From assembly GCA_002734085.1 (NCBI GenBank), contig NVXV01000004.1, forward strand, positions 1 through 53,882: DNA of 53,882 nucleotides, given 5' to 3'. Made by a program: the position numbers and the translations under genes. The notes under the pieces were generated by a model that was not told the DNA's origin, ran no database searches, and was given only the letters and a program-made list of their open reading frames with translations. This document shows positions 1 through 53,882 of the stretch, in pieces (positions within the stretch are counted from its first letter, which is position 1; the number at the start of each line of letters is the position of its first letter). Origin of the DNA: Fluviicola sp. GTDB taxonomy: Bacteria; Bacteroidota; Bacteroidia; Flavobacteriales_D; Crocinitomicaceae.

Positions 1-40
1 TCTTAATAATCTGACTCGGTGAAAACTTACTCTTTTTCAT
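1..40 (-). CDS. IS3-family transposase OrfA, N-terminal fragment cut by the window edge
   Basis: The first 13 codons read MKKSKFSPSQIIK from an ATG at 40-38 and run off the left end. This is the typical opening of the small HTH protein OrfA of IS3-family elements, which binds the element ends and, by frameshifting with OrfB, makes the transposase. A terminal-repeat-like sequence ends near base 98, which fits this start. Only 40 bases are visible, so the subgroup and intactness cannot be judged. Confidence 0.6.
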   Translation of the reverse strand, partial: MKKSKFSPSQIIK

Positions 41-98
41 AATTTACAGTTTAAATATACTATATTTTTAAACTGTCCAGTTTTTGGGGAAGCTTACA
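1..98 (-). mobile_element. Right edge of an IS3-family insertion sequence
   Basis: Upstream of the OrfA start is an IS3-like end which, on the minus strand, begins TGTAAGCTTCCCC at base 98 and continues to about base 70 (ending ACTGGACAGTTT). The TG start, the distance of about 60 bases to the OrfA ATG, and the OrfA N-terminus agree with an IS3-type end. The other end and any target duplication lie outside the window. The element abuts the small-ORF cassette at 187-414. Confidence 0.55.
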
Positions 99-186
99 CT
101 ATATGCTCTTCTGAAATAGTACTAGCACTAGGTTTATTACAAATTATACAATTCATATTTTTGGTTTAAACACTAATCAAATATAA

Positions 187-214
187 TTAAAAAAGGCCCG
201 CCGAAGCGAGCCTT
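187..214 (-). terminator. UUCG-tetraloop intrinsic terminator, cassette copy 1
   Basis: On the minus strand GGCTCGC-TTCG-GCGGGCC (212-195) forms a seven-pair stem with a UUCG loop, followed directly by TTTTTT. It ends the transcript that carries the small ORF at 247-414. An upstream segment (307-291) can pair with the same bases at 15 of 17 positions, so an alternative, non-terminating fold is possible. Confidence 0.75.
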
Positions 215-307
215 AAACCTAACAAAAATCAAATGAACCAAACGGCTCACCCTTGATTCCCGTTTGTGTTATTTGATGTTAGGTTTTCAGAGGCTTGCTT
301 TGGCGGG
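195..307 (-). repeat. Long inverted-repeat cassette, copy 1
   Basis: Bases 197-213 and 291-307 are inverted copies (15/17). Inside them a second pair of arms, AAACCTAAC...GTTAGGTTT with further AT-rich pairing, brackets about 20 bases. The inner part and the terminator recur at 4861-4960, while the outer right arm is degenerate there. The outer fold and the terminator hairpin use the same bases and exclude each other, as in attenuators. It could also be a REP-like element or the 3' part of a small RNA. Confidence 0.6.
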
Positions 308-414
308 TTTGATGAGGTTGAAGATATTTTGCCATATTGATCATTTGTGATTACGATTATTGTTGTAGTGAAGGATGCACCAGTTGTATAATCTCTGGTA
401 TTTAAAGTGTTCAT
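247..414 (-). CDS. Small ORF (55 aa), Ser/Thr/Asn-rich, cassette copy 1
   Basis: An ATG at 414-412 opens 55 codons to a TGA at 249-247. The peptide starts MNTLNTRDYTTGASF, is rich in Thr, Ser and Asn, and ends LTSNNTNGNQG. A second ORF at 4920-4988 ends LTSNNTKGIHD just before the same terminator hairpin, and its reading frame is kept despite nearby changes. No signal peptide or known domain is seen. The tail likeness may only reflect conserved RNA structure. Codons overlap the 291-307 arm of the inverted repeat. It is unrecognised, and may be a peptide gene or a chance frame in a structured RNA. Confidence 0.35.
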   Translation of the reverse strand: MNTLNTRDYTTGASFTTTIIVITNDQYGKISSTSSNPPKQASENLTSNNTNGNQG

Positions 415-619
415 TGCTGTTCGGTTGCGAATTCTGTAACGATCTCGGATCTTTTCAAATTCTTACGAAAATTCAGTTTTAAGCATTGATGCCAAGATCC
501 TTTTTGTACATGCTGAATTGATCTTGTTTGTTAAGATGTTTTACTCCTTTTGTGGTAAGAAAGCGGATATTCCTTTTTTTTAAAACCTATTATTTAAAAT
601 GTAGTGTGTTCAAGCTTTA
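415..619. other. Intergenic stretch, no gene recognised
   Basis: Together with the small-ORF cassette this fills the gap between the IS3 end and the lipoprotein gene at 620. It is AT-rich with no frame worth calling. A minus-strand promoter for the 247-414 ORF could lie here, but no clear TAnnTTTG element was found. Confidence 0.3.
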
Positions 620-1075
620 TTATTTTAACTTAAGAAGAATATCTGTTTTAGTTTCATCTATAGACCCGGTTTTAGTAAATATATCATGGTAATGGTAAAT
701 GGTAGTATCATTGACAGTAGATGATGAAACTTTATTGACCTTGATAATTACTGGTGCTAATGTGTCATTAAGCGCTAAAAATCGATTAGATGATAGACAG
801 ACAACAGGTATATCAAATAAATCTCTAAGTGAAAGTTCTGTTTTGTAGTTAGAGAAATCCTCTCCTTGATCTAAATATCCAACCTTTATATTTCCGATAT
901 ATTTAGCTCTTTTTTTGTTATTACAGTATTTCAGAAATTCATGAATACAGTCTTTGCAACTAACATTTCCAGAAAGAATTATAAAATCACTCTTTTCCTG
1001 AAAAGACTCACTCTTTTTCAGATTTGTACAGCTTATCCCTATAAGTAAAATTCCAATTATTATTCTGAAAATCAT
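620..1075 (-). CDS. Predicted lipoprotein with a CxxC motif, unknown function
   Basis: The 151-residue protein opens with a short hydrophobic segment ending in a lipobox (GISC, Cys16), so it is probably anchored to a membrane. At about residue 40 CKDC sits behind a strand-like FIILSGNVS, which recalls thioredoxin-fold proteins, but the rest does not confirm that fold. Its ATG overlaps the stop of the upstream gene (1072-2247) by four bases (ATGA), so the two are very likely translated together. The pair may be a surface protein and a helper. I do not recognise a family. Confidence 0.6.
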   Translation of the reverse strand: MIFRIIIGILLIGISCTNLKKSESFQEKSDFIILSGNVSCKDCIHEFLKYCNNKKRAKYIGNIKVGYLDQGEDFSNYKTELSLRDLFDIPVVCLSSNRFLALNDTLAPVIIKVNKVSSSTVNDTTIYHYHDIFTKTGSIDETKTDILLKLK

Positions 1076-2247
1076 TGTACACTAAAAATCATGAGTTTTA
1101 ATTTCAACTTTTCTTGGCTCATATCTTTTTCAAAAACCTTATTCATTTTTACATCTATTAAATCTTCTGATGAACTCCATATAAAATAATATAATTTACC
1201 AGCATGAACTGTCATATTAGTACCAGTGTACCATAATGGCCAAGCATTTGATGAATCAATAATCGTATCTTTTTTATAAGTGCTTTGGTCTACGTTATTT
1301 ATTATAGACCATGAATCTTCATTGTAATGCCAAACTTGATCACGTATTTTGAATCGTTTTCCATCTGGCACAGAAAACCTTACAAAGATAGTAGAAGTGT
1401 CAAGTAATTGAATATTCCATATTCGACTTCCTTTAGTCAATAAAGTTTGAAAGTCTGATATAAAAGCTTTAGGATTTGATTCTACGATCTCTTTCCCTTC
1501 GTATTTTTTAACTTCCTCCTTGTCTAAAAGTGGAAATACATCAGAATTATTATAAACTATTGAGTCTTTTAATTTAAATTTTTCATTATAGAAATGTATT
1601 TTATAATCTATTGATTGAGAAACAGCATAGATATTATTTAGTATGCTAATATAATGAGTTGGAGCTAAGATTGTATATTCGGGAAAGTCAAATTTAGGTT
1701 CATAAATAGTCTCTTTTAAAGTAGATTTATCTTTTAAGATAATTGACGACTTTTTGTGATCTGATTTTCTATGATAATTGTAAATTCCATAAGCTATATA
1801 GTGCTGATTATTTGAAGTAATTTTAGTCCCCGTTTTATTTTCAAAAGAGATAACGTCAAGAAATTCAAATTCAGCATTTTTATTTTTTGAAAACATCAAA
1901 ATATTATCTCCATATTTTCCAATTATTGTATCATTTTGAAGTGTAAATACAGGATCAAAATTTTGAAAGTATTTCCTGTGGTGTCGTTTAGGTATTTCAA
2001 TCTGATAAGTCTTACTTTTATTAATTTTATAATTAATATGTGTAACTTTTAATTGATTTGTGCTAGAAAAAACAATTAAATAAATTGAGTTTTCCCCATC
2101 TGCAAGATATTGTGTTCTATTTAAATTGTTTTGACTATAACCATCTGTTGATAATATAGTTCCGTAATCGTACTTGAGAGTTGTTTGACTACCTAATTTT
2201 AATGTATGTATAATTAATACAAATACTAATATTAAATATCTTTTCAT
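1072..2247 (-). CDS. Secreted protein of unknown function
   Basis: It has 391 residues with a signal peptide (MKRYLILVFVLIIHTLKLGSQ) and a body rich in Lys, Asn, Tyr and alternating beta-strand-like segments, possibly a repeat or propeller fold. No catalytic motif is seen and there is no T9SS tail. The start codon lies only 12 bases past a strong hairpin (2259-2308), leaving no room for its own promoter there. Expression must come from read-through out of 2319-2768 or from a promoter inside it. It is followed by a four-base overlap with the lipoprotein gene at 620-1075. Confidence 0.6.
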   Translation of the reverse strand: MKRYLILVFVLIIHTLKLGSQTTLKYDYGTILSTDGYSQNNLNRTQYLADGENSIYLIVFSSTNQLKVTHINYKINKSKTYQIEIPKRHHRKYFQNFDPVFTLQNDTIIGKYGDNILMFSKNKNAEFEFLDVISFENKTGTKITSNNQHYIAYGIYNYHRKSDHKKSSIILKDKSTLKETIYEPKFDFPEYTILAPTHYISILNNIYAVSQSIDYKIHFYNEKFKLKDSIVYNNSDVFPLLDKEEVKKYEGKEIVESNPKAFISDFQTLLTKGSRIWNIQLLDTSTIFVRFSVPDGKRFKIRDQVWHYNEDSWSIINNVDQSTYKKDTIIDSSNAWPLWYTGTNMTVHAGKLYYFIWSSSEDLIDVKMNKVFEKDMSQEKLKLKLMIFSVQ

Positions 2248-2258
2248 TTTTTTATTGA

Positions 2259-2308
2259 GAAACCCCGATTTTTTTCATTGTAAATTAATATGGAAAAATC
2301 GGGGTTTC
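2259..2308 (-). terminator. Strong hairpin between two secreted-protein genes
   Basis: GAAACCCCGATTTTTT (2259-2274) pairs with AAAAAATCGGGGTTTC-type bases up to 2308, giving a stem of about 15 pairs with flanking T and A runs. It can act on either strand. On the minus strand it would end the transcript of 2319-2768 just before the start of 1072-2247. Confidence 0.7.
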
Positions 2309-2318
2309 TATTTAATAA

Positions 2319-2768
2319 TTAATTAATCGCTGGAGTCTCCCAAATTGTAGTTGTTACAGTTATATCACTGTCTATTCCTTTTGACTTCCAACGAGTATGA
2401 ATATGAACCCATACTTGATTTCCGTTACTGTCAGTACGTTGAATTTTTTGATTTATCGCACCATTTTTACGACCATTTTCTATTTCTTCATCAACGTCTT
2501 CATTCACTTCCACTAAAAATTTATCGGCAAATAAGAGTATCTCAGAATCACCATCGGAAATAGTTCTTTGACAGCTAATTCTTCCTGGATCATGACAATC
2601 AACAGACCAATATTCGTTATGTTGGCTATCAAATCCATCAAAATTACTGTTAACTCTATTATACCCAAATAACCCTTTGTCAGATTTGTTCCACTGGACT
2701 ATAATTTTTGCTGATGCCAATGTTGAAATAAAAACAAAACCAATTACTAGTAAAAATACTTTTTTCAT
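2319..2768 (-). CDS. Small secreted protein, unknown function
   Basis: It has 149 residues with a clean signal peptide (MKKVFLLVIGFVFISTLASA). The mature part is acidic to neutral, with two Cys (VDCHDPGRISCQ) that could form a disulfide and a C-terminal strand-rich segment (DSDITVTTTIWE). It stands alone with its own upstream region and is followed by a strong hairpin at 2259-2308. The family is not recognised. Confidence 0.55.
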   Translation of the reverse strand: MKKVFLLVIGFVFISTLASAKIIVQWNKSDKGLFGYNRVNSNFDGFDSQHNEYWSVDCHDPGRISCQRTISDGDSEILLFADKFLVEVNEDVDEEIENGRKNGAINQKIQRTDSNGNQVWVHIHTRWKSKGIDSDITVTTTIWETPAIN

Positions 2769-3137
2769 AATTTTAAATTTTAATTAAACATTCATTTTAA
2801 TAGTGAGTTATTAACTTAATAATGAGTGACTAAACTATTAATTAAAAATTAGTGACAAAAAACTAGATATAGAAAATAAAAATATTTAGTATATTTACGT
2901 ATATTCTTGTAAGTATTTTTACATATATATGATCGTGATTAATAGTACATTTAAGAGCTTATTGGTTTTCTTAAAGAGGTTTTAGATCTTATTTTATTGC
3001 ATTTACTAATCAAGTATAACATTTTTGTAATGACTTGATTATAAAGAACAAACATTTGTATGAACGAATGTAATATGTGAATATTTATTTCTTCCTAAAA
3101 AACACCCGCAAAGTTAAACTTTTCTCTTAATTTATTT
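2769..3137. other. AT-rich intergenic stretch with degenerate TCACT repeats
   Basis: No gene is seen. Just upstream of the 2319-2768 start, at about 2800-2870, the minus strand carries three loosely repeated units containing TCACT followed by an AT-rich spacer (AGTGAGTTATTAA, AGTGACTAAACTATTAA, AGTGACAAAAAA on the plus strand). These may be regulator sites or only low-complexity sequence. Confidence 0.25.
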
Positions 3138-3377
3138 TCAATTATTATTTGTAACGTCTAATTCCTCATCGCTTTTATCATCAATCTCTTTAATTCTTCT
3201 ATTGTTCGATTCAATCTGTTCACTAATATATTTTTTATAAGCATCTTTAGATTCAGATTTTGAAGCACTTTCTTGTTGTTCTTTTAAATATTTTCCATAA
3301 GACAAGAGACCTTTTTTCTGAAACTCAAGAAACTTTGCTTTGATACTCTTTTTTTCACTTTCAGTTACTTTACCCAT
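3138..3377 (-). CDS. Small charged protein, unknown function
   Basis: It has 79 residues and is very rich in Lys, Glu and Ser, with no signal peptide or membrane segment. It is predicted largely helical (KAKFLEFQKKGLLSYGKYLKEQQ), with an acidic tail. It begins 14 bases after the stop of the RCC1-repeat gene (3392-4789), so it is in the same transcript. A cytoplasmic partner or chaperone role for the exported neighbour is possible but unsupported. Confidence 0.5.
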   Translation of the reverse strand: MGKVTESEKKSIKAKFLEFQKKGLLSYGKYLKEQQESASKSESKDAYKKYISEQIESNNRRIKEIDDKSDEELDVTNNN

Positions 3378-3391
3378 AAATGTAAATTAAA

Positions 3392-4789
3392 TTATTCCAA
3401 TGTAATTTTACCTGTATTTTTACGCCCACTTTGATCTATAATTTCGTAAAAGTATATTCCGGAATCGAGAGATTTTAAAGATAAGTATTCCTCATTACTA
3501 AACTCTTTTTTCATCACTTCTTTCCCAGTACTTGTATAAAGTTTGAAAATTGAAGGTACATCATGGTCTAATTTTATAGTAATATTATCAGTTGTTGGAT
3601 TTGGATACACTAAAACATTATTCATTTGGTTTTCAGAAAGTGATGCATCATCTAAGTTACCTGTTTCACATTCAAACATTGTAATTTGAGCATCATTTCC
3701 ATTTCCTAATTGGTAAGTATAGTTTGCTCCAGTTACACAAATAATATTCATAGAGGTATTCTTTAAAAGTAAAGCATGATGACCAAATACACTACCAGAA
3801 TCAGTTGCACCTTTAGCTGGCCAAACATTATATACATCATCAGTAATGTATTCAAAGGAATTTTTATTAGCTCCCGATCCATCTCCTAAAGTACCTTCTT
3901 GGTTGTAACCAGTTCCATATAATTCTTCTAAACTATTAATTGCAAAGTTAGATGCAGCACCGCAAGAAATTTTAGCCCAATTATCATTAGTTCCAACTTG
4001 AGTAGGTTCATCTGCTTGGTTGTTGTTTCCTAAACCTAATTGCCCATTTCCATTAAAACCCCAAGACCAAAGAGTACTGTCTGACTGAATACCACTTGTG
4101 TATTCGTGACCACATGAAACTTTAAGCCAATTCATAGAACCTACTTGGGTAAATACATAGGATTCAGTTATTCCATTAATACCTAATTGACCTGTAAAAT
4201 TAGTGCCTGCCGTCCATAATGTTCCATCTGATTTAATAGCCATTGAATGAGCAATTCCAGAGGAAACTGACTGCCAATCTGTATCTGCTCCAATTTGAGT
4301 AGGTACATCAATATCAACAGTTGTATTATCGCCTATTTGACCATACAGGTTCCATCCCCAACCCCACAATGTTCCGTCTGATTTTATAGCATGATTATGT
4401 GCATATCCAGCTGCAATAAACTGCCAGTCAGTTTCTGTACCTAATTGAATAGGTTCATTAGAATCATTAGTATTCCCATTGCCGAGTTGATTAACACTGT
4501 TACTTCCCCAAGCCCATAGCGTGCCATCTGTTTTCAAAGCCACCATATGAAATGCACCACAAGCAATAGCTTGCCAATCAGTTTCACTTCCAACTTGAGT
4601 AGGAGTTTGACGAACGTTGTTGTCACTTGTTCCTAACTGACCATTCGCATTGTTTCCCCATACCCACAGTGAACCATCTGACTGAATACCTGCGGAAAAC
4701 TCTGTTCCAGCATCTAGTATCTCCCAAGTTTGTTGAGAATACGTACCAATACTAAGTAGTAATACTATAAGTGTGATAAATGTTTTCAT
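3392..4789 (-). CDS. T9SS-exported RCC1-repeat protein
   Basis: The 465-residue protein has a signal peptide (MKTFITLIVLLLSIGTYSQ) and then at least six RCC1/BLIP-II-type repeats of about 50 residues. Each carries LW.WG.N..GQLG-like cores (LWVWGNNANGQLG, LWSWGFNGNGQLG), which should fold as a propeller. Residues from about 390 on form a type A sorting domain with VYPNPTTDNITIKL and an ending like GIYFYEI...KITL, the signal for the type IX system. It is therefore a cell-surface or secreted protein, and RCC1-like propellers usually bind other proteins. The inverted-repeat cassette copy 2, with its terminator, lies about 70 bases upstream of the ATG. Confidence 0.85.
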   Translation of the reverse strand: MKTFITLIVLLLSIGTYSQQTWEILDAGTEFSAGIQSDGSLWVWGNNANGQLGTSDNNVRQTPTQVGSETDWQAIACGAFHMVALKTDGTLWAWGSNSVNQLGNGNTNDSNEPIQLGTETDWQFIAAGYAHNHAIKSDGTLWGWGWNLYGQIGDNTTVDIDVPTQIGADTDWQSVSSGIAHSMAIKSDGTLWTAGTNFTGQLGINGITESYVFTQVGSMNWLKVSCGHEYTSGIQSDSTLWSWGFNGNGQLGLGNNNQADEPTQVGTNDNWAKISCGAASNFAINSLEELYGTGYNQEGTLGDGSGANKNSFEYITDDVYNVWPAKGATDSGSVFGHHALLLKNTSMNIICVTGANYTYQLGNGNDAQITMFECETGNLDDASLSENQMNNVLVYPNPTTDNITIKLDHDVPSIFKLYTSTGKEVMKKEFSNEEYLSLKSLDSGIYFYEIIDQSGRKNTGKITLE

Positions 4790-4860
4790 ATCGTTTGATT
4801 TTATTTAATGTAAATCTACGAATTTTCTATGATTTGATTTTATCACTAAAAATTTAAATC

Positions 4861-4887
4861 AAAAAAAGACCCGCCGAAGCGAGCCTT
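4861..4887 (-). terminator. UUCG-tetraloop intrinsic terminator, cassette copy 2
   Basis: Same architecture as at 187-214. On the minus strand GGCTCGC-TTCG-GCGGGTC is followed by TTTTTTT. It lies between the 22-codon ORF (4920-4988) and the start of the RCC1 gene at 4789, so it would stop transcription before that gene unless bypassed. Confidence 0.7.
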
Positions 4888-4919
4888 AAACCTAACAAAA
4901 ATCAAATGAACCAAACGGC

Positions 4920-4988
4920 TCAATCATGGATTCCTTTTGTGTTATTTGATGTTAGTTTTGTGGAGCTTGATTGATTGACTATTTCCAT
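4920..4988 (-). CDS. Very small ORF (22 aa), cassette copy 2
   Basis: An ATG at 4988-4986 opens 22 codons beginning MEIVNQSSST and ending LTSNNTKGIHD at a TGA (4922-4920). The final dozen residues resemble those of the 55-residue ORF in copy 1, and both stop just upstream of the same hairpin. The N-terminus is shorter and unrelated. It could be a peptide gene remnant. Confidence is low because of its size. Confidence 0.25.
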   Translation of the reverse strand: MEIVNQSSSTKLTSNNTKGIHD

Positions 4989-5015
4989 AATTTCAATAGT
5001 AGTTTATTATAAATG

Positions 5016-5054
5016 AAAAAAGTGACTGTATTTAAGATAATACAGTCACTTTAG
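5016..5054 (-). terminator. Terminator of the 5086-7696 operon
   Basis: AAAGTGACTGTATT (5019-5032) pairs perfectly with AATACAGTCACTTT (5039-5052), with a T run on the minus-strand side. It lies 32 bases past the stop of the LA_2272-like gene. Confidence 0.8.
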
Positions 5055-5085
5055 CAAACATGTTACAATTTTTAAATACTTTTTA

Positions 5086-5718
5086 CTAATCAGTAAAACA
5101 CCAATTAATAAAAGGCAATTTTCTTTTATTATTTACATTCCAAATGCCAAATTGAAAACCCTTCAATTTTTTAGTCTGATTTACCAATCCTACTTGTACA
5201 CCATTCGTTTTATAGGTGGAGTTATATAAGCCAATAGATAAACCGTTCATTGTATGAGTACTATTAATTAACAAATTTAAATTTAACCCATTTACTTTAT
5301 GATTCATGCTCATCCATGGCGAAATAGAAACCCCATTTATATCCTCTGAAAAAGTGCCAAAGACTGAAATTAACAGACCGTTATGTACAACTCTTTTAAC
5401 ATCTGTACTATCACCATAAGTTAAAGTATCTTTTTCGTAATTACTCCAATTAAGTTTAGAATTAAAAACATAAAAAGGAGTGAAAAAACCTTGCCCTAAC
5501 AATTGTATATTCAACCCATGCGATTTTTTAGTATAAAATTTATCACATCGAACTTCAGATCCAATCAATCCCAGGGCAAGTCCATAAATATTGGGTGACT
5601 TATTAGGGAGTAACCCAACTATATACCTATTCTTAATGGTATCTTCTTCAACCTCTTGATCTTGAGAATATGAATTAAATACAGTAGCAATTAGCATTAA
5701 AGTTAATACAAGTCTCAT
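5086..5718 (-). CDS. LA_2272-type surface repeat protein
   Basis: I start at the ATG at 5718, because it begins a good signal peptide (MRLVLTLMLIATVFNSYSQ). An upstream ATG at 5796 would add 26 residues and spoil it. The rest contains repeating GL.IGL.NS...NGVQVGLVNQ...KGFQFGIWN units (about residues 130-205), the hallmark of LA_2272-type surface repeats, which form a beta-rich outer-membrane or surface domain. Function is unknown. It is last in a three-gene operon behind 5800-6864 and the lipoprotein 6866-7696, and is followed by a perfect hairpin terminator. Confidence 0.65.
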   Translation of the reverse strand: MRLVLTLMLIATVFNSYSQDQEVEEDTIKNRYIVGLLPNKSPNIYGLALGLIGSEVRCDKFYTKKSHGLNIQLLGQGFFTPFYVFNSKLNWSNYEKDTLTYGDSTDVKRVVHNGLLISVFGTFSEDINGVSISPWMSMNHKVNGLNLNLLINSTHTMNGLSIGLYNSTYKTNGVQVGLVNQTKKLKGFQFGIWNVNNKRKLPFINWCFTD

Positions 5719-5799
5719 TGAAACTCTTTTATTTATTACCAACAAATAAAATATTTTAGTTCGCTTTAAAATATGAAAAATTGATTCAAGAGCCATATG

Positions 5800-6864
5800 T
5801 CATTTGGCATACTGTGATTCATTGTATAAAATGAGATAATCAATTTTTTTACTTAAACCTGTCAAACGATCATTATGAGGTTTAGTATTAATTCGAAGAA
5901 CTTTCGAACTTCCTAATTGTTGCTCGAGATACTTTCTTTCTGAATTACTCATTAAGTACTCATAGTCTTTTGAGATTTTAAAATTTGAATTAAAAATTTT
6001 ATGTTGAAATGCAATAATACCAATTCTATAAGTTTTAGATTTTAAGCTTTCAGAAAACAAGCCAAAAAACGGTACCATATCTCCTTCCTCAATGTTAAAT
6101 TGAGATTGAGTAAAAGAATTCTCTTCAACTTTATGGGATTTTTTAAGTAGGAGGTGTTTAATTCCGAATATCCCAAAGTTTAGATTATTGGATGAGTCAA
6201 CAAAGTCTGTGAAATTTGAATACATAAATGAATCTCTCTTTTGGCATAAATGACATTCAATCCTGAGTGATTGCTCAATCCTATCAAGATACGTTAATTC
6301 TTTATCCTTAAACAAAGTCATTTGTTTTATATCATGAGTTTTTTTGATTAAATAGTTTCTATTTAAGGAATCATCCATAATATATTTTTGTGACAATAAA
6401 CTATCTAAATCTGAATCAAAGTAATTAAGGACGTAAGCTGAATTTCTAAAATTTCTTTCAATGTCAATACATCTAATATTCCATTCTATCTTTTTAGCAT
6501 CGCAATAACTCATAAAATCCAATAAGAGTTGCTTAAAGTCCAACCAGAATTTAGATGGAGGAGTTTTTTTATAATACATGTTATTGTAGTAGTTGTTGAA
6601 AAAAGTGGTGTCTCCATATTCCTTTAACCGGTATACTACAAATTCAAAACTTGTAGGTAATTCTAAGAATAGATTAACCGTATCGCTAGCTTCTGAAGAG
6701 TCAATTATTGATACAATTGATTCTATTATTTCCTTGTATTTTTCTTGGACAAAATGAACTTCCCCAAATAGAAAGATATTCTTTTTGGGGAAGTTATTTT
6801 CTGTTTTTGTGCTACCAAAGCCTGATAAACACAAAAAGATTATAAATATCAGGAGTTTCTTCAC
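5800..6864 (-). CDS. Secreted ChaN/erythromycin-esterase-like protein
   Basis: The 354-residue protein has a signal peptide (MKKLLIFIIFLCLSGFGS). At residues 31-37 LFGEVHF matches the LGExH motif that opens ChaN-like (haem-binding) and EreA-like proteins, and a later FGIFGIKHLL resembles the second His motif. These folds bind haem or metal, or act as hydrolases, and the substrate here is unknown. The start is GTG, one base after the stop of 6866-7696, so the two are translationally coupled. The long charged middle (residues 110-230) is not typical of ChaN, so the family link is tentative. Confidence 0.5.
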   Translation of the reverse strand: MKKLLIFIIFLCLSGFGSTKTENNFPKKNIFLFGEVHFVQEKYKEIIESIVSIIDSSEASDTVNLFLELPTSFEFVVYRLKEYGDTTFFNNYYNNMYYKKTPPSKFWLDFKQLLLDFMSYCDAKKIEWNIRCIDIERNFRNSAYVLNYFDSDLDSLLSQKYIMDDSLNRNYLIKKTHDIKQMTLFKDKELTYLDRIEQSLRIECHLCQKRDSFMYSNFTDFVDSSNNLNFGIFGIKHLLLKKSHKVEENSFTQSQFNIEEGDMVPFFGLFSESLKSKTYRIGIIAFQHKIFNSNFKISKDYEYLMSNSERKYLEQQLGSSKVLRINTKPHNDRLTGLSKKIDYLILYNESQYAK

Positions 6865-6865
6865 G

Positions 6866-7696
6866 TTATGGAGCCGTATAAATTACTTCAGCAACTCTAG
6901 AAACTAATGAAGAAAAAGAATAAGCAGTAGCGTTATCTTGAATAACATTATCGTCTACATCTGGACTATTTAACGCCCAATAGTAGGCATATGCATCAGC
7001 TGCAGCGACACATACCGAACATGCTAATTCCACATCATCAGCTTCTTCAATTTCCCAGTAAAAAGAACTATATCTAAATATTGCAAATGAAGTTAGTATT
7101 CTGTCTCTAGATTCTTCTGAGATATGTGGATAATTACGAGTGTAGTTTTCAGCTGCCTTCAACAGTGCAATCTTTTGATTCATGTTATTTGCGCCAAATA
7201 CTGCTATAGTTGTTGAATTTAAAATATTTCTTTCGTTAGTTGAAATTTCATTATTACTCAATAGGTTGTCAAATAACTGACTACTGTAATTATTACCATT
7301 AAAGAATAGGTCTTTTCCAGAATCAAAACTATTATTAATATCAGAGCAGTTAAATGCATTGTTAAGATTGTACTCCCTATTTATTAAATCTGTTAATTGA
7401 CAAATATCAAAATCTGAGCTACTCTGAGACCTAATAAGGTCAAGCGCCTCATTATGCTTTTCACCAACTATGTCGAATGGATTCTTCTTGTTTGATAAGG
7501 GGACATTTAACTGGCCAGATGATTTGAGGCTAAAATTATGTTCTTCTCTGGTTTCTTCAAATAGCTCTTCAAGTTCACTTTTTAAATTTTCGTCAGAGGA
7601 ATCGTTGGGACTGAAACCTATTACTTCTTCTTTTTCACACGAAGTAAATAAACCTCCAGCAAGGATGAAGGATACAAATAATACTTTAAATCTCAT
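6866..7696 (-). CDS. Lipoprotein of unknown function
   Basis: It has 276 residues with a lipoprotein signal (MRFKVLFVSFILAGGLFTSC, Cys20). An acidic linker follows, then an Asn/Ser-rich mostly helical domain. The C-terminal region has CSVCVAAADAYAYYWAL, a helix-like stretch with a CxxC. Similar Ala/Tyr-rich ends occur in uncharacterised Bacteroidota lipoproteins, but I cannot name a family. It is the first gene of the operon 7696 to 5086, and its stop nearly touches the GTG start of the next gene. Confidence 0.6.
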   Translation of the reverse strand: MRFKVLFVSFILAGGLFTSCEKEEVIGFSPNDSSDENLKSELEELFEETREEHNFSLKSSGQLNVPLSNKKNPFDIVGEKHNEALDLIRSQSSSDFDICQLTDLINREYNLNNAFNCSDINNSFDSGKDLFFNGNNYSSQLFDNLLSNNEISTNERNILNSTTIAVFGANNMNQKIALLKAAENYTRNYPHISEESRDRILTSFAIFRYSSFYWEIEEADDVELACSVCVAAADAYAYYWALNSPDVDDNVIQDNATAYSFSSLVSRVAEVIYTAP

Positions 7697-7936
7697 AATT
7701 TATTAGTTTTTGGTTAATGATAAGGTCTAATTTAATCATTAAATTTACAATAACAAGTTTTTTGGTTTATTTTAACAAGTTTTGTTAGGTTATTAGTTTT
7801 ATTTTATTATGTGTCTATAAATTGAATGCACCTCTAATAAAGACTTAATCGTTCTAAATAAAAAAGAATATATGTATTCATTTTACACACTCCTATACAT
7901 TTCCAAAAGAAAAAGTGAAAAAAATGACCTCAAAAA

Positions 7937-7990
7937 GGCCGAAAAAAAGGAAAAAAGAAAGCCCATTCCTTCAGGGCTGTGGAGTGGGCT
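7937..7990 (-). terminator. Intrinsic terminator, minus strand
   Basis: AGCCCATTCC (7960-7969) pairs with GGAGTGGGCT (7981-7990). The minus-strand RNA continues into a T-rich run (complement of 7940-7959). A separate terminator at 8183-8217 already closes the 8224-9075 gene, so this one may end an unseen short transcript from 7991-8182 or act as back-up. Confidence 0.55.
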
Positions 7991-8182
7991 TGTCAAGGTT
8001 TTTGATTCAAAAATTTGCTTTTTGGGAGGACTTTATTTCAATAGTAATTTCTGATTAAATGGGTAGTACCTCGACTCCGCTCGGTGTACCAATTTTTTAA
8101 TCTAAACCCGAAGGGCTTGACCTTTACTAGACCATGTAACAGCCCTATCTTTGGTTTTATTTTTTTGTTTTATGTACTAAAT

Positions 8183-8217
8183 AGACTCACTATTCTTTTA
8201 ATCGGAGTAGTGAGTCT
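8183..8217 (-). terminator. Hairpin terminator after the beta-barrel gene
   Basis: AGACTCACTA (8183-8192) and TAGTGAGTCT (8208-8217) form a perfect ten-pair stem just past the stop of 8224-9075. Confidence 0.7.
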
Positions 8218-8223
8218 TTCAAT

Positions 8224-9075
8224 TTAGTTGTGTTTTGGCTCCCATATTAACCTGAGAAACGCGCTTAGTCTTTCATTACTTCTGTTCACTGGAACACCAG
8301 CAACAATACCTACTAGCAGATTACTAGAGATACTCAACCTCATTTGAGGGCGAATAGTCATCTCAAGTAAATTGTTGTAGACACTTTTATTGAACTCTAC
8401 GCCAATAAAATTTCTTGTACCAGATATCATATAGTGAATATTCGTATTGATATCATAGCTTATATCAACTGAATTATGATTAAAATGTTGATTTATCATT
8501 GGACCAGTATATATTAATGAATGAAAGTTATTACCCCATCTTTTTGCAATAACAAAAAATGGGTTATAGACATTTCCTTTGACTAAAGGATTACCAAAGT
8601 TATTAAAACTTGAAAGCTCAAATTCATTGATATAACCAAGAGCCATTGAAGTAGCTCTATCTTCATTAACATAGAAAGACCATTGTGTAGCCAACTTTAG
8701 GCTATTTAATTGATGTGAGGGCACAGAATCTTTCAGTGTACCATTCATAGGAGAGTAAAAAGTAAACGGTAGTTCTACCTCCAGACCTAATCTATTAATA
8801 GGAGCCCACTCATATTCGATTAATGCCTCATAAGAATCAAATTTTAGATTATCGGTAAGGCCTAAACCAATATTCCATTCTTTTTCGCCTTTCCTAGCAC
8901 CCAAGTCTCTGATTAAATCAACATATAAAGGTTCTGCATGAAGGACTTTATCAGGCTCTGATTGATCTTCAACATGATCAATATAGATACTATCTTTTGC
9001 CGTATTTGTTATTTGTGAAAACGCACTAGTACAAAATGCCATAGACACTACAATAGCATGAATTAAGTTTTTCAT
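8224..9075 (-). CDS. Outer-membrane beta-barrel protein next to metal locus
   Basis: It has 283 residues with a signal peptide (MKNLIHAIVVSMAFCTSAFSQ). Residues 46-62 (HAEPLYVDLIRDLGARK) are a conserved entry motif of a family of Bacteroidota outer-membrane proteins, followed by WNIGLGL and many alternating strands ending in an aromatic-poor WEPKHN tail. It is probably a pore or sensor in the outer membrane, substrate unknown. It sits beside the small membrane protein 9151-9534, a pairing I associate with heavy-metal efflux loci, and the metal block starts about 1.3 kb further upstream. Confidence 0.65.
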   Translation of the reverse strand: MKNLIHAIVVSMAFCTSAFSQITNTAKDSIYIDHVEDQSEPDKVLHAEPLYVDLIRDLGARKGEKEWNIGLGLTDNLKFDSYEALIEYEWAPINRLGLEVELPFTFYSPMNGTLKDSVPSHQLNSLKLATQWSFYVNEDRATSMALGYINEFELSSFNNFGNPLVKGNVYNPFFVIAKRWGNNFHSLIYTGPMINQHFNHNSVDISYDINTNIHYMISGTRNFIGVEFNKSVYNNLLEMTIRPQMRLSISSNLLVGIVAGVPVNRSNERLSAFLRLIWEPKHN

Positions 9076-9150
9076 TTCTGATTTATTTAATAATTGAAAA
9101 TTTATGCCCCGAAAAAGAGCATACTTATAAAAATTTGTGAATTAAATAAA

Positions 9151-9534
9151 TCAGATTAATGGCGGTGGAGTATCAATTTTGATGTAGCCCAAAGACAATT
9201 TTAAGTATGGATTAGGAAATAAAGCTTTTGAATTTGGACAGATAAATTGTTCTTTCTCTTCAATAAAAGGATTTGTAATTAAATCGATTTTTATAGAACT
9301 TTTCTTACTTCGTTCATTTGTATCGTTGTCATCATGCTCTGCGATGGCATTTTCATAACCTAAAACTTTTTCAACAATAATTTCAATGATGCTTTCCTGA
9401 TCATTGATAGATAAATCTTCAGGAATATAAGAAGGATTTTCATCAATAGTATCAACGCTTATATTTAGTAAATACAAGCCCAGAACCCCCCAAAGGATAC
9501 TTATTAAGGTACTATTTCTAAGTGCTATTATCAC
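9151..9534 (-). CDS. Small membrane-anchored protein of metal-efflux neighbourhoods
   Basis: 127 residues from a GTG start. One hydrophobic segment (residues 8-25, LISILWGVLGLYLLNISV) is followed by a conserved-looking acidic block (YIPEDLSINDQESIIEIIVEKVLGYENA, given in parts: PEDLSINDQESIIE and VEKVLGYENAI) and an outer tail with a Cys. Such proteins recur next to cation-efflux genes in Bacteroidota, with unknown role. No ATG is available near the N-terminus, so GTG is accepted. The stop lies 75 bases before the beta-barrel gene, probably the same transcript. Confidence 0.55.
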   Translation of the reverse strand: MIIALRNSTLISILWGVLGLYLLNISVDTIDENPSYIPEDLSINDQESIIEIIVEKVLGYENAIAEHDDNDTNERSKKSSIKIDLITNPFIEEKEQFICPNSKALFPNPYLKLSLGYIKIDTPPPLI

Positions 9535-10053
9535 GATGTAAAATTAACGAAATATTGGTTTTATTATTTTAAAAAAAGTTATCAATTCGCTAAGTGATAA
9601 TAACTCTACAGGAAAAACAGCCTTGAGCCTTTACGATTGCCCAAGTACGAAGAAAAAGCTTTTCAATTACAAGAAAGCTTAAAAACGAAGGATGCGAGCC
9701 GTTTTGCGAGTGGAGCGAAGGTGGAAGCCAGGGATGGATGTGGAACAGACAACTGGCGACCTATGTTTTTTGAACACAATCCCGATTTAGTGTTTGTTGG
9801 TTTTTGAATAGCAAAAGCCTTACAAACACTTAGTCGGGAGCAGCCTGAGCGACTAGCAGGCGAGCCTAACAACAAGCGGCGGCTGCCCCCTATATAACAG
9901 AGGGAGAGTGAGAGCGGAGGAACGGAGCGGAACGAGCAACCTTTTTGGGGTTTTAGGGGGCAGGAGTAGCCGCGACTGAACGAGGAAGCACCCACAAGAA
10001 GAAAGTAAGTGGAGTGTGGCGCGCGCAATTCTGAGCACGACACAATGGAACGG

Positions 10054-10153
10054 TCCCGAATAAGGGTGGATTTTGGTTAGGGATTGTGACTTTTGCTGAT
10101 AAGCAAATGGCTACAAGAACTTACCAAAAGACACTTGTATACCCTTTTCGGGA
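10054..10153. repeat. Inverted repeat, about 12 bp arms
   Basis: Arms at 10054-10066 and 10142-10153 match with one base inserted. The spacing of 75 bases is too long for a terminator and fits a protein-binding or cruciform site. Confidence 0.5.
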
Positions 10154-10256
10154 TGCTTTCTGAACAGGGAGGTGCTGACAAGTGAAGACCACTTTTCCTG
10201 TGGGGTTCATTCTTGGGATGATGCTTGATTATAGGGATTAGGTTTCTTTCAGGGTT

Positions 10257-10351
10257 GGCAAGGGCACTTTTGTATGAGATAATTTTATTGTTTTATATAC
10301 TATTGAAATTGGAAAAGTGTATTTATTGTAACTAGAAATTGTGCTCTTGCC
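10257..10351. repeat. Inverted repeat, 11 bp arms, 73-base AT-rich spacer
   Basis: GGCAAGGGCAC and GTGCTCTTGCC pair at 10 of 11 positions around an AT-rich spacer. This is the second such structure in the gene-free region. Confidence 0.5.
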
Positions 10352-10854
10352 GTGAGGAGTGGAAGGCTTTTTGCTTTTTGGAGGAACGGAAAAAAGTAAA
10401 GTGCCTGAAACGGGGCTGTGTATTGGGAAAATAAGCTCCCCCTCGATGCAAAATGACTTTCACTGCGTTTCGTCATTTCACTCGGGGATCGCTTCTTTCA
10501 AAAAAAGGTTTTATGGGGGTACTTATTGTGGGGAGCTGGAAGTGAATGCCGATTGAAGTAGCGTAGGAACGGAGCGAATGAATGAGGTATTGACTGGAAG
10601 CGTGGGAGTGTGCATTTCGACTTCGCTCAATGAACACGATGTTAATTTAAAAGAAATTTACGCCCCGGTGGAATTTCTACTGAGTTCAATGACCAAATTG
10701 GAAAGCTTGCTTTGGCGTGACTTAGTTCACTATAGAAACACACAGGTGGATGGATAAAGAAATAGACATTGAAAGTACTTTCTTATAAATAGCGAATTGA
10801 TAAGAGAAAACCTTCTAATAAACCCATTTTAAAATTATCTAAAATTTCAATTGG

Positions 10855-11271
10855 TTATACACATTTTACACACAAACCTTTAACAACTAGGTTGACTTCT
10901 TCACCAATAAATTTTTCTGGCAAACTGATTTTAGGTATTTTATGGGTAGGTAAACAAAAGGTTTCATCGCACCCACGACATTGAAAGTGTACATGAAGGT
11001 CTCTCTCCATATGACAGGTGCAACCAACTTCACAAGCAGCATATTTTGGAGTGCCAGAACTATCTATAATACTGTGTACTAATCCTTTTTTTTCAAAAGT
11101 TTTTAATGTTCTATAAATTGTCACTCTATCGGATTTCTCGAAAGTACTTTCAATATTTGATAGACTCATAGTGACTTCACTATTCATTAAAACGTCTAAC
11201 ACAAGTATTCGCATTGGCGTTAAACGTATGTTTTTTTCAGCCAATCTATTTTCAGCTTCTTTATTTTTCAT
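10855..11271 (-). CDS. Fur-family metalloregulator
   Basis: 138 residues from the ATG at 11271. A TTG six codons earlier is possible, but the ATG leaves a normal 14-base gap. A winged-helix domain (residues 15-75, with RLTPMRILVLDVL and RVTIYRTLKTFEKKGLV) precedes a dimerisation/metal domain. HVHFQCRGC has His93, His95, Cys98 and Cys101, and CVKC at 134-137 completes the structural zinc site. It most likely senses Zn or a related ion and represses the downstream efflux genes or its own cluster. It is last in the minus-strand run from the CDF and P-type ATPase genes. The exact metal cannot be read from the sequence. Confidence 0.85.
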   Translation of the reverse strand: MKNKEAENRLAEKNIRLTPMRILVLDVLMNSEVTMSLSNIESTFEKSDRVTIYRTLKTFEKKGLVHSIIDSSGTPKYAACEVGCTCHMERDLHVHFQCRGCDETFCLPTHKIPKISLPEKFIGEEVNLVVKGLCVKCV

Positions 11272-11285
11272 TTTGTCTTCCAATT

Positions 11286-11597
11286 TCAAATTTCATTTGT
11301 GTGATAATTTTCATCAATTTCTTCAAACTCTATTGTAATATGTTGGATGGGATCATTATTTAAAACCGAATGAATTTTTTTCTTTATTTCTACTATTTTA
11401 GATAATCTCTGAAAGTACCACGAAAGTCCCAAACTCAAACTATCTCCCAAATCATGAAGTGCATCTGAAAGAATGGCCAGACTATTAGTATAAAGACCAC
11501 CAATGATTTCTACGATGGTAAAACCAAGATTAAGAAAAAAGGCTATTTTTATATTGCCTTCTGAATGGTTATGTGAATGATTGTGAGTATTGCTCAT
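11286..11597 (-). pseudogene. CDF cation-efflux transporter with large in-frame internal deletion
   Basis: The 103-residue product keeps the His-rich start (NTHNHSHNHSEG) and the first two membrane helices with the SDALHDLGDS metal-site motif of CDF transporters. At about residue 67 it then jumps straight to the family's C-terminal cytoplasmic tail (EIKKKIHSVLNN, then IQHITIEFEE). A normal CDF has about 300 residues, so roughly 200 residues with helices 3-6 and the second metal site are gone. It cannot transport by itself. Its stop precedes the Fur ATG by 14 bases, and its start is two bases after the next CDF-like gene. Confidence 0.8.
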
Positions 11598-11599
11598 AA

Positions 11600-12394
11600 T
11601 TATTTTGCAAGTTTTAGTATTCTAAACGCGCCTCTTATCACAAAGGTAAACACTACACCTCCAATTACGAGATCGGGCCAATTATTGTTCAGGAAATAGA
11701 CCAAGCCTCCTGCCAAAATCACTCCACCATTCACAATAATGTCATTTGAAGTAAAAATAGCGCTAGCTTGCATGTGGGCTTCCTCACTTTTAGCTTTATT
11801 GATTAGCCAGAGCGAAATGAGGTTACCAATGAGAGCCATAAATGATATAATAATCATCCATTGAAATAAGGGCGCTTCACTATCACTGAAAAACCTCCGC
11901 AGTACTTCTGAAAAGCCTAAGAATGCTAATGCCATTTGAAAATAACCGCTGAATTTCGCTACTTTCTTTTTTCTGGAAACAGCACCACCAACTGCAAACA
12001 GGCTTAGTGCATACACGATAGAATCTGCCAACATATCCAGCGAATCCGCTATGAGACCCATAGAGTTCGATATCCAGCCAGTAGTCATTTCCACTACAAA
12101 GAATCCGAAATTGATGCACAATACCCACCATAGAATTTTGCGCTGCTTTGATTCATCTGCATCCAACGTTAACTCAGCGTCATCTTCCGTACTTTCCAAC
12201 CGGTCATTGAGTTTGAGTTCACTGAGTGCTTGATGAATTTTTTCAACTTTTTCGATGTGATAAACCTCCAGTTTGCGATTGGGGATATCAAATGAAAGCT
12301 GCTTTACCTCATAAAAAGGTTCTAGCTTCATACGGATCATCTGCTCCTCAGATGGGCAATCCATTTTGCTAATATGAAATGTGGATTTCTTCAA
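11600..12394 (-). CDS. CDF-like cation transporter with N-terminal ferredoxin-like metal domain
   Basis: It has 264 residues. The first about 80 form an HMA-like domain (FHISKMDCPSEEQMIRMKL, with one Cys), followed by a CDF-type membrane domain starting WWVLCINFGFFVVEM with SLDMLADSIVYAL, the metal-site helix. There is no long C-terminal tail, which differs from classic CDF proteins. It is expected in the inner membrane, exporting Zn, Co or Cd. The start is TTG, five bases after the ATPase stop. Starting at the first ATG would cut the conserved FxISKMDCP segment. It lies in an operon with the P1B-4-type ATPase and the broken CDF gene. Confidence 0.75.
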   Translation of the reverse strand: MKKSTFHISKMDCPSEEQMIRMKLEPFYEVKQLSFDIPNRKLEVYHIEKVEKIHQALSELKLNDRLESTEDDAELTLDADESKQRKILWWVLCINFGFFVVEMTTGWISNSMGLIADSLDMLADSIVYALSLFAVGGAVSRKKKVAKFSGYFQMALAFLGFSEVLRRFFSDSEAPLFQWMIIISFMALIGNLISLWLINKAKSEEAHMQASAIFTSNDIIVNGGVILAGGLVYFLNNNWPDLVIGGVVFTFVIRGAFRILKLAK

Positions 12395-12399
12395 TTTCC

Positions 12400-14904
12400 T
12401 TACTTCTTATAACCCAACAATCTCAACGCATTGAAGACTACCACCAAGGTGGAACCTTCATGTATGAGTACTGCTACACCGATGTTGGCCAGCCCGGAAA
12501 TGGTTAATGGTATTAATAATGCAACTATTCCCAAACTCATCCACAGGTTTTGTTTAATAATACCTTTGGCCTTTCTGCTTAAACCGATGGCAAAAGGCAA
12601 GGTTTCCAGCTTGTCGGCCATCAGGGCAATGTCGGCTGTTTCCAGGGCTACATCACTGCCTGCTGCTCCCATGGCAATACCCACTGTGCTGTTCGCCATG
12701 GCCGGGGCATCATTTACACCATCACCTACCATCGCTACTTTAGATTCTTCCTCTTTCAATTTTTTTATGGCATCCACTTTTTCTTCTGGCAATAAACTGC
12801 CCCATGCGTCTGTCAGCCCAATTTCTTTGGCTACCGCATCGGCTACTTTTTGGTTATCACCGGTGAGCATGATCATTCGCTTGATACCCAGTTTTTTTAA
12901 TTGTTCTAGCGTGTTTTTTGCTTCCTTTCTGGGCGTATCCATGAGGCCAATGATGCCAATGTAGTCATCATTCTGACGGATCAGCATGGTGGTATTCCCG
13001 TCAGATTCCAGTGATCTTACTTTTTCTTCTGTTTCCTTCTCTGGCTTATTATCATCCAAAGATTCAAACAAGTCCAGATTGCCTATATACACTTTATTAT
13101 TGCCCAGCGAAGCTTTGATCCCTTTCCCAAGTACCGCTTCCAGGTCTTTCGCCTCGGGTATGTCAACACCATCCAATCGCTCTTTCCCATCCCGAACCAC
13201 GGCTTTTGCCAGTGGATGGTCGCTTAAGGCTTCTACAGCTACTGCTATTTTCAACAGTTCTTCCTCGTTTACATCACCCAAAGCAATTACTTCGGTGAGC
13301 TTGGGCTTGCCTTCCGTTAGTGTTCCTGTTTTATCAAAAGCCAAGGCGGTGAGTACACCCAGGTCTTCCAACGGACGACCACCTTTGATAAGCACTCCAC
13401 TCTTGGCTGCCCTTGCAACTCCGCTCAGCACTGCACTCGGGGTGGCTATGGCCAAAGCGCAAGGGCTGGCTGCCACCAATACGGCCATTGCACGGTAGAA
13501 GCTTTCACTAAAAGACTCATCTATGACCAGAAAAGCGAAATTGAGCAACACGACCAGTACCAAAACCGAAGGTACAAAGTACTTCTCGAATTTGTCGGTG
13601 AGCCGCTGCGTAGGTGATTTCTGAGTCTGTGCTTCATTCACCAGTTTCACCAGGCGGGAGAGTGTTGAGTCCTTCGCTACTTTAATCACTTTGATTTCCA
13701 GCGTATTGTTACCATTGATAGTACCAGAAAAAGCACGTTTCTCGTCTTTGATGTTTTTTTCCTCCGACCAGTCCTTATCGGGATTATCTACCGGTTCTTT
13801 ATCTACCGGCACACTTTCCCCGGTGATAGGGGCTTGATTAACACTGCTGGTACCGCTTACAACCACACCATCGGCTGAGATTTTGCTATTGGGCTTCACC
13901 ACGATGATGTCACCGATGCTCAATTCCTCAATACCGACTTCTTCGGTCTTACCATTTCTCTTAAGCAATGCTGTTTTAGGAGCGAGTTCTGCCAAAGCAG
14001 CAATGGATTTACGGGCTTTGTTCATGGCGTAGTGCTCCAGCGCGTGCCCCATGCTAAACAGGAATAATAACAAGGCACCTTCTGCCCATTCGCCCAGAAT
14101 AGCTGCTCCAATAGCTGCTACCAGCATAAGGAAGTCAATTTCAAAACCTCCTTTTGCCACTGTTTGAATGGCTTCTTTGGCCGTGAAATATCCGCCAAAG
14201 AAATACGCTCCTATATACAATGCCAAGCTCACCCAAGAAGGCACAGCCTCTGCATAAGATAATCCAAAGCCAATTCCGAGCAATGCTCCACAAATGATAG
14301 AAAAGATCAACTCCGTATTTTTACCGAAAATACCGCCATGCGAATGTTTATCATCTTCACCTTCCTCATGGTCATGTCCCTTGTCAGCTTCTTTTTTTTG
14401 CTCTTCGCCTTTTTTTGTTTCTTTTACTTTATCAAGAAAACGTTCGGCACTCACCTGTGTATCGGGTATATCAAGTCCCTCTTTTCTCAGGGCTTTCAGG
14501 ATTTCCGCCTCATCCACCTTGGCCGTATCATACTCTACCCGCACCATGCCGGATGCCGATACGGAGGCCTCCAAAATACCGGCTATCCCCCGAAGATCAC
14601 GCTCTACATGACGGGCGTGGCGTGTATGGCGAATGCCTTCTACTTCTATGAGTTTATGTCCGAATTTCTGAGTGATTTCAGCCCCGGTTTGCTCTGCCAT
14701 CGACTGAATGCGGTCAATAGAAATGACTTCAGGATCGTAATGAAAACAAAGCTGAGGCACACCACTGTCTGTTTCGTCAGCCACATGCACTTTTTCCAGG
14801 CCTTCTTTGTCTTGAAGCTGTTGGATCAGTTTATCCACACATTGATCTTTATCGTCTGCTACTTCGGGCAGGAGAATCGGTATTTTTATTTGTAGTTTTT
14901 TCAT
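12400..14904 (-). CDS. P1B-4-type heavy-metal ATPase (Zn/Co/Cd export class)
   Basis: An 834-residue inner-membrane pump that uses ATP to export a soft divalent metal. Two N-terminal ferredoxin-like domains (residues 1-75 and 80-145) lack CxxC, and a His/Asp-rich stretch at 175-190 (GHDHEEGEDDKHSHGG) follows. Core motifs are ITGES (360-364), SPC in helix 6 (480-482), DKTGT (524-528), SDHPLA, GDGVNDAP, and HEGST (815-819) in the last helix. SPC plus HEG.T marks subgroup P1B-4 rather than CPC Zn/Cu pumps. Its ATG overlaps the preceding SpoIIAA-like stop by four bases. GC is higher than in the flanks. Confidence 0.9.
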   Translation of the reverse strand: MKKLQIKIPILLPEVADDKDQCVDKLIQQLQDKEGLEKVHVADETDSGVPQLCFHYDPEVISIDRIQSMAEQTGAEITQKFGHKLIEVEGIRHTRHARHVERDLRGIAGILEASVSASGMVRVEYDTAKVDEAEILKALRKEGLDIPDTQVSAERFLDKVKETKKGEEQKKEADKGHDHEEGEDDKHSHGGIFGKNTELIFSIICGALLGIGFGLSYAEAVPSWVSLALYIGAYFFGGYFTAKEAIQTVAKGGFEIDFLMLVAAIGAAILGEWAEGALLLFLFSMGHALEHYAMNKARKSIAALAELAPKTALLKRNGKTEEVGIEELSIGDIIVVKPNSKISADGVVVSGTSSVNQAPITGESVPVDKEPVDNPDKDWSEEKNIKDEKRAFSGTINGNNTLEIKVIKVAKDSTLSRLVKLVNEAQTQKSPTQRLTDKFEKYFVPSVLVLVVLLNFAFLVIDESFSESFYRAMAVLVAASPCALAIATPSAVLSGVARAAKSGVLIKGGRPLEDLGVLTALAFDKTGTLTEGKPKLTEVIALGDVNEEELLKIAVAVEALSDHPLAKAVVRDGKERLDGVDIPEAKDLEAVLGKGIKASLGNNKVYIGNLDLFESLDDNKPEKETEEKVRSLESDGNTTMLIRQNDDYIGIIGLMDTPRKEAKNTLEQLKKLGIKRMIMLTGDNQKVADAVAKEIGLTDAWGSLLPEEKVDAIKKLKEEESKVAMVGDGVNDAPAMANSTVGIAMGAAGSDVALETADIALMADKLETLPFAIGLSRKAKGIIKQNLWMSLGIVALLIPLTISGLANIGVAVLIHEGSTLVVVFNALRLLGYKK

Positions 14905-15263
14905 CGTTCACTTTGTATCCAGTTTTTTGCTTCTTCCTTATCTTGAGAATCAAAATATTTCACTTCTGAACTGGTAAATAAGTCAGTAGCTTTGGCCGCC
15001 CATTCCTGCCATTTTTTATCTCCTACAAATGCCATTTTGCCATAATCGGATAAATGTGCGGTATCTACCTTTAGGTCTTCCCATAAACCTTCCAGCTTGT
15101 AGCCGTGAAAGTTTTCCAGTTCAAAGTAAAAATCTACCTTTTGGCCTTTTTCAATAGTGTTGTGGATGAGCGGGTGGAATCTTTCCACGTCTTTTTTGGA
15201 GATTTTACCGCTGATTTTAGCGGCAATCAAGTTTTCCTCTTTTGTTTCCATTATCTGCATCAT
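14901..15263 (-). CDS. SpoIIAA/STAS-like small protein, copy 1
   Basis: It has 120 residues with the fold signature of the SpoIIAA-like (DUF3478-type) family: AAKISGKISKKDVERF, then KVDFYFELENFHGY, GLWEDLKVD and YGKMAFVGDKKWQEWAA. It is a soluble cytoplasmic protein, and no membrane transport domain is attached. It overlaps the P1B-4 ATPase gene by four bases (ATGA), and a paralogue stands behind merA at 26353-26709. This suggests a link to metal-pump function, perhaps anchoring or regulating the pump, but this is inference. Start alternatives at 15260 and 15251 are also ATG. Confidence 0.8.
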   Translation of the reverse strand: MMQIMETKEENLIAAKISGKISKKDVERFHPLIHNTIEKGQKVDFYFELENFHGYKLEGLWEDLKVDTAHLSDYGKMAFVGDKKWQEWAAKATDLFTSSEVKYFDSQDKEEAKNWIQSER

Positions 15264-15275
15264 CTTACTAATTGT

Positions 15276-15374
15276 TCATGGGTTTCTAAGTCTGTTTATG
15301 TTCAAATCATTGTTGTTTGCAGCATGTCCCTCCTCCACATACCGGTGTTTCATTTCAACTGGACGCATTAACAT
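15276..15374 (-). pseudogene. Possible frameshifted Cys-rich micro-ORF
   Basis: An ATG at 15374 opens MLMRPVEMKH. Shifting one frame after base about 15350 gives NETPVCGGGTCCKQQ and a stop at 15309-15307. The join needs a single extra A in a run of As, so this looks like a 22-residue Cys-rich peptide (C-x4-CC) broken by a one-base loss, between the PII-like and SpoIIAA-like genes. As written the frame ends at 15276 instead. Cys-rich metal binding would fit the neighbours. It is too short to be sure. Confidence 0.25.
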
Positions 15375-15386
15375 CTTAAAATCGCT

Positions 15387-15722
15387 TTAGACCTGTTTTC
15401 GGATCGACTCACCCGTTTTTATCCGAAACGCATCCTCAATTTCCGAAACGTAGATAATCCCATCGCCCGGCTCCGGTGTTTTGGCCTTGCCGATTATCAA
15501 CTGAATGGCTTTCTCCATTTCTTCATTTTGACACACCAGTTCCAGCTTTACCACCGGGCTATCGATAACATGAAAATCAAGGGAAGGGGAGGCGCCCTTT
15601 GCTTTGTGGGCTCCGGTGCCTTCTGCCTGTGAGATTGTCATACTTTGAAACCCGGTATCGCTCAAGGCTTCAATTACTGCTTGTGCCCGCTTGGGCTTGA
15701 TAAATGCTTTTATTTCTTTCAT
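15387..15722 (-). CDS. PII-like signalling protein of a metal-efflux operon
   Basis: It has 111 residues, the length of PII. KEIKAFIKPKRAQAVIEALSD is the usual first strand-helix, a T-loop-like segment (EGTGAHKAKGASPSLDF) follows, and then KLELVCQNEEME and PGDGIIYVSEIEDAFRIKTGE, the PII C-terminal signature. The T-loop lacks the uridylylated Tyr context of GlnB, so a nitrogen role is unlikely. PII-like proteins beside RND heavy-metal pumps form a separate group thought to sense nucleotides for transport control. It is the first of the genes between the M28 peptidase and the ATPase. Confidence 0.85.
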   Translation of the reverse strand: MKEIKAFIKPKRAQAVIEALSDTGFQSMTISQAEGTGAHKAKGASPSLDFHVIDSPVVKLELVCQNEEMEKAIQLIIGKAKTPEPGDGIIYVSEIEDAFRIKTGESIRKQV

Positions 15723-15740
15723 GATTCCATTATTTTTGAA

Positions 15741-16940
15741 TTAAAGTTTTATCCATTTTTTTATGTTCGAAAATTGTTCGTTTTGTGAAATGATATGAAG
15801 TGTGTATGCCCCAGCAGGGTAACCCGATACATTTATACGTATTGTTTCCTTTGTTGAGAGGGAATTCAGCAATTGTCCATTTTCATTATAAATTTTAATG
15901 TTATATTCATTTTGCCCGAAGTTAGTTTTCTCAACTGTTAAAACTTGATCAGCGGGATTGGGGTAAATCCTGAATGCCTCTTTTTCGAAATGCTGTTCAT
16001 TTACCGTTACCACTGTGGAGCTATCTAAGGCACATTCTGCCAGTGTTGCATAAGCAAGCTTGGCGCATTTTTCATAAAAAGGAAGGTTAAACTGGCCCAG
16101 CGAATCTGCCGGGGTATGCCAAAACGGGTTGAAGTCATTGCCATACTCTTCGTCAATACCGATGGCCGTAAACCCATTGTTCCAAAAAGCAGCATGATCT
16201 GTTGCTCCAGTGCCTGGGTTTACAATATGCAATCCTAAGCCAATGGTATAAACTGAATCGGCTTCAATGGCTTTGTCCGCCAATTGAATTGAATTTGCCA
16301 CCGGCCTCACGTGCAAGTCTGCCACAGAATCATTGTTGCCGTCCCATCCTAACATATCCATGTTGATATAGCCAAGAATGGTGTCGTTATTTAATGCCGC
16401 CATTGAAGCATAGGCATTACTTCCTACAAGTCCCTGTTCTTCCTCATCCCACAGCGCGAAAACGACAGTGAACGGAAAGTCATAATTAGAAAATATCCGT
16501 GCAGCCTCTATAACTGCTGCCGATCCACTGGCATTGTCATCAGCGCCAGGAGCGACTGTTCCGGCTGGCATATTGTCGTAGTGAGCCCCGAGAATAAATT
16601 TTTTGCCTGGAAACAAAGTTCCTGTCTTAATGCCAAATAAATTTTTACCAGAGGCGCTGAATTGTAAGGAATCCACGGATAAACCATAAGTGACGAATTT
16701 TTGCTTAACAAATTGGTAAGCCATTTCATTGCCTGGTTGATCCTTATGCCGGGAGAGAATGGTTTCCGACACACCATTTATCATGACTTGTTCCTCACCT
16801 GTAAGCTGACTGACGAAATGGGTCATGGAGTCTATTTCAACATCACTCAGTATATTCTGAATGACAGGATTTTGCGCATATCCTTGGAACGCTATGCAAT
16901 TTAGCATGACCACTGTTATACATAAATGTTTCAATTTCAT
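15741..16940 (-). CDS. T9SS-secreted M28 family metallopeptidase
   Basis: It has 399 residues with a signal peptide (MKLKHLCITVVMLNCIAFQGYAQ, cut near residue 23). The M28 zinc ligands are visible: GAHYDN (His), GADDNASG (Asp), DEEEQG (Glu-Glu), MDMLGWDG (Asp) and TDHAAFW (His), so it should be an aminopeptidase-type exopeptidase acting outside the cell. The C-terminus (about 325-399, RIYPNPADQVLTVEK to the end) is a T9SS sorting domain. It is inserted between the PII-like and CusB-like genes with gaps of 18 and 41 bases. A peptidase is unexpected in a metal-efflux operon. Confidence 0.85.
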   Translation of the reverse strand: MKLKHLCITVVMLNCIAFQGYAQNPVIQNILSDVEIDSMTHFVSQLTGEEQVMINGVSETILSRHKDQPGNEMAYQFVKQKFVTYGLSVDSLQFSASGKNLFGIKTGTLFPGKKFILGAHYDNMPAGTVAPGADDNASGSAAVIEAARIFSNYDFPFTVVFALWDEEEQGLVGSNAYASMAALNNDTILGYINMDMLGWDGNNDSVADLHVRPVANSIQLADKAIEADSVYTIGLGLHIVNPGTGATDHAAFWNNGFTAIGIDEEYGNDFNPFWHTPADSLGQFNLPFYEKCAKLAYATLAECALDSSTVVTVNEQHFEKEAFRIYPNPADQVLTVEKTNFGQNEYNIKIYNENGQLLNSLSTKETIRINVSGYPAGAYTLHIISQNEQFSNIKKWIKL

Positions 16941-16981
16941 TTTGAACGATATTTAAATTGTTATAGTTCTTGCCAACTCAC

Positions 16982-18223
16982 TTAGTGACTATGCGATGTC
17001 TGACTTTTCTTCATTTCGGAAATAAGGTAGTAGGCATTGTTCCAGGCTACCTTAGTTCCTTTGGGAAGTGGTTCCAACAAGTTTATTTCCACCCAACCCT
17101 CGTCTGTAATACCGGTACGTATTTCCACGGGTTTAAAGGCCCACTCCGTCTCACCATCCTCATTGTGCTGTTCGGCAATGAAAATATAGGGTTGGCCTTC
17201 TTCCTCAATAATGGCTCCTTCCGGCAGGGCTTTTACAGCCTTATTTTCTGTGTGGATTTTACCGTTGATGTACATGCCCGGAATCAAGAACTCCTTCTTT
17301 TGCTCAATTTCTGCGTGGACGTGAACCGCTTTGGGGTTTTGTTCAAATTGTTTGCCTACCGAATAAATTTCGGCCGTAAGGCGGGAACCGGGCACGGATT
17401 CTACAGTGAATGAAATTTTTTGTCCTTCTTTCACTTTGTACACATCTTTTTCGAATACCATCAGGTCAGCATGAATATGTTTGGTATTGACAATTTTGAA
17501 CATTCCCGTTTGCGGCTGAATGTACTGACCTAACTGGATCAACACTTTTTCAATGTAGCCATCTAAGGGGCTTACCACCGGCACCTGCTCATATACATCG
17601 CCATTCCTGATTTTCTCTACCTTCAGGTTCAACTGGCGCAGTTGGGCCTCATATCCCTTAACTTCACCTCTAATAGAAAAATAGTCAGACTTTATTTCCT
17701 GTAAGGTTTTGCCCGATCCTACTTTTTCTTCGAACAGCTTCTTTTGTCTGTTGTATTCCTGCTCCAGGTATTCACTTCGATTGTATGCGGTGATGTATTT
17801 GGTTTGAATTTCGGTGAGGTCAGGGTGAGACAGGTATGCCAGCACCTGGCCTTTGTTGACTTTGTCCCCTTCGATCACCTTGATGGAAGTTACGTTACCT
17901 CCTACAATTGCGGTAACCGTAGCCTCGTGTTGTGGTGGAACTTCCAACTGGCCATTGGCTTCTACCACGCCCGATATGGGGCGAGTGGGCATAGTGTCGA
18001 CTTTCATTCCCAGGCTTTTAAATTTCAGGTTGGACAAATGAACTTCGCCCATACCCTCTTTTTCGTGGCCTTCATGCCCGCCTTCTTCATTTTGGCCTTC
18101 ATGCGATTCGTGTTCCTCACCACCTTCGTGATTGTGCCCATCACCTTCTGTATTGTTGCCACAGGCCGAAACAATACCTGCTATAAATAGCAGTACAAAT
18201 AATTTTATGATCTGATTTTTCAT
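16982..18223 (-). CDS. RND periplasmic adaptor (CusB/CzcB-like)
   Basis: It has 413 residues with a lipoprotein signal (LLFIAGIVSAC, Cys21). A His/Glu-rich N-terminal stretch (GHNHEGGEEHESHEG, then GGHEGHEKEG) probably gathers metal ions. The adaptor core then follows: VEANGQLEVPPQHEATV, the lipoyl-like VIEGDKVNKGQVLAYLSHPDL, a coiled coil (about 140-190), and VVSPLDGYIEKVLIQLGQYI. A short SHSH tail closes it. It bridges the inner-membrane RND pump and outer-membrane channel. The gene ends 41 bases before the M28 peptidase start and begins 27 bases past the CusA-TolC fusion, an operon order typical of Bacteroidota. Confidence 0.9.
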   Translation of the reverse strand: MKNQIIKLFVLLFIAGIVSACGNNTEGDGHNHEGGEEHESHEGQNEEGGHEGHEKEGMGEVHLSNLKFKSLGMKVDTMPTRPISGVVEANGQLEVPPQHEATVTAIVGGNVTSIKVIEGDKVNKGQVLAYLSHPDLTEIQTKYITAYNRSEYLEQEYNRQKKLFEEKVGSGKTLQEIKSDYFSIRGEVKGYEAQLRQLNLKVEKIRNGDVYEQVPVVSPLDGYIEKVLIQLGQYIQPQTGMFKIVNTKHIHADLMVFEKDVYKVKEGQKISFTVESVPGSRLTAEIYSVGKQFEQNPKAVHVHAEIEQKKEFLIPGMYINGKIHTENKAVKALPEGAIIEEEGQPYIFIAEQHNEDGETEWAFKPVEIRTGITDEGWVEINLLEPLPKGTKVAWNNAYYLISEMKKSQTSHSH

Positions 18224-18250
18224 GTCGTTTATTTTTATCCGTTACCGGTT

Positions 18251-21200
18251 TTAGTTTGTTGTTTGTAAATAATACTCAAGTTCATAGCGGCTGTCCAGGT
18301 AATTGCCCAAAGCATTCCATGAATCCACTTCTATTCGGATCGCGTCCCTTATGTTTTGCAAAAATGTGACATAATCAATGGCACCTTCGCGGTAAGCCGT
18401 TATCGAACCTTTCCTTTGCTCGCGAGCCAGCGGCAATGCCTGGTCTCGATAATAAATCCATGAGTTACGCCACTTTAAATATTCCTCACGCATGGATTGG
18501 TATTGGGCATTGAGTTGTAGTTGATTTTGTCTGAGGTTTTCAGTAGCGATTTCTCTCTGTATTTTAGCCTCTTGTGTGCGACCAAGCTCTGGGCCAAAAA
18601 ATAAGGGGATTTGTATGCCTATTTGGTAGGTGTAAAACCCAGTTTGCCCTCCAACTTCTTGCCACCCGTACTGACCTTGTAACTTTGGCAAAAACTGCGA
18701 TCTCCTTTCCTTTATTCGAGCATCGGCCACTTGAATTTGCTGTTGATACACATCAAGTAAAGGATGGGAGCTTAAGGAATCCACTTCAAAATTGAGTATT
18801 CCCGTTAACTGTTCACTGGACACATCGGTCACGGTGTAAAGTGTATCGCTGACCAGCCATAAATTGAGCCTCTGTAAGGCACCCATGTAATTGCGATAGG
18901 CCTGTTCTTTTTGGATGCGTACTTCGTTGGCCTGATTTTTAGTAGCCAAATAAGCTAGTTTAGAAGTTTCTTCTACTTCCAATCTTACATCTGCCGCTCG
19001 TTCAATATCGGTAAAGAGCGAATCCAAACGGTGGTACACCTGATAGGAGTTTTTGGCGGTGTATACCTGACCCCAAGCCAATTTCACTTCCCTTTTAAGT
19101 TCTGTTAATGATAAGTCAAGAGCGCTTTCGGCAAGAGCTATACGCTCTTTTTGCAAACGTAAACGTGGAGCAATGCCGAAAACATCAATGTTTTGTTGTT
19201 GCACCCCTATGCGCGTATAGACTCCATCAGTATTGCTGCTTGCTTCTTCCGCTCCTGTGAAGATTTGGGTATTACCAAAATTCCAAGCTGTTTTTTTCAG
19301 GGCTTCTTCGCTTTCTATTTGCAGCCTTTTGGTCTTCACCTGCGGGAAATATTCAACCGCTCTTTGCTGAGCATCTTCAAGGGAAATGCTTTGCAAGGTA
19401 TCCGTGTTTATTACTTGTGCTTGAGAAGGTTGAGAAAATCCGAGAAAACTACCTATACCAATCAGCAGAACAATGGTGTTCAGAGCTGTTTTGCGCCCAC
19501 TTTTCTCGCGTTTCTTTTCACTTCGCTTTTCTACAAAAGTGTATAGCACTGGAAGAACAACCAGTGTAAGTAAGGTTGCAGTAAGCATACCTCCAATTAC
19601 TACAGTAGCCAATGGTCTTTGTACTTCCGCTCCCGCAGAGGCAGAGAAAGCCATTGGAAGGAAACCAAAAATATCGGTGGTTGCCGTAAGCATAATCGGT
19701 CTTATTCGTTCTTTGGTTCCTGTTAATATTCTTTCCCTAATGCTCATAACACCTTCTTCTTTCAATGTATTGAAGCGGTTAATGAGTACCAGACCGTTGA
19801 GAACAGCCACACCAAATAGTACGATAAAGCCTACTCCTGCAGAAATACTAAAAGGCATATCACGTAACCAAAGCGCAAATACACCTCCAATAGCTGCCAG
19901 AGGGATGGCAATATAAATCATAATGGATTGAGAGAAAGATTTGAGGGCAAAATAAAGAAGAACGAAAATGAGAAAGAGTGCAATGGGTACTACAATAGCC
20001 AGACGACTTTTGGCACTCTGTAAGTTTTCAAATTCTCCACCATAGGTGATGTAATAGCCAGATGGTAAGTCCAATTGTTCGTCTAATTTCGTTTGTATAT
20101 CATTTACTACTGACTCAACATCTCGCCCACGAACATTCACACCTACATAGGTTCTACGATAAGTGTTCTCACGACTTATTTGCATTGGACCAGGTTTATA
20201 GCTAATGTCGGCTATTTCTTTGATGGGAATTTGTGTACCCTCTTGAAGGTCGATGTACAATGCACGGAGGTCATCGATACTTTGGCGGTGTGCCTCATCA
20301 AAGCGTATGACCAGATCAAAGCGTTTTTCACCTTCAAAAATCACCCCTGCCTTTCCGCCTGCAAAAGCAGAACTGATGTACTCGTTTACTTTCTCAATGT
20401 CCAATCCGTATTGCGCCATTTTCTTGCGGTTATAGCGCACGGTCATTTGAGGTAGTCCGGATGTCCTTTCGGGGTTCACATCCCCGGCACCCGGCACGGT
20501 CTCAATAATATCGGCCATTTCCTGAACTTTGGTGGCCAATACATCGAGGTCTTCGCCATAGAGCTTTACGGCAATGTCTTCGCGCACTCCCTCCAAAAGT
20601 TCATTGAATCGAAGTTCCACAGGTTGTGTGAACACAAGGTTGACACCAGTCAATCGCTCTTCAAGCAGTTCCTTGATTTCGTCAATAAGCCCTTCCTTGG
20701 TTTCTGCCGTAGTCCACTTATCGCGGTCTTTTTCCAAAATGAGGTACATATCGGCAATATCCATTGGCATAGGGTCAGTAGGAATGTCGGCCACACCAAT
20801 ACGAGCTGTAACTGTTTTAATTTCGGGGAAATTCTCTAGTAAAAGGTTCTCAATCTTATAGGATAATTCCGTGGATTCAGTAAGTGAGCTTCCAGGGCGT
20901 ATTAATGCTTGCATGGCCAAATCACCTTCATCAAGCTGCGGAACAAATTCTCCTCCCATTCGGGAAAAGGTATAGCCTGCCATACTGAGTAGAACGACAG
21001 CAGTAATAATTACTATCATTTTAAATCGAAGTGCACTTTTTAATAATGGCAGATAAAACCAATGAATACCATTTATGATTTTATTGCTAACTCTTTCCAG
21101 CCATCTTTCAAATTTTCCAAACCAATTTTTTTTGTTCTGAATGGGTTTCATGAAAAGGGCTGACATCATTGGAACGTATGTCAGACACAAGACTATAGCA

Positions 21201-22663
21201 CCGATCATGGCAAAACCAAATGTATAGGCCATTGGTTGAAACATCTTCCCTTCGACCCCAGTAAGGAAAAGAATTGGAGCAAATACTATTAATATAATAA
21301 TTTGACCGAAAAAGGCTGAACTCATCATTGTACTGCCTGAATCGAAAGCTACCTCATCCATAACTCCCTGGTTGAATTTAATTTTTCCAGATCGGATGCG
21401 TTTCTGGATTTCATAGACTGTGCCTTCAATGATAATAACAGCACCGTCAATGATAATACCAAAATCAATAGCACCCAAACTCATCAGGTTGGCCCAGACT
21501 CCAAACTGTTTCATTAAAATAAAAGCGAATAACAGTGATAATGGAATAGTTGTAGCCGTAATAATACCTCCACGAAGACTTCCTAAGAGTATTACTAAAG
21601 CAAAAATAACTATAAGTGCACCCTCAATCAGGTTATTTTTTACAGTATCTGTTGTTCTGTCTATTAATTCACTCCGATCTATATACGAATCGATATAAAG
21701 GCCTTCAGGAAGAGATTTTTCAATCTCTTCCATGCGTTCTTTAACATTTTGTATAACGGCATTGGGGTTGGAACCTTTAAGCATCATTATGATGCCTCCT
21801 ACCGCTTCTTCCCCATCTTGCGTAAAAGAACCGTATCGTACCTGATGACCAAAGTGAACCTTTTCTGCCACATCATCAACAGTGATAGGAATACCATTTT
21901 CATTTCGGATTACAATATCCCTAACATCATCAAGAGAACGTACCAAGCCTTCCCCTCGAATGAAATTAGACATCCGATCTTTTTCAATATATGCACCACC
22001 TGTATTTACATTGTTACGAGAAAGGGCATCGTACACCTCTGAAATACTAATATCCATAGCATTAAGTTTTTCAGGGTTTATGGCTACTTCATACTGTTTG
22101 ATGTATCCTCCGAAGGAGTTGACCTCTACCACCCCCTCAAGGAGGGTTAGCTGTCGTTTCACGACCCACTCTTGAATTGTTCGAAGCTCCATTGGGCTAT
22201 ACACTGTGTCGTAACCTGGTTTAGGTCTGATGGTATACTCGTAAATTTGACCTAATCCAGTAGAAATGGGACCCATTGAGGGATTACCAAATTTTTTTGG
22301 AATGGTTTCTTTCAAATCATTTAATTTTTCTTGTACCAACTGCCTTGGCAGATAAGTACCCATATCGTCTTTGAAAACAATAGTGACTACTGAGAGTCCA
22401 AACCTAGAAATGGACCGAATCTCCTCCACACCTGGAAGGTTACCCATTGCTAGTTCAACAGGATAAGTTACAAATTGCTCAATATCTTCTGTTGCCAGAT
22501 TTTCTGATACGGTAATCACTTGAACCTGATTATTAGTTATATCAGGCACTGACCCGAGATTAACTGTTTTCATAGAATATATACCAGCTACGATAATAGT
22601 TAATGTAAGCAAGCCTACAATAAACTTATTCTTAATCGAAAATGATATGATTTTATTAATCAT
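18251..22663 (-). CDS. CusA/CzcA heavy-metal RND pump fused to a TolC-like outer-membrane channel domain
   Basis: It has 1470 residues. Residues 1-1050 are a CusA/CzcA-type RND proton antiporter, with helix 4 carrying DFGIIIDGAVIIIEG (Asp400, Asp406, Glu413), the charge set of heavy-metal RND pumps. A short linker and a signal-like hydrophobic stretch (1063-1080, then SQPSQAQ) lead into a TolC-like domain (about 1083-1470) with long coiled-coil helices. Usual CusA has about 1040 residues, and this fusion is known in Bacteroidota. It exports Cu, Ag, Zn, Co or Cd from the periplasm. Base composition differs along the gene: the N-terminal third is AT-richer than the middle. Confidence 0.9.
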   Translation of the reverse strand: MINKIISFSIKNKFIVGLLTLTIIVAGIYSMKTVNLGSVPDITNNQVQVITVSENLATEDIEQFVTYPVELAMGNLPGVEEIRSISRFGLSVVTIVFKDDMGTYLPRQLVQEKLNDLKETIPKKFGNPSMGPISTGLGQIYEYTIRPKPGYDTVYSPMELRTIQEWVVKRQLTLLEGVVEVNSFGGYIKQYEVAINPEKLNAMDISISEVYDALSRNNVNTGGAYIEKDRMSNFIRGEGLVRSLDDVRDIVIRNENGIPITVDDVAEKVHFGHQVRYGSFTQDGEEAVGGIIMMLKGSNPNAVIQNVKERMEEIEKSLPEGLYIDSYIDRSELIDRTTDTVKNNLIEGALIVIFALVILLGSLRGGIITATTIPLSLLFAFILMKQFGVWANLMSLGAIDFGIIIDGAVIIIEGTVYEIQKRIRSGKIKFNQGVMDEVAFDSGSTMMSSAFFGQIIILIVFAPILFLTGVEGKMFQPMAYTFGFAMIGAIVLCLTYVPMMSALFMKPIQNKKNWFGKFERWLERVSNKIINGIHWFYLPLLKSALRFKMIVIITAVVLLSMAGYTFSRMGGEFVPQLDEGDLAMQALIRPGSSLTESTELSYKIENLLLENFPEIKTVTARIGVADIPTDPMPMDIADMYLILEKDRDKWTTAETKEGLIDEIKELLEERLTGVNLVFTQPVELRFNELLEGVREDIAVKLYGEDLDVLATKVQEMADIIETVPGAGDVNPERTSGLPQMTVRYNRKKMAQYGLDIEKVNEYISSAFAGGKAGVIFEGEKRFDLVIRFDEAHRQSIDDLRALYIDLQEGTQIPIKEIADISYKPGPMQISRENTYRRTYVGVNVRGRDVESVVNDIQTKLDEQLDLPSGYYITYGGEFENLQSAKSRLAIVVPIALFLIFVLLYFALKSFSQSIMIYIAIPLAAIGGVFALWLRDMPFSISAGVGFIVLFGVAVLNGLVLINRFNTLKEEGVMSIRERILTGTKERIRPIMLTATTDIFGFLPMAFSASAGAEVQRPLATVVIGGMLTATLLTLVVLPVLYTFVEKRSEKKREKSGRKTALNTIVLLIGIGSFLGFSQPSQAQVINTDTLQSISLEDAQQRAVEYFPQVKTKRLQIESEEALKKTAWNFGNTQIFTGAEEASSNTDGVYTRIGVQQQNIDVFGIAPRLRLQKERIALAESALDLSLTELKREVKLAWGQVYTAKNSYQVYHRLDSLFTDIERAADVRLEVEETSKLAYLATKNQANEVRIQKEQAYRNYMGALQRLNLWLVSDTLYTVTDVSSEQLTGILNFEVDSLSSHPLLDVYQQQIQVADARIKERRSQFLPKLQGQYGWQEVGGQTGFYTYQIGIQIPLFFGPELGRTQEAKIQREIATENLRQNQLQLNAQYQSMREEYLKWRNSWIYYRDQALPLAREQRKGSITAYREGAIDYVTFLQNIRDAIRIEVDSWNALGNYLDSRYELEYYLQTTN

Positions 22664-22841
22664 GTTTAAAAATGTTTAATTGGTTTATAACGAAAAGAAA
22701 TGCCCTACAGGTGATTGATCATTAAATCTCGTATTTTTTTGAGGCTTAAATTTCAATCAATTACCACTTTTATAGTAATTAAAATATAAGACGTTAAAAC
22801 AGAAACCAGAAAGTTTCCACAAGAGGTTTAACTCTTGTCAA

Positions 22842-23168
22842 TTAAACACTTTGGGGGGGACGCCAAATCGAGTTAGCTATAGATTTATCAGGCGTATCAC
22901 TAGGTAAGTCAAATTTTTGTTTGTCTGCGAACACAATAGTTGAAATTATACTCGAATAGGTATTAATGACAGAATGGGTTTGACAACAACTACATGAACA
23001 AAAAGGAGAACAATCATCAGAGTGATTATCATCATGGTGATTATTGTGTTCTGTATCTATTGATAAAGAAGAGGTCTCGCTTTTGGTGTTATCAATATTA
23101 ATATCATCACAAGGTACTAAAGTTAATACTGTGACTAGCAACGCTAATATGAATGATAAAAATCTCAT
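22842..23168 (-). CDS. DUF6660-type small Cys/His-rich exported protein
   Basis: I start at the ATG at 23168 (MRFLSFILALLVTVLTLVPC), which gives a proper signal or lipoprotein-like start. The longer frame from 23234 adds 22 residues with no support. The 108-residue product has a His/Asp stretch (TEHNNHHDDNHSDDC) and a Cys cluster (CSPFCSCSCCQTH), features of the DUF6660 family near copper and cation-efflux pumps. It likely binds metal in the periplasm. It lies 178 bases upstream of the CusA-TolC gene in the same direction. A run of seven G bases (22853-22859, coding Pro-Pro) lies near its end. Confidence 0.7.
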   Translation of the reverse strand: MRFLSFILALLVTVLTLVPCDDINIDNTKSETSSLSIDTEHNNHHDDNHSDDCSPFCSCSCCQTHSVINTYSSIISTIVFADKQKFDLPSDTPDKSIANSIWRPPQSV

Positions 23169-23281
23169 CTCCCTGCAAAAGTAATAAAATATCAGTGCAA
23201 TGGGGTTGCAAAACAGTAGAATAGTAGGATTCATCAGTCTTGAAAATCATAAGCTGAATAAAAAATTTTAGTTTAATATAT

Positions 23282-23293
23282 ATGCTTAAGCAT
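23282..23293. promoter_or_regulatory. Perfect 12-bp palindrome, possible ArsR operator
   Basis: ATGCTTAAGCAT is a perfect palindrome sharing the CTTAA core with the larger palindrome at 23354-23373, and lies between the divergent DUF6660 and arsR genes. It may be a second operator serving the divergent promoter. Confidence 0.35.
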
Positions 23294-23353
23294 CTCCAAA
23301 AGAACCAGAAACTCCAAATCCAATGTATTAGATAAATAAACTTCCAGTACGAT

Positions 23354-23373
23354 ATTTAAGTATTTGCTTAAAT
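23354..23373 (+). promoter_or_regulatory. Operator-like palindrome over the mer promoter
   Basis: ATTTAAG-TATTTG-CTTAAAT is a perfect inverted repeat with 7-bp arms. It contains the TTTG (23363-23366) that serves as the -33 element, so a bound ArsR-type repressor would block the sigma factor. Confidence 0.5.
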
Positions 23374-23394
23374 AAAGAAGTTTGTTTAACTTTG
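23363..23394 (+). promoter_or_regulatory. Bacteroidota-type promoter of arsR-merTP-merA
   Basis: TTTG at 23363-23366 and TAACTTTG at 23387-23394, separated by 20 bases, match the -33 / -7 (TAnnTTTG) consensus of the phylum. The arsR ATG follows at 23426. Confidence 0.6.
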
Positions 23395-23425
23395 CTGCGT
23401 TATTAACATCGAAAAAAGGACTATT

Positions 23426-23803
23426 ATGAAAAATAATCAATCGTGCATTCGAGTATTTGCTGACCAGGTTCAAATAGACAATTGTAGGGAAGTACTTAAA
23501 GCCAACGATAAATCATTCAACCAACTGAGTAGACTCTTAGCATTGGCGGGAAACGAAGTAAGGTTAAAAATCTTATTTCTCTTAGAAGAAGAAAACGAAC
23601 TTTGTCCTTGCGACCTTTCAGATATTCTCGGAATGAGCATTCCTGCAGTTTCGCAGCATCTCAGAAAACTAAAAGATGGAAACGTCATTGAAGGCAGAAG
23701 AGAAGGACAAACCATTTTCTATTCTTTAAAACAAGAGCAACTCACTATACTTCGTCCATTTTTTAAACACATCATTAATAATTCAAAAAAAGTAGCTCTA
23801 TGA
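23426..23803 (+). CDS. ArsR/SmtB-family metal-responsive repressor of the mer operon
   Basis: It has 125 residues with a winged-helix ArsR domain. LARLLALAGNEVRLKIL-type sequence, ENELCPCDLSDILGMS (with CPC, the Cys pair in the ELCVCDL position of ArsR) and AVSQHLRKLKDGNVIEGRREGQTIFYSL give the recognition helix and wing. Extra Cys at residues 7 and 20 could be metal ligands. It should release DNA on binding Hg(II) or a similar thiophilic ion. It replaces MerR here, as is known in other Bacteroidota. Its stop overlaps merTP by four bases (ATGA). Operator-like palindromes lie upstream. Confidence 0.88.
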   Translation: MKNNQSCIRVFADQVQIDNCREVLKANDKSFNQLSRLLALAGNEVRLKILFLLEEENELCPCDLSDILGMSIPAVSQHLRKLKDGNVIEGRREGQTIFYSLKQEQLTILRPFFKHIINNSKKVAL

Positions 23804-24402
23804 CAAATAAAAACAAAAACTCAAGAGGAGTTGCAGCTACAGGTATTATTGCTGCAATAGCAGCGTCATCTTGTTGTATTCCACCAGTGATTGCAGCAAT
23901 TGCAGGAGTTGGTGGCGCTGCAGGTAGTTTATCATGGATGGAACCTTTACGTCCATATTTAATCGGATTAGCAGTTGTAGCTATTGGTTATGCTTGGTAT
24001 AACCATCTTAAACCAGTAAAAAAAGAGGATTGCTGTGATATTGAAGCCAAACCAAAATGGTATCAAACCAAAAGCTTCTTGGTGGCAATAACCTTGTTTG
24101 CTGCTATCTCAATCACTTTCCCTTACTATTCAGGAATCTTTTTTGGAGACAATAAAAAAGAAGTAACTGTCGCGGATAAGAACAATATCCAAAAAATTAA
24201 CTTTAAGGTAGACGGAATGACTTGCGATGCTTGCCAAAACCATGTTAATCATGCGGTAAACGAATTGCCTGGAATTATAGATGTAAAATCTTCTTATTCA
24301 GAAGGAAATGCGGTGATCGAATTTGATAGCACACAAACCAGTATACTGGAAATTGAAAAAGCAATCAACGGTACAGGTTACAGAGTAGTTGGCAAGAAAT
24401 AG
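23800..24402 (+). CDS. merTP: Fused mercuric transport protein MerTP
   Basis: It has 200 residues. The first half is MerT, with membrane helices, the Cys pair SSCCIPP (25-26) in helix 1, and a cytoplasmic Cys pair at 78-79 (EDCC). A third helix (93-108) leads to an HMA/MerP-like domain with GMTCDACQNHVNHAV (Cys142, Cys145). It moves Hg(II) from the periplasm to MerA in the cytosol. MerT and MerP are usually separate in Proteobacteria, and the fused form occurs in Bacteroidota. merA starts 45 bases downstream. Confidence 0.92.
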   Translation: MTNKNKNSRGVAATGIIAAIAASSCCIPPVIAAIAGVGGAAGSLSWMEPLRPYLIGLAVVAIGYAWYNHLKPVKKEDCCDIEAKPKWYQTKSFLVAITLFAAISITFPYYSGIFFGDNKKEVTVADKNNIQKINFKVDGMTCDACQNHVNHAVNELPGIIDVKSSYSEGNAVIEFDSTQTSILEIEKAINGTGYRVVGKK

Positions 24403-24447
24403 TGTTTTTTTGCTTTTCATAATTGAAAACTTAATTAAATAATTAAA

Positions 24448-26103
24448 ATGAATACAGAAACCATAAAACTTGGCATCACAGGTATGACCTGTGACCATTG
24501 TGCCAAAAGCATTGAAAAACTACTTTCTAAAAATGAAGGTATAAAAGAAGCTAATGTGAGCTATCCAAAAGCTACTTGTGAATGTTCTTTTGACCTCTCA
24601 AAAACCAGTAAAGCAGAAATCATCAACACTATCAACGACACAAAAAAATATCGTGTAAAAAACGAAATCCCTGAAAACGAAAACAGCGAAAATAATCACT
24701 TTGATTTAATCATTATCGGTGGTGGTTCAGCTGCATTTTCGGCAGCAATCAAAGCCGAAAGTTTAGGTTTATCGGCCTTAATGGTTAACGATGGTTTAGA
24801 TTTTGGCGGTACTTGTGTCAATGTTGGTTGTGTGCCTTCTAAAAATCTTATTCGTGCAGGTGAAACGGCTTATCACGCTAAACATTCCAACTTCGAAGGC
24901 ATTAAACCAAAAGGAGTTGATATTGATTTTGCTCAGATTATCAAGGACAAGAAAGTATTAGTTAATACCCTTCAAGAGAAAAAATATATGGATGTGGTGA
25001 GCGATTTTGAAAACCTAACTATGCTCAGAGGTTGGGCAAAATTCAAAAACGATAAAACCATTTTAGTGGACGGTAGAGAGTATAAAGCCCTAAAGTTTTT
25101 GATAGCCACAGGAGCTACTACCAACATTCCGACTATAAAAGGATTAAAAGAAGTTGGTTATTTAACCAATGTTTCTTTATTTGATTTAGAAGAAAAACCT
25201 AAGAGTTTAACTATCCTGGGAGCCGGATATATAGGTTTAGAAATGGCTCAAGCATTTTCACGATTAGGTGTAAAAGTGAGAATTTTAGAATTCACAGATC
25301 GTGTATTAAGATCACAAACCGAAGATGTGAGTAATGAAATTCAAAAACAGTTTGAAGCTGAAGGAATAAAGGTTTTCCCTAATTATCGCATCGATAAGGT
25401 AATAAGGGATGAAAACAAAATTATTATTTCAGGAACAGTTTCTACAACAGGTCAGCCTTTTCAATTTTTTGAACCCGGTCACATGGTTGTTGCAACAGGA
25501 ATTGTTCCGAATACAAATCGATTGGGATTAGACAACCTTAATTTGGAACTCACCAAAAGCGGACAAATTACAGTAAATGAAAAGATGGAAACCAGTTTAT
25601 CCCACATTTATGCAGCAGGAGACGTAACTAACACCCCTACATTTGTTTATACTGCAGCGTTTGAAGGTAAAATAGCCATTGAAAATGCGTTCTCAGGTAC
25701 AGAAAATAAAGCCGACTACTCTTCATTGCCTTGGGTAGTGTTTACTGATCCTCAAATTGCAGGTGCAGGTTTAGATGAAGAAAAAGCGGAAGCAAAAGGA
25801 ATTCCATTTGAAGTTTCCAGATTGGAACTGAAAGATGTACCAAGATCCATTGTAGCAAACGACACAAGGGGATTTATCAAACTCATTCGAAACACCGAAA
25901 CTGACAAACTGATAGGTGCAAGAGTAGTCGCACCCGAAGGCGGAGAACTTATTCAACAATTAAGTATGTCAATCAAATACGGAGTGACGGTGAAAGATTT
26001 GGCAGATAGTTTTTACCCTTATTTGACTTTAGGGGAAGGTGTCAAATTAGCAGCGATAACCTTTGGAAAAGATGTTTCAAAATTAAGCTGTTGTGCAAGC
26101 TAA
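24448..26103 (+). CDS. merA: Mercuric reductase
   Basis: A 551-residue flavoprotein that reduces Hg(II) to volatile Hg(0) with NADPH in the cytosol. It has one N-terminal HMA domain (GMTCDHC, 12-18), the FAD-binding IIGGGSAAFSAA (about 88-100), the redox disulfide motif GTCVNVGC (Cys123, Cys128), an NAD(P) site with GAGYIGLEMAQAF, AAGDVT, and the C-terminal Cys pair (CC, 548-549) that hands over mercury. All catalytic Cys are present. It is the third gene of the plus-strand mer operon. Confidence 0.95.
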   Translation: MNTETIKLGITGMTCDHCAKSIEKLLSKNEGIKEANVSYPKATCECSFDLSKTSKAEIINTINDTKKYRVKNEIPENENSENNHFDLIIIGGGSAAFSAAIKAESLGLSALMVNDGLDFGGTCVNVGCVPSKNLIRAGETAYHAKHSNFEGIKPKGVDIDFAQIIKDKKVLVNTLQEKKYMDVVSDFENLTMLRGWAKFKNDKTILVDGREYKALKFLIATGATTNIPTIKGLKEVGYLTNVSLFDLEEKPKSLTILGAGYIGLEMAQAFSRLGVKVRILEFTDRVLRSQTEDVSNEIQKQFEAEGIKVFPNYRIDKVIRDENKIIISGTVSTTGQPFQFFEPGHMVVATGIVPNTNRLGLDNLNLELTKSGQITVNEKMETSLSHIYAAGDVTNTPTFVYTAAFEGKIAIENAFSGTENKADYSSLPWVVFTDPQIAGAGLDEEKAEAKGIPFEVSRLELKDVPRSIVANDTRGFIKLIRNTETDKLIGARVVAPEGGELIQQLSMSIKYGVTVKDLADSFYPYLTLGEGVKLAAITFGKDVSKLSCCAS

Positions 26104-26352
26104 ACTGCTCAAATATGAGTAAATAAAACAAACAAATTATACATTTTCTTATCAATTTAAATAAGCACAAGTGAATTTACCAACAAACTAAAAGGCTTCA
26201 TAAATATCACTATATTTAGCTACCCCTTTTAAAATCGATGCTTTATTGATAGTCTATTCAACTTTCATAAATTTATTGGATCAGTTTTTAATAAAATACT
26301 AATTACAAAAGTGACCCAATTGACCACAAGAAAAATTAAACGATTATAATAT

Positions 26353-26709
26353 ATGATACATGTATTAAACACAGAAAATAAAAAATTGATTGCTTTAGAA
26401 ATTACTGACAAAATTCAAAAAGAAGATGTAGAAAGGATACATACATTGATCCATGAAATTTTGAATAATACTAAAAAAGTAGACTTTTATTTTGAGCTAA
26501 AAGATTTCAAAGGATATGAATTTGATGGTTTGTGGGCAGACTTAAAGATAGATATCGCGCATTTTTCTGATTACGGTAAAATGGCATTTGTCGGTGAAAG
26601 AAAATGGCATGAATGGGCAGCAAAAGCTACAGATATTTTCTCTGAATCGGAGGTAAAATATTTTGAATTAGATGAGAAAAAATCTGCAAAAGAATGGATT
26701 GGCCTCTAA
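26353..26709 (+). CDS. SpoIIAA/STAS-like small protein, copy 2
   Basis: 118 residues, a paralogue of the protein at 14901-15263. Shared blocks are KIQKEDVERIH, KKVDFYFELKDFKGYE, GLWADLKIDIAHFSDYGKMAFVG and KWHEWAAKATD. DNA differs clearly, so this is not a recent copy. It lies 249 bases behind merA, so it is either a late member of the mer operon or has its own promoter. Its last four bases overlap the end of the convergent porin gene. The presence of one copy per metal locus hints at a shared role with metal transporters. Confidence 0.8.
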   Translation: MIHVLNTENKKLIALEITDKIQKEDVERIHTLIHEILNNTKKVDFYFELKDFKGYEFDGLWADLKIDIAHFSDYGKMAFVGERKWHEWAAKATDIFSESEVKYFELDEKKSAKEWIGL

Positions 26710-27926
26710 AAATAAGAAGATATTCCAAAGCTAAAGCCTGCTGTATTTGCAGGAACATTTCCAAGAAAGTCTTGTTGTCTTTGAATTCTGTAGTTTAGTC
26801 GGAAAACAGTTTGTTGAGAGGGACGGAAGCTAATAGCGGGCATTACACTCCATAAATCATCAGCTATATTTCCGCCTGTTTCATCGAACTTTCCTACATT
26901 CCAATCAACGTATTCTAGTCTAAAGGCCAAGTTCAAAGTTGCATCTTCCCAACCGAACATTTTCCGTTGTAAAACGGGCTGGACAACGTCTATAAAACCT
27001 CCGTGTTGCATATTTCCATATTGCTGGGTATAACTCTCTGGTACTTCCACGTGGATCCAAACGAACTCTCCGGTAATAAATGTATTGATCTTAGGAATAG
27101 TGGTATTGTAATCTATTGCAAAAACGTTTAATCTACGCTTATCATCAAGGATAATACCATCGTCTTGATAAGTATTGTATACGCCTCCCATATACGATAG
27201 ACCTATCTCACCAACATATTTATTTCTAATGGCCAGCTTTGCTGTAGTTAAAGGTCTTCCACTAGCAGATTCGGTGAATCTTTCCGGATTATCTTTAGAA
27301 ACAGGCAGGAATGTTTTTCCTAAATCATTATCAATGATTTCATCATCAAAACCACCTGATAGATAAAATTCATATCCAAACATCCAGTCGCCTTTATACG
27401 TTTTACCAAACAGCCCAAACCCTGCATTACTCCAAGTGGCAGGAAGTAACTGTACTGCCGATACGGGGCGATCCGTAAACTCCCATTTCGGACCATCGTG
27501 ATTTTGATTAAATGCTCCAATTGGATTCATTATTATACCACTCCTGAGGTTGAAGAGTGGATGAAATTCAACATCGATAGAAGCAAATTCAATAGCAATC
27601 TCTTTGCCTCCTTCTTCAAATTCTATTTCACTCAAGAATTTTATTTTCCTTGAAATTGTTGAAGCAACAAATAACGTCATCCTTCTCATTTGAAATTGAT
27701 GTCCTTCAGAAACACCGTCTGTACCGATATGTTGCCAGTTGACTTCGGCATACCCTCCAAGAGATACAGGAAACTTACCATAACTTAGAAATGGTCGGTC
27801 ATATACCGCATCCATATTGAGTTGCAGACTCGAATCTTTTTCAGTTCTTTTGAATAAAGTAGAATCTATCTGACTATAAGAAAGTGCAGATAATAAAACG
27901 AAAACAATTGTAATTCTTTTTTTCAT
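26706..27926 (-). CDS. Porin-like outer-membrane beta-barrel of an electron-transfer operon
   Basis: It has 406 residues with a signal peptide (MKKRITIVFVLLSALSYSQ). The body resembles phosphate-selective porin O/P-type barrels: QFQMRRMTLFVASTI, FLSEIEFEEGG, LRSGIIMNPIGAFNQ, VSAVQLLPATWSNAG and GFGLFGKTY, ending in an aromatic (FGISSYF), the outer-membrane insertion signal. The transported solute is unknown. Its ATG overlaps the Rieske gene's stop by four bases, so it belongs to the 29555-26706 operon with the di-heme protein. A link to iron, manganese or other anion use is inferred only from these neighbours. Confidence 0.8.
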   Translation of the reverse strand: MKKRITIVFVLLSALSYSQIDSTLFKRTEKDSSLQLNMDAVYDRPFLSYGKFPVSLGGYAEVNWQHIGTDGVSEGHQFQMRRMTLFVASTISRKIKFLSEIEFEEGGKEIAIEFASIDVEFHPLFNLRSGIIMNPIGAFNQNHDGPKWEFTDRPVSAVQLLPATWSNAGFGLFGKTYKGDWMFGYEFYLSGGFDDEIIDNDLGKTFLPVSKDNPERFTESASGRPLTTAKLAIRNKYVGEIGLSYMGGVYNTYQDDGIILDDKRRLNVFAIDYNTTIPKINTFITGEFVWIHVEVPESYTQQYGNMQHGGFIDVVQPVLQRKMFGWEDATLNLAFRLEYVDWNVGKFDETGGNIADDLWSVMPAISFRPSQQTVFRLNYRIQRQQDFLGNVPANTAGFSFGISSYF

Positions 27927-28357
27927 GATTTTTTGAGTGAAATGAAAATATTTTGATGATCTGTTCTGACAGGAAAAGATCGCAACGGTTTTTTTGCAGG
28001 ACCGTTTGTAACATTTCCCTGATTATCGAATTCGCTGCCATGTGCTGAGCAAACCAGCTTTTCACCATAAGCATTCAATTCGTTGCCTTGATGAGTACAC
28101 TGTAGATATAAAGCAGTGAAATTCTGCTCTGACTCTCGAAAAACATAGATGGGGTACTTTAACTGAACATTGTTAACTAAAAGGTACTTCAGCCACTTCT
28201 CATCTCTTATAAAATCGGATTTTGGTATTATCAGGTTTTCTCCTTCTATTAAAACATTTATAGACTTTGTAGATACACAACTATTAAATATTGGTGCCAA
28301 AATCGTAACTCCGAGACAAGCATATCCACATGATTTGATGAATTCTTTTCTGTCCAT
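27923..28357 (-). CDS. Rieske [2Fe-2S] protein, exported
   Basis: It has 144 residues. MDRKEFIKSCGYACLGVTIL is a membrane or Sec/Tat-like leader without twin Arg, and Cys27 could be a lipid anchor. The cluster ligands are CTH (Cys87, His89) and CSAH (Cys103, His106), in the order of Rieske proteins. It is expected in the periplasm or facing it, passing electrons between a quinol or cytochrome pool and the neighbouring di-heme protein. It begins one base before the di-heme gene stop, and overlaps the porin ATG by four bases. Confidence 0.85.
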   Translation of the reverse strand: MDRKEFIKSCGYACLGVTILAPIFNSCVSTKSINVLIEGENLIIPKSDFIRDEKWLKYLLVNNVQLKYPIYVFRESEQNFTALYLQCTHQGNELNAYGEKLVCSAHGSEFDNQGNVTNGPAKKPLRSFPVRTDHQNIFISLKKS

Positions 28358-28358
28358 T

Positions 28359-29555
28359 TTACAACGATTCTAAAAATTTAATCAACGCGTTTTTTTCTTG
28401 TTCTGCTAAATTTTCATAAAGCAATTTACTACTCTGAGCTTCACCTCCGTGCATTAAAATGGCTTCTTCAATAGTATTTGCTCTACCATCGTGCATGAGA
28501 AAATATTGTCCCCCTTGTGTTGTAGGAGATAAACCAAGCCCCCAAAGCGGTGGTGTTCTCCATTCGTAAGTCTGAGCAGCTCCTTCAGTATAACCATCAT
28601 CTAAATTGCTTCCCATATCATGCAGTAGGAGATCTGTATAGGGATGAAAAGTCTTATTAGACAACTTATCGATTGGAGAGTAACCGGTTGTTAATGTTGG
28701 TTTATGGCACGCAGCACAATTGATGTCTACAAATAGATTTTTACCTTGTACAACTTCAGGATCGTCTTTATTTCGCTGTATTGGTGCTTTAAGTGTTTCT
28801 AAGTAAAATACTACATCTCTGACATCTTTATCTGAGACTTCAGGATCAATTGACAGCCCACTATAAGTATCTATGGGGGAGAAAGTAGAAGTTATTCCCA
28901 TATCTTGATTGTAAGCACCCACGGTTTGATCTAGTAGGTCATAAGCTGATGCTTTCTTTCCAAAGCGGTGAATGTATTTTCCGTTTTGAGAAATAGCATT
29001 AGTAGAAGGTTGTAGAAAATCTTTTAATGGCATCCAATTGGGGACACCCGAGACACCATCATTATCCATATCGTTTGGATCAGCCATCTCCAATATATCA
29101 GCATCAGTAACGTATTGAAGATAACCAAGACCTGTTACGGCCGGAGGAGTAAATCTTGAAAATGAAGCTCCTTCGGGAATGCTTTCAGGTTCATACCCAG
29201 GGATAGCCCTATGCTGAAGCTGTGGGCCGCCCATCGTTAAAAACTGATTTCCTGAAGTATCACTTTGACCAAATCTTGTTAAAGTTGAAAAAGGATGTCC
29301 TTTTCCATCACCTGAATGACAACTGACACAACTGTTAGTTACGAATAAAGGACCTAGTCCTTTTGAAGATGTGTATACTTCACTAAATGCTCTGTCTCCA
29401 TTTAGAAATTGAATGTTCTCTGCGTTTGTCAATCCTTCTATAGGACCGTCTAGTATTTCATCCTCAGATGGTGCTGCGGGTTGAAATTTTTCGCAAGACT
29501 GAATAATTAATATTAAAATTATTACAGTTGAAACAATTAATATTAAACTCCTCAT
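28359..29555 (-). CDS. Di-heme cytochrome oxidoreductase (DUF1111 / thiol-oxidoreductase family), lipoprotein
   Basis: I choose the ATG at 29555 (MRSLILIVSTVIILILIIQSC, lipobox Cys) over a GTG five codons upstream, which would lie in the promoter. There are two heme c motifs, CVSCH (in TNSCVSCHSGDG) and CAACH (in INCAACHKPT), together with the conserved RFTPPAVTGLGYL and DGRANTIEEAILMHGG. The family is related to MauG-like di-heme oxidoreductases and is often found near imelysin and iron-uptake genes. It is the first gene of the operon with the Rieske protein and porin. The substrate is unknown. Confidence 0.85.
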   Translation of the reverse strand: MRSLILIVSTVIILILIIQSCEKFQPAAPSEDEILDGPIEGLTNAENIQFLNGDRAFSEVYTSSKGLGPLFVTNSCVSCHSGDGKGHPFSTLTRFGQSDTSGNQFLTMGGPQLQHRAIPGYEPESIPEGASFSRFTPPAVTGLGYLQYVTDADILEMADPNDMDNDGVSGVPNWMPLKDFLQPSTNAISQNGKYIHRFGKKASAYDLLDQTVGAYNQDMGITSTFSPIDTYSGLSIDPEVSDKDVRDVVFYLETLKAPIQRNKDDPEVVQGKNLFVDINCAACHKPTLTTGYSPIDKLSNKTFHPYTDLLLHDMGSNLDDGYTEGAAQTYEWRTPPLWGLGLSPTTQGGQYFLMHDGRANTIEEAILMHGGEAQSSKLLYENLAEQEKNALIKFLESL

Positions 29556-29569
29556 TGTATTTTTTTGCA

Positions 29570-29577
29570 CAAATATA
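29570..29577 (-). promoter_or_regulatory. -7 element for the di-heme/Rieske/porin operon
   Basis: On the minus strand TATATTTG matches TAnnTTTG, 14 bases upstream of the chosen ATG at 29555, so the leader is very short. The operator-like box at 29607-29622 lies where the -33 region would be or just above it. Confidence 0.5.
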
Positions 29578-29606
29578 ACATCTATTTAGATTTACCATAA
29601 TATTTA

Positions 29607-29622
29607 TTTAGGTTTATCTAAA
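29607..29622. promoter_or_regulatory. DtxR/MntR-like operator box
   Basis: TTTAGGTTTATCTAAA is an imperfect palindrome of the TTTAG-n6-CTAAA type recognised by DtxR/MntR-family Fe or Mn repressors. Related half-sites TTTAGATTTA (29585-29594) and AAATCTAA (29627-29634) flank it. It sits over the operon promoter, suggesting repression when iron or manganese is ample. No DtxR gene lies in the window. Confidence 0.45.
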
Positions 29623-29634
29623 ATATAAATCTAA

Positions 29635-29845
29635 TAGAACAAAAAACACTAATTTATTTACTTTTTATCTTCTATAGAAAAATAGTAGACTGACTGTTAT
29701 AAAGTCAGTGGTTAATTATGAAAAGATGTAGTGATTTACGATTCATTATTTGATAAACCTAAGGGTGTATCAAATTAGAAAGAAGGATATAGAGTTTCAG
29801 ATTGTTTTTCGGTGTCTTACAACATTCTATATAGTTAAGAGAGAA
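29635..29845. other. Upstream intergenic stretch, nothing recognised
   Basis: This is part of a 390-base gap between the di-heme gene and the HMBD lipoprotein gene. It is AT-rich, with a short stem CTGACT...AGTCAG (about 29689-29708). No ORF is worth calling. Confidence 0.3.
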
Positions 29846-29936
29846 AAATCTGGAGCTATCTCACTTTTTAGTTGAATTATAGTTTTTTTCATCTACTAAA
29901 AGTTTGCAGATTTCTTGTTCTACCGATAAGCTCCAG
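29846..29936 (-). terminator. 3'-UTR hairpin/terminator of the HMBD lipoprotein gene
   Basis: On the minus strand CTGGAGCTTATC (29936-29925) pairs with GATAGCTCCAG (29860-29850), with one bulge. The RNA then runs into ATTTTTC. The loop is about 65 bases, unusually long. The same structure is repeated at 53769-53854. Confidence 0.5.
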
Positions 29937-29964
29937 AAAATAAGTGATTAATGTCCTCCATGAT
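29850..29964 (-). repeat. Direct repeat copy 1 (3' end of HMBD gene plus UTR)
   Basis: Roughly 115 bases match 53769-53882 with about eight differences (about 93% by eye) and one single-base gap. The match spans the stop codon and the conserved end HGGH. It marks a duplicated gene with its 3'-UTR, and the copies are about 23.9 kb apart. Confidence 0.85.
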
Positions 29965-30205
29965 CATGATGTTCTTCATGTTGAACATCTTCATTTTTTA
30001 CATAATCCATTCCGCAGACAGGACAAGACCCCATTTCATCACTACCACTACCGTCACAGTGCATTGGGCAAACGTATGCAGATGTGTGCTCTTTTCCCAT
30101 TGTGTGTTCTGTTTCAGTTGAACTCTCGGAATTATTACCACAACTTGCCAAAAGCAAGCTTCCGCCTAGTAAAGCAGTAACTAGAACTAATTTATTCTTT
30201 TTCAT
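29948..30205 (-). CDS. Heavy-metal-binding-domain (HMBD) lipoprotein
   Basis: It has 85 residues with a lipoprotein signal (LVTALLGGSLLLASC, Cys22). The HMBD core AYVCPMHCDGSGSDEMGSC-PVCGM has CPMH, a further Cys, and CPVCGMDYV, the zinc/copper-binding unit usually found on CusB-type adaptors. A His-rich tail (QHEEHHDHGGH) follows. A free-standing periplasmic metal-binding lipoprotein is likely, buffering Cu or Ag. A paralogue begins at the right end of the window, and the CopZ-like gene lies 389 bases upstream. Confidence 0.85.
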   Translation of the reverse strand: MKKNKLVLVTALLGGSLLLASCGNNSESSTETEHTMGKEHTSAYVCPMHCDGSGSDEMGSCPVCGMDYVKNEDVQHEEHHDHGGH

Positions 30206-30537
30206 ATTTATTTATTTTTATTTGATTACAAATTATTAGTTATGATGATCGACAGAAACGGCTTAAACATTCCATCTATATTCTTCATAATCTATAACCA
30301 TGTCTTCCATCCAGACAATTGGATTTAATAATCCTAGTGAAAAGATGAATATTACTTTTTTAGAACAAAATGTAAGAATACTCACGTAAAACATATGTTG
30401 GTTTTAGACAAAGAGATAATCAGAGTCATAACAATAGTTAAACTTAAAAAATAGAATGAAAGAATATTTTCGATTAAAATTTTACATTATTTTGACTTTG
30501 ATTTATATAATTCTGTTCAATATGATTTAAACATGAA
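30206..30537. other. Gene-free upstream region of the HMBD lipoprotein
   Basis: About 330 bases, AT-rich, and no ORF is convincing. It should hold the HMBD promoter, but no clean TTTG/TAnnTTTG pair was found by eye. Confidence 0.3.
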
Positions 30538-30572
30538 AGAGCCCTTGCTCAATAATTATGAACAAGGGCTTC
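30538..30572 (-). terminator. Terminator of the copA operon
   Basis: AGCCCTTG (30540-30547) and CAAGGGCT (30563-30570) form a stem. It lies 23 bases past the stop of the CopZ-like gene. Confidence 0.65.
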
Positions 30573-30594
30573 ACAAAATTGAAAAGTACGGCTC

Positions 30595-30804
30595 CTAAAT
30601 TTTGCTCACTTTAAAGCCTGCCTTTTGAACTGTTTGTTTTACTTCATCTATACTCAAGTGGTTTGTTTCAACAGTTAGAATGCGATCATCGTGCTTAAGG
30701 TCAACATCCCATTTTTCGATTCTTTTTTCTTGATTGAGAATTGGCGTTACCTTGGATAAGCAACCAGTGCAGTTAATATTTGATTTGAATTTTAGTGTTT
30801 TCAT
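30595..30804 (-). CDS. CopZ-like heavy-metal-associated domain protein
   Basis: It has 69 residues, just one HMA domain. MKTLKFKSNINCTGCLSKV carries the CxxC (Cys12, Cys15), and the rest shows the normal beta-alpha-beta-beta-alpha-beta pattern ending AGFKVSKI. It is a cytosolic Cu(I) chaperone for the CopA pump encoded 27 bases upstream. The canonical MxCxxC Met is Ile here (NINCTGC), a tolerated variation. A hairpin terminator follows at 30538-30572. Confidence 0.85.
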   Translation of the reverse strand: MKTLKFKSNINCTGCLSKVTPILNQEKRIEKWDVDLKHDDRILTVETNHLSIDEVKQTVQKAGFKVSKI

Positions 30805-30831
30805 TATATTTGTTTTTGAATTAAACGTAAA

Positions 30832-33084
30832 TTAAAGTTTTGCTGCTTTTAGTCGCAGACTATTAGCAACTACCGAGACTGAGCTAAATGCCATAGCTGC
30901 TCCTGCAATCATCGGGTCAAGCAAAAATCCGTTGTAGGCATACAAGACTCCTGCGGCAATGGGAATACCAATGATGTTGTAAATAAATGCCCAGAACAGG
31001 TTTTGTCTGATCCCTTGTACTGTTCGTTCGGATAGTTTCAATGCTTTGGGAATGGCTTGTAAGTCGGATGTGATCAGAGTCATTTTAGCCACGTCCATGG
31101 CTATGTCTGAGCCTTTGCCCATAGCTATACTCACATCTGCCTGAGCAAGTGCATGGGAATCGTTAATTCCGTCACCAACCATAGCTACTACTTTACCTCG
31201 GGCTTGTAATTCCTTCACAAAATCGGCCTTGTCAGAAGGCATCACTTCAGCTTTGAAATGATCTATGCCTACCTGTTCTGCAACAGCTTTTGCCGTTTGC
31301 TTATTATCACCTGTAAGCATGTAAACGTCAATACCCCTTTCTTGCAATGTTTTGATCGCATAAGCTGAGCTTTCTTTGATTTCATCTGATATGGCAAGGA
31401 TAGCCAACACGGAAGACTCGTTTGCAAAAAAGATGACGGTTTTACCTTCGTTACTCCAATTGCTCGATTGGCTTTGTACTGAAGATGAAAGAAGGATGTT
31501 TTTACTTTCTAAAAGGCGTTGGTTACCTATGTAATACCTTTCACCATCTATCGAACGAGCTTCTGCCCCCATGCCTGTGATGCTCTCAAAGTTCTGGATG
31601 CTTTCAGGATTCAACCCTTCATTTTTTAGTTTTGCGACTACCGCATCTGCCAGGGGATGTTCTGATTTAGATTCAATTGCTAAAAGCACTTGTTGGTAGT
31701 ACGTAGCAGTTTTTTCCCAATGCCAATCAGTAACTGTTGGCTTACCTTTTGTTATCGTGCCTGTCTTATCCAATACGATGGCGTTGGTTTGATGACCTAA
31801 TTCCAAGCTCTCAGCGTCTTTGATCAGAATGTTGTTTTCGGCTCCCTTGCCAATACCAACCATAATGGCGGTTGGTGTGGCCAAACCTAAAGCACAAGGG
31901 CAAGCAATAACTAACACTGCGACAGAGGTAAGCAGTGCGTGGGTAAGCGCATCATCTCCACCTATCAACATCCAAGTAATGAAGGTTAAAATGGCTATTG
32001 TAATTACGACAGGCACAAAAACACCAGCAATCTTATCGACTAGTTTCTGAACTGGCGCTTTGCTTCCTTGAGCTTGCTGCACCATTTTGATGATTTGTGA
32101 TAGTAAGGTTTCACCACCTACTTTTTTGGCGATAAATTGAAAACTACCCTTTTGGTTCACTGTACCCGCAAAGACTTCTGCGCCTTTCGTCTTCTCTACA
32201 GGAATAGGTTCACCAGTAATCATGCTTTCATCTAAAAAGGAACTTCCTTCGGAAACTTCACCATCTACAGGTATTTTTTCTCCTGGCCTAACAACGATAG
32301 TATCCCCCTTTTGAACCGATGAAATAGGCATTTCGATTTCTTCACCATTCTGGATCACTTTAAGTGTTTTGGGTTGCAATCCCATTAATTTCTTAATAGC
32401 AGAAGAGGTATTGGACTTGGCTTTTTCTTCCATCAACTTACCCAATGAAATAAAGGTGATGATCACTGTGGCCGCTTCGTAATAAACATGGGGGTGTATG
32501 CCTCTGGCATGCCAGAAATTAGGAAATAAGGTGTTGAAGATACTAAAAAGAAAGGCAATCCCAGTGCTAAGCGCAACCAGAGTATCCATATTGGCCTTGC
32601 CATGTTTGGCTTGCTTAAAGGCATTAATAAAAAAACTCCTACCGAACCAAAACAAGATAGGTATGGTCAAAACCAAGGAGATCCATCTTCCAGGTTCCCA
32701 ATCCATATAAAACATGCCGATGATGAAGACTGGAAGTGTAAGAACGGCTGACCAAATGGTTCTTTGCTTTACATCTTGATAGTGTTGTTTTTTTAGATTT
32801 TCCTGAGCTTCTGAAGGGTTTTCTTTATCTACGATCAGATCATACCCTACAGATTGCAAAGCACTTTGCAAATCGGAAGGTTGAAGTACTGGATCATACT
32901 CTACCAATACAGATGAGGAAGCAAAATTGACACTGGCATTTTTCACTCCATCCGTATGCCCTAAAATAGACTCCACACTTCCTGCACAGGCTGCACAAGT
33001 CATTCCTGTTACGGGGAAACTATTTGTGATTGGCTGGACTGACTTGGATTTGTCCGTCTTTTCTAAAATGTTTGATTGTTCCAT
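30832..33084 (-). CDS. copA: Copper-exporting P1B-1 ATPase CopA
   Basis: A 750-residue inner-membrane Cu(I) pump. It has one N-terminal HMA domain with GMTCAAC (Cys30, Cys33), eight membrane helices, and motifs TGEP (290-293), CPC (395-397) in helix 6, DKTGT (439-443), SEHPLA, and GDGIND followed by SHALAQAD. The GDGINDSH variant (usual: GDGVNDAP) is known in Bacteroidota CopA and does not touch the catalytic Asp. It is followed by the CopZ-like gene and preceded by an AraC-type regulator, so the three form a copper-responsive unit. Confidence 0.93.
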
Positions 33085-33122
33085 GCGCTTCCTTTTTTAT
33101 TGACATTACAAATATCGCAAAG

Positions 33123-33155
33123 AAGTCAGCATAGGGTATTATACAATCTTGACTT
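33123..33155. promoter_or_regulatory. Possible copA regulator site
   Basis: AAGTCA (33123-33128) and TGACTT (33150-33155) form inverted half-sites spaced by 21 bases, between the AraC-type gene and copA, 39-71 bases above the copA ATG. The spacing is long for a simple dimer palindrome, so this is only a candidate. Confidence 0.25.
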
Positions 33156-33173
33156 TGGTTTATGAAATTATGC

Positions 33174-33743
33174 TTAGAGATTATCCAAGGGTTTTCTCAA
33201 TGGATCACTTTGCCGTTTAAATTGAGTAGGTGTCATCCCAGTTTCTTTCTTGAACTGAGCAGAAAGATGCGCTACACTGCTGTAGTTCATTTCTAGGGCA
33301 ATCTCTGATAAGGTCATTTGATTGTAAACCAAATACTCCTTCACCTTCTCAACTTTCTGTAAAACGATAAATTTCTCAATCGTGACCCCTTCAACGGAAG
33401 AAAACAATCTGCTTAAATAGGCGTACTCGTGATGCAACTTACCAGCAATCAATGAAGAAAAGTTGATGGATAGCGGTTCTTTCTTGTGATGAATCTGCTC
33501 TATAATCAATGTTTTGATCTGTGAAATCAAGGCTGATTTACCTGGCTCGAGCAGTTCAAATCCTAAAGTATTCAATTGATTGCTAAGCGATTTGAGTTTT
33601 TGCTTGTCAATAGGATCTGAAAGAATGACCTGACCCAATTGAACATCCTGAAATTGAATTTCGAGTTCGTTGAGCTTGTCCCTTACTGCCATTATGCAGC
33701 GGGGACAAACCATGTTTTTGATGTGTAATTTATTTTTGCTCAT
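33174..33743 (-). CDS. AraC-family regulator with N-terminal CxxC metal-sensing domain
   Basis: It has 189 residues. The first about 65 form an HMA-like fold with NMVCPRCIMAV (Cys13, Cys16). The last about 90 form an AraC HTH pair (LVYNQMTLSEIALEMNYSSVAHLSAQFKKETGMTPTQFK). No sugar-binding domain is present. The Cys pair in an HMA-like position points to Cu(I) or a similar ion as inducer. It lies 89 bases upstream of copA in the same direction, and is likely its activator or repressor. This class is widespread beside copA in Bacteroidota. Confidence 0.85.
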   Translation of the reverse strand: MSKNKLHIKNMVCPRCIMAVRDKLNELEIQFQDVQLGQVILSDPIDKQKLKSLSNQLNTLGFELLEPGKSALISQIKTLIIEQIHHKKEPLSINFSSLIAGKLHHEYAYLSRLFSSVEGVTIEKFIVLQKVEKVKEYLVYNQMTLSEIALEMNYSSVAHLSAQFKKETGMTPTQFKRQSDPLRKPLDNL

Positions 33744-33885
33744 TTCTTTTTAGAAAAAAAATACAACCTTAATTCTATTATATTATTATTAAAACACTTC
33801 ATTTAATTTTATGTGCTTTTACATGATACCCTAATTATTTGAACAATTTAAAACGGAATCAATAAAAATAATTATATTTGAAATT

Positions 33886-34119
33886 ATGAAGGTAATATAC
33901 TTAATTTTAATTTCAATTTGGGTAAATTTATTCACAATAGCCCAAGCTCCTCAAAATATTACTCAAACAGATGATGAGCAGAAAAACTTTTGGGATTCTA
34001 CAACTGCTTTTATAATTACAGCTGTAACTATAATAGTACTTATTTTAGCAAGAGGATGGGCAAAGAGTATTCGTAAAAAACGAGATGAGTTAGTGGATAG
34101 TGATAAGTATGGTAAATAG
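33886..34119 (+). CDS. Small single-pass membrane protein
   Basis: It has 77 residues with a signal-like start (MKVIYLILISIWVNLFTIAQA) and one clear membrane helix (FIITAVTIIVLILARGW) followed by a basic end (KSIRKKRDEL). It is divergent from the AraC regulator. A TATATTTG element (33873-33880) lies just six bases before the ATG, so the transcript may be nearly leaderless, although no -33 partner fits at 19-21 bases. Function is unknown. It could be a cytochrome-oxidase or pump-assembly type membrane peptide, but nothing proves it. Confidence 0.5.
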   Translation: MKVIYLILISIWVNLFTIAQAPQNITQTDDEQKNFWDSTTAFIITAVTIIVLILARGWAKSIRKKRDELVDSDKYGK

Positions 34120-34452
34120 AACTTGGGCTTCGTTTAAAAACTATTTGAGGAATTTAGCCTAAAATTGATTTTTGATGGATAGCTATTTAAATATGATGAG
34201 TTACGGTAAACTCAGCTTTCGGGCTCATTATAAGTTAGGACTTTTTCTTGTAAGTGGCTTACCTGTATGTATCTTATAAAAGGTTTTCTTTGTTTTATAT
34301 TTTTTCATTTTAGCTAAGTATTTTCAGATTTGGTCATCACTTAAATTCATTTTTATATGTAGAACATTTTGCAATTGTAACTTTTTTATGTCGAATTAAT
34401 ACTTTTTTTTAAAAATTGAAATCATTTTATTATCTCTCTTTTTACATTACAG
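34120..34452. other. Gene-free stretch, possible small basic ORF
   Basis: A hairpin (GAGTTACGGTAAACTC, about 34200-34215) lies near the left. On the minus strand 34308-34228 reads MKKYKTKKTFYKIHTGKP and stops after 26 codons. This has the look of a worn transposase or chance frame, so I do not call it a gene. Otherwise the stretch is AT-rich and featureless. Confidence 0.3.
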
Positions 34453-35151
34453 TTACAGTTTCTCTTTTATTTCACCACACTTTAGCATTTTTAAACCGAA
34501 ATAGGGATTTTTAATTTCTTCTGTTTCGACTAACCAATAGGCACCCTTTCCATCAAAAGCCATGGGACAATAGGCAGCATACAATGTTAAATAATCTTTT
34601 AGTTCAAAACTTTTCACTGTACAATACATAATTTCAGATATATGACTGAAATAGGAACGTTTTTCAGCTAAAGTTTCGGAGTGTTGCATTTCAGTCAATT
34701 TATCAGAATAGAGTGAAGCATGTTGAACCCATGTTTTTTTTCCTTTTTTATTAAACGAAGAGCTATCAACCGCATTAACTTTTTCAATCATCATTTCAAC
34801 AGCATTGTTAGTTCCAGACAAATCGCCACCTACTAACGCATCAACAATTTTTAAATAAGCATTCATCAACTCTTTTAAACTATAGCTTAATGCAGAATCT
34901 ACTTCGTAAGAATTATCGAGAATAATGATGCCCTTATGAGAAAAATTGTTTTGGAGGGATTCGTGTTGCTGATGATCAATTTCTTTCTGGAATAATTTAT
35001 TGTCTTGTTCTTCTATTTTTGAATGATTATTTTTTTTATCCCTAGTCACTATTTCTTCATGATGTTTAGGATTCTTATTTTCGTTTTTTTGATTATTTGT
35101 ACAAGCACTTAGCATTATCATTGCAATTATGCTCAATTTCATTGTTTTCAT
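34453..35151 (-). CDS. DUF3347 lipoprotein linked to copper handling
   Basis: It has 232 residues, with a lipobox at SAC (Cys17) after a short leader. A Lys/His/Asn-rich linker follows (KHHEEIVTRDKKNNHSK...DHQQHESL), then the DUF3347 domain: YLKIVDALVGGDLSGTNNAV, TLYAAYCPMAFDGKGAYWL, and EIKNPYFGLKMLKCGE. In known cases this domain sits on CusB-like adaptors or stands alone near copper genes, and YCPMA plus the end Cys may bind copper. It is last of the long minus-strand run, 9 bases after the dicarboxylate/cation symporter gene. Confidence 0.85.
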   Translation of the reverse strand: MKTMKLSIIAMIMLSACTNNQKNENKNPKHHEEIVTRDKKNNHSKIEEQDNKLFQKEIDHQQHESLQNNFSHKGIIILDNSYEVDSALSYSLKELMNAYLKIVDALVGGDLSGTNNAVEMMIEKVNAVDSSSFNKKGKKTWVQHASLYSDKLTEMQHSETLAEKRSYFSHISEIMYCTVKSFELKDYLTLYAAYCPMAFDGKGAYWLVETEEIKNPYFGLKMLKCGEIKEKL

Positions 35152-35160
35152 TTTTATAAT

Positions 35161-36486
35161 TCAATTAAGGTTCTGTTTTTTACCGTACCAGCGGTCAAAA
35201 ATTATGCATGCGGTAAGGTCACCAGTTACATTTACAGCTGTCCGGAACATACCGAGCAAACGTTCAACTCCAATAATTATGATTATACCCTCAGAAGGGA
35301 TCCCGGCACTACTTAGTACTGAAGCTAAAATAACTACACCTCCTCCTGGGATGGCAGGGGTGCCAATAGATGCCGCTACTATAGTCACCACTACAACGAT
35401 GATGTTGAGAATACTCAATTCAAGACCATACGCCTGTGCAATAAAAAGTGTTGTAATGGTTTGGTAAAGTGCTGTACCATCCATGTTTACCGTAGCACCA
35501 ATAGGAATAATAAAATTACTAATAGATTTATCAATATTAAGATCCTCTTCTGCTGTTTTTAGAGATAATGGCATTACCGCTGCCGAGCTAGTGGTTGAAA
35601 AAGCAAGTAACTGAACATCTCTTATTTTACGCAAGAAATGAAGAGGATTTCTTTTACCAAGTAAAATTATTAGTGTAAGGTATACGCCAACTAATATCAG
35701 TAACCCCGCTAATACTACAACCACATAATAACCCAATCCAACCAAAGAGCTGAGACCAACACTGGAAGTTAACTGTGCCATTAGCCCAAATACTGCTATT
35801 GGCACTAATCTCATAGCCCATTTTACTACTGTCATGCAAATTTCCTGAATAGCGCTAAGAAGAAGTTTAACTGGACGTATTAAGTCTTTTGGTAAAGAAA
35901 GTACTGCTACACCAATAATAATGGTGAAAATAACGATACTAAGCATCTCACCGCTAACCATTGCAGCAAGTGGGTTCTCTGGTAGTAAGTTTGATATTGC
36001 ACCTGGAATACTATTCAACCCAAAAGAAAATTCTGCCTGAACAACTACTGAGCTAGCGAGTTGATTTGCATGTTCTACTTGTGCCTGATCATGTAGATAA
36101 CTACCCGATTTAAAAAAAGTTGCTATAACTGAGCCTATGGTAACAGCAATAGTAGTAGTACTCAAAAAATAAAGTAATACCCCACCTCCAAGTTTTTTAA
36201 GACTTTCTTTATCGTTACTTGCAATTCCTGTAATGATTGATGCCACTATAAGTGGTATCATTATCATTTGCACTAGTTTCATGAAAAGAACACCTGGTAG
36301 TGCCATCCAATTACCTAATGTATCCGCAGTATCTTTTTCAATAAATCCTGTTTGTGGACTTAATAAAAGACCGAAACTCACGCCTAGAAACAGAGCTATG
36401 ATTACCTTTAACCATAGTTTTCCCTTCACCAGCTTTTGTAGGTATGTATTGAGTGATTTTAATGATTTTATCTCAGAACCAAACAT
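35161..36486 (-). CDS. Dicarboxylate/amino acid:cation symporter (DAACS family)
   Basis: It has 441 residues, about eight helices plus re-entrant loops. Family motifs are STTSSAAVMPLSLKTAEED (loop HP1), PIGATVNMDGTALYQTITTLF (helix 7; the NMDGT cation/substrate motif) and SIGTPAIPGGGVVILA (HP2). It imports glutamate, aspartate or C4-dicarboxylates with Na+ or H+. It lies 13 bases after the class I aldolase gene. In this setting it could feed carbon to the cell under stress, but that is inference. Confidence 0.9.
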   Translation of the reverse strand: MFGSEIKSLKSLNTYLQKLVKGKLWLKVIIALFLGVSFGLLLSPQTGFIEKDTADTLGNWMALPGVLFMKLVQMIMIPLIVASIITGIASNDKESLKKLGGGVLLYFLSTTTIAVTIGSVIATFFKSGSYLHDQAQVEHANQLASSVVVQAEFSFGLNSIPGAISNLLPENPLAAMVSGEMLSIVIFTIIIGVAVLSLPKDLIRPVKLLLSAIQEICMTVVKWAMRLVPIAVFGLMAQLTSSVGLSSLVGLGYYVVVVLAGLLILVGVYLTLIILLGKRNPLHFLRKIRDVQLLAFSTTSSAAVMPLSLKTAEEDLNIDKSISNFIIPIGATVNMDGTALYQTITTLFIAQAYGLELSILNIIVVVVTIVAASIGTPAIPGGGVVILASVLSSAGIPSEGIIIIIGVERLLGMFRTAVNVTGDLTACIIFDRWYGKKQNLN

Positions 36487-36499
36487 TTCTTAGTATTTG

Positions 36500-37561
36500 T
36501 TAAGCTATCGTTATTTTATCTTCCAAATAAATCCCTTGTACTGTATTTAACAATTCAACACCTTCTTTGAAAGGTCGTTGAAATGCCTTTCTTCCGAGAA
36601 TTAAACCCGACCCTCCAGCTCTTTTGTTAATAATTGCTGTTATTACTGCTTCAGTAAAATCAGACGCTCCCTTGGAACTACCCCCAGAATTAATCAACCC
36701 TATATTCCCCATATAACAATTAGCCACTTGCATTCTACATAAATCGATAGGATGATCTGTTGTCAATTCTTTATACATAGCATCATTAAACTTCCCGAAT
36801 TTAATGTTCTTAAAACCATAGTTGTTTTCAGGGATTTTTTGTTTAATTATGTCAGCTTGTATGGTGACACCAAGATGATTTGCTTGTGATGTTAAATCAG
36901 CCGACGCATGATAATCCTCTTTATCAGTGGTAAATGCTTCGTTGCGTAAGTAGCACCATAAAACAGTAGCCATTCCCAAACTATGCGCTTCTTCAAAGGC
37001 TTCTGCTATTTCTTTGAGTTGCCTGTTACTTTCTTTGGAACCAAAGTAAATCGTAGCACCTACAGCAACAGCTCCTAAATTCCATGCTGATTTCACTCGC
37101 GCAAAGAGCGTTTGATCATACTTATTTGGATATGTAAGAAGTTCATTGTGATTTATTTTCACAATAAATGGAATCTTATGGGCATATTTTCTAGCATTCA
37201 ATCCCATAACACCAAATGTGGATGCCACTCCATTACATCCAGCTTCAATTGCCAGTTTTATTATATTCTCAGGATTAAAATAGTCAGGATTTTTATAGAA
37301 AGAAATTGCGGCACCATGTTCAACACCTTGGTCTATTGGGAGAATATTAAGATAACCAGTTTCACTAAGATTTCCGTGGTTGTAGAGTTGTGATAGACTT
37401 CCAAGGACTCGTGTATTTCTATCACTGTTTATAAATACTTTATCCACAATATTCACTTCGGGGATCTGCAATTGATTTTTATTGATTTTTCCGCAAACGT
37501 GATCAAGGTAGAAAGTTGCTTTATCTCCTAATAAATGTATTATCTCTTCGTATTTTTTCAT
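36500..37561 (-). CDS. fbaB: Class I (archaeal/FbaB-type) fructose-bisphosphate aldolase
   Basis: 353 residues from the ATG at 37561. The TTG at 37573 would overlap the GAPDH stop but adds no conserved sequence. The DhnA-type (beta/alpha)8 fold shows in [41 protein letters not shown] and NSGGSSKGA. The enzyme cleaves or forms fructose-1,6-bisphosphate through a Schiff base. It directly follows the type II GAPDH gene, so two consecutive steps of triose metabolism are co-transcribed. It is likely an accessory copy beside the organism's own enzyme, acquired with the island. Confidence 0.9.
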
Positions 37562-37569
37562 ACCTTCTT

Positions 37570-38586
37570 TCAATTAATTCCTAAACTTTCATTGGTTTTG
37601 CGAATAGAATTCTCGGCATTTTTTTCTAGTCCTGTCAAAGCCCTTATAGCGTCAATTGTTTCAGGTATTACAATCGCTTGATTATCTACAACATACGCAT
37701 AATACAACTCGTCTCCTTCTACTTTCAGCATATCCTGCCAAAGAGCAACTTCATACATGTCTCCCCAAGGACGTCCCATATCCAAATATCTTTCTTTGAT
37801 TGTATTATTGGAAACCAAACCATCTGAATAATTCATATAACATATCCTTGTTGATGTTTTAAAAGCTTTCAAAACTTCTTCCTTAGATGATTCCCGTGTA
37901 AGACGAACATTCCAATAATGCAGATGACTTAGTGTTTGAGGTACTTTCACAGCCATCGTTACTACATCTATTTCAGGATCTACACTCTTTGCATCTGGTC
38001 CTTGGTGACTAGGAATGTCTTTTTCTGGAACTAACGTATTCATAATTCCTCCGAGGTGACTTTCCCAAGGATCTGTAGCTCTTCTAAGTAATGTACCACG
38101 AGCGTTTTTTAAGAGGTTTGCTCGCTTTAAAGCTGTAAGTGTACGTAAAATCGAAGTAGTATTACAAGAGACAACCCTAGTGCTGTCGCGGTTAATGGCA
38201 GTAGTATAATTATTCTCGGCACTAAAAGAATGACCCGTAGTTTCATGTTTTTCTCCACCTTGTAGGATGAACTTAACTCCCCATTCTTTATAAACCTCCA
38301 GATTTTGTTCGGCTATTTTCTTGGGGGTACAGTCGACTACCAAATCGACTACTTCCAGCAGATCATGCATATCACCAGCCAATGGAATACCTGCCTTTTG
38401 CATGGTGTTTTTTGATTCGCTGGTGGCTGCATAAACTGCATATCCTTTTTTTATAGCAGAATGAATACGCCAGTCACTAATTACATCACACACACCCGTT
38501 AACTCCATATCATCCTGCTTTGCTACTGCATCAGCAACTCTTTTACCTATAACACCATATCCAATAATTGCTACTTTCTTTTTCAT
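37570..38586 (-). CDS. Type II (archaeal-type) glyceraldehyde-3-phosphate dehydrogenase
   Basis: It has 338 residues. The Rossmann start [22 protein letters not shown] and the active-site VVSCNTTSI (Cys141) are the marks of the archaeal phosphorylating GAPDH, unlike bacterial GapA. Archaeal enzymes often accept NADP as well as NAD. It converts glyceraldehyde-3-phosphate to 1,3-bisphosphoglycerate or the reverse. It stands one base away from the K+ channel gene upstream and is followed by the class I aldolase. Both are typical of archaea and rare in bacteria, so lateral transfer is likely. Confidence 0.92.
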
Positions 38587-38587
38587 A

Positions 38588-39139
38588 TTATTTCTTTTTA
38601 ATTGTTGTATGAATATTATTTATGTTTGATAATCCAAATACGATTAATATAAAACTTTGACCAATCTCCAGAATCACTAAGATTTTTGCAGGGACTGTAA
38701 TAGGTACAATATCACCATACCCAATAGCTGCAAATGTTACTACACTGAAATAAAATGATTCAAATAAGTACTCTAGATAATTAACACTATCTAATGAACT
38801 AATTCCTAGAAAAGAAGATGAGTTTGAGGAAGCAAGGCAAGTGAAGTCTGCTGCATATGAGAAAATAATTAAGAATACTAGTAGTCCAAAAACCCATAAG
38901 AGTTGGCTATAAGAATGACACTCTTTAATTGATTTATTAACTTGTCTGAAAGTAAAAAAGGTAAAATAACTTGTCTTAATAAGTGCTAATAAAATTATAA
39001 AGTAAGGCACCCAGCTTTGCTCATGATCTAAAAACCTCATAAGGTAAACATAGATAAGGATTACTAATAGCACTAGCAGAAGTGTTGGGCTCAGCTGTTT
39101 TAGAAACTGAGTAAAGAAATGATCTATTTTATTTTTCAT
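38588..39139 (-). CDS. Two-pore-helix-type potassium channel protein
   Basis: It has 183 residues with four hydrophobic segments. The last pair flanks a pore loop with the selectivity filter TFAAIGYGDIVP (GYGD). The N-terminal pair may be a degenerate voltage-sensor-like part. There is no RCK or cyclic-nucleotide domain. It would conduct K+ and help set membrane potential. Its ATG overlaps the MFS stop by four bases, and its stop is one base before the GAPDH ATG. A role in low-energy survival is inferred from the neighbours. Confidence 0.85.
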   Translation of the reverse strand: MKNKIDHFFTQFLKQLSPTLLLVLLVILIYVYLMRFLDHEQSWVPYFIILLALIKTSYFTFFTFRQVNKSIKECHSYSQLLWVFGLLVFLIIFSYAADFTCLASSNSSSFLGISSLDSVNYLEYLFESFYFSVVTFAAIGYGDIVPITVPAKILVILEIGQSFILIVFGLSNINNIHTTIKKK

Positions 39140-40401
39140 ATTTCTATGTCATTAATTGACGAAATAGTGTTAGTACTATTCTCGTACAAGGTTTTAAACA
39201 CAATAATTGAAGTAATAACCAATAGACCACTAATTATATAAAACGGGCTATATGGACTCAAAATATATAATGCTGTCCCTGCTAAGGGACCAATAATCTG
39301 ACCTATACCACTAAAAGAAGATTGCATTCCAAGCGCCCAACCTGATGATTTTGGTTCCTTAAGGGAGATCTGAGCAAGAAGATTTGGAACAATTAAAGAA
39401 GATCCTAAACCAAAAACACCTATATTTAATAGAATAATCCATTGGGTTTGAATCAATACAAATACGGGTAATGTAAGCCCTGCAATCAAAAAACCGAAAG
39501 CCATTTGTTTCTCAGGATTAGCGATAAATAGCTTTCCGTATTTTGCTACAATTGGCTGCATGATGGCCATCACCAAGCCGCAGATTAATAAACCTGCGCC
39601 AATAAAAGCAGCTGAATATTTACCGGAGTCTTTAACATAAAGTGGAAAGACTGTTTCAAAGGAAGTGATTCCAAGTTGTAAAATAGAGGATAATAATAGT
39701 AGCTTTCCGAAGATAATCCATTTTCCTTTTGGAAACAATGCACCAAATGATGTGACCGTTTGATTTAAATGGGTTTTCTTGTTGTTTTTTAAAAAGACCA
39801 ATGTAAGTATAAGTGTCAACAATCCAATGATAGCAAGTATTATAAATGGAACACTAAAGCGGTCAATTAAAAGATGAAAAGAAGGTTCCCATCTCAAATG
39901 CCAGTTATTACCAATCAATAATCCGCTAATAGCGGGACCGGTAACCACACCAGCACTGACCGCTGTTCCAGCCCAAGCCATGGCTTTAGTACGGTTAGCT
40001 TCATCTGTGATGTCTGATATAAAAGCATTGATGACTGGTACTAAGAAGGAAGAGAACAGACTCCCTACAATTCGGGCTACATAAAGCATAGTCAGGCTAG
40101 TACTAAAAGCAATCATTACCTGCATTAATGTAAATCCGACAAGACCTATTACTATAGGCCATTTAGAACCGATTCGGTCAGAAATTCTCCCCCAGAGTGG
40201 AGCGGTGAACACCAGTGTTATAGGGTAAATAGCAGTGAGTACACCAAAGTGAAAAACAATATTTTCGGGGTCTATCGGATATGAAATAATACGTTCTAGA
40301 AAAAATGGTAAAACGGGCAATAATACACCATAGCCCATCATCACCACGAAAAGGCAAATTAGGAGTAAAAGAAGGTTTGAATTAACATTCCATTTATTCA
40401 T
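39136..40401 (-). CDS. MFS transporter
   Basis: 421 residues from the ATG at 40401 (a TTG two codons earlier is not needed), with twelve predicted helices. The loop 2-3 motif GRISDRIGSKWPIVIG (G-x-x-x-D-R-x-G-x-K type) and a repeat-like SPYSPFYIISGL end are seen, as in drug:H+ antiporters of the DHA1 type. The cargo is unknown, and a multidrug or metabolite exporter is likely. It stands between the CopB gene (35 bases) and the channel gene (four-base overlap), hence in the same operon. Confidence 0.82.
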   Translation of the reverse strand: MNKWNVNSNLLLLLICLFVVMMGYGVLLPVLPFFLERIISYPIDPENIVFHFGVLTAIYPITLVFTAPLWGRISDRIGSKWPIVIGLVGFTLMQVMIAFSTSLTMLYVARIVGSLFSSFLVPVINAFISDITDEANRTKAMAWAGTAVSAGVVTGPAISGLLIGNNWHLRWEPSFHLLIDRFSVPFIILAIIGLLTLILTLVFLKNNKKTHLNQTVTSFGALFPKGKWIIFGKLLLLSSILQLGITSFETVFPLYVKDSGKYSAAFIGAGLLICGLVMAIMQPIVAKYGKLFIANPEKQMAFGFLIAGLTLPVFVLIQTQWIILLNIGVFGLGSSLIVPNLLAQISLKEPKSSGWALGMQSSFSGIGQIIGPLAGTALYILSPYSPFYIISGLLVITSIIVFKTLYENSTNTISSINDIEI

Positions 40402-40436
40402 TTTCAACTTATAATTTGAATTTAATGTATGTTTGA

Positions 40437-42524
40437 TTAACTACCTTCATTTGATTTTTTCTTCATTTTTCCTTTAAGTAATTGTGCGTTGATTGCAACA
40501 ATAATCGTACTTAAACTCATGAAAACAGCTCCTATTGCAGGCCCTAAAACAAAGCCGCTAGAGTATAAAACTCCCGCTGCTAGAGGGATTGCAAAAGCAT
40601 TGTACCCAGTTGCCCATATTAAATTTTGAATCATTTTGTTATATGTTGCTTTACCAAATAAGATTAAGTGAGCAATATCCTGAGGGTTACTATTAACTAA
40701 AATTATATCTGCTGTTTCAGCTGCCACATCAGTACCTGAACCTACAGCAATTCCAACGTTAGCCTGAGCTAGTGCAGGCGCATCATTTACACCATCACCA
40801 GTCATGGCTACAAATTCACCTTTCTCTTGAAGTTTTTTAACTATCTCAACTTTTTGGTGAGGCAAAACTTCAGAATAATAACCATCCAGCCCAAGTTTTT
40901 CACTTACTGCCTTAGCTGTTATTTCATTATCACCTGTTGCCATCAAAACTTTTATATTATTATTTTTAAATATGTTAATAGCTTCTGCTGATTCAGGTCT
41001 TATTTCATCTGCGAGAGCGATATAACCAGCTAATTCCCCATTAATAATCACAAAAACAACTGTTTCAGCGGCATCACTATATGCATCTTTTGGAATGTCT
41101 ATTTTTTCATCTCTTAAGTAACCAGGACTTACTACTTTTACCTCTTTCCCTTCTACTTTTGCTTCTACCCCCTTACCAGTAATTGCGTTAAATTTTTCAA
41201 GTGCTGGAATAGTTAGATTATCTTCCTTTACTTTTTTAATAATTCCTACAGCAATAGGATGTTCGGAGCTTTGCTCTAAAGCACTAGCGAGTCTTAACAC
41301 TTCAGCCGAAGGATATTCTGTATTGACTGATTCAATCCTTGTCACTCCGAAGTCTCCTTTGGTCAGTGTACCAGTCTTATCAAAAAGCAATGCAGATATT
41401 TTTCGTGACTCTTCAAATGCAGTTCTATTTCTGATCAACAATCCATTTTGCGCTGAAACGGCAGTAGAAATAGCTACTACCAACGGTATAGCTAAACCTA
41501 GTGCATGCGGACAAGCAATCACCATGACGGTTACCATTCTTTCTAAAGCATAAACAAAAGGAAAACCTAAAAACAACCAGATTGCCAAGGTGCTAAAGCC
41601 AACAGTTATTGCAACATAAGTAAGCCATTTGGCAGCCCTATCTGAGAGATTTTGCATTTTTGATTTTGTCTTTTGGGCTTCCTCAACCATCTTGATGACC
41701 TTGTTCAGATAACTATCCTTTCCAGTATGTTCTACTCTTGTTTTGAGTGAACCATTACCATTAATGGAACCACCAATTACTTTTTGGTCGACACCTTTCT
41801 TTACAGGTTTTGATTCACCAGTAAGCATCGACTCATTCAAATAGCTTTCACCTTCAACAATTATAGCATCAGCAGGTACTTTTTCACCTGGTTTGATGAG
41901 AATAACATCATCTTTCTGGAGTTCTTCCAGTTTAACATCTTCTACTTGATCTCCATTTACACGGTGGGCCTCTGCAGGCATCATGCTAACTAAAAGCTGT
42001 AGTGCTTTAGAGGCTCCTAATACTGATTTCATCTCTACCCAGTGACCGAGCAACATAATATCAATCAATGTGGCTAATTCCCAGAAGAAATCTTCACCTT
42101 CTAATCCAAAAACAGTTGCAGAACTATAGAAATACGCTACGCTGATAGCCATTGCAATTAAGGTCATCATACCTGGGCCTTTTGACTTTACTTCAGTGTA
42201 GAAACCTTTTAAAAAAGGCCACCCTCCCCAGAAATATACTATAGATGAAAGACCAAAAATAATATAGGCATTTCCTGGTAAAAGCCACTCATAACCAAAA
42301 AAGCCCTGAATCATAGGAGAAAAAACTAGAATAGGGATCGATAAAATAGTTGATATCCAAAAGCGCTTTTTAAAGTCTTCAATCATCATCTTGTGATGAT
42401 CGTGTCCCATTTGACCATGGCTTGGGTTGTGTCCACTATGAGTCCCATGAGCTGAATGGTCTTTATGTTTCTCGTTTTGTTTTTGGTTGTGTTTATCATG
42501 TTGATGCTTCTCGTGATTCTTCAT
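40437..42524 (-). CDS. copB: CopB-type copper P1B-3 ATPase
   Basis: A 695-residue inner-membrane pump. It has a His-rich N-terminal tail (residues 1-45; HAHG/HDHH-type repeats, given in parts: HGTHSGHNPSHG, GHDHHKM) instead of HMA domains, TGES (235-238), CPH in helix 6 (338-340), DKTGT (382-386), SEHPIA, and GDGVNDAPALAQANVGIAVGSGTDVA. CPH rather than CPC sets it in subgroup P1B-3, which handles Cu(II)/Cu(I) or Ag. It stands apart from copA (30832-33084) and sits inside the nucleotide/energy run, 10 bases after PPK2. Confidence 0.93.
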   Translation of the reverse strand: MKNHEKHQHDKHNQKQNEKHKDHSAHGTHSGHNPSHGQMGHDHHKMMIEDFKKRFWISTILSIPILVFSPMIQGFFGYEWLLPGNAYIIFGLSSIVYFWGGWPFLKGFYTEVKSKGPGMMTLIAMAISVAYFYSSATVFGLEGEDFFWELATLIDIMLLGHWVEMKSVLGASKALQLLVSMMPAEAHRVNGDQVEDVKLEELQKDDVILIKPGEKVPADAIIVEGESYLNESMLTGESKPVKKGVDQKVIGGSINGNGSLKTRVEHTGKDSYLNKVIKMVEEAQKTKSKMQNLSDRAAKWLTYVAITVGFSTLAIWLFLGFPFVYALERMVTVMVIACPHALGLAIPLVVAISTAVSAQNGLLIRNRTAFEESRKISALLFDKTGTLTKGDFGVTRIESVNTEYPSAEVLRLASALEQSSEHPIAVGIIKKVKEDNLTIPALEKFNAITGKGVEAKVEGKEVKVVSPGYLRDEKIDIPKDAYSDAAETVVFVIINGELAGYIALADEIRPESAEAINIFKNNNIKVLMATGDNEITAKAVSEKLGLDGYYSEVLPHQKVEIVKKLQEKGEFVAMTGDGVNDAPALAQANVGIAVGSGTDVAAETADIILVNSNPQDIAHLILFGKATYNKMIQNLIWATGYNAFAIPLAAGVLYSSGFVLGPAIGAVFMSLSTIIVAINAQLLKGKMKKKSNEGS

Positions 42525-42534
42525 AATGTTTATT

Positions 42535-43263
42535 TTATTTAGGATATTTTAAATTTAATTTTTCTAACTGTTTAGTTAAGATTTTAGCTGCTAAATAATT
42601 TCGATACCAACGTTTGTCCGAAGGGATTATTTGCCAAGGAATATGATCACAATTGTTCAGTATTTGATTATACGCTTTTCTGTATATTTCCCATTGTTTG
42701 GGTATGAGATCATCTTCTTTAGAGTATTTCCAGCGCTTGTGAAGCTTAGTCTTTCGCTCTTCAATTCTATTAATCTGCTCATCCCTTGATATGTGAAGGT
42801 AAAACTTTACAATCACCGTATTGTTTGTAAGAAGGTGGTGTTCAAGTTCGTTAATCAGACCAGTTCTATGCTGCAAGACATCCTTAGAAAGACTTTTATT
42901 TACAGTTGGCATTAAAATGTCTTCATAGTATGAGCGATTAAATACCTTTATCATTCCTTTTTCTGGGAAATGAGGATAAATCCTCCATAAAAAGTCATGA
43001 TTTTTTTCATCTTCAGTTGGTTTTTTAAAAGATTTTACCTGAACACCTTGAGGATTCATACTGCTAAATGCATTACGGATTATTCCATCTTTACCAGAAG
43101 TATCAAGTCCCTGTAATATAATTAACAGACTGAATCGACCGTCAGCATAGAACTTGTTTTGAAGTTTGAAAAGTTCTCTCTTTAGTAATTTTAGTTGGTT
43201 CTTTGTTTCATCTTTTTTAATTCCCGATGGAGGTAATACCGATATGTTTTCCAGATCAATCAT
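42535..43263 (-). CDS. ppk2: Polyphosphate kinase 2 family protein
   Basis: It has 242 residues, one PPK2 domain. The Walker A-like GLDTSGKDG (about 50-58), FLWRIYPHFPEKGMIKVFNRSYYEDIL, HLHISRDEQ and the end GDYxxWxxxxxxYE-like PKQWEIYRKAYNQIL are present. It moves phosphate between inorganic polyphosphate and ADP/AMP or GDP, so it can regenerate nucleotides when energy is short. It overlaps the gene at 43256-43576 by eight bases and precedes copB by 10. Confidence 0.9.
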   Translation of the reverse strand: MIDLENISVLPPSGIKKDETKNQLKLLKRELFKLQNKFYADGRFSLLIILQGLDTSGKDGIIRNAFSSMNPQGVQVKSFKKPTEDEKNHDFLWRIYPHFPEKGMIKVFNRSYYEDILMPTVNKSLSKDVLQHRTGLINELEHHLLTNNTVIVKFYLHISRDEQINRIEERKTKLHKRWKYSKEDDLIPKQWEIYRKAYNQILNNCDHIPWQIIPSDKRWYRNYLAAKILTKQLEKLNLKYPK

Positions 43264-43576
43264 CTTTTCTCATCTTTAGTTTTTCTATCATCGACTCACT
43301 AAAACTTTCACTGTAGATACCATAGGCATCAACTAAAATTCCTTTTATGTCTTTTTCACCACTAATAGCAAAAAGAATACTGTTATCATCAGGGTCACTT
43401 TCACCTTCGAATCGGTAATAGCTATCTATTTTGAAATCCTCTGGATACAGTTGTAGTTTTGAACTGGCACATTCTAAACAATACGGTTTTAAATTAAAAT
43501 CTTCGGTATATCCTTGATTTCTTAATTCATTTATAGCTTGGCTTAATGTGTCAAAATTTGAGTTTTGTTTATTCAT
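43256..43576 (-). CDS. Small conserved protein (often mis-named PRPP synthetase)
   Basis: It has 106 residues. NELRNQGYTEDFNL, YCLECASSKLQLYPEDFKID, YYRFEGESDPDDNSILFAIS and KGILVDAYGIYSE are a conserved block of a small Bacteroidota family. Databases sometimes label such proteins phosphoribosylpyrophosphate synthetase, but none of the PRPP synthetase motifs are present. The lone CLEC pair may bind metal. It overlaps the PPK2 ATG by eight bases. The function is unknown. Confidence 0.75.
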   Translation of the reverse strand: MNKQNSNFDTLSQAINELRNQGYTEDFNLKPYCLECASSKLQLYPEDFKIDSYYRFEGESDPDDNSILFAISGEKDIKGILVDAYGIYSESFSESMIEKLKMRKDD

Positions 43577-43598
43577 ACTATCTCATGTTTAAAATATA

Positions 43599-44897
43599 TT
43601 ATTCCTTTGTTCTCTTTATAAACCATTTTTCACCCATAAAAACCAAAAGCATTACTGATGCAGAAACAATTAAAACAAGTATATCAGATTTTACTTTTAT
43701 CCATAAAAATGCTGATAAAACAATAAAATCTAAAATTAAAGCGGACAATATGATTATCCCGTTAGCGTTTACTTCTCTTCTTAAATGTTTATAAACACCC
43801 CAGTGGATAATCATATCCATAACCAAATAAAAAATAGCTCCCATAGAAGCAATTCTGGAGAGATCAAAGAAAACAGTTAGAATGATGGCAACAACAACCG
43901 TATAAACTAACATGTGTTTTTGAATACGTCCAGACATTCCAAAATGACTGTGTGGAATTAGATCCATGTTGGTAAGCATTGCTGTCATGCGTGAAACTGC
44001 AAAAATACTAGCAATTACTCCAGAAATAGTGGCTACAATTGCAATTCCAACAGTAAAGTACAATCCGAAGTCGCCAAAAGCAGGTTTGGCTGCCTCGGCG
44101 AGTGAATAATCCTTGGCTTTTATGATTTCTGAAATAGTAAGGCTTGAATTTACTGCAAAAGCCACAAGAAAATAAACCACTGTACAAATCAATAGTGAAA
44201 TAATTATAGATCGGCCTACATTTTTTTTAGGGTTGGTTATTTCACCTCCACTATTTGTAATTGTAGTAAACCCTTTATAGGCTAGAATAGAGAGCGCGAG
44301 AGCACCTATGTAACTAGTCGTGGAATAATCAACATTATCAGCTGTTTTGGGAATTAATCCATCCAATGAAAAACCTACAACCCATAAAGCACCAAGGGCA
44401 AAAATGATAATTCCGACAATTTTAATAAAGGACATGAATTGCGAAGATTTACCAATAAGTTTATTCCCAGAGATGTTAATAATAAAAGCAACAATTAATA
44501 ATGCTACACCCAAGATTGGAATCCAGAGAGTTTTGTTTTCCACAGTAAATAATTGTAATGTGTACGAACCGAATGTTCTGGCTACTAAACTTTCATTGAT
44601 TACCATTGATAACGCCATTAAAAGCGATGCTGACGCTGTTATGGTTGTTTTTCCATATGCCTTCTTTAAAATCATAGCAATACCACCCGCGGAAGGATAT
44701 GTATTTGAAACTTTGATATAGGAATATGCACTAAAAGCTGATATAATAGCTCCTAAAATAAATATATATGGAAACCAAGTTCCTGATAGTTCTGCAACTT
44801 GGCCGAGTAAAGCGAAAATCCCAGCTCCTATCATTACCCCTGTACCTAAGGCAACTGATCCTGTAAGTGTTAGACTGTTTTTAATGTAATCGCTCAT
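43599..44897 (-). CDS. APC-superfamily amino acid permease
   Basis: It has 432 residues and twelve helices. The start GVMIGAGIFALLGQVAEL is the conserved APC helix 1 with its broken glycine motif. Also seen are NISGNKLIGKSSQF (about 145-158) and KGFTTITNSGGEITNPKKNVG, the usual loop. The carried amino acid is unknown. It is separated by 22 bases from the following small gene and 35 from the secreted protein upstream, part of the same run. Confidence 0.88.
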   Translation of the reverse strand: MSDYIKNSLTLTGSVALGTGVMIGAGIFALLGQVAELSGTWFPYIFILGAIISAFSAYSYIKVSNTYPSAGGIAMILKKAYGKTTITASASLLMALSMVINESLVARTFGSYTLQLFTVENKTLWIPILGVALLIVAFIINISGNKLIGKSSQFMSFIKIVGIIIFALGALWVVGFSLDGLIPKTADNVDYSTTSYIGALALSILAYKGFTTITNSGGEITNPKKNVGRSIIISLLICTVVYFLVAFAVNSSLTISEIIKAKDYSLAEAAKPAFGDFGLYFTVGIAIVATISGVIASIFAVSRMTAMLTNMDLIPHSHFGMSGRIQKHMLVYTVVVAIILTVFFDLSRIASMGAIFYLVMDMIIHWGVYKHLRREVNANGIIILSALILDFIVLSAFLWIKVKSDILVLIVSASVMLLVFMGEKWFIKRTKE

Positions 44898-44932
44898 TTC
44901 TAATAATTTATTTTGTTTAAAGTATTGTATTA

Positions 44933-45592
44933 TTAAGGATAATGAACCATGAAATAGCCCTCATTTTCCGTTCTAAATAATTGACTATTCAATATTCTAT
45001 TATGATCAAAGTTTTCTATAAGCTGAAAAGTTTTAGTTTTTACTTTAACTCCCCATAAATAGGCTTCAATGGTTAACGTTGATTTAAGTTTAAACCCATC
45101 TTCGTTTTTAATTAGTATTCTATTGGTAAAAGTTAAAATATTTGTCGAACCAAAAAAACTAAGAACTCCTGATTCAATTGACATAGAAATGCTCAGGTCG
45201 TTTAATGTTTTGTCTTCAGAATTGAAATCATAGAGTTTTTTAAAACGAGTAGAAGTAGTTTCTATCATATATTCGGCATTTCTATTTCGTGCAAATGGAA
45301 ATACAGCCAAAATTACATCAGATTTATCGGGATTACAGGTGTATTGGGTAAAGTACTTCTCATCAAGTGTATTTTCTTCATCAAAAAGATTGACTTCTAT
45401 ATCTACAGTAAGAACCTTATCGTTCGTTTGTAATTCTCCAACTATAAAAACTTGTCTAGAAATTAATTCTTTATCATCATTGAACGCTTTACGGATTATT
45501 TTTTTACCGGCAATTTGCTCAATAAGCATATCCTGGCCGTTGACAAGAATGCCAATAAAAATGAACAGTAAGAGTAGGGAGATTTTAATCAT
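44933..45592 (-). CDS. Secreted protein of unknown function
   Basis: It has 219 residues with a signal peptide (MIKISLLLLFIFIGILVNGQ). The mature part is strand-rich with many Lys and Asp, and shows no Cys and no sorting tail. It could form a lipocalin- or barrel-like fold, but no family is recognised. Its ATG lies inside the 3' end of the PRPP synthetase gene (eight-base overlap), a strong sign of co-translation. The following APC permease starts 35 bases on. Confidence 0.6.
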   Translation of the reverse strand: MIKISLLLLFIFIGILVNGQDMLIEQIAGKKIIRKAFNDDKELISRQVFIVGELQTNDKVLTVDIEVNLFDEENTLDEKYFTQYTCNPDKSDVILAVFPFARNRNAEYMIETTSTRFKKLYDFNSEDKTLNDLSISMSIESGVLSFFGSTNILTFTNRILIKNEDGFKLKSTLTIEAYLWGVKVKTKTFQLIENFDHNRILNSQLFRTENEGYFMVHYP

Positions 45593-46475
45593 GTTTCATC
45601 GTTTTTTTTATTGTGCTAGCTAATAAACTACTTAAATCTATTTGATTACTTTCATGTGGAATGGTATTGCAAGTGATTACTCGTGCACCTGCTTTTTGAA
45701 GATCCTCATATGCATTTCCAGCAAAAACAGCATGTACTCCTATACAAACTGGAGGTTTCAATCCAGTATTTTTTAAATGATTTACAGTTTCGATCATTGT
45801 ATGAGCGGTTGAAATAATATCATCAACCAGTACTGGCGTATGATTTTTGTAGTCATCAACCTTTGGTATAGAGACCTTAACATCTCTATCACCACGACGT
45901 GTTTTTTCCAAAACGATAAACGGTGCACCTGCATTATTGGCTACTTTAGAAACCCATTGCTCACTCTCACTATCAGGACCTACCAACACGGGGTTTTCTA
46001 TATTTTCTTTGATCCAATTTGAAATTGCATTTGCAGCGTGAACCAGTTCTGAGGGAATGTTATATATTTCGGTGAGCGACTCTCTCCTATGAAGGTGAGG
46101 ATCTACTGTGATCAAGCTATCTGCAAAACTTGAAATTAGCTTTCCGAAATAATTTGAAGTCACCCCTTCACCAGCATTAAATACCTTATCTTGTCTCATG
46201 TATGCTAAATAAGGGGCTACAAGGCAAGTGCATTTTGCTCCTAAACTCTTGGCGGTTTGAGAAAGGAAATAAATTGGTAGTAGTTTTTCATCGGGTTGAT
46301 GTAATGTCGCTACCAATACTACGCACTTGTTTTTAACCTCTGAAAGTATACGTACATACGTTTCTCCATCGGGAAATTGCCTAATCGTAGTTTCTCCTAT
46401 TTCCGCTTCAAGATCATTGGCAAGATTCGCGGTAAGCTCTTCATTTCCAGCTAGTCCAAAAAGTATTATTTTCAT
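45585..46475 (-). CDS. prs: Ribose-phosphate pyrophosphokinase (PRPP synthetase)
   Basis: It has 296 residues, nearer the compact archaeal length than the usual 310-320 of bacteria. Motifs are FPDGETYVRI, the ATP-site-like YMRQDKVFNAGEGV, the divalent-metal/PRPP loop DPHLHRR, the RRGDRDVKV loop, and the PRPP signature VLVDDIISTAHTM. It joins ATP and ribose-5-phosphate to PRPP + AMP, and may run backwards. It directly follows the AMP-phosphorylase-family gene by nine bases, so ribose units released there may pass to it. This is likely a second Prs beside the housekeeping one. Confidence 0.9.
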   Translation of the reverse strand: MKIILFGLAGNEELTANLANDLEAEIGETTIRQFPDGETYVRILSEVKNKCVVLVATLHQPDEKLLPIYFLSQTAKSLGAKCTCLVAPYLAYMRQDKVFNAGEGVTSNYFGKLISSFADSLITVDPHLHRRESLTEIYNIPSELVHAANAISNWIKENIENPVLVGPDSESEQWVSKVANNAGAPFIVLEKTRRGDRDVKVSIPKVDDYKNHTPVLVDDIISTAHTMIETVNHLKNTGLKPPVCIGVHAVFAGNAYEDLQKAGARVITCNTIPHESNQIDLSSLLASTIKKTMKHD

Positions 46476-46484
46476 TTCTCTTAT

Positions 46485-47987
46485 TTATTGGATTGTTAAA
46501 ATATTTTTTTGTGAGTTATAGTATTCCAATGTGTAATTAAGTTCACCCTCTGATTCAGCGTGAATAACGTAAAGTGTTTGTCCTTTTTCCACCATCGTGC
46601 CTATAGGTGTTAAAAAATCTATTCCAGAAGTTTTGTTTTCTGGTGCACCTGCTAATTTGGCAATTTTAGCTAATTTACGATTATCTACTTTAGTTACTGA
46701 ACCTGCACGTTCTGCTTTTATTTCATGTTGGTATCTTGCTAGTTCAGGTTCAGAAAATCCTCCCTGAGCTTTACATATAGCCATGAATTTTCTATAGGCC
46801 TTACCTGACTCTAACAGATCTCTTGACATATTAATACCATCGCCAGTTTGAACTGAATCAGAAAGCTCTAGTATTTCTCCTGCCAACAACAAAGCACGTT
46901 CTTTTAAATCTTGGGGAGCATGAGATTCGTTTCTTAGAACTGCTAAAATATCCCTTGCTTCTAATGCTGGGCCAATCCCTCTACCAACAGGTTGTGAACC
47001 ATCAGTTATAATTACTTTCAGTTTCAAGCCAATAGCATCACCTACTTTTTCCATTGCTATTTTAAGCTCATTAGCTGCATCAGTACTCCGCAACTTGGCA
47101 GTTTCACCTACTGGTATATCTATGATGACGTGATTAGATCCAGCCGCTACTTTTTTTGACAATACCGAAGCAATTAATTGTCCTTCACTATCAATATCTA
47201 AGGCTTTTTCTACCTTAATCAGTATATCATCGGCAGGACTTAATTTTGCAATTTCCCCCCAGACTATGCAACCACCTTCTTTCCCCACGACTTTTATAAT
47301 TTCTTCCATTGAAAGATTCACTTTCGTCATTACTTCCATTGTATCTGCTGTTCCAGCAGGTGATGTAATGGCTCTTGAGGAAGTTTTAGGCATGATTAAT
47401 CCAAATGCTGTTACGATAGACACCACAATTGGTGTAGTTCTGTTACCGGGTAGACCTCCAATACAATGTTTGTCAACAATGATTCCTGACCCCCACCGGA
47501 TACGTTGTCCTGTTGCAATCATAGCTTCAGTCAGTGAAATAATTTCATTGATTTCCATACCTTTCCCTGCACATGCTGTAATAAATGCGGAGAGGAAAAC
47601 ATTAGAATAATCGCCATGAACAATATCTGTAATAATTTCTTTCATCTCCTTAGACGAAAGAGTATTACCATATATCTTTGATCTAACATGACTCAAAGAG
47701 CTCATTGGATGTAAATGTGAGACAGAAATAGTTGTTCCTTCTTTCACTTCTAATGCAGTAACAGCACTTATTGAAAGACTGATTTCTCCTGGCTGTAATA
47801 TTTCGGATCTAATGACATTTAGATTCGCTACTATAGATTTTTCACCATTGAAAATACGAATACGAGTTAAGGCTTCAAACCCCTCGGAGATACAGACGTG
47901 ACAATCCTCTCTCATATAAACATGATGCTCGTTTTGAGTATGAATCCCTAGATTTTTAAATATTAGTTTATTTATTTGACCGTTCAT
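46485..47987 (-). CDS. AMP-phosphorylase / thymidine-phosphorylase family protein
   Basis: It has 500 residues. An N-terminal domain of about 85 residues precedes the pyrimidine-phosphorylase fold, as in archaeal AMP phosphorylase and the Legionella-type enzyme. Motifs are HGDYSNVFLSAFITAC, DKHCIGGLPGNRTTP (phosphate-binding), SSRAITSPAGTADTMEV and DGSQPVGRGIGPALEA. It should split NMPs or nucleosides with phosphate to a base and a ribose (bis)phosphate. The specificity is not readable here. It lies 9 bases before prs and overlaps the beta-CASP RNase gene by 20 bases. No RuBisCO or R15P isomerase lies in the window. Confidence 0.85.
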   Translation of the reverse strand: MNGQINKLIFKNLGIHTQNEHHVYMREDCHVCISEGFEALTRIRIFNGEKSIVANLNVIRSEILQPGEISLSISAVTALEVKEGTTISVSHLHPMSSLSHVRSKIYGNTLSSKEMKEIITDIVHGDYSNVFLSAFITACAGKGMEINEIISLTEAMIATGQRIRWGSGIIVDKHCIGGLPGNRTTPIVVSIVTAFGLIMPKTSSRAITSPAGTADTMEVMTKVNLSMEEIIKVVGKEGGCIVWGEIAKLSPADDILIKVEKALDIDSEGQLIASVLSKKVAAGSNHVIIDIPVGETAKLRSTDAANELKIAMEKVGDAIGLKLKVIITDGSQPVGRGIGPALEARDILAVLRNESHAPQDLKERALLLAGEILELSDSVQTGDGINMSRDLLESGKAYRKFMAICKAQGGFSEPELARYQHEIKAERAGSVTKVDNRKLAKIAKLAGAPENKTSGIDFLTPIGTMVEKGQTLYVIHAESEGELNYTLEYYNSQKNILTIQ

Positions 47988-49383
47988 CTATATTTTGTTT
48001 TTTTACTTCCAATGGGATGTCTTCAATACTGTATAACTCTGGTATTGTGGAGTTCCATCCATAAATATCATTTATTTTTAATTTTAGGGTGTCAGCTGAT
48101 TGATTTTCTCCATGAATAATGAATACATTTTCTGGAGTATTCTTAATATCACTCATCCAATCGAGTAACTCTGACTGATCTGCATGTGCCGAAAGTACTT
48201 GCAAATTAAAGACCTCAGCTTTAACATCATAGTGTTTACCATAAATTTTTAATTCTGAAGCCCCTTCCAGTAACTTTCGTCCTCTTGTACCTTCTGCTTG
48301 AAAACCTGCTAAAAGTACAGATGTTTCTGATCTACTGAGATATTGTTGAAGATATGTAAGCACTCGCCCACCACTCATCATACCACTACCAGCAATAACA
48401 ATTTTGGGACGCTTATCATCGATTACCTCCCAAGTTTCTTTATATTCTTTTACAATATGGAATAAGTTACACATTTTTATGCAGTCCTCTTTAGATATCT
48501 TATGCCACTCCCTATGGATGTGAAAAACATTAAGCACATTAGCTCCCATTGGACTATCCATAATCATTGGTATATTGGGTATAACTCTCTTTTCATGTAA
48601 CTGCCACAACAGATACATTAATGTTTGAGTACGTTCCACAGCAAAACTCGGAATTATAAGCGTTCCATCTTTTTCTACGGTGTGAAGAATAATTTTTTTT
48701 AGTTTTGACTCCAAATCTTCTTTGGAGTGTAACCTGTCACCGTAGGTGCTTTCAATAAAAAGAACATCTGCTTTTTCGGGTTTCTTATATGGTCTCATAA
48801 GTAAATCTTTCTTCCGTCCTATGTCACCAGAAAATACAAATCGTTTACCGTGAATATCCAACTCAATGAATGTAGCTCCGATTATATGTCCGTTGTATTG
48901 AAACCTTGCTTTAATTCCCTCAAAGATATCTAACCACTTACCTTCAGAAACAGGACTAAACTGAGCTATAGCCCTCTCTGCATCCTTTATGTCATACAAT
49001 GGTTTTGCTGGGTTGTGCTTAGAGTAGTTTTCCTTGTTTGCTTTTTCTGCATCCTCCTCTTGTATTTTAGCACTGTCAAGAAGAATGATTTCTGCTATAT
49101 CTAGCGTAGGAGCAGTTCCGTATATATTTTTGTTAAATCCCATTTTCACCAGTCTCGGCAAATATCCCGTGTGATCCATGTGACCATGAGTGAGTAATAT
49201 TGCGTCTATTTCATCTATGCTAACAGGCAAAGTATTCCAATTCAGTAATCGTAATTTTTTTAACCCTTGAAATAATCCACAGTCAACCATGATCTTATAT
49301 TGTCCCGTATCTATCAGGTATTTTGAGCCAGTAACTGTTCCAGCTGCACCTAAAAAATGGATTTTAATATTATCTCTTTTCAT
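47968..49383 (-). CDS. MBL-fold beta-CASP ribonuclease
   Basis: It has 471 residues. The metallo-beta-lactamase motif LTHGHMDHTGYLPRL (HxHxDH) is followed by HIIGATFIELDIHGKRFVFSGDIG, a beta-CASP cap with IESTYGDR and FAVERTQTLMYLLW, and the end motifs AGSGMMSGGRVLTYL and LSAHADQSELLDW, as in CPSF-73-like RNA exo/endonucleases. It binds two zinc ions. It would cleave RNA to oligo- or mononucleotides, supplying the phosphorylase encoded by the overlapping next gene. It starts 21 bases after the ATP-cone nuclease gene. Confidence 0.88.
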   Translation of the reverse strand: MKRDNIKIHFLGAAGTVTGSKYLIDTGQYKIMVDCGLFQGLKKLRLLNWNTLPVSIDEIDAILLTHGHMDHTGYLPRLVKMGFNKNIYGTAPTLDIAEIILLDSAKIQEEDAEKANKENYSKHNPAKPLYDIKDAERAIAQFSPVSEGKWLDIFEGIKARFQYNGHIIGATFIELDIHGKRFVFSGDIGRKKDLLMRPYKKPEKADVLFIESTYGDRLHSKEDLESKLKKIILHTVEKDGTLIIPSFAVERTQTLMYLLWQLHEKRVIPNIPMIMDSPMGANVLNVFHIHREWHKISKEDCIKMCNLFHIVKEYKETWEVIDDKRPKIVIAGSGMMSGGRVLTYLQQYLSRSETSVLLAGFQAEGTRGRKLLEGASELKIYGKHYDVKAEVFNLQVLSAHADQSELLDWMSDIKNTPENVFIIHGENQSADTLKLKINDIYGWNSTIPELYSIEDIPLEVKKQNIDERSNK

Positions 49384-49404
49384 TATCTCCTATTTATTAA
49401 ATTA

Positions 49405-50259
49405 CTAAATCCCACACAATTGATGAGCTTCGCTTAAAATATTTTTTTGTCGTCGTTGGCTCACCCCTATTGATTTTAATAATTCGGGTTGATTGCACAA
49501 CTCCATACATAATACGTTTTCTTTTGAAAGTAGCTTTTGTTTTTCGTCTTTTGTTAATGTCGTTAGAGAAGTTATAGGGTGTAAACCAGAGAGATCAATT
49601 CGTTCTTTCAAGCTGTCCACCTTTGGATAATCCCATCCAACAAGCATCAACCCTGCACAAGTTCCATATCGGATGGCATCAGATGTAAATCTAGTATTGG
49701 TGTAAATCCAACCTTGATGAAATTTCGTTTCATGCCCGTCTTTCTTGCTCCACTGTTTTTCTACATCTATAAATCTAGATTGAATATACAGAGGAATTTT
49801 AACATTGCACTTCCTACCTTGTTCGCTGTGAAACTTACACTCCACCATAAAATGTTTATTCTCTTTTTTAGCAACAACATCAACTTCGTGGTTAACACAA
49901 TGACCTTTTACGATTACACCTACTTTAGTTTTAAAATTCTCATATTCCAGAATCTTACCAACAAATTTTTCAAAAGGAAATCCAGTTGGTCCAAGTTCTA
50001 AAATGGCATTTTTTAATTTATATTTTGCTGCGGTAGGCCGTGAGCTTTTGCGTAACAGTTTAAAAGCAGTTTTATAAATCTCTTTGGTAGTCATACCTTC
50101 ATATAACAGTGCCTTTACTTCATCAATCACTTTTTGAACAACCAAATTATTTGCCCCTGAACGTTCCAATGAGGTTCTCAACTTTGATTGATCAAACTTG
50201 GCTTTTTCCCCGTTCATTTTTATAATGGAGACTTCATTATGTGCTTGTGACTGTTTCAT
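49405..50259 (-). CDS. ATP-cone plus Mrr-type restriction-endonuclease-like protein
   Basis: It has 284 residues. The first about 85 form an ATP-cone (KMNGEKAKFDQSKLRTSLERSG, EIYKTAFKLL), the nucleotide-sensing domain of NrdR and ribonucleotide reductase. The middle (about 105-200) is a PD-(D/E)xK nuclease of the Mrr type with EVDVV and FMVECKF (E-x-K). The C-terminal 40 residues may be a helix-hairpin-helix. So a nuclease may be controlled by ATP/dATP level. No methyltransferase or other restriction gene is near. The gene leads the RNase, phosphorylase and prs genes. Confidence 0.8.
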   Translation of the reverse strand: MKQSQAHNEVSIIKMNGEKAKFDQSKLRTSLERSGANNLVVQKVIDEVKALLYEGMTTKEIYKTAFKLLRKSSRPTAAKYKLKNAILELGPTGFPFEKFVGKILEYENFKTKVGVIVKGHCVNHEVDVVAKKENKHFMVECKFHSEQGRKCNVKIPLYIQSRFIDVEKQWSKKDGHETKFHQGWIYTNTRFTSDAIRYGTCAGLMLVGWDYPKVDSLKERIDLSGLHPITSLTTLTKDEKQKLLSKENVLCMELCNQPELLKSIGVSQRRQKNILSEAHQLCGI

Positions 50260-50307
50260 TATTATTGATTCGTTTCAATATGATGTTTTAGTAATTGTTT
50301 CATCGTC

Positions 50308-51141
50308 TTATTTGGAATTTATATTTATACTGAAAATAGGAATCTCTGAATGATTCACGAGGCTTTCTGTAATACTAGGTGAGATCATTTTCATAAAGCC
50401 AGTTCTACCATGTGTAGTTAATGCTACGACATCAGCATTTATTGATTCAGCAAATTTTTGAATTCCTCTTTTTTCATTCAGAGCGTTGTAAATATTTGTA
50501 GTGTACGATTTTTTGTTCGAACTTTTTAAGAAAGACTGCATTTTAGCTTCTATTTCGTCGGTTTCTTTGAAATTAAAAGGAACGTTTACATTTAACAAAT
50601 GAATTTTTGCTCCCATAAATTGTGCAAAATCGACTACTTTTTGAAATGGCTTTTTAACTTCTTCTTCAAATGTAGATGCAAATACTATATTTTTAACTTC
50701 AAAGTTTTGGGGCTTTTTCTTTACTACTAATACAGGTACGGGGGAGTATCTCACAACTCTCTGGGTATTCGTGCCTACAATTTCTTTTACCCCTTTAGCC
50801 CCAAAAGACCCCATAATTATAAAATCATGTTCGTGATGTTTAATATGAAAGTCAATTTCTTCCTGACCCTTATCATAAACCAGGAATGTTTGTGCATTGA
50901 CCCCATTTTTTTTAGCCTCTCTTTTTAGTCGTGAAAGTTCACTTTGAGCATATCCAATTTTCTTTTTTACTTCAGGATAGAATTCTTCTTTTTCGAGGGG
51001 TAATTTCACCCAGTCTACTGGTGTGTGTAATAAATGTAAAAAATGAATTTCTGAATTATATTTTTTCGCTAATTCAAGTCCTAACTGTTCGGCTTCTCTT
51101 GCACAGTCAGAAAAATCTGTTGGTATTAAGATATTTTTCAT
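50308..51141 (-). CDS. Universal stress protein with two Usp domains
   Basis: It has 277 residues and two Usp folds in tandem. The first has NILIPTDFSDCAREAEQ and GSFGAKGVKEIVGTNTQRV...PVPVLVV (G-2x-G-9x-G nucleotide site). The second has KNIVFASTFEEEV and THGRTGFMKMISPSITESL. It is cytosolic, binds ATP in many members, and is induced when growth stops or oxygen drops. It lies 9 bases after NDH-2 and 48 before the ATP-cone gene. Its position suggests a starvation or low-oxygen regulon. Confidence 0.92.
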   Translation of the reverse strand: MKNILIPTDFSDCAREAEQLGLELAKKYNSEIHFLHLLHTPVDWVKLPLEKEEFYPEVKKKIGYAQSELSRLKREAKKNGVNAQTFLVYDKGQEEIDFHIKHHEHDFIIMGSFGAKGVKEIVGTNTQRVVRYSPVPVLVVKKKPQNFEVKNIVFASTFEEEVKKPFQKVVDFAQFMGAKIHLLNVNVPFNFKETDEIEAKMQSFLKSSNKKSYTTNIYNALNEKRGIQKFAESINADVVALTTHGRTGFMKMISPSITESLVNHSEIPIFSININSK

Positions 51142-51150
51142 GTTATTTTT

Positions 51151-52443
51151 TTATTTAAACTTTCTAATAATTAACCTATTTCCTTTATCATAGGTGAAGT
51201 AACTCCATGCCCAATTCATGGCTACCAAAATTTTATTTTTAAACCCACTAATTGAAATCAAATGAACAAAAGACCAGAGCAGCCATGCAGTATAACCACC
51301 AAATTTTAACCTCCCAATATCTGCAACTGCTCTTCGTTTACCTATAGTAGCAAGTGACCCTTTATTTTTGTACTTAAATTCACTCATACCTCTCCCTTTT
51401 AATTGAAGTAACAAGTTGGATGATAAGTTTTTACCTTGCTGGATTGCTACCTGAGCTACCATTGGATGACCATTGGGATAATTCTCAGACAAGATTGCTG
51501 CAATATCTCCTATGGCATAAATATTTTCGTATCCCTTTAATCTACAATAATCATCCACTAAAATACGGTTCCCGTTGGTAATATTCTGTTTTTTGATGCC
51601 AGTTGGAACATTTCCTTTCACTCCCGCAGTCCAAATCATTGTTCTTGCTTGTAGTAATGCTCCTTTATTTGTTTTAATATTTAATCCATCATAGGATTTC
51701 ACCATATTGTTTAAACGCACATCAACCCCCATTTTATTGAGAAATTTCAAAGAATTTTCTGAAGACTTACTAGACATAGATTTTAATAATTCGTCATCAG
51801 CCTCAATTAGGTAAACAGACATGATGGAAGCATCTAGCTCTGGATAATCTCTCGGTAGAATATATTTTTTAAATTCAGCAATTGCTCCTGCCGTTTCTAC
51901 CCCTGCAGGCCCTCCTCCAATAACAGCAAAATTAGTTAGTGCATCACGCTCTACATCATCACATGTCACAACAGACTTTTCAAGATTTTGTAAAATTATG
52001 CTTCGAATATCTAAAGCTTCTTGTATACTTTTCATACCTAAAGCGTGCTTCTGCACATCTTTAAGACCAAAGAAATTCGTATCACTGCCCGTGGCAATAA
52101 TCAAGTAGTCAAATTCAATTGTTCCAATATCTGTAAGGACTGTATTAGATTCTGATTGAATTTCGTTTACTGAGGCCATTCTATAGTACACATTTGAATA
52201 TCCTTTAAACATTTTTCTAAGTGGAAATGCAATATTGCCTGGTTCTATACCACTTGTCGCTATTTGATAAAGTAATGGTTGAAATTGATGAAAATTATTT
52301 TTATCTAAAACCACAACTTGAAAAGGTTTATTTTTGAGCTGTTTGATAAGCGAAATACCTGCAAAACCTCCTCCAATCACTACTACTCTTGGTAAGTCAC
52401 TGTCTGGAAGGCAAATTTCATTTTCAGTTCTACATGCTTGCAT
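51151..52443 (-). CDS. ndh: Type II NADH dehydrogenase (NDH-2)
   Basis: It has 430 residues. The FAD-binding VVVIGGGFAGISLIKQL (residues about 20-36), NFAVIGGGPAGVETAGAI (NAD site), IIATGS and NIYAIGDIAAIL are present. The C-terminal GGYTAWLLWSFVHLISI membrane-association segment fits single-subunit NDH-2. It oxidises NADH and reduces the quinone pool without pumping protons. It is the first gene of the packed run, after a 137-base gap. It could keep NAD+ available for GAPDH when the proton-pumping chain is limited. Confidence 0.93.
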   Translation of the reverse strand: MQACRTENEICLPDSDLPRVVVIGGGFAGISLIKQLKNKPFQVVVLDKNNFHQFQPLLYQIATSGIEPGNIAFPLRKMFKGYSNVYYRMASVNEIQSESNTVLTDIGTIEFDYLIIATGSDTNFFGLKDVQKHALGMKSIQEALDIRSIILQNLEKSVVTCDDVERDALTNFAVIGGGPAGVETAGAIAEFKKYILPRDYPELDASIMSVYLIEADDELLKSMSSKSSENSLKFLNKMGVDVRLNNMVKSYDGLNIKTNKGALLQARTMIWTAGVKGNVPTGIKKQNITNGNRILVDDYCRLKGYENIYAIGDIAAILSENYPNGHPMVAQVAIQQGKNLSSNLLLQLKGRGMSEFKYKNKGSLATIGKRRAVADIGRLKFGGYTAWLLWSFVHLISISGFKNKILVAMNWAWSYFTYDKGNRLIIRKFK

Positions 52444-52580
52444 CAGTAATTGTATTTGATTTCATTAATTTAATTCATACTTCTATACGTAGGAACCAGA
52501 ATAGAATACATTCAACTTGAAAGTTGGAAAGATGCTTATCTAAAAAGACAAGTAACACCAACGATTCCACCTTTACGCAT

Positions 52581-52856
52581 TCATTTTTTATTAAATGAAA
52601 TATTATAAAACATAGCAATACAAGCGCCTACAAGCCAAGCCATTATAAAGGTTTGCACCAAGCCAATTCCCGCTTCCCATAAGGGGATATCCATCCGGAT
52701 TATTTTAGAAGTATCTAGTCCATGAAGCAAACTGTTAAAGAACTTAATAGTTCCTTCACGGCCTGCAGTCACCATAACTATTATGCAACCCAAATAAAGA
52801 AAAGCTCCAGTTAAACCAAAAGCCATTCCCAATCTTTTAATATTTAATTTTTCCAT
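52581..52856 (-). CDS. DUF5676-like small membrane protein
   Basis: I start at the ATG at 52856 (MEKLNIKRLGMAFGLTGAFLYLG). The longer frame from 52922 overlaps the previous gene and adds no family sequence. The 91-residue product has two membrane helices (8-30 and 62-85), with LGMAFGLTG and WEAGIGLVQTFIMAWLVGA, as in small membrane proteins near metal-stress genes in many bacteria. The role is unknown. It starts 4 bases after the DUF2933-like gene's stop. Confidence 0.6.
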   Translation of the reverse strand: MEKLNIKRLGMAFGLTGAFLYLGCIIVMVTAGREGTIKFFNSLLHGLDTSKIIRMDIPLWEAGIGLVQTFIMAWLVGACIAMFYNISFNKK

Positions 52857-52860
52857 AATT

Positions 52861-53079
52861 TCAATCTTTATTAGTGGGTGAATTATTTGATTTTTTATCA
52901 TCAGGCTTATTAATTTGACCATGTGAATGTCCTCGCATCATAAAAAGATGAGCAATAAAGAAAATTACCACAAATAAAAAGAGAGTTGTATCAGAGGTTA
53001 CTCCAAAGGAAGGAAGTAAGAAAATTAGAAAGATTGGAGCTAAACACACTAGCAACATCCAAAACAAATGATTTTTCAT
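52861..53079 (-). CDS. DUF2933-like small membrane protein
   Basis: It has 72 residues and two short hydrophobic segments (LFWMLLVCLAPIFLIFLL and LFLFVVIFFIAHLFM), then a HSHGQINK tail with Lys and Asn. The LLVCLAP start and the helix-loop-helix length fit DUF2933-type proteins, which often accompany copper and silver resistance genes. The RGHSHG stretch might bind metal. It ends 4 bases before the DUF5676-like ATG. Confidence 0.6.
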   Translation of the reverse strand: MKNHLFWMLLVCLAPIFLIFLLPSFGVTSDTTLFLFVVIFFIAHLFMMRGHSHGQINKPDDKKSNNSPTNKD

Positions 53080-53109
53080 AATAGTAAAAAATTAATTTCA
53101 GTTATCGTT

Positions 53110-53340
53110 TTAAAGTTCTGTTATTTGGTAACTTGTGTTCTCTAACGCACGTTGCATCTGGCCAAGTTCAACTTTAGCTTCAGATACTATATCCACTTAT
53201 TTCTTGTGCATATCAACTTTAGCAGATTTAATTTTGGGAATTGACGACAACCTGATTTCTATTGTACTTGCGCACCCTCCGCAACTTAAACCGCTTACAC
53301 TATAAGTTTGCTTTGTATTTTCTTTATTATTATCCGTCAT
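53110..53340 (-). pseudogene. Heavy-metal-associated domain protein interrupted by a stop
   Basis: An ATG at 53340 opens a 76-residue HMA protein: SVSGLSCGGCASTIEIRLSS (CxxC at Cys20, Cys23), then DMHKK. At codon 48 TAA (53199-53197) interrupts, and the same frame continues VDIVSEAKVELG, RALENTSYQITEL to a stop at 53112-53110. Only one base (C to T, Gln to stop) separates it from an intact gene. Without repair it makes a 47-residue fragment that still has the Cys pair. It lies 16 bases after SHOCT and 30 before the DUF2933-like gene. Confidence 0.75.
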
Positions 53341-53356
53341 GATGTATGATTTTTTA

Positions 53357-53575
53357 TTAATCTTTTAAGAGTTCCTTTTTCTGTTCTATATATTCTACCT
53401 TATCAATCTCTCCAGCTGCAAATCGCTTTTTGAGAATGTCTAGCGGAGTTTCTTTCTTAGTTCTCTGCCCTGGAACGTCATAAGGCATAGCAAAAACCCA
53501 AAATATAAAAATAAGCCATAGAATCCACCAGACCCAATGCATTCCAAAAAAATGATGTCCATTAAAATACCACAT
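53357..53575 (-). CDS. SHOCT-domain small membrane protein
   Basis: It has 72 residues. One wide aromatic membrane segment (WVWWILWLIFIFWVFAM) is followed by a SHOCT motif at the end (LDILKKRFAAGEIDKVEYIEQKKELL). These proteins are common small membrane companions of copper and heavy-metal loci, with a likely oligomerisation role. It is the first gene of the minus-strand group leading to the broken HMA gene and the DUF2933-like gene. Confidence 0.75.
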   Translation of the reverse strand: MWYFNGHHFFGMHWVWWILWLIFIFWVFAMPYDVPGQRTKKETPLDILKKRFAAGEIDKVEYIEQKKELLKD

Positions 53576-53768
53576 AATTATGTTTTTTTTAAAGTTTTAA
53601 TTCTTGTTCAAATATAGTTTTATTACCTTCTTTAAATAATGACTATTATCACTATTTGAGCTGATATTAAACGCTTTTTAATCTATCCTATAAATTATTC
53701 TAATAAACAACTTAATTTTTCAATTATTCTTTTCTAAAAGAACATTTTTTATTAAAAAAAGTTAAAAA

Positions 53769-53882
53769 CTGGAGCTATCTCACTTTTTATTTGAATTATT
53801 GTTTTTTCATTTACTAAAAGTTTGTAGACATCTTGTTCTACCGATAAGCTCCAGAAAATAAATGATTAATGTCCTCCATGAT
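53769..53882 (-). repeat. Direct repeat copy 2 (end of a second HMBD gene plus UTR)
   Basis: About 114 bases match 29850-29964, with the long-arm hairpin CTGGAGCT...AGCTCCAG preserved. The repeat is cut by the window edge. Confidence 0.85.
53866..53882 (-). CDS. HMBD lipoprotein paralogue, C-terminal end cut by window edge
   Basis: A TAA at 53868-53866 and codons for HGGH precede it, exactly as at the end of the 29948-30205 gene. The rest is outside the window. The conserved UTR and end imply a close paralogue. Confidence 0.55.

Follow-up and report, generated by a model that had tools for sequence, protein, structure and literature searches.

A mobile phosphorylase–Prs gene pair with a likely role in the salvage of nucleotide ribose

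Archaeal relatives and the phosphorylase of the window

In the archaeal NMP shunt, or pentose bisphosphate pathway, a phosphorylase (TK0352 in T. kodakarensis) gives ribose-1,5-bisphosphate (R15P) from NMPs, and R15P isomerase and RuBisCO follow (PMC9700705). The same paper describes for halophilic archaea a non-carboxylating pentose bisphosphate pathway made up of guanosine phosphorylase, R1P kinase, R15P isomerase, RuBP phosphatase, an aldolase and a reductase, which our gene set would resemble in being a RuBisCO-free salvage of ribose that ends in ordinary triose metabolism (PMC9700705). The window, by which we mean the whole stretch of DNA analysed, spans 53,882 bases from the start of a contig of 238,702 bases; the idea that it represents an entire plasmid is unsupported. 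Its phosphorylase is homologous to that of the archaeal shunt, including the N-terminal region, and, judging by sequence comparison, appears to share the positions that we take to bind AMP. The likeness does not extend to the end route: neither the R15P isomerase family (PF01008) nor RuBisCO has a match in the window's genome, in agreement with the preliminary description of this DNA, which had considered both missing, and a dedicated Prs paralogue, often with an RNase, is present instead. The isomerase family not found in this genome also sets the locus apart from the halophile pathway. To our knowledge, all end routes for R15P known from archaeal work pass through R15P isomerase. Among ten other phosphorylase genomes sampled, two have a PF01008 gene, which we presume may be MtnA.

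The phosphorylase scores 668.5 bits against the PRK04350-type model NF003338 (cut-off 434) and 583.1 bits against TIGR02645 (cut-off 434.6), which places it in the archaeal PRK04350/TIGR02645 type. Its closest PDB structures are 4ga5 and 4ga4, presumably the T. kodakarensis enzyme. Residues 43–97 align to residues 35–89 of 4ga5, and among the matches listed no pyrimidine-nucleoside phosphorylase aligns before residue 98; we take the N-terminal domain of 4ga5 to be a feature not present in thymidine phosphorylases. The AMP-binding residues of the archaeal NMP phosphorylase are, on our assumption, the 11 positions G168, 194–199, T203, D256, S264 and K288. Each of these positions is conserved in 151–153 of 153 loci (146 distinct sequences). 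Seven of them differ in the three pyrimidine-nucleoside phosphorylases compared, and the other four (G178, R205, T213 and S274 in the window numbering) are common to those enzymes as well. The seven residues, which are of NMP-phosphorylase rather than pyrimidine-nucleoside-phosphorylase type, suggest that the AMP-phosphorylase identity proposed earlier is correct. A DCxxC motif at the N-terminus was rejected as a metal or redox switch, with C29 present in 127 and C32 in only 111 of the 153 loci.

The gene run and its Prs paralogue

The preliminary description had combined six genes, from NDH-2 to Prs, into one module; all six are where it had placed them, on the minus strand, and every family call was upheld (Table 1). 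NDH-2 and Usp are separated by 9 bases, Usp and the ATP-cone nuclease by 48, the nuclease and the beta-CASP RNase by 21, and the phosphorylase and Prs by 9. Of the two overlaps reported within the six, that of 20 bases is indeed found, between the RNase and phosphorylase genes; the 8-base overlap joins Prs to the gene of the 219-aa protein and thus lies outside the six. The length of the run had been overlooked: beyond the six, 11 further genes follow in the same direction at spacings of at most 35 bases. A search for Bacteroidota promoters gave 4 matches against 3.3 expected, none of them ahead of 52443. The start of the 219-aa protein resembles a signal peptide by eye, and its AlphaFold model (mean pLDDT 68) has the YmcC-like structures 4fvs and 3fzx as nearest folds at a low TM-score of 0.31–0.36. 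The PPK2 scores 278 bits against TIGR03709 (cut-off 247), and the GAPDH-like protein is 59% identical to an Acidovorax gene product annotated as type II GAPDH (locus L093).

Table 1. Genes of the co-directional run, with their occurrence among 89 phosphorylase loci
Feature	Position	Strand	Evidence	Loci
Whole co-directional run, 17 genes	34453..52443	-	gaps <=48 bases, then 709-base gap	
Type II NADH dehydrogenase (NDH-2), local neighbour	51151..52443	-	Pyr_redox_2 + NDH2_C	2/89
Tandem universal stress protein (Usp), occasional neighbour	50308..51141	-	Pfam Usp, two stretches	10/89
ATP-cone + Mrr/PD-(D/E)XK nuclease, AF1548-like C-terminal domain	49405..50259	-	Pfam ATP-cone, Mrr_cat, AF1548-like_C	
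Beta-CASP RNase, CPSF73/TTHA0252/Cas14 kin, 471 aa, frequent third member	47968..49383	-	Beta-Casp, RMMBL, Lactamase_B	
NMP (AMP) phosphorylase-family enzyme, 500 aa, core of unit	46485..47987	-	NF003338, TIGR02645	
Prs paralogue, PRK07199 type, 296 aa, partner of phosphorylase	45585..46475	-	NF005537	
219-aa protein, after Prs in related islands	44933..45592	-	no Pfam match	16/89
Conserved 106-aa protein of unknown function	43256..43576	-	no Pfam match	10/89
PPK2 polyphosphate kinase	42535..43263	-	PF03976 E=1.3e-56	7/89
GAPDH-like protein	37570..38586	-	Gp_dh_C, DapB_N	10/89
DeoC/LacD-family aldolase	36500..37573	-	PF01791 E=1.7e-59	8/89

A role of the gene set in salvaging the ribose of RNA or NMPs under respiratory or metal stress is likely, and the set may help the cell to survive when respiration fails. 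Our preferred reading, to which we give a probability of about 0.5, is that of a mobile, RNase-fed NMP-salvage pair. The phosphorylase would turn NMP and phosphate into base and R15P, and the dedicated Prs paralogue would take the next sugar-phosphate step (R15P or R5P/PRPP), bringing the ribose into the pentose phosphates. The beta-CASP RNase, in some lineages together with the ATP-cone nuclease, would produce NMPs from RNA or control their supply. The sugar would then reach the usual enzymes of the pentose phosphate pathway and lower glycolysis (the run itself includes a GAPDH-like gene and an aldolase); in other hosts it could pass to phosphoketolase and acetate kinase, providing ATP without respiration. 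Such cargo would be of use where the respiratory chain is blocked by copper and other metals or by a shortage of oxygen. On the other side, the phosphorylase scores 471.3 bits against the AMP_phos model TIGR03327, under its equivalog cut-off of 535, and beta-CASP enzymes also perform RNA maturation; both observations count against this reading.

The Prs gene product scores 399.5 bits against NF005537 (cut-off 322). That it is a special paralogue, nearly confined to the company of the phosphorylase, had previously been overlooked. The host genome also carries a separate housekeeping Prs, and the two copies differ in sequence. The paralogue reads GPDSESEQW (in general form GPDxE[S/A]xxW) where the housekeeping copy has APDVGGAKR, and DPHLHR where the latter has DLHADQIQGFF. 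Each of the 141 Prs sequences found paired (116 of them distinct) carries GPDxE, as against PDVGG in the host's housekeeping enzyme; the PDxGG-type loop that these paired proteins lack is, we assume, the pyrophosphate loop of canonical Prs. An altered R5P loop was rejected as a diagnostic of the paralogue, since the Bradyrhizobium protein keeps the usual G (locus L170) and the 141 sequences vary.

We advance only tentatively the idea that the paralogue is no PRPP synthetase at all, and that it shifts the 1-phosphate of partner-made R15P to AMP or ADP, giving R5P and ADP or ATP (or else phosphorylates R15P to PRPP). If true, bacteria would complete the NMP route with neither R15P isomerase nor RuBisCO, and bond energy of RNA would be saved for a cell unable to respire. 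It is also possible, if rather doubtful, that the pair rebuilds nucleotides: Prs would make PRPP from R5P and ATP, and the phosphorylase, near equilibrium or in reverse, would exchange bases and restore NMPs after metal or oxidant damage to RNA. Indeed, the paralogue belongs to the same family as canonical ribose-phosphate diphosphokinase, passes the generic Prs model TIGR01251 (209 bits, cut-off 113) and, like all 141 paired sequences, retains K191, R193 and the RQD motif. However, the host already owns a housekeeping Prs, the pyrophosphate loop is unlike the housekeeping one in every paired sequence, and the phosphoketolase and acetate kinase genes linked to the pair in a minority of loci point to catabolism.

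Recurrence and mobility of the pair

In a sample of 378 genomes from one phylum, the Prs paralogue is present in 40 of the 43 genomes with the phosphorylase and in none of the 335 without it (40/3/0/335; Fisher p=7e-51). At 39 of the 47 phosphorylase places in this sample the paralogue lies within 300 bases. Among 89 phosphorylase loci, 78 have Prs and 47 the beta-CASP RNase on the same strand at a distance of no more than 3 kb. Within 3 kb the RNase accompanies 22 of the 47 places and is absent nearby at about half; it also occurs in 52 of the 335 genomes without phosphorylase. In all four partner pairs compared, the sequence distances are correlated (Mantel p=0.001 in each case). Moreover, the pair is present on plasmids of Bacteroidota, Chlamydiota and Pseudomonadota, and on a soybean Bradyrhizobium plasmid phosphorylase, Prs and MBL genes are adjacent. 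Repeated adjacency across several phyla makes the grouping of phosphorylase, Prs and RNase more than chance. The preliminary description had called for a search of other genomes, where the families might have proved to be rarely together; phosphorylase, Prs and often the RNase do recur together, and therefore this objection fails for these three.

The six-gene module itself did not survive this comparison, because NDH-2 and Usp are no conserved partners: one of the two loci with NDH-2 is the window itself (the other is L038), so that its grouping beyond chance finds no support, and Usp is present at only 10 of the 89 loci. The ATP-cone nuclease, always on the same strand, belongs to a subset of 27 of the 89 loci. 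The core is thus the phosphorylase and the Prs paralogue, with the beta-CASP RNase as a frequent third member. That the whole set is a chance heap of stress genes within a metal-resistance island is improbable. NDH-2, Usp and permeases do vary freely from locus to locus, and for NDH-2 and Usp such an explanation could still hold, but it accounts neither for the near-exclusive pairing of phosphorylase and Prs nor for the presence of the pair on plasmids of three phyla.

Phosphoketolase was likewise rejected as a universal partner. It is near the phosphorylase in 12 of the 89 loci, nine of which also have acetate kinase, four of the 12 neighbourhood matches being at merely 21–23% identity. It lies within 3 kb at one of the 47 places, is only weakly linked at the genome level (11/43 with phosphorylase against 39/335; p=0.017) and was not found in the window's genome.

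Nucleases, metals and low oxygen

In the beta-CASP RNase, H66, H68, D70, H71, H166, D187, E211, H400 and H424, which we take to be the metallo-beta-lactamase and beta-CASP motif residues, are invariant among six aligned sequences. The enzyme shares its fold family and motif residues with TTHA0252, aCPSF1 and the type VII CRISPR protein Cas14, and its PDB relatives include Cas14 (8yhd) and RNase TTHA0252 (2dkf). It is nevertheless distinct from Cas14 and aCPSF1, scoring 396.4 against a cut-off of 800 and 280.1 against a cut-off of 580 (TIGR03675), respectively, and no Cas-named Pfam family was found among the 40 window proteins scanned. The ATP-cone nuclease is homologous to AF1548 over residues 99–283 (1y88, E=1.4e-34), and its D127, E140 and K142 are invariant in all 20 aligned sequences (27 found). 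Unlike AF1548-like nucleases, it has an ATP-cone in front, which may sense ATP, and sits ahead of putative salvage genes.

Two nucleases combined with nucleotide destruction could also halt the cell, as a growth-arrest or anti-phage device. This is quite unlikely and a defence role has little support: the closeness of the RNase to Cas14, the patchy, mobile distribution and a weak match of the ATP-cone nuclease to the PADLOC model CARF_PDDEXK (E=9e-7) agree with it, but the other seven of the eight proteins scanned have no PADLOC match, copper or heavy-metal genes were present in 11 of the 13 plasmid neighbourhoods first examined (none were listed near the trio on two later plasmids), and the Bradyrhizobium trio is induced along with microoxia genes (PMC6515984). 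Salvage of thymidine or other pyrimidine nucleosides, implied by the family name 'thymidine phosphorylase', is very improbable, as the enzyme falls under the cut-offs of TIGR02643 (161.7 against 570.7 bits) and TIGR02644 (208.6 against 409.05), and has SRAITSPAGTAD and K298 where the three pyrimidine-nucleoside phosphorylases have GRGLGHTGGTID and F.

The gene set travels between distant bacteria, often alongside metal-resistance genes, although this company may reflect plasmid cargo only. On plasmids from three or more phyla, a putative R15P-making phosphorylase has at its side a Prs paralogue whose pyrophosphate loop is rewritten. Should the paralogue use R15P, this would amount to a novel enzymatic activity and give bacteria a version of the archaeal route; should it not, the pair would still be an uncharacterised mobile trait, often near copper-resistance genes. 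Our literature search, with subscription journals mostly outside its scope, returned no paper describing the gene set; PMC6515984 and PMC9700705 alone were relevant.

In one published case, genes annotated like the trio are up at low oxygen. In B. diazoefficiens at 0.5% O2, bll3115, bll3116 and bll3117 (annotated MBL, Prs and phosphorylase) show protein log2FC values of 2.9, 4.4 and 2.1 and mRNA fold changes of 15.4, 7.7 and 5.1 (PMC6515984, Table 2). The three are in the lenient list (log2FC of at least 1), outside the 62 significant proteins, and they are listed neither as FixK2 or NifA targets nor as bacteroid-induced (PMC6515984). Equated with the window genes by annotation rather than sequence, they fit the low-oxygen link suggested earlier. 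Under the same conditions the phosphoketolase bll2518 reaches a protein log2FC of 4.3 and an mRNA fold change of 8.2 (PMC6515984, Table 2).

Pairing of the phosphorylase with a Prs paralogue

Our results indicate that the pairing of the AMP-phosphorylase-family enzyme with a Prs paralogue of the PRK07199 type is real, mobile and widespread, and we found no description of it in the searchable papers. We surveyed an evenly drawn sample of 378 genomes belonging to the same phylum as a Legionella genome (presumably Pseudomonadota) at thresholds of our own setting: E ≤ 1e-100 for the phosphorylase, E ≤ 1e-90 for the beta-CASP RNase and E ≤ 1e-70 for the Prs, a limit that more divergent Prs relatives would escape. 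The phosphorylase was present in 43 genomes and the Prs in 40, the latter occurring in 40 of the 43 phosphorylase genomes versus 0 of the other 335 (Fisher p = 7e-51); two of the three phosphorylase genomes lacking it have partial phosphorylase matches only. At 47 phosphorylase places, the Prs lies within 300 bases in 39 and within 5 kb in 42. Relatives of the beta-CASP RNase occur in 28/43 phosphorylase genomes versus 52/335 others (p = 2e-11), and within 3 kb at 22 of the 47 places. For phosphoketolase the figures are 11/43 versus 39/335 (p = 0.017), with one place within 3 kb and three within 25 kb.

Partner distances are correlated for the phosphorylase with Prs (r = 0.60, 84 loci), beta-CASP (r = 0.78, 53 loci) and the ATP-cone nuclease (r = 0.84, 26 loci), and for Prs with beta-CASP (r = 0.64, 49 loci), each at Mantel p = 0.001, the minimum reachable with 999 shuffles. 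This is as expected for genes moving as a unit, although plain common descent raises such correlations too. The phosphorylase piece looks mobile because the family is absent (E ≤ 1e-60) from all 58 other genomes of the host's genus, family and order, yet is matched in 171 plasmid records, 113 of them with a single place covering at least 80% of the query; the weaker matches among the 171 may be ordinary nucleoside phosphorylases. In a sample of the host's own phylum, 4 of 395 genomes carry it (E ≤ 1e-100), the host included and one of the four being a partial match. Both phosphorylase (50%) and Prs (45%) are also matched in MT836048.1, an entry of the phages collection from human faeces, 13.5 kb long and labelled 'Bacteriophage sp.', which is perhaps a bacterial or plasmid contig.

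Neighbouring genes and growth conditions

Neighbours were compared in 89 loci, namely the window, six annotated plasmids, two phylum-search genomes and the best 80 of at least 568 confirmed relatives in genome_contigs; some are short contigs, and the counts are therefore lower bounds. On the same strand within 3 kb of the phosphorylase, Prs is found in at least 78 loci and beta-CASP in at least 47 (at least 53 anywhere in the locus). The ATP-cone nuclease follows with at least 27, Usp with at least 10, PPK2 with at least 7 and NDH-2 with at least 2 (the window and L038). Phosphoketolase is matched in at least 12 loci, four of these matches having 21-23% identity, and acetate kinase in at least 9, every one among the same 12. 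In three loci (L049, L058 and L075) phosphorylase, acetate kinase and phosphoketolase genes are consecutive, with no Prs match in the stretch fetched; this order may represent another layout of the route.

The trio of phosphorylase, Prs and beta-CASP RNase (annotated MBL) is present in 12 of the first 13 plasmid neighbourhoods, the exception being L096, where no MBL gene is listed. Copper or heavy-metal genes are listed in 11 of the 13 (all except L092 and L095), and none in two later plasmid neighbourhoods, which also have the trio. Phosphoketolase is annotated in plasmid loci L007, L010 and L095. A gene annotated 'xylulose 5-phosphate 3-epimerase' in L097 matches phosphoketolase at 23%; one of the same name in L092 had no phosphoketolase match and was left out of the count. 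ATP synthase beta-subunit genes adjoin or lie near the pair in L008, L041 and L166, which include L. anisa and another Legionella.

In Bradyrhizobium diazoefficiens, three consecutive genes, bll3115-3117, resemble the window trio by annotation: the first is named as an MBL hydrolase, the second as a Prs and the third as a phosphorylase. In Table 2 of PMC6515984, they are upregulated at 0.5% O2 both as protein (log2FC 2.9, 4.4 and 2.1) and as mRNA (15.4-, 7.7- and 5.1-fold), as is a phosphoketolase (protein log2FC 4.3, mRNA 8.2-fold). They belong to that study's lenient list (log2FC ≥ 1 at both levels), outside the 62 proteins passing the significance limit, and in Table 2 none is listed as a FixK2 target, NifA target or bacteroid-induced (PMC6515984). 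A B. septentrionale plasmid has the same gene order.

Candidate reactions of the pair

The phosphorylase passes PRK04350 and TIGR02645, falls below the AMP_phos equivalog cut-off (471 vs 535) and lies far under the thymidine/pyrimidine phosphorylase models TIGR02643 and TIGR02644. Its nearest solved structures are 4ga5/4ga6 and 4ga4. Every one of the eleven positions that we take to be AMP contacts in the enzyme of these structures is conserved in 151 to 153 of the 153 loci examined, which hold 146 distinct sequences. Compared with three aligned pyrimidine-nucleoside phosphorylases, seven of the eleven differ and four are common to both; the latter enzymes have GRGLGHTGGTID in place of SRAITSPAGTAD and F in place of K298. 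Since the presumed AMP contacts are kept and the archaeal enzyme cuts nucleoside monophosphates (NMPs) to ribose-1,5-bisphosphate (R15P), NMP phosphorolysis is the likely reaction. The archaeal substrates are AMP, CMP and UMP, according to PMC9700705. In outline, the pairing in the window would be a new form of the NMP route of archaea.

The host encodes an ordinary Prs elsewhere in its genome. Across 141 loci (116 distinct sequences), RQD, D125, H127, H129, R130, K191 and R193 of the paired Prs are invariant. The loop that contains E170 and W174, presumably the pyrophosphate-binding loop of Prs enzymes, reads GPDxE[S/A]xxW, with these two residues in 141/141, whereas the host housekeeping Prs has APDVGGAKR. 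Two distant members on Bradyrhizobium and Sphingobium plasmids (32.6 and 33.6% identity) also have GPD[A/S]ES..W. As the set was chosen by similarity to the window protein, conservation within it is partly expected; the telling point is rather the loop contrast with the ordinary copy. Negative charge near the diphosphate in place of the usual glycines argues, as far as sequence can indicate, for an altered C1-side substrate. The phosphorylase, the usual neighbour, should supply a sugar with a single C1 phosphate, R15P, and PF01008, the family of the usual R15P consumer, had no match in the host genome. On these three grounds (changed loop charge, neighbour predicted to make R15P, no PF01008 match in the host genome) we give roughly one chance in four to the idea that the paralogue would move the 1-phosphate of R15P to AMP or ADP, yielding ribose 5-phosphate and ADP or ATP, or would convert R15P to PRPP.

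Gene run and nucleases in the window

All six genes of the preliminary description were found on the minus strand as described, spaced by 9, 48, 21, -20 and 9 bases. The 20-base overlap thus stands, while the 8-base overlap placed inside the six proved to be that of Prs with the following gene. The co-directional run continues past Prs with gaps of at most 35 bases, totalling 17 genes; at 34453 it is closed by a gap of 709 bases. After Prs come, in order, a 219-aa protein, an amino-acid permease, a 106-aa protein, PPK2 and a P-type ATPase; the second part comprises an MFS carrier, an ion channel, a GAPDH-like gene, a DeoC/LacD aldolase, a dicarboxylate symporter and a DUF3347 protein. The AlphaFold model of the 219-aa protein is modest (pLDDT 68), its nearest folds being YmcC-like Bacteroides lipoproteins at low TM-score.

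Coordinates of individual features in the window
Feature	Position	Remarks
CusA-type RND pump fused to outer-membrane efflux protein	18251-22663	single 1470-aa frame
ArsR-type regulator, MerT-HMA, mercuric-reductase-like protein	23426-26103	plus strand, opposite to neighbours
106-aa protein, conserved, function unassigned	43256-43576	downstream of Prs in at least 10/89 loci
219-aa protein	44933-45592	signal-peptide-like start; no Pfam match; after Prs in at least 16/89 loci
ATP-cone protein	49405-50259	homologous to AF1548

The beta-CASP motif residues are intact in 6/6 aligned sequences, and the PD-(D/E)XK site residues D127, E140 and K142 of the ATP-cone protein are kept in 20/20. In PADLOC the latter protein has a match to the CARF_PDDEXK model (E = 9e-7), which hints at kinship with CARF nucleases. 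Metal-type genes elsewhere in the scanned window encode MerT, a mercuric-reductase-like protein (HMA + Pyr_redox), a CusA-like pump, two more P-type ATPases, a cation-efflux protein and a FUR-type regulator, their putative substrates being predicted from family resemblance only.
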